In this document: piece by piece, positions 1 to 53,139 of the stretch
Layout of the letters: each line of letters opens with the position of its first letter
How positions within the stretch are numbered: the stretch's first letter is position 1
Source of the DNA: a virus
Direction: 5' to 3' (one strand)
DNA: 53,139 nt
Virus record (IMG/VR): IMGVR_UViG_3300027779_000039
Span: 1 to 53,139 of that record
Translations under genes and position numbers: made by a program
The notes under the pieces: generated by a model
The model's input: only the letters and a program-made list of their open reading frames with translations
Databases searched by the model: none
What the model was told of the DNA's origin: nothing

Positions 1-29
1 TTAGTTCCGTTTCTTACTATTGTTTGCAT
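1..29 (-). CDS. N-terminal end of the 311-residue QFN-repeat virion protein (gene split by window ends)
   Basis: An ATG at 29-27 on the minus strand follows a good AGGAG ribosome binding site at about 36-40 and reads MQTIVRNGT before leaving the window at base 1. If base 1 is joined to base 53139, the frame continues without a stop into the gene at 52233-53139, giving 312 codons in total. This 29-base piece is therefore the start of that gene and not a separate one. It follows the tail fibre gene by about 19 bases, in the same operon. See the C-terminal part for the protein itself. Confidence 0.8.
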
Positions 30-48
30 TGTTTTCTCCTTTATGCTT

Positions 49-3000
49 TTAAGCCTTAATTAATATTTTATTTGCAGATAAGGCTTTACCTGCTACGACA
101 CTAGGATCAGAAGCAGTTGATGATATCGTACCATCTGTACTTATATAAACATCACTGCCTGCTGTTAATCCTGTATATCCTGATTGTTCTCCGCCCATAA
201 CAACTATTTCTGCTTGCTCATCATCAGCTACTGTTTTAGTTGCTATACCTACAAAATCTTCACTATTTGGGCTTGTAGCTTTAAGTGGATATATGTCATT
301 ATCTCCATCATCTGAGCCATATGTGTGAGCCATGTACCTACCAAGATCAGGGTTGTATGCTAAACTACCCTTTCCTCCTGTTGCCCTACCATCTTCTAAG
401 ATTTTTGCGGTTGCAAAAGTTATGTCAGTTCCTGATATAGTACCTCTTTTTAATGTTTCAAGATTGCTATTAGCAGTATCAGAGTACATAAGTGTTATAA
501 CATTATTACCTTCTGGTACTAGAGTAGCGGCAGAAGAAGGCATTTTACCACCAACGTCTACAAAAGTACCTAAAGAAACATCTGTGCCTGATATAGTGGC
601 TACATTTGCTCTAATAGTATTATCAAAACCTGTTCCTTGAGGCTCTGAATACACCAATAAATGTTTACCACTACTTGAATCAAATGCTAATCTAGGATTT
701 GAAAAAGTATCATTGTTTGCAACATTGCCTGAAATATAAACAGGAGTTCCATAACTTATAGTATTACCAGAAAGAGAACCTACTACAACACGCACACCTG
801 GATTAGTGCTTCCTGCTCTCTGCCATGCTAATAAAAATTTACCCTGTGTAGCATCATAAGATACACTACTTGTACTGATTGATGAAGTATCATCTACAGT
901 TACCTCATCTTGAAAAGCAACTGATTTATTTCCTGCTGTTATAACACCTAGCCTAGAAGCAACAAATAGATTACCGCCACTGTCTTTAAATAAAACTAAA
1001 GCTCTACCACCACCTGCCGCAACAGACGTAACATCTCCAAGATTATCTGATGCAAACACTACGGCTGTGCCTTTAGAATATGTTGTACCACTTATAGCAC
1101 CTATTACCATAGTTCCGTAGTTACTGTTAGCTTTGTCTCTATATATAGTAACAATCATTCCTGTAGAAGCATCATAAGCAGACCTAACAGAATCTCCATT
1201 TGCAGCAATTTCTACTGGATTAGTAACAGTTAAAGAACCATCTGAGGCTTGCGTAAATACATAAGCAGAAAGTTTAGGAGAATCAAGACCATTATTAACA
1301 GTACCTGCGCCTGGAATTGACATAAAATATTTATCTGAGGAAGTATCGTAAAGTAAAGTAGAAATACCTGCCATACCATTATGGTTTAAATCAGTTTTAG
1401 TTCCTACAACCCATTCTACATTACCTGTAGCAGATATTGCTTCTGCATCTCCAGAACTATTTATTATAACTCCTTTACCTACAGTAATTGCACCATTTGC
1501 AGTAGCATGTATGTAGTTATCTTGTTCTTTAGTTAATAGTATTTCAGTAGCTGAGATAGCTTTTCCTAAATAGTGTTCTCCTGTAGCATTGCCTGTTTTA
1601 CCTACAGCACCTGCACCATTTGTATAATAATGATCTTCTATAGTAAGAGAACTATGCCCTTCAGATAAACCACCAGGTATAACTATTTTACCTGTAGCAC
1701 CATCTGATATAGCTGCCGCAGATACTCCTAGATAGTTTCCGTTGTCTAGGCTTGTGGTTGCTGAGGATGTCGTACCAAAAAAAGTAGTAGTGTAAGCTAT
1801 TTTATTACTGTCTCCTGCATCTCCTATAGAAAATAAAACACCCTTACCTGCTGCTCCTGAACCTGAACCTGTATTCATACGATTATCTGAAGAACTAATT
1901 ACTGCTCCGTTTGCTACACTAAAGGAAGAGGCACTAGGAGTTATAATTTTATAAGTTGTATAATCTGAGTTGTCATCATCTCTATAAAGAAAAATAATTT
2001 TATTTGTATCTTCATCAAAAGCTACTTCAAAGTAATTACCGCCAGAATCATTACAATCCCATATATCAGCCTCACCTGCAAAAGTAACAGCATTAGTTCC
2101 AGAATTAATAGAAGCAATAACACCTCTTACTGTTCCTCCTCCATCTCGGAAAGCTAAAAATGTTTTGTTATTTTCAGTATCATAACAACCTGAAACATAA
2201 TTTACATTATCATTACCATTCCATTTTGTTCCTGTACCTGCTGCAATAGTTGGTGAACCTGCTGTGCCACTTGCTTGAAGTACCCAAGCATAACCATCAT
2301 CACCTTGTGCTCCATTAAATGTTGCATACATTGCTCTATCTGTATCAGGGTCATATATTAAACTACCTTTTGACGCATGAGCATTTGTAGCTTCTAATTG
2401 TAATTCACTACTTATTGTATTAACACTACCATTAGCATTAATAGAAGCCGACCTTGCATAAGTTTTAGAACCACTATTATCTCGTGAATAAACCATAAAT
2501 ACTTGGTCTTGTGTAGGTGAGTATTCTATTTTTAAACCTGCACCACTAGTTGCAGATCCTTGTATAGCACCATTGGCTGTTTGAGTAAATGAAGTACCTG
2601 ATATAGTGCCTACATACATATATATATCACCACTACTTGAAAGCCTATAAAGTACATAAACCCTTCCATCACCTGAAGTTATAACAGGGTATGAGTCAAT
2701 AGAATTTCCAGAAATAGCAACAGGAGTTCCCCAAGTAACAGTACCATTAGACCATGTACCTGCTACTATTGAGGGATAATTTGAATTACTTGTGTCTGAA
2801 AATACAACAACATAAGTACCAGAAGTAGCTTCATAAGTACTTTGAGTCCACGCATTTCGAGCTCTATCTCCACCAGTACCATCTATATCTGTTACAGCTT
2901 TTGCAGTTGGACTTGTGTTTGTTGAGCTTGTAGTAGTTTCTGCAACTTGTTGTGCTTTACCTGCAGAAGTAAGTACAACTGGTTTTCTAATAGCTATCGC

Positions 3001-5787
3001 ACCATCTGCGACTCTATCTACAGTTCCGCCACCTGCTTGATCTACCCAATCTAGGGCTAAAGAACCATCAGTTTTAAGAACTTGATCTGCACTACCGTCT
3101 GCATTAGGAAGTATAAATACTTTATTTGCTGCTACAGAATCAGGTGCTTTAAATCCTACATAATGTGCTCCGTTAGCCGCTAACTCTTGGAATCTTAATT
3201 CTGTACCATTTCCTGCACTTGTGCCGTGAGGTGCTAAACTAAGACCTGTTGCAGCTACAACTGCTGTAGTGTCATTACCATCTTCATCATACTCTATGGT
3301 AAAGTTTTGATCTGAGCCTAAAGCTATCTTTTTATCGTCTGCAATATATAAATTACCCCACTCAAGAGAAGTAGTACCTAAATCTGCACCGCCTGAAGCG
3401 TCTGGCACAACAGAAGTTTCTGCTGTAAATATATTTGTTCTAATTCCTGAAGTACCATTATCAATAGCACCAAAACCTGCAGCAATAGAACCTCCGCCTA
3501 AAGCACCTGTAGAAGTAATATTAGTCTGTGCTGCAGTTTGTAATGTACCTGTAATGTTACCAAATATTGCATTGCCTACAGTACCGCTAAATACTTCGGA
3601 AGAATTTGTTGCATCTGGTACAAATGTAAATGCACCTGCAGAATCATCATAACCAAAGAAACCTACTTTAGCTGCACTACCTGTGTGCCATTTAAACTCA
3701 ATGCCTCTGTCTTTATTGTCATCATTAGAAGCATTTCCATCTCCACCTAAAGTAAAAATAGGATCATCAACAGTTACTGTAGTAGAGTTCACAGTTGTTG
3801 TAGTTCCGTTTACAGTAAGATCACCACCTACCGTTAAAGCACCCGTAGTAGTAACAGTGTCTATAAAAGCGTCTTTCCATCTAACACCTGTCGTACCCAA
3901 ATCTACATCGCTATCTGTTTCTGGACCGAATATACCATCAGCTACATATACTTGTTCTGCATTGTTTGCATATAAATGTATTTCGTTTACTGTTTCAAAA
4001 TCAATTTTAGTTTCGTTATCTTCACCAATTTTAATATCTGTTGCAAGTAGAGATGTAACGGTTGTTTGAGCAGCGTTTATTGCTAAGTCTATAGTGTTGT
4101 CTGCTGCTTGATAAGTAGCAGTAATACCTGTTTCGGTGTTTCCTGAAAATAAAGCACCTGCAGTATCTTCTATGGTTACCGCAAGAGTTGTACCATTAAT
4201 AGTAATAGCGTCAGCTTCTAAAGTACCGTGTATAAATGCGTCTTTAAATTGCAGACTACTACTACCTAAATCAATATCAGCATCTGTTACAGGTAAAAGA
4301 GCACCATCTATTAACTTAATTTGGTCTGCTGCACCTGCCCTAAATAAAATAGTATTATCCGTTGCAAAATCTATATCGTTGTCAGAATCTCTACCTACTA
4401 CTAAACTAGTATTTAGTACAGAAGTAATAGCAGTTTGTGCTCCTGATGCTCCTGAATCAGCAGCCCACGATATAGTACCTGAACCATTTGTTTTTAATAT
4501 TTGATTAGCTGTACCGTCTGTTCCTGGTAAAGTTACAGAAGTAGTACCAAAACCTATTGCATCAATGTATGCTGTGCCATCTACATATATATTTTTAATT
4601 TCTTTTGTTGCTGTACCAATGTCTACAGTATCATCTGTTATAGGCTCTAGTATGCCTGCACTTGTTATTTTTAAATATTCTGTTAGTGTGCCATTTAAAG
4701 ATGTAGAGAATACCATAGAAGAATCTTGTGAAGCTCCCGTAGATGTAAAGGAAGCCTCTTTTTTAACTGCTATTTTAGCAGCATCAACTGTGTTTCCGCC
4801 TGTGTCTTCTAAATCAAATCTAAGAGAAGCTATACCTGTTGTGTCTGCAGCGTCACTTTCGTTTCTAATAACCAGACCTACAAACTCTCCGTCAGTATCT
4901 TGTGTAGATAATATTGATGCACTACCTACAGGTTTAAATTTAATGTCTTCCCCAGAACTACCAGTAAAATGATAACCGTTTACATTTATAATACCACCAA
5001 GCTGTGTTAAGTTAGAAGCATTAGTTATAGCGTCATCTACATATACTTTTCTTGCAGCATCGCCATCTGCACTAGGAGCAGCAAGACCTGTAATAGAATT
5101 ACTACCCATAGCTAAGTTACCACTCATAGTAGTGCCTGCAAGGGTATCTATATTAGCTGTACCGTTAATATGAATGTCTTTAAATTGTAAACTTGATGTA
5201 CCTAAATCTACATCGTTGTCTGTGACAGGTTTAATAACGCCATCAGCAAAAGTAACTTGAGCAGTACCTCCTGCAGTAAATGACATTTCATCTGTGCCTG
5301 AGAAGTATAGACCTTGATTTGTATCACCTGTATTTGTAATTACTGGAGCACTTGCAGTGCCGTCAGGTAAAGAAAGTACACCTGCAGATAAAGAAGCACC
5401 TACATGTATTTCAAGAGTATCTACGTATGCAGTGCCATCTATATGTATATCTTTAAATTGTAAAGAACTTGTACCAAGATCAATGTCATTACTAGTTACT
5501 GGAACTATTGCACCGTCTTGTATACGTAGTTGTTCTACAGCAGAAGAAGATACTTGAACAAAGAATCCGTGTCTGTTATTAGATGTGTCAACTACTACTT
5601 TATTTAAAGCATCAACATCTGCTAAAATACCTACATATGAACCTTCAGTAGAAGAACCGTCATGGTTGTGACCTCCACTAAACGCAAATGCCGCTAATAC
5701 TGCATCAAACTCACTGTTGAGTGGGGCTGCTGTAATTGTTTCCCCATCTGCAATACTACTAGAACTCTGTCTCGCATAACCTGCCAT
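49..5787 (-). CDS. Tail fibre / receptor-binding protein with repeated DLGTSSLQFKD modules
   Basis: A 1912-residue protein, by far the longest in the genome, encoded at the end of the head-tail block and overlapping the nozzle stop by one base. The N-terminal region has a GHNHDGS motif (residues about 39-45) typical of phage tail fibre attachment regions. Variants of DLGTSSLQFKD followed by an (I)DGTAxxD stretch recur about six times in the first 800 residues (first two near 103 and 194). From about residue 1000 on there are beta-rich blade-like repeats (xxVVFSDTSNSNY, xxVTIYRDKANSNY and similar) followed by a FVGIA/YLGVSA plus GxxGxT-type cap, and this blade-plus-cap unit occurs twice. It probably binds the host surface. 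Receptor and fold are inference; the repeats are directly visible. Confidence 0.85.
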   Translation of the reverse strand: MAGYARQSSSSIADGETITAAPLNSEFDAVLAAFAFSGGHNHDGSSTEGSYVGILADVDALNKVVVDTSNNRHGFFVQVSSSAVEQLRIQDGAIVPVTSNDIDLGTSSLQFKDIHIDGTAYVDTLEIHVGASLSAGVLSLPDGTASAPVITNTGDTNQGLYFSGTDEMSFTAGGTAQVTFADGVIKPVTDNDVDLGTSSLQFKDIHINGTANIDTLAGTTMSGNLAMGSNSITGLAAPSADGDAARKVYVDDAITNASNLTQLGGIINVNGYHFTGSSGEDIKFKPVGSASILSTQDTDGEFVGLVIRNESDAADTTGIASLRFDLEDTGGNTVDAAKIAVKKEASFTSTGASQDSSMVFSTSLNGTLTEYLKITSAGILEPITDDTVDIGTATKEIKNIYVDGTAYIDAIGFGTTSVTLPGTDGTANQILKTNGSGTISWAADSGASGAQTAITSVLNTSLVVGRDSDNDIDFATDNTILFRAGAADQIKLIDGALLPVTDADIDLGSSSLQFKDAFIHGTLEADAITINGTTLAVTIEDTAGALFSGNTETGITATYQAADNTIDLAINAAQTTVTSLLATDIKIGEDNETKIDFETVNEIHLYANNAEQVYVADGIFGPETDSDVDLGTTGVRWKDAFIDTVTTTGALTVGGDLTVNGTTTTVNSTTVTVDDPIFTLGGDGNASNDDNKDRGIEFKWHTGSAAKVGFFGYDDSAGAFTFVPDATNSSEVFSGTVGNAIFGNITGTLQTAAQTNITSTGALGGGSIAAGFGAIDNGTSGIRTNIFTAETSVVPDASGGADLGTTSLEWGNLYIADDKKIALGSDQNFTIEYDEDGNDTTAVVAATGLSLAPHGTSAGNGTELRFQELAANGAHYVGFKAPDSVAANKVFILPNADGSADQVLKTDGSLALDWVDQAGGGTVDRVADGAIAIRKPVVLTSAGKAQQVAETTTSSTNTSPTAKAVTDIDGTGGDRARNAWTQSTYEATSGTYVVVFSDTSNSNYPSIVAGTWSNGTVTWGTPVAISGNSIDSYPVITSGDGRVYVLYRLSSSGDIYMYVGTISGTSFTQTANGAIQGSATSGAGLKIEYSPTQDQVFMVYSRDNSGSKTYARSASINANGSVNTISSELQLEATNAHASKGSLIYDPDTDRAMYATFNGAQGDDGYAWVLQASGTAGSPTIAAGTGTKWNGNDNVNYVSGCYDTENNKTFLAFRDGGGTVRGVIASINSGTNAVTFAGEADIWDCNDSGGNYFEVAFDEDTNKIIFLYRDDDNSDYTTYKIITPSASSFSVANGAVISSSDNRMNTGSGSGAAGKGVLFSIGDAGDSNKIAYTTTFFGTTSSATTSLDNGNYLGVSAAAISDGATGKIVIPGGLSEGHSSLTIEDHYYTNGAGAVGKTGNATGEHYLGKAISATEILLTKEQDNYIHATANGAITVGKGVIINSSGDAEAISATGNVEWVVGTKTDLNHNGMAGISTLLYDTSSDKYFMSIPGAGTVNNGLDSPKLSAYVFTQASDGSLTVTNPVEIAANGDSVRSAYDASTGMIVTIYRDKANSNYGTMVIGAISGTTYSKGTAVVFASDNLGDVTSVAAGGGRALVLFKDSGGNLFVASRLGVITAGNKSVAFQDEVTVDDTSSISTSSVSYDATQGKFLLAWQRAGSTNPGVRVVVGSLSGNTISYGTPVYISGNVANNDTFSNPRLAFDSSSGKHLLVYSEPQGTGFDNTIRANVATISGTDVSLGTFVDVGGKMPSSAATLVPEGNNVITLMYSDTANSNLETLKRGTISGTDITFATAKILEDGRATGGKGSLAYNPDLGRYMAHTYGSDDGDNDIYPLKATSPNSEDFVGIATKTVADDEQAEIVVMGGEQSGYTGLTAGSDVYISTDGTISSTASDPSVVAGKALSANKILIKA

Positions 5788-7352
5788 TATCTTAACCCTG
5801 CCTCCTGATACTGAATTGCAAAACCAAATATACTATAAGGATTTGCACTGCTTACTGTTACAAAACGTAACAACATAGAATTTCCTGAACCTTGTATTCC
5901 TTGTTTAATAACTGCTTTAGTTGCACCACCATATACAAAACCTGCTGTGTCATACTCTGTTGCGGTGTCTCTATATTCTGCTTTAGCTCCTTCAGATGCT
6001 ATAGTGTAGTCTGTTGGACTAAATACATCTGCATCATCCCAGTCATAATCTGCAGTAACTAAAAAATTATTATCCCCTTCAGGTCTAGTAAATATACTTA
6101 CTTTACTAAACAGTTTTCTTAATTGAGGATTACCAAAATCTAAAAAAGGTGTTTTGTAAGAAGCAAATACATTAGTTCCTCCAAATGTTCCACCTTTTTC
6201 TTGTCTATACACTTTGCCATCATAGTCTCCGTGTAAAACAAATTCATCATCCCCTATAAAACCACTAGTTGCACAAGAAGCTCTAAAACCTCTTATGTCT
6301 CCAAATTCCCACCCTGACCTTTGGTCTGATGTTCTTAATGATCCTATAAATCCTGCTGTGCTTGTTGCACTTAAATTTGATTTGCCAAACATATATCTAA
6401 ACTGTGATTTTTCTTTTATTACTACGCTAGTTAATTGGTCGTATGTAAAATCAATATCTATTAATTGTAAAGCATTTTGTATTGGTTTGGATATTGTAGC
6501 TAACTCAACGTCACCTATTTTTTCTGTAGATTGTAATGTTCTTATACCATCAGGTCCTAAAAACAATACGTCTCCACCAATTTCTATTATGCTATCACTT
6601 GCTAGACACCCTACACTACTTGATACTTCTGCTAAACTAAAATTAGCTGTTGAACTACCTGTTAATTTTTTTATGTCAGTTTTACCAAAGATATAAAGAG
6701 CATCTCTAAATCTCTTTACTCCCATAATGTCAAAACCTACATTAATAACTCCTGCTCCACTAGCAGCCGTAAAATCATTGTCACTATTAGGTGCAGTAAA
6801 TACTAATAATTGAGTAGCTTGACTCATTCCTGCAAAAAACAAATGACTTCTATAGGTTTCTGCAAATTTAGCATTATCTACATCAGACGATCCGTTTAGT
6901 TTTGTCCATGTAGTACTTACTAATCTCATAGGAAAATTAATACCGTCTGTTAGTATTAATGTTTTATTTCCTGTAAAGGAATGGTTTAACGTTCTTACTT
7001 TTCCTATACTAGTAGCAACCTGCCCTGCTGTCAAGCTAGTTGATGCCCAACCTGACCCAGAAACATATTTTAATACATCGTAATCATTTCCTGATGCTTT
7101 CTGTCTAGCTGCATATATAGATTCATCGTATATTGCTAGTCCTAATATTTTTCCTGTTCCTGCAGGAGTATGGTACGTAGAGTCTAAAGATTCATATCCA
7201 CTTACTCTTCTGTAACCACCAAATTGACCTACTTCAAAATTAACTAGTGCTGTAGCAGCTCCTGGTAAATTGTCACTAAGAGCTAAATAGTTTTCGTTAG
7301 TGTACAAACCTCCGCCAGATAATATTTTTGCTACCTGTAACCTATCAGTCAT
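5787..7352 (-). CDS. Tail nozzle / tail tubular protein B-like
   Basis: A 521-residue protein directly after the gp11-like adaptor, overlapping it by 8 bases, and followed by the fibre gene with a one-base overlap. Features resemble the T7 gp12-type tail nozzle of podoviruses: an N-terminal GGLYTNENYLALSDNLPGAA segment, blade-like repeats with aromatic-Gly patterns (RRVSGYESL, LFLGPDGIRTL), and a C-terminal region with PFLDFGNPQLRKLFSKVSIF. In a virion it would form the distal tail tube that carries the fibres. The assignment rests on gene order and overall pattern rather than on a single diagnostic motif. Confidence 0.75.
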   Translation of the reverse strand: MTDRLQVAKILSGGGLYTNENYLALSDNLPGAATALVNFEVGQFGGYRRVSGYESLDSTYHTPAGTGKILGLAIYDESIYAARQKASGNDYDVLKYVSGSGWASTSLTAGQVATSIGKVRTLNHSFTGNKTLILTDGINFPMRLVSTTWTKLNGSSDVDNAKFAETYRSHLFFAGMSQATQLLVFTAPNSDNDFTAASGAGVINVGFDIMGVKRFRDALYIFGKTDIKKLTGSSTANFSLAEVSSSVGCLASDSIIEIGGDVLFLGPDGIRTLQSTEKIGDVELATISKPIQNALQLIDIDFTYDQLTSVVIKEKSQFRYMFGKSNLSATSTAGFIGSLRTSDQRSGWEFGDIRGFRASCATSGFIGDDEFVLHGDYDGKVYRQEKGGTFGGTNVFASYKTPFLDFGNPQLRKLFSKVSIFTRPEGDNNFLVTADYDWDDADVFSPTDYTIASEGAKAEYRDTATEYDTAGFVYGGATKAVIKQGIQGSGNSMLLRFVTVSSANPYSIFGFAIQYQEAGLR

Positions 7353-8046
7353 TGATTATGTCACTAACTCTAGTATCACGCATTCTAATATATCTATTTA
7401 TTAAGGTAGAACGCATGTAATCTATTCCTTCTTCAAAAGCTCTAGCAGACCTATCTGCTTGCTCTATGTTATCTCTCATCATGTACAAATGATACAACGC
7501 ACCATCTATTAAAGTATTTTTATACTGAGAAGGTACTTCAGGAACAGAGTCTGATGTTTCTAGTTCCGTAGGTGATTTGTAATATGTGTACTTTAATGCA
7601 TACGCTTTATCAGGAGTAGGGCTAACTCCTAATTTGTAATCAGGGGTTAAATAAACATATATAGGAGTATCATAATCTCCTGAATTTCTTTGTTCATCTC
7701 TTGCTTTATGCTTATCTATGTATTCGTCATAAGTTAAAGGTATTAACCTTCTTTCTTCTACGTTAAGTGTGTCATTTCTATCTATAAGTACAGTATCTAT
7801 ATCAACGCTCATAAAGCCTGTAGTTACTGCGTATTCGTTTGTCCCTGCTGTAAGAGTCTGACTAGTAGAACCGTATGCAAAGCTCCACTCTCTATCTCTT
7901 GTAAATATATCTCTTTGTGAACTGTTTATAGCGTCTTTCACTAACGCTTGTACACCTTTAGCTGCACTAAAATTTGAAGCAGTCATTTCTACTTCATTAA
8001 TACGTCTTAATGTTTCGTTTGTTACTGTAAAAAATGTATATGCCAT
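7345..8046 (-). CDS. Tail adaptor / tail tubular protein A-like (gp11 family)
   Basis: A 233-residue protein that starts with a helix-rich region (ETLRRINEVEMTASNF, then VKDAINSSQRDIF) and carries a DREWSFAY motif and a YTYYKSPTEL segment, all typical of the T7 gp11-type adaptor between portal and nozzle. The C-terminal part (PSQYKNTLIDGALYHLYMM) is the conserved helical end of this family. It overlaps the nozzle gene by 8 bases. No clear Shine-Dalgarno sequence precedes its ATG, and a stem-loop lies just upstream at 8058-8086, so its expression may depend on RNA structure or on translation from the preceding gene. Confidence 0.8.
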   Translation of the reverse strand: MAYTFFTVTNETLRRINEVEMTASNFSAAKGVQALVKDAINSSQRDIFTRDREWSFAYGSTSQTLTAGTNEYAVTTGFMSVDIDTVLIDRNDTLNVEERRLIPLTYDEYIDKHKARDEQRNSGDYDTPIYVYLTPDYKLGVSPTPDKAYALKYTYYKSPTELETSDSVPEVPSQYKNTLIDGALYHLYMMRDNIEQADRSARAFEEGIDYMRSTLINRYIRMRDTRVSDIIND

Positions 8047-8057
8047 ATATTAAATGT

Positions 8058-8086
8058 AGGAGAGGCAAGAAATACTCACCCCTCCT
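8058..8086 (-). other. Stem-loop between decoration-like gene and tail adaptor
   Basis: In minus-strand RNA, AGGAGGGG pairs with CCTCTCCT (8 bp including one G-U pair) around a 13-base loop. The complementary strand has an A-C mismatch at the same place, so the stem is better in the transcribed direction. No U-tract follows, so it is not a normal terminator. It sits where late genes often change expression level, between abundant capsid components and the tail adaptor, and could be an attenuator or an RNA-processing or stability element. Confidence 0.45.
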
Positions 8087-8101
8087 AATCCTAAACTAAA
8101 T

Positions 8102-8632
8102 CTATACTAAGTCTCTAGCTGCGACAGTTCTACCTGCTTGTTGGGTAGAAATATCGGCTATGACTGCATAAACTCTAAGCACACCACTAACCATAGCAGT
8201 GTCTGTTGCCGCAACTTTTACGTCAATAGTATCTGCTGCAGTAAGTAGAGCAGTAAATGTATTAGCTGCTGCTGTATTTATTATATTGCCTTGTCCGTTA
8301 GAACCTATAGCAGGATAACCTAACGTAGCCAAATCGGCTGCGTCAAGAATATCGTCTCCTGCTGCAAAATCTATGTCTGCTGTAGGTGTACCACCAGTAA
8401 AAGCGGTAGTTACTTCTGCACCTGCAGTAAGAACAATAGTTTCTGCAGGGACTTCAAGTACTTGAAAAATGTCGCCACTAGCTACATTGGCAAATAAGCC
8501 ATCTGCTACTAGTTTAGCTACATCTAATTCTTTTTCAATTACATAAATTCCCCTTCGGTTACTTGGAAAGTCTGTTGTTGAGCTCGCACTAACGCCTGTA
8601 GTGGAACTAGCTGTTAAATCAAAAGTCGCCAT
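8102..8632 (-). CDS. Capsid decoration-like structural protein
   Basis: A 176-residue protein, small and rich in Ala, Thr, Val and Asp, with the regular alternation expected of a beta-sandwich (IFQVLEVPAETIVLTAGAEV, then LRVYAVIADIS). It lies directly behind the major capsid gene with a 12-base gap, the usual place of a head decoration or stabilising protein in marine podoviruses. It has no recognised catalytic motif, no cysteines and no membrane segment. A head-completion or vertex protein is the alternative. The function is inferred from position and composition. Confidence 0.6.
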   Translation of the reverse strand: MATFDLTASSTTGVSASSTTDFPSNRRGIYVIEKELDVAKLVADGLFANVASGDIFQVLEVPAETIVLTAGAEVTTAFTGGTPTADIDFAAGDDILDAADLATLGYPAIGSNGQGNIINTAAANTFTALLTAADTIDVKVAATDTAMVSGVLRVYAVIADISTQQAGRTVAARDLV

Positions 8633-8644
8633 GTTTTATCTCCC

Positions 8645-9718
8645 TTACGCTGCGTTATAAACGGCAGTTACAATGCCTTCAGGTCTAAGTATTTTCCTTC
8701 CGTACATCTGCATTCCTCTGACGATGTCAGCGAATGAATCAGGGTCACGGTAAGATTCTACTTTATTGATCTGAGACGCAGTAGCTACTGCTGAACTATG
8801 TCCTGCAACAATAATACCATAGTTAGTAAGCTGATTGCTTGAACCAGAAGTTCCTGGACCAGTGCCAACTGAAGGTAGATTTGCTGAGACATATACGTCA
8901 AAACCATAAATGCTTCCGACTGAAAGACCACTTGTGAGTCCACCTTTTTTTGCGGTGTCATCATTTAATAGTCTAGAGTCTTCGTCTGATAATAGTTCAA
9001 CGAATACTGGGTCGACAACTAAGAACCTGCCTGCTGAATCTACTTGTTGTTGATTCAATAGTCTAGCCATTCTAGAGATTACCTGAAGAGGTGACGCAGT
9101 ACCTGTAGGTAGTGCAGTCGCTCCTGGCATTCTTGGTACTAGAGGGATAGAATGTGTTCCTGCAGAACTAGTAGTGATATTACCGAATGAACCCTTAATG
9201 AGTTGCATTGAAGATAATAATTCATCACTGCCTGCTGTGTCGACAGCTTTAGTTCCTGATACTACGTCATTTGCAGTATCCGCAACTGTATTTAAAGCTG
9301 ATTGTTTGTAACCAGATAGATAGCCAAGAACTTCTTGATCGTACTGATCACGAAGTCTATAACCTGCTCTGTCTGATGCCATACTTTCAAAATTTACATG
9401 AGAGTGAGCTTCCTCAATATCATCCATTTTAAAAGCGAAGTAGTTTGCCTGATCTACAATTAAGCTAAAATCCTCATCGTCTAAGTCTTGTGGTGTGACT
9501 GTAGTACCACGAGAGTAAGCTTTAACTGTTATTTCGGGCTCTTTAATGATACGCACTGTATCACCAAAGTTTGCAATTTCTCCAAAGTAGTCATTATTAG
9601 TAATTGATTCAGCAACTGAACTCTTACGAAAAGCTTGTTGAACCTTTTGACTATAAATAACTGGAGAGAAATTACCATTAGGTAGGTTTGAATAACCTGA
9701 CGCTACTTTAAAAGCCAT
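8645..9718 (-). CDS. Major capsid protein
   Basis: A 357-residue protein in the canonical place after the scaffold-like gene and before the adaptor. The N-terminus (YSNLPNGNFSPVIYSQKVQ), the FGDTVRIIKEPEITVKAY strand and the C-terminal YGRKILRPEGI segment match the P22/N4-like coat-protein style seen in marine podoviruses. Length is normal for an HK97-fold coat protein. The ribosome binding site AAAGGAGAAAC is strong. The long 220-base leader with a promoter candidate and a 7-bp hairpin next to the binding site fits a highly expressed gene. Confidence 0.85.
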   Translation of the reverse strand: MAFKVASGYSNLPNGNFSPVIYSQKVQQAFRKSSVAESITNNDYFGEIANFGDTVRIIKEPEITVKAYSRGTTVTPQDLDDEDFSLIVDQANYFAFKMDDIEEAHSHVNFESMASDRAGYRLRDQYDQEVLGYLSGYKQSALNTVADTANDVVSGTKAVDTAGSDELLSSMQLIKGSFGNITTSSAGTHSIPLVPRMPGATALPTGTASPLQVISRMARLLNQQQVDSAGRFLVVDPVFVELLSDEDSRLLNDDTAKKGGLTSGLSVGSIYGFDVYVSANLPSVGTGPGTSGSSNQLTNYGIIVAGHSSAVATASQINKVESYRDPDSFADIVRGMQMYGRKILRPEGIVTAVYNAA

Positions 9719-9734
9719 CTGTTTCTCCTTTTAA

Positions 9735-9751
9735 TTGTTAGAGGCTAACAA
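9735..9751 (-). other. Hairpin just upstream of the capsid ribosome binding site
   Basis: A perfect 7-bp inverted repeat (TTGTTAG / CTAACAA) with a 3-base loop lies about 6 bases before the AAGGAG of the major capsid gene. It has no following U-run inside the loop region, so it is unlikely to end transcription. A 5' hairpin next to a strong binding site commonly protects late phage mRNA or marks a processing end; this role is inferred. Confidence 0.5.
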
Positions 9752-9895
9752 ACGATAATTCCACTTGATAAGAGCCGATGCTGAAAATGGGTAGCTATAA
9801 ATAGGACCATAACATCAGGTAGCCTGAGTAGGATTTCATTTGAATGTGGTAGAGTAGAGAATAAAAATATTCTGGTCTACACGAATGTGTATTTG

Positions 9896-9927
9896 TCTAT
9901 ACATACACAAAAATATTAATTTGTCAA
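9896..9927 (-). promoter_or_regulatory. Candidate promoter for the major capsid gene
   Basis: On the minus strand a perfect TTGACA (9927-9922) is followed by an AT-rich spacer and poor -10 candidates: TATGTA with 16-base spacing or TATAGA with 20-base spacing. It stands at the upstream end of the only long gap in the head genes (9719-9939), between scaffold and capsid. The remainder of that gap is leader sequence with the hairpin at 9735-9751 and no reading frame. The perfect -35 and the place support it; the weak -10 lowers confidence. Confidence 0.4.
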
Positions 9928-9939
9928 GCAGTTAAGGTA

Positions 9940-10815
9940 TTAAGCTCTAGCTGCTCCACTTACATCGTATATAAATTTACCTGAACGAATTGCTTTACTA
10001 ATAGTATCTTCGTTAGCTGAGTATTCTTGAGAAGTCATTTTTGCTACTTCTGATTCTAATATGCTATCTGAACTAGATGCACCATTATCAGGAGAAGAAG
10101 AACTTCTAAGGTTTACTGCTCTTGCAGCATCTTTTTTAGATGGTTTCTTTTTGGTTGTTTTTAATCCCATATCAGCTTTGTACAAATCTATTGCACGAGA
10201 AGCGGCACGAGGATCGTCTTCGTTTTCATAAAGAGCTTTTTGAATGTAATCAGGCTGTTCTTCTGCCCATTCATGGAACTGGGGATTATCTCTAATTTCT
10301 GTAAAATCAGGATGTATTTGTAAAAGTTCCATTTCAGCACGTTCTCTTGTAGTCATTCTTTCTCTTTCTGATAACGAGTTTAATCTTTCTTCAATGTCTT
10401 TGTTTTGTTCTACTGCTTTTTTCATTGCAATAGTTTCTACAATTTTAGCAACATCAGGATACTCAGAAGCCCATGCATCAATTTCTTCATCTGATTTAGG
10501 TAGTTTCATTTCTTTTTTAGTAGCTGACGTTAATTGTTTTTTTAAGTCTGATAATTCTTTATCTTTAGCTTCTGTAGTTTTTTGCATGTGTCTACGCAAA
10601 TCACCATAACGTTTTTTAAATGATTCGTCTTCAGGTCCACTAGAAGGTTGTTCTAATCCTTCTGAGTCTTCAGATTGACTATTTCTTAATTTTATCTCTT
10701 CTTCAGCAGCCAGATCTTGCATAGTAGGCTCTGCTCTTTGGTATCTTATAGGCTTTTGCATTATAGTATCGCCTGTGTCTTCATCTCTTTTTATTACTGT
10801 TTCTTCGTTTGACAT
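9940..10815 (-). CDS. Scaffold-like protein
   Basis: A 291-residue, highly charged protein immediately before the capsid gene, as expected for a podovirus scaffold. The middle (about residues 70-165) is a Lys/Glu-rich helix region that looks like a coiled coil (KRYGDLRRHMQKTTEAKDKE, then ERLNSLSERERMTTRERAEM). The motif LLQIHPDFTEIRDNPQFHEW is shared by many phage scaffold-like proteins. There are no cysteines or membrane segments. It would direct prohead assembly and leave before DNA packaging. The leader upstream is structured (10835-10905). Confidence 0.75.
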   Translation of the reverse strand: MSNEETVIKRDEDTGDTIMQKPIRYQRAEPTMQDLAAEEEIKLRNSQSEDSEGLEQPSSGPEDESFKKRYGDLRRHMQKTTEAKDKELSDLKKQLTSATKKEMKLPKSDEEIDAWASEYPDVAKIVETIAMKKAVEQNKDIEERLNSLSERERMTTRERAEMELLQIHPDFTEIRDNPQFHEWAEEQPDYIQKALYENEDDPRAASRAIDLYKADMGLKTTKKKPSKKDAARAVNLRSSSSPDNGASSSDSILESEVAKMTSQEYSANEDTISKAIRSGKFIYDVSGAARA

Positions 10816-10834
10816 TTACGTCTCCTTGTTGGGG

Positions 10835-10905
10835 CTACTTAGTTGCCTATTGCTAGGGGTCAGTAGGTAGCCATAAACTAAGCATTGCTGCTTAGGGCTA
10901 AGTAG
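10835..10905 (-). other. Structured leader before the scaffold gene
   Basis: Two nested inverted repeats are visible: an outer CTACTTAG / CTAAGTAG pair (8 bp, 10835-10842 with 10898-10905) and an inner hairpin CTAAGC-attgct-GCTTAG (10878-10895). The two share the core CTTAG, so they could be alternative folds. The gap between the transglycosylase gene and the scaffold gene (10816-10914) contains no reading frame. A role in setting scaffold expression, or as a processing site, is inference. Confidence 0.45.
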
Positions 10906-10914
10906 TTAGTCTAC

Positions 10915-12942
10915 TTAAATAGTCATATCTGTTCCGTTTAATAACATTAAATTATTTACTACAGGAAGTAGATTACCATAACCTTCCTTAATATAGTAAT
11001 TTTTAGCATCGGGATAAATATCTGCATAATAATTTATTTTTTTTATATTGTCATTAATTTGTTTTAGGCTTAATGTTTTCATATTAGAAATTTGAGGATC
11101 TAATATTTCTTTATCAAAATCACGACCAGGATATGCCTTATCTCTATTAAATAAAGGATTTATACTACTAAATTTAGTTGGGTCGTCAGATGTTAAAATA
11201 CTTTCTTTATAGTTTTGATTATAGTCTAAACTTTTGTTGTACGTATCAGGGTCAAGAGCTTCTAAAACACTTAAAAATTCAGAAGCTTTGTTTAAGTTAG
11301 CAAGTTTCTCATCTACTGATAAAGTAGAATCTGCAGGATTAAAACTAGATACTACCTTTAATACTGCTCCTTCTTTTGACATAGAAGAATCACGATTTTC
11401 TATAGAATCAAACTCATCTTGATAAAATAATTTTTTTGTATTTTCTGCTTCTGCTATGTCTAGAGCTGCATCTGCATCTTGTTTGTTAGATATTCTAGAT
11501 TGAGTATTTAATTTTTCTTCTTCTGAAAGATCATCAAATATAAGACTTTGTAAATCTTTGTCTTTTATTATAGCTTTTACATTAGCTGTATCAAATTTCA
11601 TTATATCCATAAAATCATCATTTCCTGTAAGTATTGATAATCTTTCTCTCATGTCAACAACATTAGATGAAGGAGCTGTAACTATAGTAGTATCAGCCTC
11701 TGGGTATTTTTCCATTCCTTCTTCTGGTCTGCTTCTTGAATAGTCTCCAAATACTACAGTCGTAGCCACATCTTTAGAATCTTTTATTGATTTTTTTGAT
11801 TCTTCTTCTGAAGGAGGGGCTTGCTTTTCTGTTTTTCCTGTTTTTCCTGCTGCATATTCATATGTTTTATCATGTTTTTCTGCTGCAACAAGAGAGTCAG
11901 CAAATGTATTAGTTAAAGTATCTGTAGGTCTTCCAGAGCTAATGCCTGCTCTGTAATCAAATGTTCCGCCAAAGTCTCCGTTAAATCCTGTGTCTCTAGT
12001 ACCTGTAACTGTAACATTTTCAAGACCTCCTCCCCCACTTAGTTTAGGAGTAGAATTAAATACTTGTTTTGTTTGTTCTTGAACATTAAGAGGCGCAGCA
12101 GGCTCACGATTTGTAGGTGCACCGTACAAACTTCCATTAGCTCCGCCCCAAGGTTCTGTAGTTATACCGCCTTGGTTACGACCAGGTATAGTTATTGCTT
12201 TATTTACTCCAGAAACATTATTTATGTACGTATTTAATAATTTATTATTTGCGTATGTAGAAGGGTCGGCTATATAAGGTTTTGCTCCACCGTATCCTTG
12301 ATTATACATAGTAGCAGATTCTATTATAGTAGGTTTTCTTTTATTGTTTCTTTCAAATCTTTTATTTAAATATTCTAAATAATTTAAACTTGCATTTACT
12401 TGCCCTAATTCATCTAATTTATCATAATCTTTTGCAGCCTCTGCCATGTACACATCATGTTCAGGAGTATCTTTTTCAGGGACAGGTTTATATTTTTTTT
12501 GATATACTTGAGAATCTACAAATGCACCTAGTTGTATTTGTAAAGGTCCTTTGGCTGCTTCGTGAAAAAACTGACCTCCACTGGATTCTGCATATAAGAT
12601 AGAATATACATCGGGGTAAGAAACATTTTTATTATCTTTTGTAAAATTTTCTATAGCAGATATAGACTCTGGCTTTAATTTATTTTCAACTTTATAGCTT
12701 CCTTTAAGTGAGGTATTGTTAAAATTTACATATTCATTAAATTTAGTATTGTCTCGTAATTCTGTATCAATAGGTATTTTGGTTTCTATAGCGTCATAAT
12801 TAGGTTCGTTTTCTTTTACAGTGTTTTCTGTAGTCATGCCATTAGCGGCTTGTGGTATCACTGTTCCCCCTTCACGTAAAGACGCAGTAAATCGTTCACT
12901 GTCTTTGTTACGCAAAGAGTTTTGAAAAGCTACATTTTTCAT
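10915..12942 (-). CDS. Virion protein with N-terminal lytic transglycosylase domain
   Basis: A 675-residue protein. Residues about 105-220 form a soluble lytic transglycosylase-like domain: catalytic Glu at about 119 in SILYAESSGG, the GPLQIQ strand at 132-137 and the substrate-groove MYNQGYGG at 212-219. The rest is hydrophilic, Asp/Ser/Lys-rich and without a recognised fold. It sits between portal-associated genes and scaffold and overlaps the upstream gene by one base, so it is probably a virion component that cuts peptidoglycan locally during DNA entry rather than the main endolysin. No separate endolysin was recognised, so a role in lysis remains possible. Confidence 0.7.
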   Translation of the reverse strand: MKNVAFQNSLRNKDSERFTASLREGGTVIPQAANGMTTENTVKENEPNYDAIETKIPIDTELRDNTKFNEYVNFNNTSLKGSYKVENKLKPESISAIENFTKDNKNVSYPDVYSILYAESSGGQFFHEAAKGPLQIQLGAFVDSQVYQKKYKPVPEKDTPEHDVYMAEAAKDYDKLDELGQVNASLNYLEYLNKRFERNNKRKPTIIESATMYNQGYGGAKPYIADPSTYANNKLLNTYINNVSGVNKAITIPGRNQGGITTEPWGGANGSLYGAPTNREPAAPLNVQEQTKQVFNSTPKLSGGGGLENVTVTGTRDTGFNGDFGGTFDYRAGISSGRPTDTLTNTFADSLVAAEKHDKTYEYAAGKTGKTEKQAPPSEEESKKSIKDSKDVATTVVFGDYSRSRPEEGMEKYPEADTTIVTAPSSNVVDMRERLSILTGNDDFMDIMKFDTANVKAIIKDKDLQSLIFDDLSEEEKLNTQSRISNKQDADAALDIAEAENTKKLFYQDEFDSIENRDSSMSKEGAVLKVVSSFNPADSTLSVDEKLANLNKASEFLSVLEALDPDTYNKSLDYNQNYKESILTSDDPTKFSSINPLFNRDKAYPGRDFDKEILDPQISNMKTLSLKQINDNIKKINYYADIYPDAKNYYIKEGYGNLLPVVNNLMLLNGTDMTI

Positions 12943-13592
12943 TAAATAGGAGCACCTTCAGGCATAGTAGGACCTAATAAACCTTCAGGAGCTTCTTCTT
13001 GTGGGCTCACTAATTGACCTTCTTGATCCATTACATTTAAACCATCAAGAGCATTCTTTCTCATTTTTTCATACTGAGCTAGACCGTGATACCTAACTAC
13101 ATTAGCAGGTACTACAAGTTCTCCTTCAGATAATAAAACGAGTTGATCATCTGCTACTTCTTCTGCAGTTGCACCAGGAGGTGCTACAGTTATCCCTAAG
13201 CTTTCTGCTTCTTGTGCCATATCAGGGGATACAGATCCTGCCCTTTCTTCTGATGGAGGTGGGGGTGGCATACCGCCCATAGGTGACATTGCTATGTTTC
13301 CTTCTGCAGCCTTTCTTATATATGCTCCACCTGATCTTAATTCATTTGCGTTTACCATGTACTTTCCTTTGTTTGCCATTACAGTTCTTCCTGCCATCCC
13401 TTTTTTATTTTGGTCCTTAGCTAATTTATCTAATTCTATAAAAGCGTTATACGAAGCTAGACTTTTAGCATCAGGATTTATTTTTGGACTAACCTTAGTA
13501 TTCATTTTTGCTTTATTAACTAAAGGATTGACTCTAGGTCCTCCTTTATTTTCATCACCTACGGGTGTTATTATATTTTTATTTTCTGCCAT
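12942..13592 (-). CDS. Portal-adjacent virion protein with GELVVPANVVRYHG motif
   Basis: A 216-residue protein. The conserved part is near the C-terminus (about residues 145-190), where DDQLVLLSEGELVVPANVV and RYHGLAQYEKMRKNA match a segment I remember from many marine podovirus structural proteins near the portal. The middle is Pro-rich (GMPPPPPSEE), and the N-terminus is Lys/Asn-rich. It overlaps the transglycosylase gene by one base and follows a 73-residue gene by one base, so translation is probably coupled. The exact role is unknown; a head-tail or internal protein is likely from context. Confidence 0.55.
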   Translation of the reverse strand: MAENKNIITPVGDENKGGPRVNPLVNKAKMNTKVSPKINPDAKSLASYNAFIELDKLAKDQNKKGMAGRTVMANKGKYMVNANELRSGGAYIRKAAEGNIAMSPMGGMPPPPPSEERAGSVSPDMAQEAESLGITVAPPGATAEEVADDQLVLLSEGELVVPANVVRYHGLAQYEKMRKNALDGLNVMDQEGQLVSPQEEAPEGLLGPTMPEGAPI

Positions 13593-13593
13593 A

Positions 13594-13815
13594 TTATTTC
13601 TCCTTTGCTGACTGAATAGCTTCTTCTCTTATTGTTAAAAATCGTTGAAGCTCTTGAATTGATCCCTGTAGTATATGTATCTTACAATGATCTACCTCTC
13701 TATAAAGATTCTTTGTTTGAGAATCTATCCTGTTTTTAACATATTGAGAGAGGGCTTCAAGATGCTTAGGATCGTTTAAACACGGTAATAATTTTCTAGC
13801 TGTTTCTTTTATCAT
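13594..13815 (-). CDS. Small helical protein downstream of portal
   Basis: A 73-residue, mostly helical protein with two cysteines and alternating charges (KNRIDSQTKNLYREVDHCKI). It overlaps the portal stop by four bases (ATGA type) and is followed by the next gene after one base, so it belongs firmly to the portal operon. Its DNA contains one of only three GTTTAAAC palindromes outside the plus arm (13774-13781, encoding CLN). I do not recognise the family. Position suggests a portal-associated or packaging accessory protein. Confidence 0.6.
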   Translation of the reverse strand: MIKETARKLLPCLNDPKHLEALSQYVKNRIDSQTKNLYREVDHCKIHILQGSIQELQRFLTIREEAIQSAKEK

Positions 13816-15890
13816 TGTATTCCTTCATTGCTTCCAACAGGAGGTGCGGAAAATCCTTCCATACCAGGCTCAGGTGCTCCACCTGGTCCTATGTTACCAT
13901 TACCTGTTTGAGCAGGATTAGTAGAAGCAGGTATACCGCCTCCTTCTGGTGCTGTTGGTTGAGGTGCTTGTTCAGCAGGTCCTGCAGGCATCATTCCTGC
14001 AGCTTTCATAACTTCTGCTTGTCTCACAGCCTCTCTTTCATCGTTTACAAATTTCTCAGCATCAAGATCAAATGCATGAGCAATCTCTCTTAATATTACA
14101 GGAAACTTTATAAAAGGTGCTAATGTAGGAGAACTGCCTATCTGCATAAGTTGTATAAGTCTTTGACTTCTTACTTCATTACGCATAAGACTTTCTGTAC
14201 CTCTAGCCTTTACTTCTATATCGCCTTTTATTTCTGGATCATAATCAAACTGTTGATTAAAAGCGTAAAAGGCTTCTCCTAATGGCTGTAGTAAATAGTC
14301 ATCAATATTTTTAATAACTGTTTTAATAGATAACTGAGCAGCACCCATTAGCATAGATATGCCTGATGCTGTTCTACCTACTCCAGTAACTCCTGTCTGA
14401 CCATGTGAGAAAGAAGGTATTCCTGTAGCTTCATCTGCAAGTACCCTAGCCTTATCAAACATCTGCATGTTTTGATTTGACACATTAGGATAACTAGTAG
14501 CAAATAAAGACTGACCAGGTGCTCCACCTTGCCTTCTAAAAATTTTACCAGGATAGAGCTCTAAGTCCTGCCCTGGTACGAGATTAGTTTCGTCAATCTC
14601 AAATATAAGATTTCCTGCTAACACAGCGTTGTCTACCGCCATACGCATAAAACCATTCATTAGTTGCTGAGTGTCTGCCATATTTTCTGCTAGACCTACT
14701 CCATAAAAACTATATGGATTTAACTCAAAAGGAGCAGCAAAATAAGGAATCCTATTAGGAACGAAAGGGTTAATCGCCAATCTAAGGATTTTACCATTGC
14801 CAACCCAGGCATTAATTTGGACTGTATCCATGTCAGAGTATTCGTCAGGAATATCAAGACCTGCATCTTCTGCAATATCTTTATCAATATTTCCCCAATA
14901 CTCGTAGACTTCAAACCTATCCACACTATAACTTTTTGTATCTTCGTCTTCAACTTGTGTCTCCCACCATTTACGGACATAATTAGTGCCCATTTCTATA
15001 CATTCATCAATGGCATCGCCATCAAAAAAAGGTCTTTTCTTTAATCCCCTTAAATCTGAGTGAGACAGTTTATGTCTTTGTATTACATACTCAGCTTGTT
15101 CCATGTTCTTAGCATCTGGGTCAGGGTAAAAATTCCAGACTGAAACAAATTCTAATTTAGGTACAGTAGTAATACTAGGATTGTATACTACTTTACCATC
15201 TTCATCTTCTTCCCAATTAGGGTATTCTTTATCTACTGCAAAAGGACCTTTAAGAACTCCTGTACCAAATAAAGACATCTCAAATGCGGCTGACCTTAAA
15301 TGTTTAGAAGCAGAAGATTCTTCTAGTTGATCTAGTATTCTTTTTTCCATTCTTTTAGCTGCATCTTCTGCAGGATGAAAAGTTATAGCTGTAGGAGTTA
15401 CCCCTTCTCCTTCTTTTAAAGCTAAGTCATTTTGTAAGTATTCTAAATTACCTAAGCGATCTTCTAAAGTTTTTTGCGTATCTCCAGGTTCTAAGTCTTT
15501 ACCATCTCCAGGAAAACCGTAGGCAGAAGTCAATCCTTCTGGCTCATTAGGATCAAAGTGCACAGCTTCAGCAACTCCTTCTGGTATACGAGTAGAACTA
15601 ATGCCTAGGGGAAATCGTTGTCCTGCAAATAACACATCTGTTATCTGACCAAATGCAGCGATTACTTTTGTTTTAGTTACTTTAATAAATATCTGACTTT
15701 TTTCTGTATCAGTAAATTGATTATCTGTACCGTAGATTCCTCTATAGTTTTTATAAGAACTTATCCATCTAGTTTCTTGATCTCTTCTAGCATCTTCTGA
15801 TTTTGTAAATGCACTTAGTACATGAGTAGATAGAGCATGTTCTTTATCATCTAGTAATAAATCTTCTATTTCTAATTCTTCGTCTTCCAT
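13812..15890 (-). CDS. Portal protein (head-tail connector)
   Basis: A 692-residue protein next to the large terminase gene, with a 12-base gap. It has the acidic N-terminus and the RRDQETRWISSYKNYRGIYG segment common to podovirus portals. The body contains the long helix region with FYPDPDAKNMEQAEYVIQRH, PFVPNRIPYFAAPFE and ATGIPSFSHGQTG, close to sequences I associate with portals of HMO-2011-like phages. The C-terminal tail (about 640-692) is Pro/Gly/Ala-rich and probably disordered. It would form the dodecameric DNA-entry channel and dock the terminase. Confidence 0.85.
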   Translation of the reverse strand: MEDEELEIEDLLLDDKEHALSTHVLSAFTKSEDARRDQETRWISSYKNYRGIYGTDNQFTDTEKSQIFIKVTKTKVIAAFGQITDVLFAGQRFPLGISSTRIPEGVAEAVHFDPNEPEGLTSAYGFPGDGKDLEPGDTQKTLEDRLGNLEYLQNDLALKEGEGVTPTAITFHPAEDAAKRMEKRILDQLEESSASKHLRSAAFEMSLFGTGVLKGPFAVDKEYPNWEEDEDGKVVYNPSITTVPKLEFVSVWNFYPDPDAKNMEQAEYVIQRHKLSHSDLRGLKKRPFFDGDAIDECIEMGTNYVRKWWETQVEDEDTKSYSVDRFEVYEYWGNIDKDIAEDAGLDIPDEYSDMDTVQINAWVGNGKILRLAINPFVPNRIPYFAAPFELNPYSFYGVGLAENMADTQQLMNGFMRMAVDNAVLAGNLIFEIDETNLVPGQDLELYPGKIFRRQGGAPGQSLFATSYPNVSNQNMQMFDKARVLADEATGIPSFSHGQTGVTGVGRTASGISMLMGAAQLSIKTVIKNIDDYLLQPLGEAFYAFNQQFDYDPEIKGDIEVKARGTESLMRNEVRSQRLIQLMQIGSSPTLAPFIKFPVILREIAHAFDLDAEKFVNDEREAVRQAEVMKAAGMMPAGPAEQAPQPTAPEGGGIPASTNPAQTGNGNIGPGGAPEPGMEGFSAPPVGSNEGIQ

Positions 15891-15901
15891 AATATATCCC
15901 T

Positions 15902-17494
15902 TTAATAACCAAATGACTCATCAAATGGTTGCCATTTTTTTATTTGCTGACTTGCATCAAACCCAAATAAAGACCTTGGCACTGGTCTAGACATTACGCC
16001 ATAACGCAATGCGTCATAGCCATGATCATAATCTATTTTAGTATTAATATCTTCTGGATTATTTTTGTCTAAAGGTAGTTGAGGTAGTTCTGCTATTAGC
16101 TGTGTACAGTTCTCAAAAAACTCTATTCCTGTTTCACCCATTTCTTCATCTAGTCTTAATAATCTATGCAATTCATTTTTACCTGCTATCCTACTTCCTT
16201 TACTTCTATCGGAAGGTCGCCATCTACATCCTTTAAGAATCATTGCTTCTGCTATACTAGGTCCTGTTTGACCTCTTTGATGCCAACAAGATGAATCTAA
16301 TATTCCGTATGCTATGTTGTCGTCTGCTTGTCTTTCAATATTTAATATAACATCAGCAAGTTCGTCTGCAGTTTTTTTACGTACATACAGCTCTCTGTAT
16401 ACAATAATATGACCATCGGGTCTAGCTGCCATCCACAAAACTACTGACCAAGAACTATATCCATAATCACATGATCTAAATCTTCTCCACGAGGAAGGTA
16501 TATTATAAGGTTCTACTACATGGATGTCTCTATTGAACTCTCCAAATGCAGCTCCTTCTGCTATGTCCCATGAACCTTCTAGAAGTTGCTTTCTTTGTAC
16601 TTCTGGTAAAGATAAAAGATTAGCTTCGTATTCACCTGACTCAGATAGGTATGGGTTATCTGTTAGTTTAGCAGGTATAAACCTTCTTTTAAACAGAGAC
16701 TGTCCTGCTTTCTTATGGGCTTTTGGATATTTAAGAACATTACCTGATTCTATATCCGTTGCATCAAACGATTTATTATAAGGAGAAGGATTAATAAACA
16801 TCTTCTTAACCCACATATGCCCTGGTCCACCAGGATTGCTTGTAGCTCTCATATGTATAGGTAACGAAGAATCAGTTGTTCTAAGTCTTGACCTTAAATA
16901 GTCCCAAGCGTAAGGAGTAGGATACTGAGTTAATTCATCTACACCTATCCAAGTAAACGCTTGTCCTTGGTATCTTAATACATCTTTGTCTTGTTCTAGA
17001 TATGTCATCCATATCCTAGCACCTGAAGGGAATGTCCATAAAGACTTTCTTTCGCTCCAATGAGCACCTTTAAATACTTGAGGGTACATAGTCTGACTCT
17101 TTTGTACCAACTCTCTTAATTCATCATTTGTTCTACGAATAATTAAAGCAGAGTGATTACCATTACCACAATACCTTAATACATCTGCTAGTAATGCGTA
17201 GGACTTACCACCGCCTGCTGCACCGCCATATAAAACTTCTCTTTCACTTGATGCTAAAAACTCTGTCTGAGGACCTTCGTTAGGTTTAAATATTATAGGT
17301 CTTTCTTCACTAAGCTCTTCTTCAATAGTCTCTATCTTTTTTTCAGCATAAGCTAGTTTTATTTTAGCTGACTTTTTTGCTTTCTTTGCTACGGTAAGTT
17401 TCTGCTTCTGCAATGAGATCTTCTTGCGTTTCTGTCCTTGCCTTGGCTTTGGCACGTTCCCATCTGATTCTAGCTGCTCGTCTTCTTTTTTCAC
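15902..17494 (-). CDS. terL: Terminase large subunit
   Basis: A 530-residue packaging motor. The ATPase has Walker A GAAGGGKS at 91-98 and Walker B WIGVDE at about 182-187, and the motif III-like RATSNPGGPGH follows at about 216-226. The nuclease domain starts with an acidic residue in SCDYGYSSW (about 341-349). The start is a GTG at 17494 with AAGGA six bases upstream. The first about 70 residues are a Lys/Glu-rich extension and overlap the end of the preceding HTH gene by 131 bases, which is unusually long. The protein translocates and cuts DNA at the portal. Confidence 0.92.
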   Translation of the reverse strand: MKKEDEQLESDGNVPKPRQGQKRKKISLQKQKLTVAKKAKKSAKIKLAYAEKKIETIEEELSEERPIIFKPNEGPQTEFLASSEREVLYGGAAGGGKSYALLADVLRYCGNGNHSALIIRRTNDELRELVQKSQTMYPQVFKGAHWSERKSLWTFPSGARIWMTYLEQDKDVLRYQGQAFTWIGVDELTQYPTPYAWDYLRSRLRTTDSSLPIHMRATSNPGGPGHMWVKKMFINPSPYNKSFDATDIESGNVLKYPKAHKKAGQSLFKRRFIPAKLTDNPYLSESGEYEANLLSLPEVQRKQLLEGSWDIAEGAAFGEFNRDIHVVEPYNIPSSWRRFRSCDYGYSSWSVVLWMAARPDGHIIVYRELYVRKKTADELADVILNIERQADDNIAYGILDSSCWHQRGQTGPSIAEAMILKGCRWRPSDRSKGSRIAGKNELHRLLRLDEEMGETGIEFFENCTQLIAELPQLPLDKNNPEDINTKIDYDHGYDALRYGVMSRPVPRSLFGFDASQQIKKWQPFDESFGY

Positions 17495-17747
17495 TTAAAT
17501 CCTTTTTAGTTATTCTGTATAAAGATACATGAGATATATCTCTACCGCTTCTACTTGATAACCATTTAGCTACTTCTCTGTAGCTTGATCCTTTTAAGTA
17601 CTCTTTAGCTTTTTCTAATAGCTCCATTTCTTCTGGTACTATTTCTAATAAGTCTTTTGAGCCTTCTACTAACTCCCATCCAAAAGGTATAGTTGAGGAA
17701 GTTCTTCTTTTATATTTATTCGTCTGTTCCGTCATCTGCTTCATCAT
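17364..17747 (-). CDS. Helix-turn-helix protein resembling a recombinase DNA-binding domain
   Basis: About 127 residues from the ATG at 17747 (ATGs at 17744 and 17735 are alternatives). Residues about 20-80 (IPFGWELVEGSKDLLEIVPE, then YREVAKWLSSRSG and SHVSLYRI) look like the HTH/recombinase region that follows the catalytic domain of large serine recombinases, but no catalytic domain is present. The C-terminus is Arg/Lys-rich. It overlaps the terminase small-subunit-like gene by about 30 bases and the large subunit by 131 bases. Being wedged between the two terminase genes suggests a DNA-recognition role in packaging; that is inference. Confidence 0.6.
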   Translation of the reverse strand: MMKQMTEQTNKYKRRTSSTIPFGWELVEGSKDLLEIVPEEMELLEKAKEYLKGSSYREVAKWLSSRSGRDISHVSLYRITKKDLSEKRRRAARIRWERAKAKARTETQEDLIAEAETYRSKESKKVS

Positions 17748-18087
17748 TTTTTCTTGGTAGTATAAAAATACCTTGAGGAGCTTTAACTTCAATCTTATCT
17801 GTTTTACTAACGCCTATTCTATCTAGTACGTCTTTAGCTGCTGCTAGTTTATCTCTTGTTCCCATTTCTACAGGATCATCAATAACTCCTACTATAGCCA
17901 TTGCTGCTTTCGGTGCGTTAGCTGCTAAAAAATTCTTAGAAGAAGATAAAATTTCTTCCTCACATCCTTTTATTACATCATTAATAGATGTGTTTTTAGA
18001 GTACTCTGCTACATCCATAGCTGCTCTATAGTTTCCTGCTGCTTCTCCAAATAAAGCATTTATAAATATTTTTTGTTTGGGAGTCAT
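17716..18087 (-). CDS. terS: Terminase small subunit-like protein
   Basis: A 123-residue protein. The N-terminus (MTPKQKIFINALFGEAAGNY, then AAMDVAEYS) resembles the DNA-binding start of many small terminases, and the segment RDKLAAAKDVLDRIGVSKTD followed by KIEV is a common C-terminal region of that family. It lies just upstream of the large subunit, separated only by the overlapping HTH gene. It would recognise phage DNA and stimulate the large subunit. The acidic tail (NDEADDGTDE) overlaps the next gene. Confidence 0.7.
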   Translation of the reverse strand: MTPKQKIFINALFGEAAGNYRAAMDVAEYSKNTSINDVIKGCEEEILSSSKNFLAANAPKAAMAIVGVIDDPVEMGTRDKLAAAKDVLDRIGVSKTDKIEVKAPQGIFILPRKNDEADDGTDE

Positions 18088-18088
18088 A

Positions 18089-18430
18089 CTAACCGCCTAT
18101 TACTATTTGTTCTGCTACTACAGTAACTGTTAGATCATTGGCTGATCCTCCTGTAGCTGATATAAGATCACCTGCTTGCAACCCTATAATAATATCATTT
18201 AACCAAAGATACCCATCAGCGGCTACACTTGTAGCTCCTGTAAGAGCAAAATGACTAGTACTAGAAGCATCATATAGTTCTAATTTAACTGTTGCTGCAT
18301 TACTTGCATCCACGTTAGCTACCATAATCTGTCTTACAATAGAGCGATGGTTGGAGGGCGTAGTATATACTGTAGTTCTATTGGTGTTAGCCAATAATAC
18401 AGATGATGTTACTAATAACCCTCCTTGCAT
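18089..18430 (-). CDS. Small beta-rich virion-type protein
   Basis: A 113-residue, Ala/Thr/Val-rich protein with regularly spaced hydrophobic strands (NHRSIVRQIMVANVD, VKLELYDAS, GLQAGDLISATGG, LTVTVVAEQIVIGG) and no charged helices. This composition fits a small structural jelly-roll or head-fibre-like subunit. The gene ends two bases before the terminase small-subunit-like gene. No catalytic motif and no signal peptide were seen. The family is not recognised with certainty. Confidence 0.5.
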   Translation of the reverse strand: MQGGLLVTSSVLLANTNRTTVYTTPSNHRSIVRQIMVANVDASNAATVKLELYDASSTSHFALTGATSVAADGYLWLNDIIIGLQAGDLISATGGSANDLTVTVVAEQIVIGG

Positions 18431-18432
18431 CT

Positions 18433-18612
18433 TTAGCTTGCTACCATGCTAGAAATAATAATCAATGCTATAAGACCTATACCTAAATATATACCATATT
18501 TATTGTAGTCTCTAGTCATAGCTATTTCTTTCTTAGGCACTAGTTTAGCAACCTTTGCTTTCTTTTCAAACTTAACTTTAGTTACTTCTTCTTTTGCTTT
18601 TGCTTCAGCCAT
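18433..18612 (-). CDS. Small membrane protein with basic N-terminus
   Basis: Fifty-nine residues from the ATG at 18612, which has AAGGAG at the right distance; a TTG two codons earlier is in frame but less likely. The first about 35 residues are alternating Lys/Glu/Ala, and the C-terminus is one membrane helix (YGIYLGIGLIALIIISSMVA, about 39-58). This topology, soluble head plus C-terminal anchor, occurs in phage lysis or membrane-modifying proteins, but no family is recognised. It is in the late operon, two bases before the next gene. Confidence 0.6.
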   Translation of the reverse strand: MAEAKAKEEVTKVKFEKKAKVAKLVPKKEIAMTRDYNKYGIYLGIGLIALIIISSMVAS

Positions 18613-18640
18613 ATTCAACTCCTTAATACCCTCGTACTTT

Positions 18641-18739
18641 CTATCTCTTCTTCTTACTAGCCTTTTTCTTTTTTGTCAAGGTCATAAGACCAAAGACACA
18701 TTTTTTACCAGTAGGAGATTTTACTTTTTTATCTGCCAT
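18641..18739 (-). CDS. Very small basic protein
   Basis: A 32-residue reading frame (MADKKVKSPTGKKC, then VFGLMTLTKKKK). Its VFGLMTxTxKK part resembles VFGLITSTYKK in the 79-residue protein encoded at 19142-19381, and both follow a SPTxK motif, which suggests a related, shortened copy. It starts four bases after the lipoprotein stop. The ribosome binding site is weak. The similarity and the placement in an otherwise empty gap support a real gene; function unknown. Confidence 0.45.
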   Translation of the reverse strand: MADKKVKSPTGKKCVFGLMTLTKKKKASKKKR

Positions 18740-18743
18740 TCTA

Positions 18744-18881
18744 TTACTCGTTGTTGTCTGAAGTTTTAATAGATATATCTAGGTCTTGACCTTTCGGTGC
18801 AGACGCAGTTACAGATATTTGTGACCCTGCACAACCTACTAAACCTAAACTTAATACACATACAATTATTAAAGTTTTCAT
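18744..18881 (-). CDS. Small phage lipoprotein
   Basis: A 45-residue protein, MKTLIIVCVLSLGLVGC as signal peptide with a lipobox (LVGC, Cys17), followed by a short polar tail rich in Ser, Asp and Lys. The ATG overlaps the stop of the HNH gene as ATGA and has a strong GGAG ribosome binding site. It would be exported, cut before Cys17 and lipid-anchored. Small late lipoproteins of this size are often outer-membrane spanin subunits (lysis) or superinfection-exclusion proteins; a matching inner spanin was not identified, so the role is open. A longer open frame on the same strand is an overlap artefact. Confidence 0.7.
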   Translation of the reverse strand: MKTLIIVCVLSLGLVGCAGSQISVTASAPKGQDLDISIKTSDNNE

Positions 18882-19141
18882 TTCTTTCTCCTTTTAACTC
18901 TTTTTCCTGCAGTCTTAGTGCGAGGAAACGACCTATTCTTACTTTTTGAGATAGCTCTAAGATTACTTTTTTTATTATTCTTAGGATTACCATCTTTATG
19001 GTCGATGTCTTTATTGTCACCTTTTTTAACTGTACCTTTAGCTAATGCTCTATTACGTGCAGTATTACGTGACGCTCTTCTTTTCTTTTGCGTAGTAGTG
19101 CCTTGATAATTTTTATATTCTTTTTTATAATTCCTAGGCAT
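18878..19141 (-). CDS. HNH endonuclease-like protein
   Basis: An 87-residue, very basic protein. Residues 47-70 carry the HNH signature: DHKDGNPKNN followed by NLRAISKSKNR, as in the HNH_3 type found in free-standing phage nucleases. The N-terminal 40 residues are Arg/Lys-rich and may bind DNA. Small HNH proteins near terminase genes can assist packaging cleavage, but others are homing endonucleases; context does not separate these. The stop overlaps the lipoprotein start as ATGA, and the upstream gene is directly adjacent. Confidence 0.75.
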   Translation of the reverse strand: MPRNYKKEYKNYQGTTTQKKRRASRNTARNRALAKGTVKKGDNKDIDHKDGNPKNNKKSNLRAISKSKNRSFPRTKTAGKRVKRRKK

Positions 19142-19381
19142 TTATTTTTTATTCTTTTTCATAAAATTTTTAATAGTACTTCCATAATCTTCTAGAGATT
19201 GCATAGGGTATTTATCGCCTCTTCCTTTAGCTTCCGTATAATTTTTATAGTCTTTTTTTGAAAGAATTTTTTCTGATACTTTATCATCTAGCTTACTAAA
19301 CCCTTTTTTATATGTAGATGTAATTAACCCAAAAACACTTCTTTTATTTGTAGGCGAATCTATAATTTCTTTTTTTGCCAT
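19142..19381 (-). CDS. Small basic protein of unknown function
   Basis: A 79-residue Lys-rich protein with SPTNKRSVFGLITSTYKKGF near the N-terminus and KYPMQSLEDYGSTIKNFM near the C-terminus. A shorter relative of its N-terminal part seems to be encoded at 18641-18739. It abuts the HNH gene without a gap and follows another basic protein by one base. Several consecutive small, strongly basic proteins in this stretch (18.6-20.0 kb) may bind nucleic acid or be packaged. No family recognised. Confidence 0.6.
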   Translation of the reverse strand: MAKKEIIDSPTNKRSVFGLITSTYKKGFSKLDDKVSEKILSKKDYKNYTEAKGRGDKYPMQSLEDYGSTIKNFMKKNKK

Positions 19382-19382
19382 G

Positions 19383-19685
19383 TTACTTTCCTATTTTTTT
19401 CTTAGCTATCTTATGTGACGCAGTAAAACTACTGCCTGCCTTCATGGCTTTTCTCATTTCCGTCATATGCTTTGCACTGTGATGCACAGAATGTTTCTTT
19501 AGTGTTGCTACCTGACCTTTAGTTAAAGCTTTAGCTTTCTTTTTTTTCTTTATTACCCCGCCCTTCTTAGCTTTAGGAAAACCGTCTTTCATGTTAGCAT
19601 AGGCTTTATCAGATATAGTAGATTTCTTTTTAGTTCTACTAGTACCTGCTTTCTTTCTTTTATTTATATTTTCATATAATGACAT
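19383..19685 (-). CDS. Small Lys-rich protein of unknown function
   Basis: One hundred residues, about one quarter Lys, with KKGGVIKKKKKAKALTKGQV in the middle and a His-containing segment KKHSVHHSAKHMTEMRKAM. The LTKGQVATLKKHSxHHSxKHM region is a pattern I associate with small basic phage proteins of marine cyano- and pelagiphages, but I cannot name a function. It is one base from the DUF6321-type gene upstream. Extreme charge points to nucleic-acid or capsid-interior binding. Confidence 0.6.
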   Translation of the reverse strand: MSLYENINKRKKAGTSRTKKKSTISDKAYANMKDGFPKAKKGGVIKKKKKAKALTKGQVATLKKHSVHHSAKHMTEMRKAMKAGSSFTASHKIAKKKIGK

Positions 19686-19985
19686 TTAACACTTCCACCT
19701 TCTTCTTGCTTGTCTAATACGAGAGTTAGGATCATTCTTAGTTTTAGCTGAACTATTCTTTAGTTGTCCTGCTGACCTAGCACAATAAGACTTCCTTCTC
19801 TTCGCTGCTTTACTACCTTTCTTTACTTTACCAGTAACTGCTGTCTTTAACTTAGAACCAGGATTAGCTTTACGATAAGCCTTGACCCCTTTCTTTGTCA
19901 TGCCTGCTCCAGACTTAGTAGGTCTATAGTTAGCCCCTTTACCTTTCGTAGTCTTTCGTATTGGTTTAGACGCTTTTCTTGGCAT
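19686..19985 (-). CDS. DUF6321-type basic protein
   Basis: Ninety-nine residues from the ATG at 19985 (MPRKASKP). The central part, KSGAGMTKKGVKAYRKANPG then SKLKTAVTGKVKKGSKAAKR, RKSYCARSAG and C-terminal RIRQARRRWKC, matches the marine-phage family DUF6321 as I remember it. It is strongly basic with two cysteines and no membrane segment. Function is unknown in the family; it occurs next to packaging and small structural genes. A longer upstream extension is open in frame but overlaps the membrane-protein gene and lacks a better start. Confidence 0.75.
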   Translation of the reverse strand: MPRKASKPIRKTTKGKGANYRPTKSGAGMTKKGVKAYRKANPGSKLKTAVTGKVKKGSKAAKRRKSYCARSAGQLKNSSAKTKNDPNSRIRQARRRWKC

Positions 19986-20148
19986 TGTTATCTCTATTGT
20001 TTTGGTTACTGTACCACCACACGAACGCAGCATTTAAAGGTAGAGTAGCAATAAAAATAAACCCATAATCTTTTAAAAGACTTACAAGACCTACATATAA
20101 ACTAACTGCACCCAGAATACATACTACAAACTTTATACTCTCAGTCAT
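19966..20148 (-). CDS. Small two-helix membrane protein, holin-like topology
   Basis: Sixty residues with two hydrophobic helices, IKFVVCILGAVSLYVGLVSL (about 5-24) and YGFIFIATLPLNAAFVWWYS (about 28-47), separated by a short LKD turn and followed by a polar Asn/Arg tail. This is the topology of class II holins, but many small phage membrane proteins look alike. It overlaps the DUF6321 gene by 20 bases. A second candidate holin lies in the plus arm at 39916. Confidence 0.5.
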   Translation of the reverse strand: MTESIKFVVCILGAVSLYVGLVSLLKDYGFIFIATLPLNAAFVWWYSNQNNRDNNAKKSV

Positions 20149-20161
20149 TACTAATCCTAAA

Positions 20162-20188
20162 GGGGGTACAAGATATACTCATACCCCC
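20162..20188 (-). terminator. GC-rich stem-loop, possible partial terminator
   Basis: GGGGGTA and TACCCCC form a perfect 7-bp stem with a 13-base loop in the gap 20149-20268, which contains no reading frame. Read on the minus strand the stem is followed only by CTTTAG, so termination would be weak. It could reduce read-through from the early-minus genes into the packaging and capsid genes. Confidence 0.4.
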
Positions 20189-20268
20189 GTGCCTTACATG
20201 CTGTAAAGAATCAATCTGTACCACGATCTCCTCGGAAAAAAGGATACAAGATGCTTTAGAGGGACATT

Positions 20269-20670
20269 CTATTTTTTATCTTTACGAAACGCATGTTTTC
20301 TGGCAAACCATTTAGGTACGCTATATTCCCCCCAAGGTAGCATACCTTCTAAATACATTGCTTCTTCTATCTCAGCAAGGTCAGGCTCGTAGCCTATCTT
20401 GTCTGTGAAGTCTTTATCTGCTTTTATTACTGCCCTAATATAGAATACGGAACTATGTGGCAAATCTATTGCATTGGATGTATCGTCATTTCCATGAACT
20501 AGGGAGTAATAAAACTTCTCTAATAAGTTTACATACATACCCGAATTTATTGATTTGTCAAGTTTTTTATCTATTGCATCCATTTTAAGAGTACGTACTA
20601 CTACATCCCTTTCATCATCAGGCAATTCCCATGCTATTTCCATTAGTTGATCTAGTGTTTTTATATCCAT
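20269..20670 (-). CDS. Unknown 133-residue protein
   Basis: Starts at the ATG at 20670, which overlaps the upstream stop as TAATG; longer in-frame extensions would overlap the neighbour and are unlikely. The protein is acidic in the middle and ends in a basic tail (KWFARKHAFRKDKK). Helical segments LDQLMEIAWELPDDERDVV and PDLAEIEEAMYLEGMLPWG are visible. No known domain recognised. It is one of four genes forming the first part of the minus arm and may be expressed early. Confidence 0.65.
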   Translation of the reverse strand: MDIKTLDQLMEIAWELPDDERDVVVRTLKMDAIDKKLDKSINSGMYVNLLEKFYYSLVHGNDDTSNAIDLPHSSVFYIRAVIKADKDFTDKIGYEPDLAEIEEAMYLEGMLPWGEYSVPKWFARKHAFRKDKK

Positions 20671-20873
20671 TACCAGTGCCTTAGTACCCCTGCCACAATA
20701 AAGAAACAGGTAATCCACGTTACCGACCTCTCTGCTATACGCATATAGAGCCCTATCTTAGCATGTCTTTGTCTTAATACAGCAGCTTTAGGTGTATCTT
20801 CATCGTTTTCGCCTATAGGGTACTCTATTGCCCTTGCAACGACCTTTTCCCATGTTCTATACTTAGTGTTCAT
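20670..20873 (-). CDS. Small membrane-anchored protein
   Basis: Sixty-seven residues. The N-terminal two thirds are charged (MNTKYRTWEKVVARAIEYP), and the C-terminus is one membrane helix (VTWITCFFIVAGVL, about 50-63). It overlaps the gene upstream by 11 bases and the next gene by one base (TAATG), so the three are translationally coupled. Function not recognised. Confidence 0.55.
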   Translation of the reverse strand: MNTKYRTWEKVVARAIEYPIGENDEDTPKAAVLRQRHAKIGLYMRIAERSVTWITCFFIVAGVLRHW

Positions 20874-21084
20874 CGTAGTTCTCCATTAGTACTATAGGAG
20901 TGTCTTCACCTATCCACGCACCTAGTATATTGAAGTCTATCCACTCAACAGACTCATCTTCTTTCATACCTTGTTGTATGAATACGTCTACTAACTTATC
21001 ATAATCGTACACAACTACAGTATCACAGCCACATCTATGACCTAGTCCCACAATAGCATCGTCACATCCAGTCCACTTTTTCAT
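20863..21084 (-). CDS. Small acidic protein with paired cysteines
   Basis: Seventy-three residues, acidic, with a CDDAIVGLGHRCGCD cluster near the N-terminus (Cys at about 7, 18 and 20 plus His 16), which could bind a metal. The C-terminal half is Asp/Glu-rich. It has a good ribosome binding site (AAGGAGATAAA). The 130 bases upstream (21085-21214) are non-coding and contain a C6-T-G6 palindrome and AT-rich palindromes that may hold a promoter. No family recognised. Confidence 0.55.
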   Translation of the reverse strand: MKKWTGCDDAIVGLGHRCGCDTVVVYDYDKLVDVFIQQGMKEDESVEWIDFNILGAWIGEDTPIVLMENYDEH

Positions 21085-21214
21085 ATTTTTATCTCCTTAT
21101 AGTTTGACACATTGAACAAATCATGGTATAACTACGTTATCCCCCCTGGGGGGCTATATATATATACTAGGTATACACCAAATTAACACATAGTATATAC
21201 TAAGTAGGTACATA

Positions 21215-21661
21215 TTACTCATGTAGCCTATACTTCATATCACTAAGTGACTCACCTAGCTCTATATCTACATCATTTCTTTCATGTTCATACAATCTAT
21301 CTGCTACTCTATATAAATCTACAGATGTACCTATAGATTTAATGTTATTAGCTTTAGAACTTATGATTTCTACATTACTATTTACATATCCTTTATCTGG
21401 AACTATTCTATCCAAGGTAGGAGACTCTTTAGTAATGCCTTTCTTCTTATTATTCCAATCTAATTTAATCTCAGTGAAGTAAGGACACCTCTCTTTAACC
21501 AAAGGTATCAGTTCTTCCCATACAAGAGTACATGGTACTCCCTTCTTTAACGCCCTAGCCCTTGCCCTACGCACCATAGACTTTAGTTTGTAAGCTACAG
21601 GGTCTTCACGCAACTGTCGTTTCCTATAATCACGCATATATTGTACATTTCTTTTAACCAT
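21215..21661 (-). CDS. HNH-type nuclease-like protein, first gene of the minus arm
   Basis: A 148-residue protein with the conserved end of a phage HNH family: LDRIVPDKGYVNSNVEIISS followed by KANNIK (about 91-115), and an upstream CPYFTEIKLDW that corresponds to the metal or His region. The N-terminal 45 residues are Arg-rich (YMRDYRKRQL, RRARARALKKG). The ATG at 21661 is only seven bases from the -10 box of a strong promoter, so it would be nearly leaderless; the ATG at codon 9 (21637) is an alternative start. Likely a free-standing endonuclease. Confidence 0.65.
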   Translation of the reverse strand: MVKRNVQYMRDYRKRQLREDPVAYKLKSMVRRARARALKKGVPCTLVWEELIPLVKERCPYFTEIKLDWNNKKKGITKESPTLDRIVPDKGYVNSNVEIISSKANNIKSIGTSVDLYRVADRLYEHERNDVDIELGESLSDMKYRLHE

Positions 21662-21667
21662 TCGTAC

Positions 21668-21696
21668 ATTGTATTGAGTATATGAACGATTGTCAA
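21668..21696 (-). promoter_or_regulatory. Strong sigma70-type promoter for the minus arm
   Basis: On the minus strand TTGACA (21696-21691) and TACAAT (21673-21668) are separated by exactly 17 bases. It faces away from the plus-arm promoters in the same 600-base divergent region and lies directly upstream of the HNH gene. The predicted transcript start falls on or next to the ATG at 21661. Confidence 0.75.
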
Positions 21697-22132
21697 ACTA
21701 AGTAACTATGTATTCCTTAAATATATCTACATGTAGTATGCCAAACTAGGTAACACCCCCTAATTTATAATTTTATGCAGCATCCGTATACACTATACCC
21801 CCCGCAGGGCGGTGGTCATACATACCCCGTAGATAAGCGTTTAAACTCAGTGGGTACTGTGTGGCAAAAATGCAACAAAATGATAGTATAATGATAGTTT
21901 TTAGAACGGTTCTAAACTAGGTAGTGTAACATTTTAGCAACTGTGTGTATAATGCAACACTATTTGCGGGGGAATGGGAAATAATAAAAATTATTAATAT
22001 ATTATAAGGGTTTAAACGGTCATACTATTTTAAATCAATTTTAAGAGCCATACAGGACAATTTCTTTAAATGGCTACCCACCTATTCAGAAATCTTAAAT
22101 CAAATTTGTTCTACTTTTGTTCTGATGAAGTT
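21697..22132. promoter_or_regulatory. Divergent control region, first copy of a duplicated regulatory block
   Basis: No reading frame is visible between 21662 and 22263. In order the region holds GTTTAAAC at 21839 and 22010, a pair of TGATAGT repeats 11 bases apart (21881-21898), the palindrome TTAGAACGGTTCTAA (21901-21915), a CGGTCATA element (22017-22024) and the block AAATCTTAAATCAAATTTG with two TTTTGTTCT/TTGTTCT repeats (22090-22123). The same blocks recur in the same order at 24.24-24.87 kb. It separates the two transcription arms and probably carries the main early switch. Confidence 0.65.
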
Positions 22133-22208
22133 TGTTACATTCTGTTACATTATTTTACTAACTTTTTTTAATTATTTTCTTGACCGTTTAAACTTAAAAT
22201 GCTCTAAT
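22133..22208 (+). promoter_or_regulatory. Early promoter with tandem TGTTACA boxes and GTTTAAAC in the spacer
   Basis: Two TGTTACA heptamers start at 22133 and 22143, ten bases apart. The -35 TTGACC is at 22180-22185, 31 bases past the second box. The -10 TCTAAT is at 22203-22208 with a 17-base spacer and an extended TGC before it. GTTTAAAC occupies the first eight bases of the spacer (22186-22193). The same boxes at the same distance precede a -35 at 24842. Boxes are candidate activator sites, and GTTTAAAC inside the spacer would allow a bound protein to block RNA polymerase; both roles are inferred. Confidence 0.65.
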
Positions 22209-22263
22209 CAAATCAAGGTTAAATCATTAGGGTTTAATCATCAACCAAATAAAGAGAGATTAG

Positions 22264-22623
22264 ATGACTAAATATAACTTAAAAAAAGAAACAGTCTTAA
22301 ACCCAAGTAAAATAAGACTATTAATACATACAGAAAGCCAATTAAAAAATGAACATGTTGGCGGGTGGATAGATGAAATTAAATTCATAAGCCATGAGGA
22401 CAATATATACTCAACTTCTAAAGTGTTCTTAACATATATTAAACCTATAAAAGTAAACGGGGATATGATTGGAAACATTAAATACGATTATGAAATTTCT
22501 CCAAATATGGATAGTGAAAGGGTTAGCTATCCAACTTTTGACGAAGGACACTTCACCTTAATAGAAGAAAAACATACTTTCCATGAAAAGGAAATTGAAG
22601 AACTAAACAACGATAATAAATAA
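22264..22623 (+). CDS. First plus-arm protein, unknown function
   Basis: A 119-residue protein starting behind AGAGAG. It is rich in Lys, Glu and Ile and has an acidic C-terminus (HTFHEKEIEELNNDNK). No cysteine pairs, membrane segment or known domain was recognised. As the first gene after the main early promoter it is a candidate host-takeover or regulatory protein. It is followed by a hairpin whose loop carries the GTTTAAAC element. Confidence 0.6.
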   Translation: MTKYNLKKETVLNPSKIRLLIHTESQLKNEHVGGWIDEIKFISHEDNIYSTSKVFLTYIKPIKVNGDMIGNIKYDYEISPNMDSERVSYPTFDEGHFTLIEEKHTFHEKEIEELNNDNK

Positions 22624-22632
22624 TTATTAATC

Positions 22633-22656
22633 GGGGAGGGTTTAAACGCTCTCCCC
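22633..22656 (+). other. Hairpin with TTTAAACG loop after the first early gene
   Basis: GGGGAGGG (22633-22640) pairs with CTCTCCCC (22649-22656) in eight pairs including one G-U, closing an eight-base loop TTTAAACG. It starts nine bases past the stop codon. No U-run follows, so it may stabilise the 3' end or present the loop rather than terminate. The next hairpin at 23364 has exactly the same loop. Confidence 0.55.
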
Positions 22657-22677
22657 ATCAACCACGAGGTAAATACA

Positions 22678-23349
22678 ATGAAAACAACTATTAAAACATA
22701 TGAAACATTAGGCGGTAAATTTGACGCTGTAATCAATGGCAATGAATACCAAATATTTAAGGGAAGTCGTGAAGAATACGGAACAAAAGGCTATAATGAA
22801 TTTCTAGTTCCTTACTTTAAAGAAAAAACGGGCTATGAATTACCGCCTGTTTTTGTATCAATGACTAGTAAATATAGAGAAAACGCTAAAGCATTGGCAG
22901 ACTGTACCACGTATTCAGATAGAATAGAAATATCTTTTAATGCTCATAAAGTTAAAGGTGAGACTGTAGAAGATACCCTTAGATTTTGGGATATTATGGT
23001 ACATGAGGGAATACATGCTTGCGGAATTGGTGGACATAAAAAAGATTTTGCAGACATAGGAAAAAAACTAGGCTTAACGGGTAGCGGTGAAAATAATAAT
23101 ACTTGGACAGCTACAATCTCAACCCCTCAATTAGATGAAACAATATTAAAAACTATTGTAAATAAATTAGGGCTATATCCTCAACATGAATTCAAACAGC
23201 ATTCAAAGAAAAAAGAAGCCGTAAGAAATATTAAAATAGAATGCTCTAATGATTGTGGATATTCTCACCGCTCAAGTATGAAAAATTTTAACATGCTAAC
23301 TAATACCACGTGCGGTGCATGTGGCGAGGGTGAACTAATAACCGCTTAA
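22678..23349 (+). CDS. SprT-like zinc metalloprotease with C-terminal zinc ribbon
   Basis: A 223-residue protein. The active-site motif HEGIH (109-113) with a third His at 120 (GGHKKDF) matches SprT-like proteases, where two His and Glu of HExxH and a downstream His bind zinc. The C-terminal Cys pairs (189, 193, 212 and 215) form the usual zinc ribbon of this family. Residues 55-90 hold the conserved beta region (PPVFVSM, DRIEISFN). In cells SPRTN-type enzymes cut DNA-bound proteins; a phage version expressed early could clear host proteins from DNA. The substrate is unknown. Confidence 0.75.
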   Translation: MKTTIKTYETLGGKFDAVINGNEYQIFKGSREEYGTKGYNEFLVPYFKEKTGYELPPVFVSMTSKYRENAKALADCTTYSDRIEISFNAHKVKGETVEDTLRFWDIMVHEGIHACGIGGHKKDFADIGKKLGLTGSGENNNTWTATISTPQLDETILKTIVNKLGLYPQHEFKQHSKKKEAVRNIKIECSNDCGYSHRSSMKNFNMLTNTTCGACGEGELITA

Positions 23350-23363
23350 ATTAAATCAACAAG

Positions 23364-23385
23364 GGGGTAGTTTAAACGCTACCCC
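23364..23385 (+). terminator. Hairpin with TTTAAACG loop after the SprT-like gene
   Basis: A perfect seven-base stem GGGGTAG (23364-23370) / CTACCCC (23379-23385) closes the eight-base loop TTTAAACG, identical in size and sequence to the loop at 22641-22648. It is followed by TATTTTA, so weak termination is possible. It begins about 15 bases past the stop codon. Confidence 0.6.
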
Positions 23386-23409
23386 TATTTTAAAATAAGG
23401 ATTAATACA

Positions 23410-23613
23410 ATGAAAACAATACAATTAAAATATAAAGAAAGTTATGGTAATAAAAGATTTTACCCTGACTGTGACTATTCACAAAACCTTTTACAATTTG
23501 TAAGCTATAATAAAAAATGTTTTACACTTGAGGAGTACCAAGTTCTAAAAGGTTGCCTAGGTTTTGATGTAATAATTAATAATGATATAGAGGAGGGTTT
23601 AAACGGTGAGTAA
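23410..23613 (+). CDS. Small protein of unknown function
   Basis: Sixty-seven residues with three cysteines (CDYS, KKCF and KGCLGF contexts), preceded by AAGGATT. Its last codons (GLNGE) contain the GTTTAAAC element at 23597, and its end overlaps the start of a mini-protein in another frame. No domain recognised. Confidence 0.5.
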   Translation: MKTIQLKYKESYGNKRFYPDCDYSQNLLQFVSYNKKCFTLEEYQVLKGCLGFDVIINNDIEEGLNGE

Positions 23614-23701
23614 CACAACGACAGAAGCAACGACAACACAAAAAATAATTTGTATAATGTCCTTAATCTTTTCAATAATTTATTTTTTATTTTTAAGATA
23701 G
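23606..23701 (+). CDS. 31-residue membrane mini-protein (GTG start)
   Basis: A GTG at 23606 follows GGAGG with exactly the GTTTAAACG element between binding site and start. The peptide has a Thr-rich start (SNTTTEATTTQ) and one membrane helix (IICIMSLIFSIIYFLFL). It overlaps the stop of the previous gene by eight bases. The strong ribosome binding site and a complete helix support it; no function can be assigned. Confidence 0.5.
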   Translation: MSNTTTEATTTQKIICIMSLIFSIIYFLFLR

Positions 23702-23704
23702 GTA

Positions 23705-23733
23705 TTGACAACAACGAATTAAAAAATTAATAT
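23705..23733 (+). promoter_or_regulatory. Sigma70-type promoter
   Basis: TTGACA (23705-23710), a 17-base spacer and TAATAT (23728-23733) precede the gene at 23760, whose AACGAGGTAAATAAA leader is typical of this arm. No TGTTACA boxes accompany it, so it may be constitutive, unlike the promoters at 22180 and 24842. Confidence 0.7.
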
Positions 23734-23759
23734 AAACTAATAACAACGAGGTAAATAAA

Positions 23760-24146
23760 ATGACTAAAATAAAAACAATAAGAGATAATAGCGGTACTGA
23801 TTACGACGGTACTATTGATGAGCCGTTTAGACAACGAAGGGTATTTGAACCGAAAAATAAAATAAGATTTCTTGGGACGACTAAAACATGGCGGGATAAG
23901 ATAAACGGTCAGACGTATTTTTCAACTAACGTTGAAGACATTGAGCGAGATGTTAATTACCTTTTCCCTATTACCAACGGCTATGGTGACCAATCAGAGT
24001 ATAACGTCAAGAGGGCGTTAGAGATTGACGACAGCGAGATAAGATTTATTAAAATTCCTAATTGTAAAAAGTCAGAAGTTAAAGAACACGGACAAGGACA
24101 AAAGGAAAATTACTTTTCCGACTTAGGATATTACTACCAAGATTAA
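23760..24146 (+). CDS. Unknown 128-residue protein with its own promoter and terminator
   Basis: A polar, charged protein without membrane segments; motifs such as DEPFRQRRVFEPKNKIRFLG and DVNYLFPITNGYGDQSEY are visible but belong to no family I recognise. It is the only gene between promoter 23705 and the strong terminator at 24179, so it forms a monocistronic unit directly next to the iteron region. That position would fit a regulator or replication initiator acting at the neighbouring repeats; there is no recognised DNA-binding motif to support this. Confidence 0.6.
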   Translation: MTKIKTIRDNSGTDYDGTIDEPFRQRRVFEPKNKIRFLGTTKTWRDKINGQTYFSTNVEDIERDVNYLFPITNGYGDQSEYNVKRALEIDDSEIRFIKIPNCKKSEVKEHGQGQKENYFSDLGYYYQD

Positions 24147-24148
24147 AC

Positions 24149-24172
24149 AGGTAAGCGTTTAAACAGTTACCT
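24149..24172 (+). other. Stem with GTTTAAAC in its loop
   Basis: AGGTAA (24149-24154) and TTACCT (24167-24172) frame a 12-base loop containing GTTTAAAC (24157-24164). It directly follows the stop codon of the preceding gene and directly precedes the strong terminator. It is the third hairpin in this arm that displays the element in a loop. Confidence 0.45.
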
Positions 24173-24178
24173 CCCCCT

Positions 24179-24217
24179 CCCCTCTAGTGTTATGGTTGGC
24201 ACTAGGGGGGTTTTTTT
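24179..24217 (+). terminator. Strong rho-independent terminator
   Basis: CCCCTCTAGTG (24179-24189) pairs with CACTAGGGGGG (24200-24210), 11 pairs with one G-U, followed by seven T. This is the best intrinsic terminator in the window. It insulates the first early unit from the 700-base non-coding region behind it. Confidence 0.9.
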
Positions 24218-24376
24218 GTGCCTAAAATTCTAGGCGTTTAAACGGACAGACTACCTCATTAAATCTTAGGCGTTTAAACGGGCAGATTATGACAGTAATA
24301 ATGATAGTATCGTGATAGTTTTTGTTCTCCTTTTGTTCTATGTATATATCAGAGAGTTTAAACGAGGTGTGTATAA

Positions 24377-24469
24377 GTGTTGTATTTATACCACGTTGTA
24401 TTTATGCAACAGAAATTAAGTGTTGTATTTATATCACGTTGTAAATATATCACGTTGTATTTATGCAAC
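24377..24469. repeat. Five-copy iteron array (GTTGTATTTATxYmAC)
   Basis: Copies begin at 24377, 24394, 24420, 24437 and 24453; each is 17-18 bases of the form (GT)GTTGTATTTATACCAC or CGTTGTATTTATGCAAC, the fourth reading GTTGTAAATATATCAC. Adjacent copies share their end base, and a nine-base spacer separates copies two and three. The ends of each copy (GTTG...CAAC or GTG...CAC) are themselves inverted, as in operators bound by dimers. Related TGCAACA sequences occur in the first control region near 21871 and 21937. Confidence 0.75.
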
Positions 24470-24478
24470 ACAGATAGA

Positions 24479-24551
24479 TTAGAATAGTTCTAAAGTATAG
24501 TTGCGAATGATTCTTAGAATAGTTCTAAAGTATAGATTAGAATAATTCTAA
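24479..24551. repeat. Three TTAGAAnnnTTCTAA palindromes
   Basis: Fifteen-base palindromes lie at 24479-24493, 24514-24528 and 24537-24551, each followed by AGTA; a shorter GAATGATTC lies between the first two. The same palindrome with centre CGG is in the first control region at 21901-21915. Spacing of starts is 35 and 23 bases. They look like operators for a dimeric regulator. Confidence 0.65.
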
Positions 24552-24794
24552 AGTAGATAAGCGTTTAAACGTTCTGTTACAATCTGTTACAATAATTTAT
24601 TAAAGTAGTTATTTTAGGGGTTTACAGGTTTTAACGGTCATAGAGCGTCATACAGACGATTTAAGCCTTTTGGCTACGCTAGTATCTAAAAATCCTAAAT
24701 CAAATTTGTTCTCTCTTTGTTCTCTTTTTTCCCTATATACATTATATATATAAAAAAACATTTTTTACTGAGCGTTTAAACGACTGATAAAGTT

Positions 24795-24875
24795 TGTTAC
24801 ATTGTGTTACAATTCTTTACCGAAAATAATTTATTTTTTTGTTGACGGGTTTATTTAAAAATGCAAAAATATAAA
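24795..24875 (+). promoter_or_regulatory. Early promoter with tandem TGTTACA boxes, second copy
   Basis: TGTTACA occurs at 24795 and 24805, ten bases apart. TTGACG at 24842-24847 lies 31 bases past the second box, the same distance as in the promoter at 22180. The spacer TTTAAAAATGC aligns with TTAAAATGC of the first copy; the -10 is poorer (AAAAAT with 17-base spacing, or TATAAA further down). It would drive the small-gene block beginning at 24918. Confidence 0.6.
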
Positions 24876-24917
24876 CACAGTCAATAATGATTGCAAATTT
24901 TTAGAGGTAAAAATAAA

Positions 24918-25184
24918 ATGATTAAAATATATGAACATGATAAAAAAGTATTTAATATGAGAAAAGAAATAAACATAAATAAATATAAAGCTGAAGAAGG
25001 CGAGGTAAAAGAGTATCAAGAATTTTTTGTAGAACTTGACGCAAAAGAGATACAGACACTTTGTCAGTTAATAGGTTTAACAATGAACAAAGGAATAGAG
25101 TTGGAAAACTTATACAAAAAATTATCAGACTTTAATAATCATACTAATCAAGAAGATTGTAGGCTTGAGTTATACACAGGCTAA
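24918..25184 (+). CDS. Small helical protein, unknown
   Basis: Eighty-eight residues from the ATG at 24918 behind AGAGGTAAAAATAAA; an upstream in-frame start lacks a binding site. Mostly helical and charged, with FFVELDAKEIQTLCQLIGLT in the middle. It is the first of a run of small genes, and its stop is followed three bases later by GTTTAAACGAGGAG. No family recognised. Confidence 0.55.
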   Translation: MIKIYEHDKKVFNMRKEININKYKAEEGEVKEYQEFFVELDAKEIQTLCQLIGLTMNKGIELENLYKKLSDFNNHTNQEDCRLELYTG

Positions 25185-25210
25185 CTGTTTAAACGAGGAG
25201 GAGAAATAAA

Positions 25211-25465
25211 ATGTTTATAATAAATCAAACTATGGGTAAAACAATCTCATATAGAAATTGGGGAATAACAACCACAATTCGTAAAGGTAAAAAATACTGG
25301 ATAATTGTGGAGGATTGTTTCGGTCAGTATGAAGAATATTGGCAATTAATTGACACATTAAAACAAGCTAAAAATTTAATAGATTTTTATGAAGAAAAAA
25401 AGAAACTTAATGCTGATGGTTATGAAGAAGAGGAAGTTTTAGAGTTAGACTGGTTGGTGGAATAA
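25211..25465 (+). CDS. Small protein of unknown function
   Basis: Eighty-four residues, start behind a triple GAGGAGGAG site that directly follows a GTTTAAAC element. The protein alternates strands in the first half (GITTTIRKGKKYWIIVED) and an acidic helix in the second (FYEEKKKLNADGYEEEEV), ending in LELDWLVE. A similar acidic ending (IEVDWFEE) occurs in the protein at 26308, which may hint at a shared interaction tail. Confidence 0.55.
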   Translation: MFIINQTMGKTISYRNWGITTTIRKGKKYWIIVEDCFGQYEEYWQLIDTLKQAKNLIDFYEEKKKLNADGYEEEEVLELDWLVE

Positions 25466-25466
25466 A

Positions 25467-25892
25467 ATGTTAAAATCTAAAAAATTAAAATTTAAAAAAT
25501 TACCATATGAAGCAAGTTATAAAACTTTGTTAAAAAGATTTCCTGAAATTAATATTGACCAAGATGATGATTTGGGTGATGAAACTTTTCACAAAGCCAT
25601 GAATGGTGCAAAGCCTTATTGGGTTGATATAAATGGACATTTTTATGAAAGATACGGTTTGTGTTGGGATAATGATTGTCCTGTGGCAGGATATTCACAT
25701 ATTGTATGGGGTAGTGATAATAGAGATAGTCATGTCCAAATTTGTGCAAAGTTTATATATTTAATTACAGAACATTTTAAAGATTGTCATTTTATTACAC
25801 CAAGAGACATTGTTGATTGGGGTGTAGCCCATAAGCCTATAAGTGATGAAGAAAGATATTGGACAGATTATTACGAAAATATTGGAAAGTAG
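25467..25892 (+). CDS. Unknown 141-residue protein
   Basis: Begins one base after the previous stop. It has paired aromatic and Cys/His residues in the centre (YERYGLCWDNDCPVAGYSHI) and a later HFKDCHFITPRDIVDWGVAH, a composition that could bind a metal, but no known domain was recognised. The stop codon TAG forms part of the following GTTTAAAC element (25892-25899). Confidence 0.55.
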   Translation: MLKSKKLKFKKLPYEASYKTLLKRFPEINIDQDDDLGDETFHKAMNGAKPYWVDINGHFYERYGLCWDNDCPVAGYSHIVWGSDNRDSHVQICAKFIYLITEHFKDCHFITPRDIVDWGVAHKPISDEERYWTDYYENIGK

Positions 25893-25915
25893 TTTAAACA
25901 ACGAGGAGAAATAAA

Positions 25916-26284
25916 ATGAAAAGTTTAATAGAAACAATACTACAAACAGCAGTAGATAAGGGCTATGAGTATGCTCTAATAGAGCCATACGACAGAACAA
26001 CAGAACTTAAAAGAACTAATGATGTATCGTTAGGTTTTGCAAATGCAAAAAATAAATGTCAAGGCATACATAATTATGACGAGATTATTATAGAGTTTTG
26101 GCACAAGGAAGAACACATGGGCAATCTTTATTGGACTAATGGGAACGATGACGCAGAACAAGTTTCTGATTACCATTGTAGATTAGATGACGAAGATAAT
26201 TTAGGTCTTGACACTATAATAAAACAATGGGAAAAAGACTTATTAAAAATAACACAACCCAATAATTCTGAAGCATGGAACTAA
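25916..26284 (+). CDS. Unknown 122-residue acidic protein
   Basis: Starts behind CAACGAGGAGAAATAAA after a GTTTAAAC element. Acidic overall, with the segment IEFWHKEEHMGNLYWTNGND and a C-terminal helix LDTIIKQWEKDLLKI. No cysteine pair apart from two single Cys. No family recognised; belongs to the early small-gene block. Confidence 0.55.
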   Translation: MKSLIETILQTAVDKGYEYALIEPYDRTTELKRTNDVSLGFANAKNKCQGIHNYDEIIIEFWHKEEHMGNLYWTNGNDDAEQVSDYHCRLDDEDNLGLDTIIKQWEKDLLKITQPNNSEAWN

Positions 26285-26307
26285 GGGTTTAAACGAGGAA
26301 AAGAATA

Positions 26308-26559
26308 ATGAGAAAGGCTAAATTTATAGAACTACAATATACAACACACGCTAGTTTAGACTTAGGGGAGGAGGGTATAAACCCTGATGACATTAAATCT
26401 ACATTCTTTAAGTGGGGTATGGCAGACATAGAACTTAAAGACGGGACTAAGCACACTATACATCTTAATCACCATGAGGTAGACTGTAAGTACCACGAGA
26501 AGGGGGGTGTCTATGATGATGATTACGAAAAAATTGAAGTGGATTGGTTTGAAGAGTAA
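26308..26559 (+). CDS. Unknown 83-residue protein
   Basis: Starts behind GAGGAAAAG after a GTTTAAAC element. It contains a GMADIELKDGTKHTIHLNHH strand pair with several His, and ends in the acidic IEVDWFEE that resembles the end of the protein at 25211. No known domain. Its stop is again followed within three bases by GTTTAAACGAGGAG. Confidence 0.5.
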   Translation: MRKAKFIELQYTTHASLDLGEEGINPDDIKSTFFKWGMADIELKDGTKHTIHLNHHEVDCKYHEKGGVYDDDYEKIEVDWFEE

Positions 26560-26582
26560 GAGTTTAAACGAGGAGAAGGATA

Positions 26583-26732
26583 ATGGATAAAGAGTGGCAG
26601 ACATTTATAGAAGAAGTCTATGAGATAGCTTTTGGAGACAACGCCTTTAACAGAGGATTTGATTCAGAAGAAGTCGTAACTAAACTAAAAGAATTTTCAG
26701 ACAACGCACACAAATGGGAGGAGAACGTTTAA
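26583..26732 (+). CDS. Small acidic helical protein (49 residues)
   Basis: Reading frame MDKEWQTFIEEVYEIAF onward, 49 residues, behind CGAGGAGAAGGATA. The composition is acidic with amphipathic helices and three Trp/Phe clusters. The stop TAA lies inside the GTTTAAAC element at 26727-26734. Binding site, spacing and position inside the regularly built block support it. Function unknown; small acidic phage proteins often act as DNA mimics or inhibitors, which is only a possibility here. Confidence 0.6.
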   Translation: MDKEWQTFIEEVYEIAFGDNAFNRGFDSEEVVTKLKEFSDNAHKWEENV

Positions 26733-26749
26733 ACGATATGAGTAAAGTA

Positions 26750-26802
26750 TGTTACATGGTGTTACAAAACTTTACTTGCATTATACTAATACTAATATAA
26801 AG
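26750..26802 (+). promoter_or_regulatory. TGTTACA pair with adjacent promoter candidate
   Basis: TGTTACA starts at 26750 and 26760, again ten bases apart. Immediately after it come TTTACT or TTGCAT -35 candidates and several TATACT/TAATAT -10 candidates up to 26798. The boxes are closer to the core promoter than in the other two copies, so they might act as an operator or a class II activator site. It precedes the winged-helix gene at 26827. Confidence 0.5.
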
Positions 26803-26826
26803 TCAAATTAACAACGGAGAAATAAA

Positions 26827-27156
26827 ATGAATATATTTAAAAAACTATTTAGTAAGGAAGCAGACTTTAGTGGAGAAGGTTATTCTGAGCCTAGAGATAA
26901 GTATAGACTAGGTAGACAAGCAGTTAAGGTCTATAACTATATGCACAACAACGGGTGGAAGAGTTTAAACGCCATAGCTAAAGCTACTGGAGAACCTTCA
27001 CCATCTATATCAGCACAGCTTAGAAACTTTAGAAAGCCTAGCTTTCAACCTGTAGACGCTATCTATGAAGTAGAGAAGAGATATGTACCTAAAGGGGTAT
27101 GGGAATATAAGTTGATAGTAGTGCCTAATAAAACTATGTTTAAGAAGGTTATATAA
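26827..27156 (+). CDS. Winged-helix DNA-binding protein, candidate regulator
   Basis: A 109-residue protein. Residues about 25-75 look like a winged helix: LGRQAVKVYNYMHNNGWKSL as helix 1, NAIAKATGEPSPSISAQLRN as helix-turn-recognition helix, and a beta wing ending in YVPKGVWEYKLIVV. It has its own box-bearing promoter region, and its recognition region even contains a GTTTAAAC (26963-26970, encoding SLN). It is the clearest sequence-specific DNA binder in the plus arm and so the first candidate for binding GTTTAAAC, TGTTACA or the palindromes; this link is inference. Confidence 0.65.
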   Translation: MNIFKKLFSKEADFSGEGYSEPRDKYRLGRQAVKVYNYMHNNGWKSLNAIAKATGEPSPSISAQLRNFRKPSFQPVDAIYEVEKRYVPKGVWEYKLIVVPNKTMFKKVI

Positions 27157-27470
27157 GGAGTTAGGAAAGAATTAATTTGGTTGGGAAAGGCGGTGAGAGT
27201 CCGTGGTGTAACCCTTAAACAAAGGAGAAAACCCATTAAAAGTATTCCCCAAGAGATTACCTATCAATGCCAAGTTATAAAAAATTATAGTACCCATTGT
27301 CTTAGATACATTATTTCGTTAAGTTGAGGGACATTGTCTTCAATGCAGAGAGGATACAGAGGCTGAGGTTGAGACTCGTATAATGGTGGGCTAAGTTAGT
27401 AGTTAAAACAGTTGCATGCCTAGACTACAAGCTATAAAATAAATAACGTTTAAACGCATAGGAGAATAAA
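27157..27470 (+). ncRNA. Non-coding stretch, possible structured RNA
   Basis: About 314 bases without a convincing reading frame, in an arm where genes are otherwise packed. It is richer in G than its surroundings. Visible elements are CGG-TGAGAGT-CCG (hairpin at 27191-27203), the flanking TTGGGAAAGG, a short ATTG-tctt-CAAT hairpin, GAGTC (27197) complementary to GACTC (near 27383), and AGGATAC near 27351. The GGGAA...GGTGAGAGTCC...AGGATAC order faintly recalls cobalamin riboswitches, but the essential CCCGC-ACTGT part is missing. The last part (27448-27470) is a GTTTAAAC plus ribosome binding site. Confidence 0.45.
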
Positions 27471-27629
27471 ATGCAATTAATTAAACCAAATACAAGATTT
27501 TATACAAAGAGTACGCCTAGATGGTTAAGAGAATTATGGGGGTATCATTCACACGATAGTAAGCCCGTTACAATGCCTAAGTATAAGTTTATGGAGAAAT
27601 ACCTTGACAGAGAAGAAGACACCAGATAA
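27471..27629 (+). CDS. Small basic protein (52 residues)
   Basis: Frame MQLIKPNTRFYTKSTPRWLR onward, behind GTTTAAACGCATAGGAGAATAAA. Lys/Arg/Tyr-rich, ending in EKYLDREEDTR. The start has a good AGGAG. No family recognised; the protein sits directly behind the putative structured RNA. Confidence 0.55.
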   Translation: MQLIKPNTRFYTKSTPRWLRELWGYHSHDSKPVTMPKYKFMEKYLDREEDTR

Positions 27630-27735
27630 GCCTAGAGTAGTAAGAGAGTTGCAAGGAACTTACACAAGAGTAAAAGAAGATAAGACTAAGTACAATAGAA
27701 AACGTTTAAACAATGAGGAGAAAGATGATGAGTAA
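27604..27735 (+). CDS. Possible 43-residue protein with TTG start
   Basis: A TTG at 27604 has GGAG eight bases upstream and opens a frame TEKKTPDKPRVVRELQGTY onward that overlaps the previous gene by 26 bases and the next by eight. The RELQGTYxRVKED part is reminiscent of the N-terminus of P27-type small terminases, but it is too short to judge. It fills an otherwise non-coding gap and contains GTTTAAAC (27704) as codons RLN. Tentative. Confidence 0.35.
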   Translation: MTEKKTPDKPRVVRELQGTYTRVKEDKTKYNRKRLNNEEKDDE

Positions 27736-27880
27736 AGAAAAATTAACAATGGGAGAACTACTAGACAGGCTAGACGCAGAGTTTTATGACGTAGATTTAA
27801 CAACGCATGACAGTCCTACAAAAGGAACAGTAGCAGTAGTACATTTTTATGAGGATAAACTTGATGAGGAGGAAGAATAA
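27728..27880 (+). CDS. Small acidic protein (50 residues)
   Basis: MSKEKLTMGELLDRLDAEFY onward, with acidic end DEEEE. Starts at the second of two adjacent ATGs (27725 or 27728) behind GAGGAGAAAG. The stop overlaps the next start as TAATG. No family recognised. Confidence 0.6.
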   Translation: MSKEKLTMGELLDRLDAEFYDVDLTTHDSPTKGTVAVVHFYEDKLDEEEE

Positions 27881-28059
27881 TGGCACAGTTTAGTATAAGT
27901 TTTAGTTTAACAAGAGACAATGACTTAAAAAGTGATGATGAGTCGTGGTTTGATAAAGAACATATATCTAATGAAATTAAATCATGGTTAGAGGATTTAG
28001 ATTTTAAGGTTGAGGCAATAGAAATAAAGGATAAAAATGAAGTACGTTTATATTATTAG
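27880..28059 (+). CDS. Small protein with acidic helix (59 residues)
   Basis: MAQFSISFSLTRDNDLKSDD onward, coupled to the previous gene by TAATG. The segment KSWLEDLDFKVEAIEIK is encoded by the first copy of a 44-base direct repeat; the second copy lies just behind the stop and serves as leader of the next gene. No domain recognised. Confidence 0.55.
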   Translation: MAQFSISFSLTRDNDLKSDDESWFDKEHISNEIKSWLEDLDFKVEAIEIKDKNEVRLYY

Positions 28060-28099
28060 AGGATTTAGATTTTAAGGTTGAGGCAATAGAAATAAAGGA
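27988..28099 (+). repeat. 44-base direct repeat, coding copy and leader copy
   Basis: Bases 27988-28031 and 28056-28099 are identical. The first copy encodes the end of the 59-residue protein; the second is non-coding and ends in the AAAGGA that begins the next ribosome binding site. The bases after the second copy (GGAGAAAGATGATGAGTAA) match the leader at 27718-27735. This looks like a recent recombination or slippage event that created a new leader. Confidence 0.85.
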
Positions 28100-28107
28100 G
28101 AAAGATG

Positions 28108-28176
28108 ATGAGTAATTGGCAGATATTTGAATTATCAATAGGCATAGTATGTATTGCTATATTGTGGAACATATAA
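28108..28176 (+). CDS. 22-residue membrane mini-protein
   Basis: MSNWQIFELSIGIVCIAILW plus NI: a polar start and one membrane helix. An ATG one codon upstream (28105) is equally possible. The GGAGAAAGATG leader is excellent. Such single-helix mini-proteins are common in phage early regions and often modulate membrane proteins; the role here is unknown. Confidence 0.5.
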   Translation: MSNWQIFELSIGIVCIAILWNI

Positions 28177-28189
28177 AAGGAGAAGAATA

Positions 28190-28357
28190 ATGAACGCCAA
28201 CGATTTAAGTAGTGCTTTGTGCGATATGTATGACGTTAAACGTGCCTTGAGAACGGAAGTTCTGTTAGCACCCAAAGATAATGAAGGTACTGAAACTACC
28301 ATTGGTGAATGTATTGATGACGTTATTGAATTTCTTGAAACTTTGGAGGGGATATAA
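28190..28357 (+). CDS. Small acidic protein (55 residues)
   Basis: Starts at ATG 28190 behind AAGGAGAAGAATA (MNANDLSSALCDMYDVKRAL); a longer in-frame extension overlaps the mini-protein and is unlikely. Helical, with TTIGECIDDVIEFLETLEGI as C-terminal helix. Its stop overlaps the next ATG (TAATG). Function unknown. Confidence 0.6.
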   Translation: MNANDLSSALCDMYDVKRALRTEVLLAPKDNEGTETTIGECIDDVIEFLETLEGI

Positions 28358-28551
28358 TGGACATAGTATTAAATGAAGATTACTGGGATTGTGAATGCTT
28401 ATCAAATTACATTCATAGTAAAAAAAAATTAGAGTGTAGTAAATGTAATTCTTTAGCAGATGAACAACCTGATAGCCGACAAGAGGAGGTAAAATATTAC
28501 AAACCCATGACTTTAAAAGAAAGAAACTACAGAAAGAAACATAATTTATAG
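28357..28551 (+). CDS. Small protein with Cys pairs
   Basis: Sixty-four residues containing WDCECLSNYIHSKKKLECSK followed by CNSLADEQPDSR. Four Cys in two closely spaced pairs plus one His fit a small zinc-binding finger, and YKPMTLKERNYRKKHNL is a basic tail. Coupled to the upstream gene. The exact family is not recognised; nucleic-acid or protein binding is plausible. Confidence 0.6.
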   Translation: MDIVLNEDYWDCECLSNYIHSKKKLECSKCNSLADEQPDSRQEEVKYYKPMTLKERNYRKKHNL

Positions 28552-28561
28552 GAGAAGTATA

Positions 28562-28714
28562 ATGGCTAAAAAACAGATACAAGGAAAGAATAGAAAGAAG
28601 ACTACTAAAGCTATGTCTCATACGGGAGGCAACAGTAGACCATTAAAAGATATATACTTTGATGAGGTATCACACAAATGGTTTAAACGCCCTATAAAAA
28701 TAGAGGAGGCATAA
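28562..28714 (+). CDS. Small basic protein (50 residues)
   Basis: MAKKQIQGKNRKKTTKAMSH onward, Lys-rich at the N-terminus and acidic at the end (KIEEA). Leader TAGGAGAAGTATA. Codons WFKR contain a GTTTAAAC (28681-28688). The next start follows after one base. No family recognised. Confidence 0.55.
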   Translation: MAKKQIQGKNRKKTTKAMSHTGGNSRPLKDIYFDEVSHKWFKRPIKIEEA

Positions 28715-28715
28715 G

Positions 28716-28913
28716 ATGAGTACATACAGAGACATAATAAGAAAGATACTATACTTTGAAGAACTAGGGACATTGAGCCTAGACCAAGAGATAACAGAAG
28801 AAAGTTTAAACGACCTAAGAGAAGGTATGATACATTTCGCACCTAACAACGTGCCTTACAATGATGACAGGCAGATGAACATAGACGATTACCTAGATAA
28901 AAAAGGAACATAA
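28716..28913 (+). CDS. Small acidic protein (65 residues)
   Basis: MSTYRDIIRKILYFEELGTL onward, amphipathic helices, Asp/Glu-rich, ending in DDYLDKKGT. The start is preceded by GAGGAGGCATAAG. GTTTAAAC at 28804 encodes SLN. The next ATG follows directly after the stop. Function unknown. Confidence 0.6.
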   Translation: MSTYRDIIRKILYFEELGTLSLDQEITEESLNDLREGMIHFAPNNVPYNDDRQMNIDDYLDKKGT

Positions 28914-28914
28914 C

Positions 28915-29208
28915 ATGGACAAGAAAGCAATACTAATGGCAATAGCCAGTAAAGACGATATAGAGCATATAACAGACGCTATAATGAAGTTTGTAGATAA
29001 GACTTCAGCAGAGGTAGGAGTAGATAGAGAAGACGTTGCTACAAGTTCTCTAGTAGCTTTACTATTATACTATGTAAAGAACTCTTCAGAAGATAAGGCA
29101 GTAGCCGTAGGTAATTTAATGAGTTTATTGAGTAGTGTGTTTATAATAACTTCTACTGCTACTAATTGGGTAGAAGTACAGGAAGAACCTAGTGGGGGTA
29201 TTAACTAG
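28915..29208 (+). CDS. Small helical protein with hydrophobic C-terminal region
   Basis: Ninety-seven residues. N-terminal helix MDKKAILMAIASKDDIEHIT, then VATSSLVALLLYYVKN and VAVGNLMSLLSSVFIITSTA as hydrophobic stretches that could be membrane segments or buried helices. It ends the small-gene subgroup: behind it lies a stem-loop (29206-29258). No family recognised. Confidence 0.55.
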   Translation: MDKKAILMAIASKDDIEHITDAIMKFVDKTSAEVGVDREDVATSSLVALLLYYVKNSSEDKAVAVGNLMSLLSSVFIITSTATNWVEVQEEPSGGIN

Positions 29209-29258
29209 GTTATATATAGTGTAGCCCCCCACGGGAGATGCGTGTAGCATATAACCTA
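29206..29258 (+). terminator. Stem-loop with 10-bp perfect stem
   Basis: TAGGTTATAT (29206-29215) and ATATAACCTA (29249-29258) are perfect complements around a 33-base loop that holds two GTGTAGC repeats and CCCCCCACGGG. It overlaps the stop codon of the preceding gene and is followed by ATTTTAATG. The AT-rich stem makes it a poor terminator, so another RNA role is possible. Confidence 0.5.
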
Positions 29259-29291
29259 ATTTTAATGTTGTCAAATTATAAGGAGATAAAA

Positions 29292-29483
29292 ATGGCAGAT
29301 ATAAATATACAGACAGAAGAAATAGTAAATGAAGTTTTAGACGAAGCAAGAGATACCATTATCCAAAGGGGAGGTCAGGAGTTGGAGTGGTCATACCATG
29401 CGGACACAGACTTAAAAAAGATTGTTGTAGTGTTTGCTACTAACAAAGAAGATGACGAAGAACTATTAACGAAAGGAATGTGA
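29292..29483 (+). CDS. Small acidic protein (63 residues)
   Basis: Starts at ATG 29292 behind AAGGAGATAAAA; a longer frame would run through the stem-loop. MADINIQTEEIVNEVLDEAR is helical, followed by a strand pair (LKKIVVVFATNKEDDEEL). No recognised domain. One base separates it from the next gene. Confidence 0.6.
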   Translation: MADINIQTEEIVNEVLDEARDTIIQRGGQELEWSYHADTDLKKIVVVFATNKEDDEELLTKGM

Positions 29484-29484
29484 T

Positions 29485-29748
29485 ATGAGAAATACGTTTA
29501 GTAACTTTTCTGAACACAAGCAGTATCTTGTAGGCTTAATACACCGATTACTGTTTAGTGTAAAAAGAAAATCTAGGACAGTAAAGTACATAAAAAAATA
29601 TCTTAGGTATGAGGTTGAAGAATACAAAGAGTTAGATAATAGTAGTATTCACGATTTTGATGATATTATATGTGCGGGTAGACGAGAATTAGCAGAAAGT
29701 TTATTAGAAGAATTAGAGAGGTGGGAACATGGTCAAAAAAGATTCTGA
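29485..29748 (+). CDS. Small basic helical protein (87 residues)
   Basis: MRNTFSNFSEHKQYLVGLIH onward, Lys/Arg/Tyr-rich middle (KRKSRTVKYIKKYLRYEVEE), helix-rich end with LAESLLEELERWEHGQ. It overlaps the next gene by 20 bases. Function unknown. Confidence 0.55.
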   Translation: MRNTFSNFSEHKQYLVGLIHRLLFSVKRKSRTVKYIKKYLRYEVEEYKELDNSSIHDFDDIICAGRRELAESLLEELERWEHGQKRF

Positions 29749-29968
29749 AGAAACTATGTATACGATAGCAAGACAAGACCTTGCCCGCATAGAAGAATAT
29801 GAGGTGCAATGGATAGAGTTCTTTGGTTGTTGGGTAAGGTTAGAAAGGTCGTCAGAGACAGGGCAATCCGTTATGATTACTGTACACAAAGATGAAGATT
29901 CAGATTACATAGGTAAGTTAGTAGTTAATAATGAGTGTTTAAACCCCAAGGAGATAGCAGATGAGTAA
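29729..29968 (+). CDS. Small protein (79 residues)
   Basis: Starts inside the end of the previous gene (MVKKDSEETMYTIARQDLAR) behind AGAGAGGTGG. Beta-type pattern CWVRLERSSETGQSVMITVH. GTTTAAAC at 29937 encodes CLN. Overlaps the next gene by eight bases. Unknown function. Confidence 0.55.
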   Translation: MVKKDSEETMYTIARQDLARIEEYEVQWIEFFGCWVRLERSSETGQSVMITVHKDEDSDYIGKLVVNNECLNPKEIADE

Positions 29969-30185
29969 AAAATTAATATATACTTTTCACGGAGAGAATC
30001 ATCATTGTGATGAGGTAGAGTTAGATAGTTTTTTAGATAGCTTTAATAACCATGCACCCGAATTTTTTGAGAACATTAGAGCATTCTCTTCTAAAAAAGA
30101 TAGAGATACTTTTGCTACTAGAGAGACAGAAAGAGACGCAGAAGTTACTGAACGTTTAAACGCTATACTAAACAGAGGATTTTAA
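29961..30185 (+). CDS. Small acidic protein (74 residues)
   Basis: MSKKLIYTFHGENHHCDEVE with a His/Cys cluster, then helices and TERLNAILNRGF, where GTTTAAAC (30154) encodes RLN. It ends directly at the primase start, so it is in the replication operon. Function unknown. Confidence 0.55.
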   Translation: MSKKLIYTFHGENHHCDEVELDSFLDSFNNHAPEFFENIRAFSSKKDRDTFATRETERDAEVTERLNAILNRGF

Positions 30186-30977
30186 TTGAGGGCTACAGAA
30201 AGACTTCATCAAGCTATACAAGAATTAAATTTAGAAGATGAGGCTACACAGAGACTTGATTGTGTCGAGTGTGGGAAAAGAAATACCCTTACTGTAACTA
30301 GGATAGACGGGAAGATATTATGGAATTGTTATTCTGCTTCTTGTAGTATTGGAGGAGTGACTGATGCAGAATACTCTAGGGAAGATGTTACTAACAAAGT
30401 ACATCTCGTACCTAAAGAAAAAGAAGACAAGCCTTTTGTAGTACCTGATTATTTTGTAAGAGATGTAACGAGAAGTAGTGACTGTTTAAACTACATCAAT
30501 GAATTTAATTTTATGTCTGTTTATGATAAGAACCCAGAAAGATTTATGTATGATGTCAAAGGAGATAGATTAGTTTTTATGACAGTATATGATGGTGTTG
30601 TTGTGGGTGCAGTTGGAAGGGCATTGAAGTACGGGATTAAATGGTACAGGTACGATACTTGTCACACGCCTTTTATTATACAGGGCGGAGACTCTATTGC
30701 TGTAGTTGTAGAAGATTGTACTTCAGCATGTGTTGTAGCCACTGTGGGAACAGGGATAGCCTTGTTAGGTACTAATCTTTTGACTGAGCATATACAATAT
30801 CTAAAACCTTATAAGAACCTTGTAGTAGCTTTAGATAGAGACGCTACAGATAAAGCCATTGACATACAACGTAAGTTAGCTATTCATGTAGACAGATGCA
30901 AAGTTCTTATTTTGGAAAGGGACTTGAAGTACGAGAACGAAACAAGTATTAAAAATTTATTAGGAGAGATGATGTAA
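30186..30977 (+). CDS. Toprim primase with N-terminal zinc ribbon
   Basis: A 263-residue protein with a TTG start (30186) behind AGAGGA. Residues 26-53 form a zinc ribbon (Cys 26, 29, 48 and 53), as in the T7 gp4 and DnaG primases. The Toprim domain follows at about 168-235 with the catalytic Glu in VVVEDCTSA (176) and the DRD metal motif at 217-219. There is no helicase domain; the helicase is a separate gene 270 bases further on. It makes RNA primers for lagging-strand synthesis. GTTTAAAC at 30484 encodes CLN. Confidence 0.85.
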   Translation: MRATERLHQAIQELNLEDEATQRLDCVECGKRNTLTVTRIDGKILWNCYSASCSIGGVTDAEYSREDVTNKVHLVPKEKEDKPFVVPDYFVRDVTRSSDCLNYINEFNFMSVYDKNPERFMYDVKGDRLVFMTVYDGVVVGAVGRALKYGIKWYRYDTCHTPFIIQGGDSIAVVVEDCTSACVVATVGTGIALLGTNLLTEHIQYLKPYKNLVVALDRDATDKAIDIQRKLAIHVDRCKVLILERDLKYENETSIKNLLGEMM

Positions 30978-31222
30978 TGGCATTTAGAAAAAAGATTATA
31001 CCAAGAAATTCTAAGAATAGAGGAATAAGATTAGGAGTAGATTTTAATGACATAGTAGATGATGAGACTGCAGGAGATTGGTCGCAGATATGTAGTGACT
31101 GCCAGAGGAAGCATAATTTTCACAAAGCTAAGTTAGATGAATATAACATTGACAACGAGACTATATGCGGTATAAGAAGATGCGACAACATAGCAAGTTT
31201 GTTTATTACTTTTGATAGATAG
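30977..31222 (+). CDS. Small Cys-containing protein between primase and helicase
   Basis: Eighty-one residues, coupled to the primase by TAATG. It has CSDCQRKH and CGIRRCDN, four Cys in two pairs about 27 residues apart, a likely zinc finger, and a basic N-terminus (MAFRKKIIPRNSKNRGIRLG). Placement between primase and helicase suggests a replication accessory protein. The family is not recognised. Confidence 0.6.
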   Translation: MAFRKKIIPRNSKNRGIRLGVDFNDIVDDETAGDWSQICSDCQRKHNFHKAKLDEYNIDNETICGIRRCDNIASLFITFDR

Positions 31223-31246
31223 CGTTTAAACATAGAGGAAAATAAT

Positions 31247-32476
31247 ATGACAAGTATGCCTAAAGAAATATTAAAAAAGTATGCGACTAACCATGACTTT
31301 CACAATCAAGTAGTAGATAGATTAGATGACACCATGTTTTCTAATGGGTTGTTAAAAGTTAAACATGCGGTAGATGACGCATATAAAAAGTATAAGGACA
31401 AAGACCTAACGTTGACTGATATTGCTATGAATTATATAGCTACGTTCCCGTCAATAACAGTAAGCCAGAAAGATTCTATAATGGCAGACTTTGAGGTAAT
31501 TAAAAAACTAAACGATATAGATGATGATATAGCATTTGACATGGTCTATAAGATGTCTCTTCAATCTCAGGCACAGAAAGTTGCTCAACAGTCTATAAAG
31601 ATAATGCAAGGCGACCACTACGACTCTACCTCGGTAATCAGGGCTACTGAAAAACTTAGGTCTATGGCGGATAGAGGGAAAGAAAGCGAGCTTAGAGCAT
31701 CTAACGACATGGAAGAATTGTTTGATGAGTTAGACCAAGAACATCACTACACTTTTCATATACCTAGTTTAAACGACAGGGTAGGAGGAATAAGCAAGGG
31801 AATGTTTGTTGTTGTAGGAGCTAGACCTAACGTAGGTAAGTCAGGGTTTGCTCATTCTATGATAGCCTCTCCAAAAGGTTTCTTAGACCAAGGTGCTAAA
31901 TGTATTATGTTTACTAATGAGGAGAAGGCTCAAAGACATATGTTAAGAATGGTTACTGCCTCATGCCAAGAAAGAATATCTTATGTAAAAGAATACAAGC
32001 ATAGGTTTGTAGATAAATGGAAAAAGAAGTCAGAGAATTTACATATATTTGATTCTAGTAGCTTGACATTCGGAGAGATTGAGGCAATAGTGGAGAAAGA
32101 AAAGCCTGATGTAATAGTCATAGATATTTTAGATAAGACTCAGATAGGCGGAACATTTGCTAGAGACGACCAACGACTAACGAGTTTATACGCAGAGAGT
32201 AGAGACTTAGCTAAAAGACAGGAGTGTGTTGTGTTTGGTATGTGCCAGTTATCCGCAGAAGCATCAGGTAAGATTATATTAAACGATTCTATGCTGTCAG
32301 GCTCAAGAACAGGTAAGGCAGGTGAGGCGGATTTAATTGTTTTAATTGGTAAGGAAGAGACAGAAGAAGGTGATACCAATATGAGATGGATTAACATAGT
32401 AAAGAATAAAATTACAGGTCAGCATGGAAACTTTGCAGTTATGTTTGACCATTTAACAGCATCTTACATGGACTAA
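31247..32476 (+). CDS. Replicative DNA helicase, DnaB-like
   Basis: A 409-residue protein. The RecA-type ATPase has Walker A GARPNVGKS (191-199), the NEEK motif near 224-227, Walker B VIDILD (291-296) and the conserved FGMCQLSAEA glutamine region. The N-terminal 150 residues are helical, as in the primase-interaction domain of DnaB-like helicases. It unwinds the replication fork as a hexamer together with the separate primase. GTTTAAAC occurs before its ribosome binding site (31224) and inside it (31767). Confidence 0.88.
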   Translation: MTSMPKEILKKYATNHDFHNQVVDRLDDTMFSNGLLKVKHAVDDAYKKYKDKDLTLTDIAMNYIATFPSITVSQKDSIMADFEVIKKLNDIDDDIAFDMVYKMSLQSQAQKVAQQSIKIMQGDHYDSTSVIRATEKLRSMADRGKESELRASNDMEELFDELDQEHHYTFHIPSLNDRVGGISKGMFVVVGARPNVGKSGFAHSMIASPKGFLDQGAKCIMFTNEEKAQRHMLRMVTASCQERISYVKEYKHRFVDKWKKKSENLHIFDSSSLTFGEIEAIVEKEKPDVIVIDILDKTQIGGTFARDDQRLTSLYAESRDLAKRQECVVFGMCQLSAEASGKIILNDSMLSGSRTGKAGEADLIVLIGKEETEEGDTNMRWINIVKNKITGQHGNFAVMFDHLTASYMD

Positions 32477-32492
32477 GGTGTTTAAACGTATA

Positions 32493-32625
32493 TCTCCGTC
32501 TTATAACTTGGGATGGAGAAGCGACTGAGCCTAGTCTATATGAGAAAGAATTGTCCCTCCTCTGGATTACTCTCTCATACTTTAGACGATTGTGTTACCT
32601 CGTACAATCTATTAAGCTCAGTCGC
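32493..32625 (+). ncRNA. Three-way-junction RNA in the DNA polymerase leader
   Basis: The gap 32477-32643 is non-coding. Four perfect or near-perfect helices are visible: an upstream hairpin TCTCCGTC/GATGGAGA (32493-32500 with 32512-32519), a closing stem GCGACTGAGC/GCTCAGTCGC (10 bp, 32521-32530 with 32616-32625), and within it TATGAGA/TCTCATA (32539-32545 with 32573-32579) and GATTGT/ACAATC (32588-32593 with 32604-32609). The closing stem ends 18 bases before the polymerase ATG, so folding could control translation. It matches no riboswitch or ribozyme core that I can recognise. Confidence 0.7.
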
Positions 32626-32643
32626 ACTCATTAAGGAAACAGT

Positions 32644-34797
32644 ATGTATAATAATAAAGTAGTAATAGACATAGAGAATAAAGTTACTGATGGTAACCCC
32701 TCTCCTTATCATACCGATAACTATTTGGTATGTGTAGGTCATGCCTCTGTAACAGACAAAGTTAATAACGTTACAGTCACATGGTTTAAACACAATGAGT
32801 ATAAAGATTCTTCGGTCAATGACTTCACAGACTTACAAAAAGTGTTAGATGGTGCAGACCTATTGATAGGACACAATATAAAATATGATATGTCATGGTT
32901 GTATGAGTGTGGCTTTACTTACAATGGAGACTTGCATGACACTATGACAGGAGAGTATCTTCTTGCTAGGGGAGAAAAGTTAGCATTATCTTTAGCTGAG
33001 TCATGTAAAAGAAGAGAAGTTACATTAAAGAAGTCTGAACTTATTGACGGGTACTTTGAAAACAAAATAGGTTTTGAAGCCATGCCTATAGCTTTAGTAG
33101 GCGAGTATAATAAATATGATATAATATCGTGTGGTGAACTTTACTTAGAACAAGAAAGACTATTTCATACGGATGAATACAAATCTATTCTACCCATTAT
33201 TTTATTAACTAACGAGATGACTAAAGTCTTAATAGATATAGAACGTAACGGGATAGCTATTGACGTAGATGCGTTGGAGAAAGTTAGATTAACATACAGC
33301 AATGAAAGAACGTTTAAGTCTGCAGAAAATAAAGAAGTAGTAAAAGAAGTAATGGGAGACAGACCTTTTAATCTAGCTAGTCCAGAACAGATGTCTGAAA
33401 TAGTATGGTCAAGAAAAGTAAATGATAAAAATGAATGGGCTAGAGTATTTGGCATAGGAGCTAGGGCAGGGGGAACGAGTAAGTACAAAAAACGTATACC
33501 AAAGAGTAGTTTAAACGACATAGTTAAAGCACATACTACTATATCTAGGAAAACAGAAGTCAAGCAATGCAGAACTTGTAGAGGAGCAGGCACTATATTT
33601 CGTAGAAAAAAAGATGGTACTCCTTACTTAAAGCACCCTAAATGCCAGTCGTGTAGAGGTACGGGATACACTTATAAGAAGCTACAGGAAGTAGCAGGGT
33701 TTAAGTTTTCTCCTACATCAGTAGACCAGATAACCGCTAATGGGTTTGCTACTGATAAGGCTACCTTTGGAAGTTTAGCAGAGATAGCGGAGGCACAAGG
33801 TCTAGACAAAGCACACAAATTTTTGACTAACTCTCAAAGAATAAATGCTCTTAATACTTACATCAATTCTTTTTGTAAGGGCATACAGCAAAATGTTTAT
33901 GATAACGGCATACTACATCCTCAAATAAATCAGGTGCGTACTTCAACAGGTAGGCTATCTTCGTCTAAGCCTAACTTTCAAAATCTACCTCGTGGAGGTA
34001 CGGCTAGAGTTAGAAAAGCTATAGTGTCAAGATTTAAGGGAGGAAAAGTTCTTGAAGGAGACTTTGCTCAGTTAGAGTTTAGAACTGCTGTATGGGTAGC
34101 GGATGACCCTGTAGGAAGAAAAGAAATAGACAATGGCTTTGACGTACATGCACATACTGCTAAAGTACTGACAGAAGCAGGGCAAGAGACATCAAGACAA
34201 GAGGCTAAGTCCCGAACATTCAGACCTTTGTATGGGGGAATGTCTGGCTCTCCTGCAGAAGTAGCTTATAACATATCTTTTATGAGTAAATATAGTAGTA
34301 TAGGAAAATGGCATAAGACTCTTCAAGAAGAAGCTATAGCTACTAAAAAAATTACTACTCTAACAGGCAGACAGTTTGTATTTCCAAAAGCATCTAGGAC
34401 ACGAGCAGGCTCTACCTTTGCCACACAAATTAAAAATTATCCTGTGCAGTCCATTGCCACCGCAGAAATAGTTCCTTTAGCATGTATATTATTTAAGGAA
34501 GTATTAGACTCAAAAAAATATAAATCACTTATCATTAATACAGTGCATGACAGTATTGTTGTTGATGTGCATCCTGATGAGATAGATACTATACCTTTTG
34601 AACTAAGAAAGGCTATGCTACGAGTCCCTGAAAGATTGCTATCTCAATTTAATCTTACTTTAGACGTTCCTATGGGAGTGGATTTAAAGATAGGAGATGA
34701 TTGGTTAGACATGGAAGAGATACTAGATGAACCGAGAAGACATGTTTTCAAAGTGGAGAAGGGAATTGTACCAGTACAAGAAAGCCCATCCATATGA
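32644..34797 (+). CDS. Family A DNA polymerase with inserted DnaJ-type zinc finger
   Basis: A 717-residue replicative polymerase. The N-terminal 3'-5' exonuclease has DIE (9-11), LIGHNIKYD and YNKYD motifs. Between exonuclease and polymerase there is a zinc finger with CRTCRGAG (Cys 309 and 312) and CQSCRGTG (Cys 334 and 337), half of the DnaJ central domain. The polymerase has motif A with Asp 473 (GDFAQLEFR), motif B with Lys 522 and Tyr 530, and motif C HDS with Asp 636. All catalytic residues are present. The exonuclease-DnaJ-polymerase arrangement is reported for HMO-2011-type phages. The ribosome binding site AAGGAA follows the structured leader. Confidence 0.93.
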   Translation: MYNNKVVIDIENKVTDGNPSPYHTDNYLVCVGHASVTDKVNNVTVTWFKHNEYKDSSVNDFTDLQKVLDGADLLIGHNIKYDMSWLYECGFTYNGDLHDTMTGEYLLARGEKLALSLAESCKRREVTLKKSELIDGYFENKIGFEAMPIALVGEYNKYDIISCGELYLEQERLFHTDEYKSILPIILLTNEMTKVLIDIERNGIAIDVDALEKVRLTYSNERTFKSAENKEVVKEVMGDRPFNLASPEQMSEIVWSRKVNDKNEWARVFGIGARAGGTSKYKKRIPKSSLNDIVKAHTTISRKTEVKQCRTCRGAGTIFRRKKDGTPYLKHPKCQSCRGTGYTYKKLQEVAGFKFSPTSVDQITANGFATDKATFGSLAEIAEAQGLDKAHKFLTNSQRINALNTYINSFCKGIQQNVYDNGILHPQINQVRTSTGRLSSSKPNFQNLPRGGTARVRKAIVSRFKGGKVLEGDFAQLEFRTAVWVADDPVGRKEIDNGFDVHAHTAKVLTEAGQETSRQEAKSRTFRPLYGGMSGSPAEVAYNISFMSKYSSIGKWHKTLQEEAIATKKITTLTGRQFVFPKASRTRAGSTFATQIKNYPVQSIATAEIVPLACILFKEVLDSKKYKSLIINTVHDSIVVDVHPDEIDTIPFELRKAMLRVPERLLSQFNLTLDVPMGVDLKIGDDWLDMEEILDEPRRHVFKVEKGIVPVQESPSI

Positions 34798-34847
34798 CAG
34801 AATTACGTTGCCAAAAATGTCATGGCACAAAGACGGAGAAAATATAG
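34794..34847 (+). CDS. Possible 17-residue CxxCHG peptide
   Basis: An ATG overlapping the polymerase stop (ATGA) opens the frame MTELRCQKCHGTKTEKI. The CQKCHGT motif resembles half of a zinc finger and the CxxCxG units within the polymerase itself. There is no good ribosome binding site of its own, so it would depend on coupling. It may be a real mini-protein or a remnant of a longer zinc-finger gene. Low confidence. Confidence 0.3.
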   Translation: MTELRCQKCHGTKTEKI

Positions 34848-34882
34848 TGCTTAAAAAAAGAAATAAATATTAGCATTATAAT

Positions 34883-34913
34883 TTGACATTTATTAAAAAT
34901 AGAGTATAACTCT
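34883..34913 (+). promoter_or_regulatory. Strong promoter with palindrome over the -10 box
   Basis: TTGACA (34883-34888), a 16-base spacer and TATAAC (34905-34910). The -10 lies inside the 13-base palindrome AGAGT-ATA-ACTCT (34901-34913), which could be an operator. The downstream gene has the canonical AGGAGGT binding site, so it is probably produced in quantity. Confidence 0.7.
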
Positions 34914-34937
34914 ATAACACTTTAACAGGAGGTCTAT

Positions 34938-35810
34938 ATGACTACAGAATTAACATTAACAGAAAACACTTTGCCTTTTTCACAGGCTATGGAAGCATTA
35001 GGGATTTTTGATGAGCAGACATCAAGCTCCATGATAAACCTTCCTAGACTATCAATAAATAATAAGACTAGGTCTGCAACAGGCTCGTCTATACCAGACG
35101 GCACAGTTAAGATTGACCACCCTAAGTACGGTGTCGTTTACGCTGAACAGGCATGGATAAGAGTATTTCAACAGAGATTCTTTTACCAGAGATACGATGA
35201 AAACGCTATCTTCCAGACCAAAGAAGGTAAGGACATGCGAGGAAGGTATGTAAATCGTTCTGTATTTGTTCGCAATCCGTATGATGATGCCTTAGACGAA
35301 TTAGGTACTATGAATTGTGGTAAGACTAAAATAGATGATTGGGATACTGCTTCGGACACAGAAAAAGAATGGTGGAGAGGATCTAAGAGATACAGAGTAT
35401 TGTTTGGTCTTTTGCGTGTAGTAGATGCAGTAAAAGAAGGCAATGGTGAAAAGGTATCTTTTGAAAACTTCCCAGTAATGTATCAGATAGGTAGTAAGGA
35501 CACGTTTAAACAGTTCGGTAACGCTCTATCTGAGATGGCAAAAAGCAAAGTAGCCCCTTACAGTAGAGAACTAAAGTTTGAGATGGAGTATAAACAAACT
35601 CCCGCTATTAGTTGGTACATAGTTAATCCTACCATTGAAAAAGAAGCATTAGAACTTACTGAAGATGATTTAGCTACTAATAAAGTATTTAATGAATACA
35701 TCCTAACTCACAGCGAGATGGTAAGACAGAAAGCGTCAGAGGCTTCTAAGAAGATTTTAGATGCTGATGTAGTACTTGGTGCAGAAGAGTTCATAGAAGT
35801 AGCAGTATAA
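34938..35810 (+). CDS. Probable single-stranded DNA-handling protein
   Basis: A 290-residue protein with its own strong promoter and best-in-genome ribosome binding site, one base before a Cas4-like nuclease gene. Aromatic and basic residues are frequent in the centre (WIRVFQQRFFYQRYDENAIF, RGSKRYRVLFGLLRVVD), and the C-terminus is acidic, as in ssDNA-binding proteins. Similar proteins lie at this position in marine podoviruses. No classical OB-fold motif can be confirmed by eye; a recombination or annealing role with the nuclease is the alternative. Confidence 0.5.
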   Translation: MTTELTLTENTLPFSQAMEALGIFDEQTSSSMINLPRLSINNKTRSATGSSIPDGTVKIDHPKYGVVYAEQAWIRVFQQRFFYQRYDENAIFQTKEGKDMRGRYVNRSVFVRNPYDDALDELGTMNCGKTKIDDWDTASDTEKEWWRGSKRYRVLFGLLRVVDAVKEGNGEKVSFENFPVMYQIGSKDTFKQFGNALSEMAKSKVAPYSRELKFEMEYKQTPAISWYIVNPTIEKEALELTEDDLATNKVFNEYILTHSEMVRQKASEASKKILDADVVLGAEEFIEVAV

Positions 35811-35811
35811 C

Positions 35812-36666
35812 ATGAATGATAACTTAGCAAAGATATTTGCCTACCTAGAAAAAGCTAGTGCAGATAACTCTACCATGTCAGACGATATTGTAGAAGAAGC
35901 AGGTGAGTATTTTAAAAAGGCTTTAAAACGACAGTTTAATCCTGAGAAGAGGGTGTTTAAACTACGACCCTCTAATTTAGGCAAGCCTCTATGTCAGCTA
36001 CAGATGGATTCTATGGGAGCAAAGAAACAACCCCATGATTCTACCTTTAAGATGCGTATGATACTAGGAGATACAATAGAAGCTATCTTTAAAGCAATAT
36101 TAAAAGCTTCTAACGTACCTTTTGAAGACAGCGAACAGGTAGAGATACAAATAGGAGAACACACCTTAACAGGTGAAACCGATTTATACATTGACGGAAA
36201 AGTAGATGATGTTAAATCTTGTTCTGCTTGGGCATACAGAAATAAATTTTCATCTGATGCTAATATGAAACACCATGATACGTTTGGTTATGTAGACCAA
36301 TTAATTATGTACGCTAAAGGCTCTAACAAAAAGATAGGTGGTTGGTGGGCTATTAATAAAGCCACTGGAGAAATGACCTACTTAGAGTTAGAGCTTTCTG
36401 ATGAAGAAAAGGAAGAGCGTTTAAACGTTATAGAATCTAAGATAGAAGCTATAAAAAATAAACTTCCTTTTAAACGTAATTTTGAGGCGGTTGAAGAAAC
36501 TTTTAGAGGTAAGAAGACAGGTAATAAACATCTTAATAAAACGTGTGGTTTTTGTGAATACAAGCACTCTTGTTGGGATGACCTTACACATAAACCTCAA
36601 CCTGCTTCTTCTGCTGTTAGCCCCCCTTGGCATTATTATACTGAACTTTCCGAGGCTACAGCTTAA
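35812..36666 (+). CDS. Cas4/RecB-like nuclease with probable Fe-S cluster
   Basis: A 284-residue PD-(D/E)XK nuclease. Catalytic residues are GETD (Asp 124), DVKS (Asp 133, Lys 135) and the QhxxY-like VDQLIMY (Gln 163). Cys 61 upstream and Cys 245, 248 and 254 downstream (CGFCEYKHSC) give the C-Xn-C-X2-C-X5-C arrangement that holds a 4Fe-4S cluster in Cas4 and AddB. It probably acts as a DNA exonuclease in recombination, replication-end processing or host DNA breakdown, together with the protein encoded one base upstream. Confidence 0.82.
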   Translation: MNDNLAKIFAYLEKASADNSTMSDDIVEEAGEYFKKALKRQFNPEKRVFKLRPSNLGKPLCQLQMDSMGAKKQPHDSTFKMRMILGDTIEAIFKAILKASNVPFEDSEQVEIQIGEHTLTGETDLYIDGKVDDVKSCSAWAYRNKFSSDANMKHHDTFGYVDQLIMYAKGSNKKIGGWWAINKATGEMTYLELELSDEEKEERLNVIESKIEAIKNKLPFKRNFEAVEETFRGKKTGNKHLNKTCGFCEYKHSCWDDLTHKPQPASSAVSPPWHYYTELSEATA

Positions 36667-37025
36667 TGGCAAAGAAGCCCCTTAAAATAAGGGATGGCGA
36701 GATTAATATTCGCCTTACCCCTAAAGCAGACGAAGATGGAGACTGGATGCATGAGACTTTTATTACCTGTAATCCGTCTGCTAATATCCCTACTGATGCT
36801 TACGAGCATTACATTGACTTGGCTCGTGCTATGGTTGGTTTTAGTTATGTCGCATCTGATGAACTTATTGACCTACATACCACATTTTTTGATAAAGCAG
36901 TTGACGGGAAAATAACAGGAAAAGAAGGAGATATGATATGGAATTCCATAGATTTTGAACTGGAAGAACCTGTTGTGGAACGAAAAGGAAACGTAGTACA
37001 CGTGGACTTTACCAAAGAAGAGTAA
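36666..37025 (+). CDS. Unknown 119-residue protein
   Basis: Overlaps the nuclease stop by one base (TAATG). Acidic protein with strand-like segments (INIRLTPKADEDGDWMHETF, KGNVVHVDFTKEE) and a helical middle (AYEHYIDLARAMVGFSYV). No recognised family. Translation is coupled with the nuclease, so a DNA-metabolism accessory role is likely. Confidence 0.6.
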   Translation: MAKKPLKIRDGEINIRLTPKADEDGDWMHETFITCNPSANIPTDAYEHYIDLARAMVGFSYVASDELIDLHTTFFDKAVDGKITGKEGDMIWNSIDFELEEPVVERKGNVVHVDFTKEE

Positions 37026-37097
37026 TAGTCTTTTTTAGGTCAGCGTTAGGTGTAATCATACTTAACACTTTCTTTAATTTATTAATAGTTTATAGTG

Positions 37098-37121
37098 ACA
37101 CAAATGAAAATATCTTTGTGT
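37098..37121 (+). other. Hairpin before the DUF3310 gene
   Basis: ACACAAA (37098-37104) and TTTGTGT (37115-37121) pair around a 10-base loop, directly before the GGGAGAG binding site of the next gene. The rest of the gap 37026-37139 is non-coding, with a weak TTAACA promoter-like element near 37061. Confidence 0.4.
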
Positions 37122-37139
37122 TCGGGAGAGAAAAACTGA

Positions 37140-37385
37140 ATGAAGAAGCTTACAGCATCGAAGTTTGATGATGTGAATTATCCACAACATTATAATGAAG
37201 GAGGCATAGAAGCTATAGACGCAATAAAAGCTTCTATGTCATCCTTAGAATTTAAGGGGTACTTAAAAGGCAATGCCCTAAAGTATATGTGGAGATATAC
37301 TTATAAAGATAAGCCTGTAGAAGATTTAAGGAAAGCTAAATGGTATTTAGAAAAGTTGATAGAGTCTAATGAAAACACTAGCTAG
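37140..37385 (+). CDS. DUF3310 protein
   Basis: Eighty-one residues: NYPQHYNEGGIEAIDAIKAS, a GYLKGNALKYMWRYTYKD core and a final LRKAKWYLEKLIE helix, the full signature of DUF3310, a small helical family widespread in phages and usually placed among DNA metabolism genes. Nucleotide binding has been suggested from its relation to MazG-type folds but is not established. It overlaps the next small gene by 17 bases. Confidence 0.85.
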   Translation: MKKLTASKFDDVNYPQHYNEGGIEAIDAIKASMSSLEFKGYLKGNALKYMWRYTYKDKPVEDLRKAKWYLEKLIESNENTS

Positions 37386-37548
37386 AATAATCATTGACAT
37401 AGAAGTTGACCCAGAAGTATACGTCATGCCTGTAGACAACGACATTGAAGAAGAGATGTCTGATATTATTATTAACACTTTTTACGAACTAGAAGGAATA
37501 GATATTGCAGATGTCACCACAACGCAAAAAATACAACGGAAGAAGTAA
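37369..37548 (+). CDS. Small acidic protein overlapping both neighbours
   Basis: A 59-residue frame starting at ATG 37369 inside the end of the DUF3310 gene (MKTLARIIIDIEVDPEVYVM) and ending inside the start of the Rmf-like gene. Acidic centre (DNDIEEEMSD) and basic end (TQKIQRKK). Without it 125 bases would be empty in a tight operon, which supports it. No family recognised. Confidence 0.6.
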   Translation: MKTLARIIIDIEVDPEVYVMPVDNDIEEEMSDIIINTFYELEGIDIADVTTTQKIQRKK

Positions 37549-37711
37549 TGTTGCTCCCCTTAGAATACAATACGAAGAAGGGCAGAGAGCATTTTACAAT
37601 GGTAAGCTAAGGAATCCTTACCCTAGTTATCACATGAGACATAAGGAATGGGAGCGAGGATTTAACCTTGCATATTTTAAAAACAAAAGTAAATTAAGAA
37701 GGCAACGATAA
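37511..37711 (+). CDS. Rmf-like small protein
   Basis: Sixty-six residues from ATG 37511; a TTG two codons earlier is also in frame. YEEGQRAFYNGKLRNPYPSY followed by HKEWERGFNLAYF matches the pattern of ribosome modulation factor-like phage proteins (EGxxAFxxGxxxNPY...WxxGFxxA). Bacterial Rmf dimerises 70S ribosomes; the phage relatives have no settled function. It is strongly basic at both ends and coupled to the reductase gene by a one-base overlap. Confidence 0.65.
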   Translation: MSPQRKKYNGRSNVAPLRIQYEEGQRAFYNGKLRNPYPSYHMRHKEWERGFNLAYFKNKSKLRRQR

Positions 37712-39672
37712 TGGCTACATACGACTTAACTAAACAAGTTTCTAATACAATAGAACTACCCACAGACTACCAAAGTTTTATTCATGTTTCTAGGTACGCT
37801 AGATGGATAGACGAAGATAACCGAAGAGAATCCTGGAACGAGACAGTTACTAGATATTTTGATTATTTAACTAAACGTTTAAAGGAACAAAATAAATATA
37901 CATTAGAGATAGGTTTACGAAAAGAATTACAAGATGCTGTCCTTAACCTAGAGATAATGCCTTCTATGAGAGCCTTGATGACTTCTGGTGTAGCACTAGA
38001 TAGATGTAATGTAGCAGGATATAACTGTTCTTATCTTCCTGTAGACAGCGTTAGGTCTTTTGATGAGTGCCTTTACATACTTATGTGTGGCACAGGTGTT
38101 GGTTTTTCAGTAGAAAGAAAGTATACAAAACAATTACCTACAATTAATGAATCCCTTGAAGACAGCGAGACTACTGTAGTTGTAGGAGATAGCAAGGCAG
38201 GTTGGGCTAAAGGCTATAAAGAATTAATACATCTACTATACTCTGGTCAGATACCTAGTTGGGATTTATCTAAGCTAAGACCTGCAGGAGCTAGGCTTAA
38301 AACATTTGGTGGAAGATCAAGTGGTCCAGACCCTTTGGATGATTTGTTTAGATTTACTGTAGGCATATTTAAAAATGCAGTAGGTAGACAATTAAAGTCT
38401 ATTGAGTGTCACGACCTTATGTGTAAGATAGGCTCTGTAGTAGTAGTAGGTGGAGTAAGACGTTCTGCACTTATTAGTCTATCTGATTTACAAGATCAAG
38501 AGATGGCGTTAGCTAAATCAGGTGAATGGTGGAGCAACGAAGGTCAAAGAGCATTGGCTAATAACTCCGTTTGCTACAAAGAAAAACCTCCTATAGGTAT
38601 CTTTATGAGAGAATGGCTTACATTGTATAATTCTAAATCAGGTGAGCGAGGCATATACAATAGACAATCTGCCGTAGAAAAGTCATTAGAGAATGGTAGA
38701 CGAGATTCAGAACACGACTTTGGTACTAACCCTTGTAGTGAAATTATACTAAGACCTTATCAATTTTGTAATCTTACTGAGGTAGTAGTTAGATCAGATG
38801 ACACTATGGCTACTCTAATTAAAAAAGTAGAGCTTTCTAGTATACTAGGAACATTCCAATCTACTTTAACTGATTTTAAATACCTTAGAAAAATATGGCG
38901 AGACAACACAGAAGAAGAAAGGTTGTTAGGAGTCTCATTAACAGGTATCATGGATTCAAAATTACTCAATGGAGCAAACGACCCTCATTTAGAAACAAGG
39001 TTAAAAGACTTAAAAAAGATAGCAGTACAAACTAATAAAGAATATGCAGAGCGTTTAAACATACAGCAGTCTACTGCAATAACATGTGTCAAGCCTTCTG
39101 GTACGGTTTCTCAATTAGTTGATTCAGCATCAGGTATACATGCAAGACATTCCCCTTATTACATTAGGACTGTTAGAGGAGATAAGAAAGATCCTTTAAC
39201 TAGGTTTATGATTGAGAAAGGAGTGCCTGCAGAAGATGATATAACACAACCAGAAAACACTACAGTCTTTAGTTTTCCTGTGCAATCACCTGATAAAGCA
39301 GTTACCCGTGACGATACCTCTGCCTTAGAGCAGTTAGATTTATGGCTACACTACCAAAAGTTTTGGTGTGAGCATAAACCTTCTGTTACTATTACAGTAA
39401 AGGAAGACGAGTGGCTAGACGTGGGAGCGTGGGTGTATACTAATTTTGACAATGTTGCAGGAATATCTTTCTTGCCTCACTCAGACCATACATATAAACA
39501 AGCACCCTATCAAGATTGTTCTAAAAAAGAGTACTTAGAATTATTAAAAAAGATGCCTAAAAAACTTGACTGGAAAGATTTAATAGATTATGAAGTAGAA
39601 GACAGTACAAGGGGTGGACAAGAATTAGCTTGCTCTGCAGACTCTTGTGAAATTGTAGATATAGGAGTTTAA
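37711..39672 (+). CDS. Adenosylcobalamin-dependent (class II) ribonucleotide reductase
   Basis: A 653-residue monomeric class II enzyme that makes deoxyribonucleotides for phage DNA. The redox Cys is at about 99 or 106 (RCNVAGYNCSYLP), the active-site NPCSE loop has Cys 342 and Glu 344, and the C-terminal tail carries the reducing pair in ELACSADSCE. CMCGTGVGFSVE-like GTGVGFS near residue 130 is the substrate loop. No NrdB-like partner is present, as expected. It needs host or environmental cobalamin. Class II reductases are common in HMO-2011-like and other marine podoviruses. Confidence 0.9.
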   Translation: MATYDLTKQVSNTIELPTDYQSFIHVSRYARWIDEDNRRESWNETVTRYFDYLTKRLKEQNKYTLEIGLRKELQDAVLNLEIMPSMRALMTSGVALDRCNVAGYNCSYLPVDSVRSFDECLYILMCGTGVGFSVERKYTKQLPTINESLEDSETTVVVGDSKAGWAKGYKELIHLLYSGQIPSWDLSKLRPAGARLKTFGGRSSGPDPLDDLFRFTVGIFKNAVGRQLKSIECHDLMCKIGSVVVVGGVRRSALISLSDLQDQEMALAKSGEWWSNEGQRALANNSVCYKEKPPIGIFMREWLTLYNSKSGERGIYNRQSAVEKSLENGRRDSEHDFGTNPCSEIILRPYQFCNLTEVVVRSDDTMATLIKKVELSSILGTFQSTLTDFKYLRKIWRDNTEEERLLGVSLTGIMDSKLLNGANDPHLETRLKDLKKIAVQTNKEYAERLNIQQSTAITCVKPSGTVSQLVDSASGIHARHSPYYIRTVRGDKKDPLTRFMIEKGVPAEDDITQPENTTVFSFPVQSPDKAVTRDDTSALEQLDLWLHYQKFWCEHKPSVTITVKEDEWLDVGAWVYTNFDNVAGISFLPHSDHTYKQAPYQDCSKKEYLELLKKMPKKLDWKDLIDYEVEDSTRGGQELACSADSCEIVDIGV

Positions 39673-39673
39673 T

Positions 39674-39916
39674 ATGACTAAAAAACGTGCAAGAACAGAT
39701 GATGGAAAATTTATTGGTGATGATCCTTCTACACCTGAGAATGAAGCATTTACAGATATACAGCCTGATGTGCCTCAGAACTACGTAGTTGACTTAGAGT
39801 TACTTAATGAAATAATTAATATCTTAGGGCAGTTAAATTACAAAGCGGTGTTTCAAACTATGGAAAAACTTAGAAAACTTCCTGCAGTTAATCTTACCTC
39901 AGAAGAAGATAAATAA
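39674..39916 (+). CDS. Small protein behind the reductase
   Basis: Eighty residues: a polar, Pro/Asp-rich first half (KRARTDDGKFIGDDPSTPEN) and a helical second half (LLNEIINILGQLNYKAVFQT). The MTKKRARTDDGKFIGDDPST start resembles small phage proteins with a KGRTxDGKFxxDDxxTPxxNE motif found next to holin-like genes. One-base overlap with the next gene. Function unknown. Confidence 0.55.
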   Translation: MTKKRARTDDGKFIGDDPSTPENEAFTDIQPDVPQNYVVDLELLNEIINILGQLNYKAVFQTMEKLRKLPAVNLTSEEDK

Positions 39917-40377
39917 TGCTTAGTTTACTAGGTTCTTTACTAGGCTTTGGTAGTAGCTTTATGCCAAATGTTTTAGGTTTCTTTGAAAAGAAACAAGCTA
40001 ACAAACAAGAGTTGTTAATGCTAGAAGCTAAAGCCAAGTATGCCTCAGAGCTTAGTAAACTAAAATTACAAGAGATAGATGCTCAGGCAGACATAGAAGA
40101 AGCCAAAGGTATATACGCACATGCAGAAGCCTTAGCTAAATCTAATCAATCTAAATTTATAGGTGCTTTACAGGCTTCTGTTAGACCTGTAATTACTTAT
40201 GCTTTCTTTATGCTGTTTGCTTTTGTAAAAGGTGCGTATGTAATTATAGCCGTACAAGGCGGTGAAGATTTCTTAAAGGCAATACTAACAGCATGGGATG
40301 ACGAGACAATGGCATTATTTGCGGCTGTCATGGCATTTTGGTTTGGTAATCGTGCAATCAGCAAGTGGAGAAAATAA
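39916..40377 (+). CDS. Holin-like membrane protein (GTA 3-TM holin family)
   Basis: A 153-residue protein. After a hydrophobic N-terminus (LLGSLLGFGSSFMPNVLGFF) comes a long Lys/Glu/Ala helix (about 25-80), then ASVRPVITYAFFMLFAF and a third helix ending in FWFGNRAISKWRK. The SVRP, WDD and FWFGxR motifs match the 3-TM holin family known from gene transfer agents. It would permeabilise or prepare the inner membrane for lysis. It lies in the early arm, distant from the transglycosylase protein. Confidence 0.75.
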   Translation: MLSLLGSLLGFGSSFMPNVLGFFEKKQANKQELLMLEAKAKYASELSKLKLQEIDAQADIEEAKGIYAHAEALAKSNQSKFIGALQASVRPVITYAFFMLFAFVKGAYVIIAVQGGEDFLKAILTAWDDETMALFAAVMAFWFGNRAISKWRK

Positions 40378-41066
40378 TGGTAGACATTAGACCACCTGTA
40401 GAATTTAAAGAAATGGGAGAAGGGCATAGTATGCTTATGCCTTTCGGACCACACATAGTGTATTCAAGAATGCCAGAAAAAGTTATTAAATCTTTGAATG
40501 CATACCATGATGCAAAAATACAACAAAAGAAAGATAAGGCACTAGACCATTCTAAACAGTTAGTAGGCAAGGTTACTCAAGAGTTCTTAATAGATGACGA
40601 ACAGATAGGCAGGAATGCAGATTTTTTTAATAGTGCATTTGGAGCGTATCACCAGTTTTATCTACAGAGACAGCATCAAAAATTAAAAGAAGGTGCTAGG
40701 ATAGGTATACAATATCACTCTGCATGGCTTGTAAAACAATACGCAGGTGAATTTAATCCTGCACATATACATACCGAATGTCAGCTATCTTGTGTAGGCT
40801 ATCTAAAAGTCCCTGACTTAAAAAAAGAAGATGAAGAAGACCCTAAAAAACATTATCCTTGCAGTGGTAACATAGAACTATTTCACGAAAGCTCTAACTA
40901 TTACCATGTAGGTAATATAAGAATACGACCTGCTGTAGGTGACTTTATTATATTTCCTTCTTATCTTACGCACACAGTATACCCTTTTAAAGCAGACGAA
41001 GAAAGAAGATCATTTAGTATGAATGTATCTGTAAAAGTAGATTTAGGAGAAGATAAAGATGAATGA
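40377..41066 (+). CDS. 2OG-Fe(II) oxygenase-like protein
   Basis: A 229-residue protein starting at ATG 40377, which overlaps the holin-like stop (TAATG) behind GGAGAAAA. The double-stranded beta-helix core is visible: FNPAHIHTECQLSCVGYLKV (His 130/132), GNIELFH, GDFIIFPSYLTHTVYPF (His 199) and ERRSFSMNV (Arg 210/211 for 2-oxoglutarate). The usual acidic ligand of HxD seems to be Glu 134, slightly displaced. Such enzymes are frequent in marine phages; the target (host protein, DNA base or metabolite) is unknown. Confidence 0.75.
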   Translation: MVDIRPPVEFKEMGEGHSMLMPFGPHIVYSRMPEKVIKSLNAYHDAKIQQKKDKALDHSKQLVGKVTQEFLIDDEQIGRNADFFNSAFGAYHQFYLQRQHQKLKEGARIGIQYHSAWLVKQYAGEFNPAHIHTECQLSCVGYLKVPDLKKEDEEDPKKHYPCSGNIELFHESSNYYHVGNIRIRPAVGDFIIFPSYLTHTVYPFKADEERRSFSMNVSVKVDLGEDKDE

Positions 41067-41331
41067 AGAAGAACTTAAAACAGCAATGATTAAGACACCT
41101 CCCGCACCTGTACAAGCACAAAAGAAATCCTGGTACAATGATGCTGAAGGTTTTGACAAGTGGAGAGTGTTTCCACGTTTATTAATAAGTCTGTATGGAT
41201 TAATGTTTTACAAATCAGCTATGTGGTTTATGACATTACCAGACCCTACTAATTCTCAATCAGCTTTTGTGTCTGTTATTGTAGGTGCAGGTGCAGCTTG
41301 GTTTGGTCTTTATGTAGGAAATAAGAAATAA
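41059..41331 (+). CDS. Small membrane protein
   Basis: Ninety residues. After a polar N-terminus (TAMIKTPPAPVQAQKKSWYN) there are two membrane helices, PRLLISLYGLMFYKSAMWFM and SAFVSVIVGAGAAWFGLYVG. The arrangement with AAWFGLYVGNKK at the end resembles small phage membrane proteins found near holins. It overlaps the oxygenase gene by eight bases and the next gene by one. Possibly a second lysis-related component. Confidence 0.6.
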   Translation: MNEEELKTAMIKTPPAPVQAQKKSWYNDAEGFDKWRVFPRLLISLYGLMFYKSAMWFMTLPDPTNSQSAFVSVIVGAGAAWFGLYVGNKK

Positions 41332-41513
41332 TGGACAAAGAAACAGTAAATAAAATAATTGGGTCTAGTACTCCTGTAGTTAAATTAAAAAAAGAAATAA
41401 AACAAATTATTCCATACCTCTATAAGTATAGAGATGTGCAACAAGGATCTAAATGTAGAGAAGTTATTACTGCAAGGATACATAAAATAGAAGATTTACT
41501 ACGAGACGTTTAA
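41331..41513 (+). CDS. Last plus-arm protein, small and basic
   Basis: Sixty residues, MDKETVNKIIGSSTPVVKLK onward, helical and basic, no known domain. Its stop codon TAA is part of the last GTTTAAAC element (41508-41515), and the convergent terminator structure follows about 20 bases later. Function unknown. Confidence 0.55.
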   Translation: MDKETVNKIIGSSTPVVKLKKEIKQIIPYLYKYRDVQQGSKCREVITARIHKIEDLLRDV

Positions 41514-41535
41514 ACACCTACCTATACGCATTAAA

Positions 41536-41612
41536 AAAGGTCATGTAAGCCCTATATGCTATATAAGCTTAATACAAGCTCATACAGACAAATTAAGGGT
41601 TTTATGACCTTT
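41536..41612. terminator. Bidirectional, branched terminator between the convergent arms
   Basis: AAAGGTCAT (41536-41544) pairs perfectly with ATGACCTTT (41604-41612), continued by AAGCCCT/AGGGTTT (41547-41553 with 41596-41602). Inside lie two small hairpins, TATA-tgc-TATA and AGCTT-aatac-AAGCT. On the minus strand the stem is followed by a six-base T run (complement of 41533-41538); on the plus strand by TTTCC only. It ends both transcription arms, better for the minus one. Bases 41613-41842 hold AT-rich non-coding sequence with nothing else recognisable. Confidence 0.65.
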
Positions 41613-41842
41613 CCTATTTAACTATATATAAATCTTTCTTAGAACTCATCTATGAGAACTTTTTATTAAAAAACCTATTGAATTTTCTATATGACTCGTA
41701 AGAGGCACACTATTAAAGTAATTATGGAACTACTCCCTATAATATACGGCATCGACTATCTCCTGTGCTATAAACACAGTTATACTCAATTTTAAATATT
41801 AATCAAATCAATTAATGTAATGTATACTATTTACGTTATGAA

Positions 41843-42109
41843 TTAATTAGCTAAAGGGTTGTCGTTATTACCCACATTGTCTACTCGGTTTTCTGTTCTG
41901 TCTAATCTTTTTTCAAGATTTCCTACTCGTGTAGATAGAGTAGCAATAGATTCTTGTAGAGGTGCAATATTTACAGCCTTAATCTTCTTCTTCTCTATAT
42001 TGTCTAATCGTAAATTAAATTGACCCCACGTATAGAAGCCTCCTCCTATCGCAGTGATAACGCCTATGATAGTTATGTACTGCTGTAGCTTTCCTATTAT
42101 GTTTTTCAT
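41843..42109 (-). CDS. Membrane-anchored coiled-coil protein, last gene of the minus arm
   Basis: Eighty-eight residues: one N-terminal membrane helix (YITIIGVITAIGGGFYTWGQ, about 11-30) followed by a coiled coil with heptads (LQESIATLSTRVGNLEKRLD, then RTENRVDNVG). The topology, inner-membrane anchor plus periplasmic coil, is that of phage inner spanins and of some hemolysin XhlA-like proteins. The small lipoprotein at 18744 could be the outer partner, although it is far away in the same arm. Lysis role inferred. Confidence 0.55.
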   Translation of the reverse strand: MKNIIGKLQQYITIIGVITAIGGGFYTWGQFNLRLDNIEKKKIKAVNIAPLQESIATLSTRVGNLEKRLDRTENRVDNVGNNDNPLAN

Positions 42110-42111
42110 GT

Positions 42112-44226
42112 TTATCTCCTTTCTAAAAATATCCCCATTGGCTGAGAATCCATTATAGTATATAGAGTGTTTAAACTGCTATTGACTAAATCTCCATATG
42201 CTTCGCCATTGTCCCTCAACATAGCACTTGCATATATTTGTGTAGGCTGATACCAGTTTGTTTGGTCTGGTATATTAGCCTGTGAATAATCACTAAAATT
42301 AGGTACGTAATTCATGTAGGCAATTAAATTAGATTGTCCTTGAGAATCATACTCACCTGATTGTTCTTGTTGAACCTGTGACGCTTCCTGTTGTACTCTT
42401 ATATTATCACTAACTATTTCTTCAGCTATTTGTTCTGCTTCAGAAGAAGTAACCATAGTACTTGTAACACTTTCAATCTGATTGTCCATTGTTGTTATTT
42501 GAACTTCTGCCATTACCATTGATGGAGTATTATCCATAGTAGGCATAGGAAGTATATCAATAGATTGTAATACAGTATTAGTCTGTACTTGAGATGCAGA
42601 TATTTGTGCTGATATGCTAGGTGAGTTAGATACAGATACTGCTCCCATACTGCCTGATGATGTCACTACATTACTACTTCCTGTAGATACCGCACCAGAG
42701 TTATTGTTCTGTGAAGTTTGAGTACTAGATGATATGCTAGAGTTCACAACATTTGAAGTACTGTTAGTATTAAATGTCACTATGTTTCTTACTGTGTTTC
42801 TTCTTTCTGTTCTTCTAGGTCTATCCTCAGTCCTTTCATCTTCTTCTGCATTCTCTTCATCAAATATTTCTTCTAGTTCTTCTTCTCTTTCTTCTTCAGC
42901 TTCTTCTAGCTCTTCTTCAGCTTCTTCTCTTTCTACTTGTTCTTCACGTTCTTCTACTTGCTCTTCTTGTATCTCTTCTTCTGTATGCTCCTCAAAGTCC
43001 TCAAACTGGTCTTCCCAATTTTCTTGGTCCATCTCATCTTGGAAGTCAAAATGTTCATCCATGTGTTGAGCAAACTCTTCAAACTCATCTTCCGTCATTC
43101 TTATATCTTGTAGATCTTCTATACTAGGCAACTCTATTAAGTCAGGAATAGTTAGTAAAGTATCCCCTTCTAGAGATTCAAAGTCTATAAATATTAAGGT
43201 TTCTTCATCACCGCCCATAGTAAAGTCCCTATCAGCAAATAAATTAAAATTATTAAAGTTATCTTCATGGTCTTCTGTGTCCGTTATATCATACTCAAAA
43301 TAGCTAATGCTAATATTCCCATCATCGTCAGTACCGCCACCATCCCTAATATCAGCACCCGTAAAAAAAACAGATGTTCCTGTATAAGTTTCTTCATCAT
43401 TGAAACCATAAAATTCCTCCTCATTATCATAACCTAACAACATAGCATCAGATACACCTGAGCCACGTAGATACTCTTCGTCTTCAAAACCGTCTTCAAA
43501 TTCGTTGTCTAACTCATATATACTACATAGCTCACTGAAGTCTCCATCTATTAAGCACTCAGAAGAAAGATTACTAAAGGACTCATCTGTTTTGGTTGTA
43601 ACAGACCAGTCTGTAGCTAGTTCGTAGCTAGTGCTACCTGTGTCTACATAGCGTAAATGTGTTAAAGATTGTGTGTTATTGCCTTGCATACCTATTGTTA
43701 TATTATGATTAGATATGTCTATCTTATCGTACCTAAACTCTACAACATTACTTGTTTCATACAAGATAGCCTCAAAAGAATTTAAGTTTCCTGACCTGCT
43801 GTACTCTTGTGCATTGTACCAACCTACTACAAAGTATTGGTCTGTTGCGGAAGTTTCTCCGAAAGTTTGTATGTAGGGGTTTTGAGTGCCTCCAGAGTTA
43901 ATTAAATCAGTCCATAAAGGCATGATTGAAAAGTTAAAACCTGATGCAGGAAGAGTTTCTGACATGTAGTTTCTATAATTATTAACAGAGAAGTTAGAAT
44001 TAAATGTAAGAAAGCCGTTCATAGATATGTTTGCTTGGGTGTAATCGTTACCGTAATGTGTAAAGCTAAAACCTAAGTCTTTCATCCCAGACATCTGATC
44101 GTCTTGAAGGTTTAGAGCAGTGCCTGTGTTTTGGATATTTAAAATTGGATCAGTACCTGTTGTGAATACAGGAGTGTTGGCTTGTGCCGAAATGCTAAAG
44201 AGTAATAAGAATACTAATCTAAGCAT
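42112..44226 (-). CDS. Exported protein with nidogen-like domain and acidic coiled region
   Basis: A 704-residue protein. It has a signal peptide (MLRLVFLLLFSISAQA, cleavage about 16). Residues 20-210 resemble a NIDO-type domain (LGFSFTHYGNDY, MPLWTDLI, YFVVGWYN, NSFEAILYETSNVVEFRYDKI, ITIGMQG). Then comes an acidic stretch and a Glu/Arg coiled region (about 395-480), then a Ser/Asn/Gln-rich part. It overlaps the upstream gene by 13 bases. An exported phage protein of this size could reach the host surface or be a lysis or adhesion factor; its function is not known. Confidence 0.6.
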   Translation of the reverse strand: MLRLVFLLLFSISAQANTPVFTTGTDPILNIQNTGTALNLQDDQMSGMKDLGFSFTHYGNDYTQANISMNGFLTFNSNFSVNNYRNYMSETLPASGFNFSIMPLWTDLINSGGTQNPYIQTFGETSATDQYFVVGWYNAQEYSRSGNLNSFEAILYETSNVVEFRYDKIDISNHNITIGMQGNNTQSLTHLRYVDTGSTSYELATDWSVTTKTDESFSNLSSECLIDGDFSELCSIYELDNEFEDGFEDEEYLRGSGVSDAMLLGYDNEEEFYGFNDEETYTGTSVFFTGADIRDGGGTDDDGNISISYFEYDITDTEDHEDNFNNFNLFADRDFTMGGDEETLIFIDFESLEGDTLLTIPDLIELPSIEDLQDIRMTEDEFEEFAQHMDEHFDFQDEMDQENWEDQFEDFEEHTEEEIQEEQVEEREEQVEREEAEEELEEAEEEREEELEEIFDEENAEEDERTEDRPRRTERRNTVRNIVTFNTNSTSNVVNSSISSSTQTSQNNNSGAVSTGSSNVVTSSGSMGAVSVSNSPSISAQISASQVQTNTVLQSIDILPMPTMDNTPSMVMAEVQITTMDNQIESVTSTMVTSSEAEQIAEEIVSDNIRVQQEASQVQQEQSGEYDSQGQSNLIAYMNYVPNFSDYSQANIPDQTNWYQPTQIYASAMLRDNGEAYGDLVNSSLNTLYTIMDSQPMGIFLERR

Positions 44227-45239
44227 ATTTTATGTGTGGGATACTTCTTACAGAAATCTTTTTTCTTATACGCCTTAAATTCATGAGAAGAGATTTCTTT
44301 CTTTATATCATCCCAATCAGGTCTATCTTCTGGATTCTCTGCCCAAGCAGCCTTAGCTTCTGCACCAATCTTGCCTTTATACGGACAGGGAGTTCCTGCC
44401 ATTTCCATAGCTAAATGCACTCTTTTATCTGCACAAAGCATAGCAACTGCTGCCACTTTCATTCCCATATCGTATAGACCCTTTGATAATTTTAGTCTTT
44501 CGCAGTTATCATCTCGTACACTTCTACCTGTTGATACACCAAAGAACTGCGTCTGTACTGCAGAACTAGCACCTGTGGTACACAAGTCTTGGCTGTAACT
44601 CATTATAGATGGTGCTATAGCACTTGGTGGTGCTGATTTAATTCTTTGTGTTACCTTTTGCGTAGAATCATTACGAGATACACTAGTATTATTGTTATTA
44701 GAATTGTTGGTATTTACGTTGGTATTAGAATTAACATTAGTATTATTAGCATCTACAGTAGAATTACTAGTGCTATTATTGGTGTTAGTATTCACGTTTG
44801 TGTTATTAGAATTATTATTATTTGTATTGTTTGATGTGTTAGTATTGGTATTTAAGTTTGTGTTTGTGCCTACAGAGGTACTAGATATGGTACTATTGTT
44901 AGTAACATTTTGAGTTTGGGTTATATTTGATGTTACATCAGATGTGCTATTAGTTGTATTGTTGTTGGTATTATAATTAGTGTTTGTAGCATTTGTAGTC
45001 TGGCTTATACTAGTTTGATTAATGTTAGTATTGTTGTTAGTATTTGTTCCAGTACTAGTTATGGTGTTGTTATTGGTATTTACGTTTGTATTTGCATTGG
45101 TATTATTAGAAGTTACGGTACTAGTAGTGGTGTTAGTTATGTTTGAGTCTTCACCAAATAGATTATTAGGTACAACAAGAGTTGCAACTAGTGCTACAGA
45201 TACTATTCCTACTGCTATATCTTTTATAAAGTTTTTCAC
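44214..45239 (-). CDS. Asn/Thr-rich exported protein with Cys-rich C-terminal domain
   Basis: A 341-residue protein. The N-terminus is a membrane or signal segment (IKDIAVGIVSVALVATLVVP). Residues about 35-195 are almost only Asn and Thr with some Ser (TNxNTN-type repeats, no Lys), a low-complexity stalk. Residues 200-341 form a compact domain with Cys in SQDLCTTG, DDNCERLKLSKGLYDMGMKV, MLCADKRV, GTPCPYKGKIG and the end (FCKKYPTHKICLD). I associate this C-terminal domain with proteins of marine T4-like and pelagic phages, always with variable stalks. Localisation is inferred to be envelope or surface. Confidence 0.65.
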   Translation of the reverse strand: MKNFIKDIAVGIVSVALVATLVVPNNLFGEDSNITNTTTSTVTSNNTNANTNVNTNNNTITSTGTNTNNNTNINQTSISQTTNATNTNYNTNNNTTNSTSDVTSNITQTQNVTNNSTISSTSVGTNTNLNTNTNTSNNTNNNNSNNTNVNTNTNNSTSNSTVDANNTNVNSNTNVNTNNSNNNNTSVSRNDSTQKVTQRIKSAPPSAIAPSIMSYSQDLCTTGASSAVQTQFFGVSTGRSVRDDNCERLKLSKGLYDMGMKVAAVAMLCADKRVHLAMEMAGTPCPYKGKIGAEAKAAWAENPEDRPDWDDIKKEISSHEFKAYKKKDFCKKYPTHKICLD

Positions 45240-45261
45240 TGTTGCCTCCTCTTGCTTGTAA

Positions 45262-48200
45262 TTATTTATTTATACCATATTTTTCATAATCTTGTAATAA
45301 TTTATTTTTCATTTGTTGTTCTAGTTCTTCAGAGTTGTACCCATCTCTAGATAACTCATCTATTACTCCTTCACTTTCTAGTCTTAATCTTTTTTCTTGG
45401 CTCATACTTCTTATAATATTTAAATTATCATATAGGTTGTCGTCACTAAATCTATTAGCAAATCTAGCTTTTAGATGTTCTCTAGCAGAGTTTCTTATAT
45501 TGTATATAGCTGTATCTCTCCAGTACTCAGCCTTTTGATAATCATTCATATTTTTATATTCGGGGCTTTCTATATAACTTCTGTGCCCTTTTAACCCTAA
45601 ATCTATTAATTCCTTATATGCAAAAGATAAAGAAGGACTTTCATCCCATCGTACTAAATCTTGATATTGAAAATTTAATCTATCAAACTCAGCATGTTCT
45701 GGTGTTTTAGGTTTTTTGACTAAAAATCCTGTAATCTGACTTAAAATAGGACTTTCTTTTCTTTTTACACCTTCTCTAAAAGGATCTTTTGCAGGAAGCA
45801 TATCTTCAAACGTTCCTTTTCCTCCTAAAAATACTCTAAGAGGCTTAGGCATTTTAGCTTTTAACGGACCTGAAAAAGTATCAAATTTTGTGTCTCTACT
45901 TATTTCTTCTGTTTCATCCCATATAGAATATAAATCTTGTGTTTCAGCAAAAGGTGTCATAAATCCTGAAAAATAATTTCCTCCAAATTTAGCTAAAGGT
46001 GAAAAAGTTTGTTCAAGATTAGTAAACAATCCTCCTGAATCGTAAGTACTGTCTATTCTTGTAGACCCTGTTTTTACAAATAACTCATCCATAAAAGTAG
46101 CAACAGTTCCTACTCTTGCTTGAGTCCCTATACCTGCTCTAACTGCTTCTCTCCAAAAATCTTTAGCACTTTTATACGCTCTAGGTCCTTTAGTCTTTAT
46201 TACTTCTTTTTCTATTTCAGCTATAGGAACTCCATCAGCTATACGTTCTTGTATCTCTTCAAAAGAAAGAGCTCTTGATGAAGACTCTAAATGATTTCTT
46301 ATAAAGTAATCTGCCCAAAATAAATACGGAGCAACGTTAGGACCTATAGTACCTAAGCCTTGAGTTTCGCCTCTTTCATTTACTAATTCATCCCATTTCT
46401 CTCCTGCGTATTCGCTTTTTCTTGCTAATATAGCTGCCCCAAACATCATTGTTCCTACCGCTCCTTTTCCTATGTCTGAGTAGTCTTGATACGTTTTTTT
46501 AGTATTTTTATCTGCTGCTTTATAAAGTTTTCTTTTAACTATTTTAGAATACAGTGCATCACCTAATCCTATAGGACTGTACTCTATTTGAAACTTTAAA
46601 GAATTATAAAGAAATCTTGGAAAGGCTACAAAACCTGTACCAATAGCAGGGGTTGACAAAGCATCTACAAGAGGTTTTGCAATAGTATCAAATGTTGCTT
46701 TAATAGGACCTACAGATTCTGAGGCAGACCCTCTTGATCCTACACGACCTTGAAACGTAAAATCTAATGCGTCATCTATAGCTCTTTCTATAAAAGTATC
46801 ATCACTTAACCATAGTTGTTTATCAGTAAGACCATTATCCATAAAGTCTTTCCATGTTTTATATTTACCATTTTTTCCTACAATGTTTGCTCTAGTTAAT
46901 TGTCTTTCTAGTGATCCCATAAAAGCCATTCTTCTAAATAGATGTTCTTGTGTTCTATTCATTACGTTTACGGTATCGGCTAAATTTTGAACACTTTTTG
47001 TAAAAGGGGTAGAATTTTTACCTAAAGCATGGCTTATTTCAGAGTAGTTAGTAAATAAATTATGATAATGAAGTTTGTCTACGTTTGTTAATATTTCTTC
47101 AATAGCTGATCCCGCTTCACCATTGTTTATTAAATGTTTAAACATTGCAAAAGAATCAGACATTCTTACAGATCTAGTGTTTTTAGTACCCTGATAAGTA
47201 TTTACAGCATATGCTATGCTATTATCTATTAATCTAGCACCTGCATCCATAGGAAGTCTGCCTACTACAGACATAAAATTACGTACTGCTGTTTTAGGTT
47301 GAGATACCATAAGAGCTCTTCTAAAGTTGTCAGATACTCTTATAACCTCAAAATAAGGATTTCCACTCGCAGCAGCTTTTTCTAATTTAATTCTATCTCT
47401 TTCCGCTTGCTTTATAGAATAAGTAGTATTTTCTCCTATCTTTCTTGTATCTATTATTTGATTTGTATAAGTAATTTTTTCTCCAGGTCTGCCTGAAACT
47501 TTATCAAAAGAAGCAGCACCTTTTTCTATTTCTTTAGAAAATTTATTTATTTTTTGTGTAAAGTTTCCCCACGATCCTAATAGTTTACCTGCATCAGATA
47601 TAGAAGACCACCACATGTATCTAAAATCATCTATTCCTATATCGTATTTATCCATAGTTTTTTTAAAAGAACCTAAATCTAAAGGATTATTACTAGACTC
47701 GTCTAAAGCTAAAAATATTTGACGAGTAACAGAAGCTTCCTCATGTATTTCAGGAAGACCTGCTTTTTTAGCTTTAGCATTTAGTTTAGCTGCTTCTTTT
47801 TTTGTTGTAGGACCAAGTTTAAAATTATTAGTCTGCATAACTTCATCCATAGCGTACACTAAATTATCATTTATTTCAGTTTTAATTTGAGCTCTTGTGT
47901 AATCTGTTAGTCCTTCACCTATAGCACTGTCTATTATTTCTTTACCTTTTCCATCTATGTTTTTCCATAAATTATCACTTTCTTCTGCCATTTCTTTTGT
48001 TAATGTTGCTATTCTTTCTTTTGCACCAGGATTATTTAACAAGTATTCCTGTTTATTGTTGTTTATTTCAATAGCTCGTGCACCATTTTTATTTATAGTA
48101 TTTGCTGTAACATTTGCTGCTTTTCTAGCTTGCCATACTGCTAAAGGATATGCTATACCTCCTGCAAAAGCAGAAGAAACTCCACCTACAAAAAGAGCTT

Positions 48201-48972
48201 CAGGCATAGAAAAAGCCTCTCTTGTTTGTAAGTCTATATCTTTTCCTGCTGTTTCTACCCCTTGCATACCTAAATTAGTAACAGTGCCTATTGCTCCTTC
48301 TACTCCTGCAGCAATCCCTAATTGTCGCATGCCATATTTTTTAATAGCCTCTTCACTAGCAGTATCTATAAGTTTATTTGTTCCTTTTTTAGTTCCTGTT
48401 TTGTACGCACCTTTTTTTACAACTTCTTTAGCTGCTACTTTTCTAGCCTCGTTTTCAGCAAATTCTTTTATAGCTTTTTTACTAGGTGCTTTTCCTAATT
48501 GTTTTGTTTGAGCTTTTACAAATTGTTTTATAGCTTCTTGGGTAAGTTTACTTCCTGTCATCTGAGCACCTTTACCAAATCCACCAGTAAATACAGATCC
48601 CCATAAAGAAGGAGATTTAGCTAAACCTTCTAAATAATCTCCAAATGCTGTAAAACCAGATTCTGATCCACCATAACCTTCGTAAGAATCAAAAAGGTCA
48701 CGAGACTGTCTATAGTTAAGAAGTCTATCTTCTTGTTTAAAACCATTTCTTTCTTCAGTATCTCTTACATAAGATAAATCTCTAAATACAGTAAATTCAT
48801 TACCTATATCAAAAGTACGATGATGCTCTAAGAATTTTGCAGTAGCTTCTTTGCTATCTTTAATTTTAGAAGAAGTTTTTTCTCCATATACCATATCAAT
48901 AAAAGGTCTTATAACACTGTCTTGAGCCTCATCTGTAAGAAGGTATTCGTAAGTAAATTTTTTTTCTGCCAT
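45262..48972 (-). CDS. Large internal virion / DNA-ejection-type protein
   Basis: A 1236-residue protein, the second longest. It is mostly helical with an Ala/Lys-rich basic region (about 150-200, EFAENEARKVAAKEVVKKGA), hydrophobic Gly/Ala segments that could insert into membranes (AGVEGAIGTVTNLGMQGV, GAVGTMMFGAAILARK) and no catalytic motif recognised. Size and place at the end of the tail and internal-protein block are those of the largest ejection protein of podoviruses, which forms a channel for DNA entry. Similar long proteins occur in marine HMO-2011-like phages. Four bases separate it from the upstream gene. Confidence 0.6.
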   Translation of the reverse strand: MAEKKFTYEYLLTDEAQDSVIRPFIDMVYGEKTSSKIKDSKEATAKFLEHHRTFDIGNEFTVFRDLSYVRDTEERNGFKQEDRLLNYRQSRDLFDSYEGYGGSESGFTAFGDYLEGLAKSPSLWGSVFTGGFGKGAQMTGSKLTQEAIKQFVKAQTKQLGKAPSKKAIKEFAENEARKVAAKEVVKKGAYKTGTKKGTNKLIDTASEEAIKKYGMRQLGIAAGVEGAIGTVTNLGMQGVETAGKDIDLQTREAFSMPEALFVGGVSSAFAGGIAYPLAVWQARKAANVTANTINKNGARAIEINNNKQEYLLNNPGAKERIATLTKEMAEESDNLWKNIDGKGKEIIDSAIGEGLTDYTRAQIKTEINDNLVYAMDEVMQTNNFKLGPTTKKEAAKLNAKAKKAGLPEIHEEASVTRQIFLALDESSNNPLDLGSFKKTMDKYDIGIDDFRYMWWSSISDAGKLLGSWGNFTQKINKFSKEIEKGAASFDKVSGRPGEKITYTNQIIDTRKIGENTTYSIKQAERDRIKLEKAAASGNPYFEVIRVSDNFRRALMVSQPKTAVRNFMSVVGRLPMDAGARLIDNSIAYAVNTYQGTKNTRSVRMSDSFAMFKHLINNGEAGSAIEEILTNVDKLHYHNLFTNYSEISHALGKNSTPFTKSVQNLADTVNVMNRTQEHLFRRMAFMGSLERQLTRANIVGKNGKYKTWKDFMDNGLTDKQLWLSDDTFIERAIDDALDFTFQGRVGSRGSASESVGPIKATFDTIAKPLVDALSTPAIGTGFVAFPRFLYNSLKFQIEYSPIGLGDALYSKIVKRKLYKAADKNTKKTYQDYSDIGKGAVGTMMFGAAILARKSEYAGEKWDELVNERGETQGLGTIGPNVAPYLFWADYFIRNHLESSSRALSFEEIQERIADGVPIAEIEKEVIKTKGPRAYKSAKDFWREAVRAGIGTQARVGTVATFMDELFVKTGSTRIDSTYDSGGLFTNLEQTFSPLAKFGGNYFSGFMTPFAETQDLYSIWDETEEISRDTKFDTFSGPLKAKMPKPLRVFLGGKGTFEDMLPAKDPFREGVKRKESPILSQITGFLVKKPKTPEHAEFDRLNFQYQDLVRWDESPSLSFAYKELIDLGLKGHRSYIESPEYKNMNDYQKAEYWRDTAIYNIRNSAREHLKARFANRFSDDNLYDNLNIIRSMSQEKRLRLESEGVIDELSRDGYNSEELEQQMKNKLLQDYEKYGINK

Positions 48973-48975
48973 GGA

Positions 48976-49641
48976 TTATCCTCTATCCCCACCTTGATTT
49001 TCGCCTTGATCTTCGCCTTCTATAATTCCTGTAACTGCGTTTGCTCCACGGTCTATTAACCCATCAGTAATGCCTTTTACTAAATTATTAGGAGCACCAA
49101 TAATGTCAATAACTTTATCTGCGTTAAGTTTTCCTTTTGAGAGTCCAAGATTTTTACCAAAGAAATTTAATAAATTTGTGGTAGTTGCTACTCCACTTGT
49201 TAGAACTGTCGTAGCTACATTTAGAGGACTAGTAACATCTAAATATAATTTACCTAGCTCTGCTGCGTTATCTACTTCGCCTACTAAATACTCTGATGCT
49301 TTATCTTTTGCCTTATCAAACAAAGAAGGTTTTTTTATTAAAGATCTGTCTGCAACAGTCTCGTCAGTAGAAGTTTTTAAATTAGTCTTTATCTCGTCTT
49401 TAAGAAGTTTTTTTCTTTCTGTATCTGCATAGTTATACATTTTATCATGTTCTTCTTCTCGTTCTTCAACAGACATAGAACGATCTCCTGCTAAGTCTTT
49501 TTCCATCATATTAGAGTCTTGTATACTAAAATCATAAGAATCAAGTCCGTAGCTGTTACTTCTACCTCCTAATCCTCCAAATCCTCCAAAGCGAGATCCT
49601 CCGCCTCGTGTTCCTATAACTACTGTTTCATCTATTGCCAT
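48976..49641 (-). CDS. Gly-rich virion-type protein
   Basis: A 221-residue protein with a Gly/Arg-rich start (GTRGGGSRFGGFGGLGGRSN), charged helices in the middle (MSVEEREEEHDKMYNYADTE) and a Gly/Glu/Gln end (EGEDQGENQGGDRG). It overlaps the 585-residue gene by one base. Disordered ends and helical centre fit an internal capsid or ejection accessory protein. No family recognised. Confidence 0.55.
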   Translation of the reverse strand: MAIDETVVIGTRGGGSRFGGFGGLGGRSNSYGLDSYDFSIQDSNMMEKDLAGDRSMSVEEREEEHDKMYNYADTERKKLLKDEIKTNLKTSTDETVADRSLIKKPSLFDKAKDKASEYLVGEVDNAAELGKLYLDVTSPLNVATTVLTSGVATTTNLLNFFGKNLGLSKGKLNADKVIDIIGAPNNLVKGITDGLIDRGANAVTGIIEGEDQGENQGGDRG

Positions 49642-51398
49642 TATTCAAGTTCTCCTAACTGTTTTGCATAGCCCATAATAGTACTATATTCTTCCATGCC
49701 GCTAATGCCTTTAATGTTGTTACCTAAAGAAACTGCTTCAGTAATTAATTCTCGTGCTCTTTCTATTTTATTTTGATTTATTTGAACTTTAACATTTCTA
49801 GCAATAGTTTTTATTCTACTTGTAGCTGCTGCAGAATCAACAGCAGAACTTACAACGCTACGTATTGTAGGGTCTTCAGCACTATCGTTACTGCTTTCCT
49901 CAATTGGAGAAACATTAAAGTCTTCTAGAAAAGGATTGTTTTCCATAGAAGATGCAACTTCATTAAAATTTTCAGTGTCAAAAACTTTATTCATAAGGTC
50001 TTGTGCTTGATTAATTTTTATGTTTCTTTCTGATTCTAATTGTTCTTCTGTAAAAGGTACTACTTTTTCAGGTCCTACTTCAGTTTCTACTTTTTCAGGT
50101 TCTACTTCAGTTTCTACTTCAGGCTCTACTTCAGTTTCTACTTCAGTTTCTTCAACGCCTCTCTCTCTTGCTTGGTTAAGTGCATATTTAGTAAATTTTA
50201 ATTTTTTTATGTTTTTTAGTACGTTTTGTGTATCTATCTCAAGAGTGCTTAATTCTGTAAATTCATCTCCATCTATAAGAGACTTATCATATGCATCTAG
50301 TATTCTTGTTTTAACTCTTTTAGTTACCTCGTTCTTTTCTATTCCTATGTCAAGTTTTTTTACTATATCTTCTCTTAAAGTCTTATAATTGGTTGTTGCT
50401 GTACGATCTGCAACTTTAGGTGGATTTAGTAAGAATTTATATTTAGTTTGTATATCTTTTCCAAGGATTGATAGCCCGTCTTGTAGTTCTTGATAATCTA
50501 TTAATATCTCTGATACTTCACCTGCATAAGCTACAGTAGGACCTACCATTACTTTATTAGTTCCACTGTTATCTGCTACAGAACCTATAACTGAAGTACC
50601 TGCATTCATAGCTATTGCAAACCATTCAGGAGCAGCTTCAGATATAAAAATTCTTCCTTGTGAATCTGGGCTAAAATAAGTTTTAAACTTTGTTGTTTGT
50701 AACTCAACATTTTTTGCAAAAATATTAGAAGCAGTTAGATACGCCACACCACTTCCTGATAAATCTCTTCCACTAAATCTTCTTTGATCTCCTTTATATA
50801 CATCTGCTATACCGTACATATTTAAAGCATTTTCTTGACTTCCTCCAAAAGCAGTAGCCTCTCCTGGTGTAATTCCATATTTTCTAGCTACTTGTTCTGC
50901 AGCATAATTAGGATCGTTTTTAAATATTTTTTGAAACATATTTCTGTCGTCTCCAGGTATTTCTTCAGGCTCAGGCTCAGGTTCAAGATTTCTTTCTAAT
51001 TCTCCTTTGTTTAGTACATATAAAGAGTTTCCATTTAAGTTAGATTGTTTATACACGTTTAGTAAATCTTTATAGTTAGTAGTAGCGTAGCCATTATCAT
51101 TTGTTTGATTAAGAAAATTTTGGTCAAGGTCATATGCCATATCATAGGCTACCTTTTCAGATACTGGTTCATTTGTTAGAGGATCAATTACGTTATCTTT
51201 TACCATATCTTGAGCTACTTTTAATAAAACATTATCATATCTAGTAACAGCAGTTTTTTTAAGTTTTAATGCTTCTATATTTTCTTTAGTAGTCTGTTCA
51301 AGAAGACTAAATCCAGCGTCTCTTTCAGTTTTTTGGTCTGCTAATCTATTTCTAACAGCAGTTGTTGTACCTGCAACTAATCCTTTAAGAATACTCAT
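49641..51398 (-). CDS. Internal virion-type protein with EVEPE repeats
   Basis: A 585-residue protein. Residues about 415-445 are a tandem acidic repeat (ETEVEPEVETEVEPEKVETE), matching repeated DNA at about 50063-50153. The rest is mixed helix and strand with no known catalytic motif. Both borders overlap neighbours by one base. From its place among internal and ejection-type genes it is likely a virion protein; a Pro/Glu repeat of this sort often acts as a spacer. Confidence 0.5.
   Translation of the reverse strand: MSILKGLVAGTTTAVRNRLADQKTERDAGFSLLEQTTKENIEALKLKKTAVTRYDNVLLKVAQDMVKDNVIDPLTNEPVSEKVAYDMAYDLDQNFLNQTNDNGYATTNYKDLLNVYKQSNLNGNSLYVLNKGELERNLEPEPEPEEIPGDDRNMFQKIFKNDPNYAAEQVARKYGITPGEATAFGGSQENALNMYGIADVYKGDQRRFSGRDLSGSGVAYLTASNIFAKNVELQTTKFKTYFSPDSQGRIFISEAAPEWFAIAMNAGTSVIGSVADNSGTNKVMVGPTVAYAGEVSEILIDYQELQDGLSILGKDIQTKYKFLLNPPKVADRTATTNYKTLREDIVKKLDIGIEKNEVTKRVKTRILDAYDKSLIDGDEFTELSTLEIDTQNVLKNIKKLKFTKYALNQARERGVEETEVETEVEPEVETEVEPEKVETEVGPEKVVPFTEEQLESERNIKINQAQDLMNKVFDTENFNEVASSMENNPFLEDFNVSPIEESSNDSAEDPTIRSVVSSAVDSAAATSRIKTIARNVKVQINQNKIERARELITEAVSLGNNIKGISGMEEYSTIMGYAKQLGELE
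50063..50153 (-). repeat. Short tandem repeat encoding ETEVEPE units
   Basis: Units of about 18-24 bases built from CAGTTTCTACTT and CAGG(C/T)(C/T)CTACTT alternate four to five times. They encode acidic Val/Pro spacers within the 585-residue protein. Such repeats expand and contract easily, so length polymorphism among relatives is expected. Confidence 0.7.
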
Positions 51399-51910
51399 TA
51401 TACACCCCTTGACATTATGCCTATAATAGGCTTATCTTCTACTATTACAGCTTCTTCAACATCACCTTCTATAGTATTTTCTTTTTCATTTTTTATTTCT
51501 TTAAGTCTTCGTTTAGCCTGAGCTAATAAAGGTTTTTTAACTCCTTTATCTACGCCTGTGTTTATATCTACATCTGCTTCTAAACCTATTAATGTTATCA
51601 TGGCTGCTACAGGAAACTCTATCATTTCTCCTATATCAGGATTCCATAAATTACCAAACCACCCTCCTTTAGAAATACTTTTTGCTAATAGTTTTGGAGT
51701 AGCGTTAGCTTCTAAAAGATCTATTATTTTTTCTGTTGTTTCAGGTCGTACTAATAATTCTTCTACGTAATCTAAGACTTGTTGAGGATCAGTCATTTTA
51801 GGAGGCTTATCCCAAGGAAATTTTCCTGGAGTTTCTGTAAGAGATATTCCAGGTAGAGGAGCTTTAAAAGACTCTTTTTTTTCTGTGGTAAGGGTTGCTG
51901 TTTTTTTCAT
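51398..51910 (-). CDS. Unknown 170-residue virion-block protein
   Basis: Contains a Lys/Pro-rich start (KESFKAPLPGISLTETPGKF, then PWDKPPK), a helical section with one hydrophobic stretch (FPVAAMITLIGLEADV) and an acidic Val/Ile-rich end. One-base overlap with the 585-residue gene, eight bases from the upstream gene. No family recognised; context suggests a structural or assembly role. Confidence 0.5.
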   Translation of the reverse strand: MKKTATLTTEKKESFKAPLPGISLTETPGKFPWDKPPKMTDPQQVLDYVEELLVRPETTEKIIDLLEANATPKLLAKSISKGGWFGNLWNPDIGEMIEFPVAAMITLIGLEADVDINTGVDKGVKKPLLAQAKRRLKEIKNEKENTIEGDVEEAVIVEDKPIIGIMSRGV

Positions 51911-51918
51911 TGTGTTTC

Positions 51919-52221
51919 CTATGTAAATGATTTAACCAAAGCTGCTGCAGCCTGTTTCTTTTTTCGTTCTACTGCATTAGCGTAAGAATAATAATTAGCT
52001 ATAAATCCAGGATCAAACTTAGCTAGGTTAGCTGCTTTTCTATTTTGTTTTAAGGGCATGCTAGGAGAGCTACTAAAAAATTTACTGCTTATACCAAAAT
52101 CTTTATAACTCATTAATTGAGATTCATATACTTTTTCTCTAGCTTCTCTTGCTAAATCTGCATCAGTAGCTTTTCCATCATTTCCTGTTAGTTTATCTAT
52201 TGCGTCATTTATCCAACCCAT
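51919..52221 (-). CDS. Unknown 100-residue virion-block protein
   Basis: A helical, basic protein: MGWINDAIDKLTGNDGKATD, then LAREAREKVYESQLMSYKDF and a Lys/Ala-rich end (VERKKKQAAAALVKSF). No cysteine or membrane segment. It lies 11 bases after the QFN-repeat protein and eight bases before the 170-residue gene. Small basic internal virion proteins have this profile; function is not established. Confidence 0.5.
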   Translation of the reverse strand: MGWINDAIDKLTGNDGKATDADLAREAREKVYESQLMSYKDFGISSKFFSSSPSMPLKQNRKAANLAKFDPGFIANYYSYANAVERKKKQAAAALVKSFT

Positions 52222-52232
52222 TGCGTTTCTCC

Positions 52233-53139
52233 TTATTCAGTAGGTGGAGGTTTATTATAGTCTATAACAGCACCTATTATATCTCCAATAAGACCTCCTA
52301 TGCCTGATGCTACATTATAATCCATAGTATCTTCAAAGAATTTTTGTTGTATCTCAGATTGCATTATAGCCATAGCTAAATTAAATTTTCTATCTTCATC
52401 ATTTTGTCCTGCATTCCACGCATACGTAGCTTCATCTCTATATTGTTGCCATATATCAGATAAAGCTTGATTAGATAAATTTAATAAGTTTTGAGTGTTA
52501 AATTGATTTTGTGCATTTATGCCTGCAGTATTTAAAGTATTTAACTCTCTTCTAAAATTAACATTTGACTGCTCTATTTCAATAGTATTTTTAGCATTAA
52601 ATTGTTCTCTTTGATTTTGTAATGTAGTATTAAACTGCTCTAAAGCATTTGATTGTCCTGAATTAAATTGTTCCATTGCATTTAATTGAGTAGAATTAAA
52701 CTTTCTAATGTCTGCAGTTAAATTTTCATAGAATTGTTCTACTTGGTTTTCACTAGTTGCATTAAATTGTAGTGCTGCATTTTGAGCTGCTTGATCAGAT
52801 AATAAACCTTGTTGTAGCTGTTGAGAATACAATATAGTAGCTTGTTGATCATTTGTTAGATTAGCTATATTCATAGATAAAAAGTTTTTAGCATTTTCTA
52901 CTTGAGCTGCTTGTCTATTGTTAAATTCTACATTATCCATTTGAGAATAGTTTGCAGCATTTTGTAATACACGAGCCTGATCATAATCTAGGTTATTTAA
53001 GTTTAATGATTCCAATAATTTAGAATTAGAAAATACCCGTGTCTGTTCTGCAGTAAAATCTAGGTTAGCATTTTCAGCATATCTAGATGCTTTAATTATA
53101 TTAACCTGTTGTATATTGTCAAGTTCTTTTCCCTCTAAA
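52233..53139 (-). CDS. QFN-repeat virion protein, C-terminal 302 codons (continues at 1-29)
   Basis: The frame is open up to the window end at 53139 and continues in frame at base 29-1, so the whole protein has 311 residues. A TTG at 53015 is in frame but only internal. The protein is a long Gln/Asn-rich helix with repeated (E/N)QFN motifs (residues about 140-230: AMEQFNSG, ALEQFNTT, QREQFNAK, AQNQFNTQ) about 10-12 residues apart. The C-terminus has a Gly/Ile segment (VASGIGGLIGDIIGAVIDYN) that may contact membranes. Position behind the fibre gene and composition suggest an internal or ejection protein. Confidence 0.65.
   Translation of the reverse strand, partial: LEGKELDNIQQVNIIKASRYAENANLDFTAEQTRVFSNSKLLESLNLNNLDYDQARVLQNAANYSQMDNVEFNNRQAAQVENAKNFLSMNIANLTNDQQATILYSQQLQQGLLSDQAAQNAALQFNATSENQVEQFYENLTADIRKFNSTQLNAMEQFNSGQSNALEQFNTTLQNQREQFNAKNTIEIEQSNVNFRRELNTLNTAGINAQNQFNTQNLLNLSNQALSDIWQQYRDEATYAWNAGQNDEDRKFNLAMAIMQSEIQQKFFEDTMDYNVASGIGGLIGDIIGAVIDYNKPPPTE

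Follow-up and report, generated by a model that had tools for sequence, protein, structure and literature searches.

The described sites closest to the element reported here are the OmpR box of enterobacteria, with the published consensus GTTACAnnnnGTTACA (PMC7315122), the RpaB site HLR1, which reads (G/T)TTACA(T/A)(T/A)NN(G/T)TTACA(T/A)(T/A) (PMC11633204), and the RstA box, TACATNTNGTTACA (PMC4117788). RpaB represses from HLR1 near transcript starts, and activation from HLR1 sites upstream of the promoter has also been described (PMC11633204). Control of phage genes by host response regulators is documented mainly for the PhoB boxes of cyanophages.

Analysis of a 53-kb virus record (the whole stretch of DNA, here called the window) revealed four exact TGTTACA-N3-TGTTACA pairs at 22133, 24575, 24795 and 26750, all on the + strand and with a unit period of 10 bp, so that a recount of coordinates and strand bears out the four pairs and ten-base period given in a preliminary description of this DNA. 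All four match the OmpR consensus exactly, while HLR1 is fully matched at 22133, 24575 and 24795 and with one mismatch (TG for WW) at 26750. Two other candidates fitted poorly, with the RstA box showing one or two mismatches at each of the four sites and the CenR site TGA-N8-TGA being absent from the box pairs. No exact pair arose in 300 first-order Markov shuffles of the window, as against the four real ones, and pairs with at most 3 mismatches number 23 against 11 expected; these shuffles, together with the reversed-pattern scan given below, rule out a chance origin.

Judged by its genes, the window is an HMO-2011-type phage, with a DNA polymerase 39-42% identical and a ribonucleotide reductase (RNR) up to 67% identical to those of HMO-2011-type phages of SAR116, Roseobacter and Pelagibacter, and with gene order and replication genes in common with them. 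Its G+C content is 35.0%, and the HMO-type subgroup X, whose hosts are untested, spans 34.4-39.0% (PMC9038755). Comparison of the window DNA with known phages found no DNA similarity, and an Rfam search of the window gave no match. The first leftward gene (21215-21661) is endonuclease VII/HNH-like by PHROGs. The box pairs lie among the following features of the rightward arm.

22123 to 22159, + strand: box array 1, made of a weak TGATGAA, TGTTACA at 22133, TGTTACA at 22143 and TTTTACT at 22153, with a 10-bp period.
22160 to 22179, + strand: extra A/T-rich segment between array 1 and the -35, where the relative L005 lacks 21 bp in the alignment.
22180 to 22208, + strand: promoter 1, TTGACC (22180-22185), a 17-bp spacer and TCTAAT (22203-22208), with TGC before the -10.
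22264 to 24146, + strand: first early transcription unit, ORFs of 119, 223, 67 and 128 aa.
24179 to 24217, + strand: intrinsic terminator ending the first unit, a 14-pair stem and a T run.
24575 to 24601, + strand: box array 2, TGTTACA twice and a weak third unit, ATTTATT.
24785 to 24821, + strand: box array 3, made of TGATAAA, TGTTACA at 24795, TGTTACA at 24805 and CTTTACC at 24815.
24842 to 24870, + strand: promoter 3, TTGACG (24842-24847), a 17-bp spacer and AAAAAT (24865-24870), with TGC before the -10, 30 bp past the pair.
24918 to 26736, + strand: second early block, small ORFs without assigned function, from an 88-aa ORF (24918-25184) on.
26740 to 26776, + strand: box array 4, made of GAGTAAA, TGTTACA at 26750, TGTTACA at 26760 and CTTTACT at 26770.
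26771 to 26804, + strand: promoter 4, adjoining array 4, with either TTGCAT (26776-26781, the 9-bp register) or TTTACT (26771-26776, 16-bp spacer) before TAATAT.
26827 to 27156, + strand: gene for a 109-aa winged-helix protein, directly 3' of array 4 (model pLDDT 73), a candidate for an alternative regulator.

Each pair is thus part of a longer array. A third unit, nTTTAC[TC], follows in 10-bp register 3' of the pair at 22133, 24795 and 26750 (TTTAT at 24575), and a weak unit lies 5' of it at three sites (22123, 24785 and 26740). These flanking units had been missed by the preliminary description, as had the promoter abutting array 4, where there is no -35 at 31 bp. Array 3 heads the second early block and array 4 a further gene set, while the four ORFs of the first unit gained no function from Pfam or PHROG. 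Downstream of array 2 a TTTACA (24621-24626) lacks a good -10, and this array, 220 bp upstream of array 3, is possibly an auxiliary or decayed copy. The core of array 1, CTGATGAAGTTTGTTACATTCTGTTACATTATTTTA, is identical in a 91% relative (L005/L011), and array 4 from 26750 on is identical in L015. The 31 bases reported between the boxes at 22133 and 24795 and their -35 hexamers are right when counted from box end to hexamer start (30 intervening bases), as are the 30 from 24575 to TTTACA (29 intervening). The surroundings of 22133 and of 24795 go back to duplication of a single region and have since diverged (direct repeats D2 and D10), so their equal 31-bp spacing counts once and not as two independent observations.

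The same part of the window holds other repeats. The commonest 8-mer, GTTTAAAC, occurs 38 times (1.6 expected), with about 35 of the 38 copies within 21839-42176; it clusters in the rightward arm, where it often lies after a stop codon and ahead of the following Shine-Dalgarno, and there are copies inside the promoter 1 spacer and a short way upstream of each of arrays 2, 3 and 4 (24563, 24774 and 26727). L015 has 23 copies and the regions read of cultured HMO phages have none. Palindromes of the TTAGAATAGTTCTAA type stand three in tandem at 24479-24551 and once near 21903, and GTTGTATTTATGCAAC repeats fill 24379-24475, a possible operator or origin region. Beyond the 109-aa gene, a 314-bp gap (27157-27470) holds a G-rich segment, gttgggaaaggcggtgagagtccgtggtgtaaccc, and neither a + strand ORF of at least 50 aa nor an Rfam match.

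Scanning viral contigs for pairs that continue into TTTAC returned 12 stretches, and the reversed pattern returned none. Most of these contigs belong to the clade of the window, with a helicase identity of 93% in L015, identities of 80-82% in L010, L014 and L009, and identities mostly above 82% in L011 and L012. A matrix built from the relatives' sites scored 15 sites, spread over eight phage contig sets, at 35-46 bits and nothing between 17 and 35 bits, such that only near-perfect copies exist and no degenerate ones, and the relatives' sites all face early genes. Conservation in relatives, on which the preliminary description had made its activator site depend, is therefore confirmed by 15 near-perfect sites at early genes. 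Cultured phages differ, as the pair is absent, even with up to 2 mismatches, from the early regions read of HTVC033P, HMO-2011, CRP-212 and CRP-1, and no exact pair occurs in the regions read of the more distant Venkman and HTVC115P or in a Manatee Spring podovirus, which are cultured relatives of other motif-bearing phages.

Spacing to the -35 separates the sister phages from the window. In the sisters a -35-like hexamer starts 9 bp past the pair (N=9), in promoters such as TGGACA-17-TATAGT, TGGACT-17-TATAAA and TGTAAA-17-TATAAA. The 91%-identical relative of site 22133 likewise has N=9, against N=30 in the window, because it lacks 21 bp present there, and its counterpart of promoter 1 reads TTCACG-17-TCCTAT. 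The extra 21 bp at 22133 and 24795 amount to two helical turns.

Evaluating spacing across viral contigs, we looked for pairs with a TTGAC 9 to 39 bp further on, with the reversed hexamer GTCAA as control and all figures taken from the matches listed. Among these, 45 of 79 de-duplicated sites have N=9, 19 or 20 (binomial p 2e-25), N=9 being the commonest class in other phages, and the spacings are periodic at 10 bp (Rayleigh p about 2e-12), while the GTCAA control gave a flat distribution (p 0.68). Sites at the preferred spacings, again among the matches listed, have a -10 matching in at least 5 of 6 positions in 62% of cases versus 5% when shuffled. Single-link grouping by any shared frame was uninformative, and we regrouped the contigs so that fewer than two ORFs at 40% identity are common between groups; the motif-bearing contigs listed then fall into about 18 phage groups, six of them with at least 4 members, a rough grouping, given the shortness of many contigs. 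Some of these contigs are related to a Methylophilales phage, others distantly to pelagiphages and cyanophages. The element is thus a real, conserved, phase-locked promoter element, and it has the features of an OmpR/PhoB-family site, namely direct repeats of 10-11 bp that share a helix face and keep a set phase to the -35, with N peaking at 9 and 19-20 (30 in the window).

We next consider which protein might read it. Among cyanobacterial genomes, with the centre genome left out, there were 17 exact pairs against 3 controls, an excess that is expected from HLR1. Alphaproteobacteria, the hosts of the cultured HMO-type phages, are not known to have RpaB. In marine alphaproteobacteria of the order OCS116, the pair lies ahead of a gene for a conserved surface protein and is followed by TTGAC after 17-31 bp, OmpR/PhoB-type regulators are encoded in 18 of 18 genomes, and TGATAAAGTTTGTTACATT is common to two genomes and window positions 24785-24803. 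These boxes indicate that marine alphaproteobacteria can use such a site. The surface-protein gene (MATINxSSSADIIVPS...) follows the pair in L049, L285, L287, L292 and L293, and in L050 and L294 the pair precedes a lipoprotein-like gene about 2.2 kb away. Tetranucleotide usage did not favour an OCS116-order host for the phage (r 0.52), and a search of OCS116-order genomes for its genes, run without a positive control, found none. Near-perfect boxes with TTGAC occur in 1 of 398 Pseudomonadota genomes, namely the OCS116 centre genome, and the longer pattern showed no excess over control in alphaproteobacteria at large. A general host regulon of near-perfect boxes is rejected on this rarity in Pseudomonadota and on the missing alphaproteobacterial excess. 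Elsewhere among bacteria, Cytophagales L033, L041, L042, L044, L027, L034 and L032 have in common TGTTACAnnnTGTTACAnnnnTTTACnnnnnnTGACAT, four 10-bp units at apparent promoters, which is likely the host regulon of an OmpR-family regulator, and Desulfobacterales/Geobacteraceae L022, L023, L029, L037 and L046 carry another conserved array, in which TGTTACAnnnTGTTACA is followed by TTTAC and next by GAAAAGCATT.

From these sequence comparisons we infer that the element is probably a site at which a host OmpR-family response regulator would activate early sigma-70 promoters. The preliminary description had left the activator as a phage or host protein; the OmpR consensus and the largely complete RpaB/HLR1 match narrow this, and the breadth of phages argues for a host factor. 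Each element would be a composite sigma-70 promoter whose upstream half consists of tandem 10-bp half-sites read by a host-supplied, winged-helix regulator of the OmpR/PhoB family. The two perfect TGTTACA units may anchor a dimer, and the weaker flanking units (TGATRAA 5', nTTTAC 3') could hold further protomers. The regulator, probably phosphorylated, would contact RNA polymerase from one helix face and recruit it to the weak -35/-10 at the head of each early block, sitting directly against the -35 in most relatives and, at 22133 and 24795, two turns further up across an A/T-rich segment. Site 24575, with no convincing -10, speaks against this reading, as do the scarcity of near-perfect boxes in Pseudomonadota, their absence from the cultured relatives in the regions read, and the tetranucleotide usage, which does not point to an OCS116 host.

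Of the alternatives, the one that fares best, although we consider it unlikely, is that a phage-encoded DNA-binding protein (MerR/AlpA-like, CII-like or winged-helix) binds the repeats and drives delayed-early promoters. Lambda CII and BldC-like proteins do bind head-to-tail repeats, a regulator could hide among the early ORFs, most of which are without known function, and the 109-aa winged-helix gene stands right after array 4 in both the window and L015. However, that gene was found only in these two, with a single relative in IMG/VR, and is missing from the motif-bearing sister phages L009, L010 and L014, on which ground we reject it as a dedicated activator. Its model has weak MarR/ArsR-like fold matches, a fold that normally reads palindromes, and with this weak likeness and narrow distribution it is not the common activator. 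No Pfam helix-turn-helix scored above cut-off in the early ORFs scanned, and the arrays precede the genes that open the arm, a position that calls for a host factor. The same box in the same phase, in about 18 groups among the matches listed with little shared gene content, makes a common phage-specific activator unlikely.

A host regulator might instead repress, with the arrays as operators at which it blocks transcription in the way RpaB does at HLR1 near starts (PMC11633204). The third unit does border the -35 at 26750 and in the N=9 promoters, but the arrays lie upstream of the -35 and not over the -10 or start, with N=19 or N=30 the core promoter stays unobstructed, activators need helical phasing in order to make contact, and the -35/-10 elements are weak at several sites, all of which makes repression quite improbable.

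The geometry proposed by the preliminary description was that of a class I activator, whose site stands apart from the -35 on its upstream side at distances that differ by full helical turns. Its activator-type site at early promoters holds, given the orientation, conservation, phase-locking and position at unit heads, but class I is not the general arrangement. Strict class I activation with 31 bases as the functional spacing of the system is very improbable, even though two window sites combine N=30 with -35/-10 pairs and N=30 recurs in two other phages among the matches listed, since both window sites derive from a single duplicated region and N is 9 in the sister phages, probably 9 at 26750, and mainly 9, 19 or 20 in other phages among the matches listed. 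N=9 is the geometry of a PhoB/OmpR-like or class II contact, to which the 31-base spacing adds 21 bp, and "class I" applies to two sites at most. Equally hard to credit is that the repeats are iterons or plasmid-type sites of a replication/partition region with incidental promoters, because, although 21.7-24.9 kb is rich in repeats (TTAGAATAGTTCTAA, GTTGTATTTATGCAAC and GTTTAAAC), the arrays are always oriented with the downstream gene at a fixed phase to the -35, many phages carry a single such site, and array 4 is set among early genes outside the repeat-rich region.

If the element is an OmpR-family site, reliance on a host two-component system would be a broader strategy, with the early genes of many uncultured phages dependent on it. 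Such promoters could then be located by a simple sequence rule, the box would hint at hosts for phages that metagenomes alone have revealed, and the sister phages offer a natural 21-bp spacing experiment. Somewhat more speculatively, and with the balance tipping slightly against it, many unrelated freshwater and sea phages may have arrived convergently at a single super-consensus box that links their promoters to OmpR/RpaB-type host signalling, such that the envelope, osmotic or light state of the host would gate the lytic start and spacing would evolve by whole helical turns.

Compared with known systems, the element has the 10-bp head-to-tail half-sites upstream of sigma-70 promoters of the enterobacterial OmpR box (PMC7315122), but here they occur in an uncultured marine phage as near-perfect sites with extra units. 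Tandem TACA at 10-bp spacing and the same protein family are features of the RstA box (PMC4117788). HLR1 and RpaB are cyanobacterial, whereas the cultured relatives of the window phage infect alphaproteobacteria. Among HMO-2011-type phages (PMC9038755), cultured members have neither the boxes nor the GTTTAAAC repeats in the regions examined, whereas the window has both. The nearest known kind is the PhoB-controlled promoters of cyanophages S-PM2d and P-SSM2 (PMC10976474), in which phage genes come under a host regulator of the OmpR/PhoB family; there a different box serves stress-responsive and metabolic genes, whereas here the box heads early blocks and recurs across numerous phage lineages.

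What the first reader, a model, noticed from the sequence alone, without database searches (positions are those of the whole stretch)
25184..26576. Stop-GTTTAAACGAGGAG-start joints act as a repeated intergenic module
Four consecutive gene joints (25187, 25892, 26287 and 26562) have the same build: stop codon, zero to three bases, GTTTAAAC, then a GAGGA ribosome binding site; at 23597 the element lies between binding site and start codon. The repeated joint gives every small gene an identical border, which would let genes be swapped by homologous recombination at the borders, or be co-regulated at translation by a factor covering the binding site.
Basis: partly seen in the sequence, partly recalled or inferred. 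Interest (0 to 1): 0.7.

Follow-up and report, generated by a model that had tools for sequence, protein, structure and literature searches.

The report
Phage operator array with SprT-like regulator
A strict eight-letter DNA word scattered about 36 times through this marine phage's early genes is most likely the binding site of a phage-made regulator, a SprT-like protein with a zinc domain; the same word-plus-protein pairing recurs in many unrelated phages, including temperate ones whose repressor has never been found.

Summary
The GTTTAAAC joints are real, but they are a small part of something larger. GTTTAAAC occurs 38 times in the window (1.6 expected), 36 of them in the 21.8-42.2 kb early/replication region, and at least 14 lie inside genes. 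Near relatives keep 14/15 and 11/11 copies, against about 33% of same-composition words; copies inside coding sequence are kept equally well. It is therefore a selected DNA site, not a gene border. Dense dispersed arrays of the same 8-mer recur in more than 100 other viral contigs, some with no detected gene in common with the window except one. The shared protein family is a SprT-like metalloprotease with a C-terminal zinc domain (phrog_6361; window 22678-23349): 67/126 dense loci versus 1/94 background. In 13/13 array-bearing isolates carrying it, a site lies just upstream of that gene. Actinobacterial relatives use GTTTACAC, the most enriched 8-mer of each genome tested. Homologues that lost the conserved zinc-domain arginines (Dismas, Armstrong, CN2) have no array; homologues reduced to about 55 aa of zinc domain have among the densest. 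Best reading: an autoregulated, operator-binding transcriptional repressor, and a candidate for the unidentified immunity repressor of cluster AZ/EH phages. Binding and repression are inferred, not tested.

The parts
25187..25194 (.). GTTTAAAC copy at a gene joint (first-reader site 1)
25892..25899 (.). GTTTAAAC copy overlapping a TAG stop codon (first-reader site 2)
26287..26294 (.). GTTTAAAC copy at a gene joint (first-reader site 3)
   Evidence: homology with L008 breaks and resumes here
26562..26569 (.). GTTTAAAC copy at a gene joint (first-reader site 4)
   Evidence: conserved in L008
23597..23604 (.). GTTTAAAC copy between an SD and a GTG start
21839..42176 (.). whole array: 36 of the window's 38 GTTTAAAC copies (first at 21839, last at 42169), over the + strand early/replication region
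   Evidence: region genes identified
22180..22208 (+). putative sigma70-type promoter TTGACC-17-TCTAAT of the first early operon, with a GTTTAAAC (22186-22193) filling the start of the -35/-10 spacer
   Evidence: sequence; analogous spacer sites in other array phages; promoter not tested
22264..22623 (+). first gene of that operon, 119 aa, unknown
   Evidence: no family
22633..22656 (+). strong hairpin with GTTTAAAC in its loop, 30 bp upstream of the SprT-like start codon
   Evidence: -16.7 kcal/mol, z -4.2; same arrangement in L167
22678..23349 (+). SprT-like metalloprotease (HEGIH) with C-terminal zinc domain, phrog_6361: candidate reader of GTTTAAAC
23363..23386 (+). second hairpin with GTTTAAAC in its loop, just downstream of the SprT-like gene
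   Evidence: -15.3 kcal/mol, z -4.5; conserved in L020 and L023
26963..26970 (.). intragenic GTTTAAAC inside a winged-helix-like gene (26827-27156), conserved in L008
31767..31774 (.). intragenic GTTTAAAC in the DnaB-like helicase gene, conserved in 8 of 16 aligned sequences
35955..35962 (.). intragenic GTTTAAAC in the PDDEXK nuclease gene, conserved in 12 of 18 aligned sequences

Best explanation
GTTTAAAC is the operator of a phage-encoded DNA-binding regulator, and the regulator is most likely the SprT-like + zinc-domain protein encoded in the array (window 22678-23349). Its C-terminal zinc domain, with conserved arginines R183 and R198, would read GTTTA[A/C]AC. A site in or next to the promoter of its own operon gives negative autoregulation. 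Further sites in early promoters, at gene joints and inside early genes would silence the early region by blocking initiation and possibly elongation. The protease half may remove or modify the regulator, by analogy with DNA-triggered self-cleavage of SPRTN (own knowledge); phages that lost it keep the zinc half. Shown here: site enrichment, selection on sites, recurrence, co-occurrence with this protein, a site upstream of its gene, and loss of the array with loss of the arginines. Inferred: direct binding, repression, timing, and any role of proteolysis.
For: Array and selection: 38 copies vs 1.6; sites kept 14/15 in L008 and 11/11 in L010 vs 32-34% of same-composition words, coding-only 11/12 and 11/11, p 4e-5 and 1e-5. 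Protein link: the blastp link between the window and the GC-61% record G001 is this family; 67/126 dense loci vs 1/94 background, Fisher 6e-20; found in 10 of the 13 array records read at length (the other three are partial); absent from nine isolate genomes related to the window, which have 0-3 copies. Autoregulation: a site 16-20 bp upstream of the start in five proteobacterial isolates (Arya, ep3, Persinger, Alexa, Mano) where it is also the top 8-bp palindrome; within 150 bp upstream in 46/66 homologues. Motif co-variation: in Yang, Percival, Zeta1847, Floof, SuMoo and Microdon the most enriched 8-mer of the genome is GTTTACAC (13-43 vs 0.02-0.08), one copy upstream of SprT in each; Powerpuff 27, YesChef 26, same-host controls BlueFeather, Abba, Whytu 0. 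Natural mutants: Dismas, Armstrong and CN2 lost the Q-x-T-R and Y-x-x-R residues and have no array; 53-58 aa zinc-domain-only homologues sit in very dense arrays. Promoters: TTGACATGA-GTTTAAAC-GATGCC-CTAAAT and similar; 28 promoter-like sequences with a site in the spacer vs 11.9 expected, many of them related copies. Fold: top PDB match human SPRTN 6mdx/6mdw, Z about 8.
Against: No binding data. Many supporting phages are related to one another, so counts are not independent. G004, G009, G013 and the L102 group have arrays but no homologue was found in the partial sequence held. The zinc-domain model has low confidence (pLDDT 73) and no close structural match. The protein does not explain why actinobacterial phages use GTTTACAC. 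In the window's own protein the T of the TR motif is V. The window has no detectable integrase, so a lysogeny role there is unlikely. The gene could simply be a member of the regulon of another, unseen factor.
Confidence: 0.62

Rival explanations
1. The array is read by another protein (a host factor, or an unrecognised phage protein), and the SprT-like gene is only one of its autoregulated-looking targets.
For: Some array records (G004, G009, G013, L102 group) show no homologue in the sequence held. Other families also carry upstream sites in more than half their members.
Against: Families with upstream sites other than this one were not linked to the window or G001, whereas this one spans lineages. 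Array loss coincides with loss of specific residues of this protein. Same-host phages differ completely, 27 vs 0 sites on A. globiformis, which argues against a host reader.
Confidence: 0.22
2. Identical gene borders for cassette exchange by homologous recombination.
For: Homology breaks at 26295, 27448 and 31232 coincide with elements in L008, L010, L015, L019 and L020.
Against: 14 of 35 copies are inside genes and strongly conserved there. Other breaks are not at elements. The word recurs in unrelated phages, and an 8-bp identity is short for homologous recombination.
Confidence: 0.06
3. RNA- or translation-level element near start codons, like start-associated sequences.
For: GTTTAAAC lies directly before ATG in 134 of 2994 contexts, above the mean of 54 per position. 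Two copies flanking the SprT-like gene lie in strong hairpin loops.
Against: Position relative to SD and start varies. Many copies are intragenic or in promoter spacers. The asymmetric GTTTACAC form occurs in both orientations in genomes transcribed mostly in one direction, e.g. Yang 14/6 and SuMoo 3/10.
Confidence: 0.05
4. Site of DNA modification, replication, packaging or genome organisation rather than transcription control.
For: Spread over the replication region, strict 8-bp palindrome, positional turnover between lineages (0/11 sites shared with L019).
Against: Sites concentrate in early regions, joints and promoter spacers; one lies upstream of the SprT-like gene in every array isolate tested.
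Confidence: 0.05

Closest known systems
Cluster A mycobacteriophage stoperators (L5/TipsytheTRex repressor; PMC9283540)
   Same: More than 20 short strict repressor sites across early promoters and gene joints of a phage genome, read by one phage protein.
   Different: L5 sites are 13 bp, asymmetric, and oriented with transcription, read by a monomeric HTH + stoperator-domain repressor. Here the core is 8 bp, a palindrome or (GTTTACAC) found in both orientations, many copies are intragenic, and the candidate reader is a zinc domain fused to a SprT-like protease.
SPRTN / SprT-like metalloproteases (6mdx, 6mdw)
   Same: HExxH protease domain followed by a zinc-binding DNA-contacting domain; top structural matches of the window protein.
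   Different: SPRTN acts on DNA-protein crosslinks and is not known, to my knowledge, to read a specific DNA word. Many array phages have lost its protease half.
Start-associated and intergenic repeat motifs of actinobacteriophages (PMC7302621)
   Same: Conserved short motifs repeated in small intergenic gaps upstream of early genes.
   Different: Those motifs are longer, clade-specific and intergenic. In the passages read, none is described for cluster EH or Zeta1847, where GTTTACAC is found here.
ImmR/ImmA-type repressor-protease switches (own knowledge)
   Same: Repressor and metalloprotease functions linked in a mobile element.
   Different: ImmA is a separate protease that cleaves ImmR; here protease-like and DNA-binding halves are in one polypeptide. 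Cleavage is not shown.

Membership tests
Cluster A stoperators | many short strict sites over early region | tested here: met
   38 vs 1.6 expected
Cluster A stoperators | asymmetric site oriented with transcription | tested here: not met
   palindrome in the window; GTTTACAC in both orientations in mostly one-directional genomes
Cluster A stoperators | sites in promoters and short intergenic spaces | tested here: inconclusive
   18/35 intergenic vs 5.1 random, but 14/35 intragenic
Cluster A stoperators | HTH repressor that terminates elongation | not testable with these tools
   candidate reader is a zinc domain; no transcription data
SprT-like family (phrog_6361) | sequence profile match | tested here: met
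   E 1.4e-17, residues 47-217; no Pfam match reported for the window protein
SprT-like family (phrog_6361) | HExxH active site | tested here: met
   HEGIH in the window protein; lost in the densest array phages
SprT-like family (phrog_6361) | SPRTN-like fold | tested here: inconclusive
   model pLDDT 82; 6mdx/6mdw top with Z 8.1 and 8.0 over about 100 residues, but minimal archaeal zincins score nearly the same
HMO-2011-type podoviruses (host virus) | portal, polA, terminase, RNR homologues in matching gene order | tested here: met
   portal 65% identity to HMO-2011 and polA 39-42% identity to HMO-2011, CRP and HTVC033P phages
Immunity repressor of temperate phage | confers superinfection immunity | not testable with these tools
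   published Powerpuff immunity pattern agrees with site counts 27/26 vs 0 (PMC8758107)
Temperate phage (window) | tyrosine or serine integrase | tested here: not met
   PF00589 and PF00239 not found in the record; the record may be incomplete

The most novel reading that the evidence does not exclude
A widespread new class of phage repressor in which a SPRTN-like protease and its operator-reading zinc domain are one polypeptide: DNA damage or replication intermediates trigger self-cleavage and so induction. It would be the missing immunity repressor of temperate cluster AZ/EH actinobacteriophages, with protease-less zinc-only descendants acting as plain early-gene repressors in other phages.
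Probability: 0.2. Interest if true: 0.93.

Novelty: new variant of a known kind. Interest (0 to 1): 0.8.

Why it matters
Dispersed repressor sites are known chiefly from cluster A mycobacteriophages. This links one 8-bp word and its one-base variant to a single, mostly unstudied protein family across marine, proteobacterial and actinobacterial phages. It gives a first testable function for phage SprT-like proteins. It also gives a concrete candidate for an open question: Powerpuff forms stable, immune lysogens although no repressor could be identified (PMC8758107). If confirmed, it would let operators, immunity groups and temperate potential be predicted directly from sequence.

Tried and rejected
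SprT presence alone as determinant of GTTTAAAC: rejected (Yang, Percival, Zeta1847 have 0-2), then resolved when GTTTACAC was found. Enrichment of CGAGCTCG in Zeta1847 and others was considered as an alternative array word; not pursued, may be composition or codon use. Window winged-helix protein 26827-27156 as reader: its distant relatives in other contigs have 0-1 sites. Genome contigs triple scan: hits are mostly tandem repeats with near-identical flanks, not dispersed arrays. Acinetobacter phage Loki as a held-out case: its SprT-like protein did not match alignment A2 and it has only 3 GTTTAAAC, so uninformative. Literature searches for the words in phages found no description; only open-licence papers are held. 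Rfam scan of the stretch 26700-27700: nothing. Zinc-domain fold search: no row reached Z 5.

Full report
Check of the observation. GTTTAAAC is at all five stated positions, but they are a sample: the window holds 38 copies against 1.6 expected, 36 of them between 21.8 and 42.2 kb, where small early genes and the primase, DnaB-like helicase, PolA, nuclease and RNR genes lie on the + strand. The four joints are not consecutive (the 25465/25467 joint has none), and at 25892 the element overlaps the stop codon. Of 35 copies between 21.7 and 41.6 kb, 18 are intergenic, 3 straddle gene ends and 14 are inside genes; the intergenic share exceeds random positions (5.1) and same-composition words (22%). 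One-mismatch variants are rare.

Selection. The window is an HMO-2011-type podovirus. Against L008 and L010 (PolA 85-87% identical) 14/15 and 11/11 alignable copies are intact versus 32-34% of words of the same composition. Restricted to coding sequence the figures are 11/12 and 11/11 (p about 4e-5 and 1e-5). In a sister group (L011, L015) copies are kept at near the control rate, and against L019/L020 (about 72% identical) almost no position is shared although those contigs have their own copies. Individual positions therefore turn over while the array persists in some lineages and decays in others.

Recurrence. A 14-mer scan brought in unrelated phages that are also studded with the word: whole records have 20-54 copies at GC from about 0.33 to 0.62, with 0-3 for the reversed control. 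A triple-site pattern hit at least 120 viral contigs, most with unrelated flanks and up to 4.7 sites/kb; in bacterial genomes the same pattern finds mostly tandem repeats.

The protein. All-against-all blastp of array phages linked the window to the GC-61% record G001 only through one family, the window's 22678-23349 product: a SprT-like protein (phrog_6361) with HEGIH and a C-terminal zinc domain. A profile finds it in 67/126 dense loci, mostly fragments of about 10 kb, and 1/94 background loci (Fisher 6e-20). It is present in 10 of the 13 array records read at length (the other three are partial), and absent from nine isolate genomes related to the window, which have 0-3 copies. Caveat: phages within a clade are not independent, and both locus sets were fetched through GTTTAAAC patterns.

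Autoregulation. Five proteobacterial isolates carrying the family have 4-8 copies, against at most about one expected; the word is the top 8-bp palindrome in each, and one copy lies 16-20 bp before the SprT start codon, after a plausible -10 box (ep3: TATAAT-CTAAACAC-GTTTAAAC). Across array loci, 46/66 homologues have a site within 150 bp upstream. In several, the site lies in the -35/-10 spacer, as in the window's own early promoter TTGACC-GTTTAAACTTAAAATGC-TCTAAT at 22180-22208 upstream of the operon that includes the SprT-like gene. A site in a 17-bp spacer fits repression better than activation. Promoters are predictions.

Motif co-variation and natural mutants. Actinobacterial isolates with the family have almost no GTTTAAAC. 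Instead the single most enriched 8-mer in Yang, Percival, Zeta1847, Floof, SuMoo and Microdon is GTTTACAC (13-43 copies, 0.02-0.08 expected), with one just upstream of SprT in each. Three homologues without either array, Dismas, Armstrong and CN2, have lost the Q-x-T-R and Y-x-x-R residues of the zinc domain that are otherwise kept (R183 and R198 in window numbering are invariant in alignment A2). Thirteen of thirteen isolates with the residues have an array versus none of three without (Fisher 0.002). Conversely, many dense-array phages have lost HExxH, and a group is reduced to 53-58 aa of zinc domain. This points to the zinc domain, not the protease, as the part tied to the sites.

Structure. 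The window model (pLDDT 82) has human SPRTN as top PDB match (6mdx/6mdw, Z about 8), with minimal archaeal zincins close behind. SPRTN also pairs a protease with a DNA-binding zinc domain (own knowledge). The isolated zinc domain is modelled poorly.

Link to an open question. Cluster AZ phage Powerpuff forms stable lysogens immune to Powerpuff, Lego and YesChef, while BlueFeather and Abba still infect them, and no repressor could be identified (PMC8758107); cluster EH and Zeta1847 are likewise described as lacking an identified repressor gene (PMC7302621). Here Powerpuff and YesChef have 27 and 26 GTTTACAC, one directly before the SprT-like gene, and BlueFeather, Abba and Whytu have none. This matches the immunity pattern but does not prove it. 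The window itself has no integrase detected, so there an early-gene shut-off role is likelier than lysogeny.

First-reader ideas. Breaks of homology with relatives do coincide with some element joints (26295, 27448, 31232) but not others. Intragenic conservation and unrelated phages rule out borders as the main function. Translation control is not supported as a general role because position relative to SD and start varies. Orientation-independence of GTTTACAC separates this from L5 stoperators, whose sites follow transcription (PMC9283540).

What remains open: direct binding, repression, the role of the protease half, how A versus C at the sixth base is read, and whether array phages without a detected homologue (G004, G009, G013, L102 group) have one in sequence not held.

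Noticed in passing
window 22134, 24576, 24796, 26751: Four copies of a 10-bp-period tandem TGTTACAnnnTGTTACA, each before an early gene; also in L008, L019, L020, L023, often next to GTTTAAAC. Looks like a second promoter or activator element.
   Followed up: partly
window 27155-27278: Non-coding stretch 83-85% identical in L019 and L020 while flanks diverge; no Rfam match. Possible uncharacterised RNA.
   Followed up: partly
window 22633-22656 and 23363-23386: Two strong GC hairpins with GTTTAAAC in the loop flank the SprT-like gene; two ordinary joint sites folded for comparison have no such hairpin.
   Followed up: partly
window whole record: CTGCAG is over-represented (37 vs 9.6 expected).
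   Followed up: no
L188 (Zeta1847), L463 (SuMoo), L186 (Yang): CGAGCTCG strongly enriched (81, 34 and 20 copies); may be composition or a second dispersed word.
   Followed up: no
L011, L013, L014, L015: Sister lineage of the window with a decayed GTTTAAAC array despite 83-86% PolA identity; no SprT homologue region is covered by these contigs, so whether the gene is lost or changed is unknown.
   Followed up: partly
L329, L354, L395, L316: Exceptionally dense arrays (4-4.7 GTTTAAAC per kb) in viral contigs whose SprT homologues have lost the protease motif or the whole protease domain.
   Followed up: partly
window 21215-21661 (-): Endonuclease VII/HNH-like gene at the divergent early promoter region, with weak matches to T4 decoy-of-sigma70 and Srd families.
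   Followed up: no
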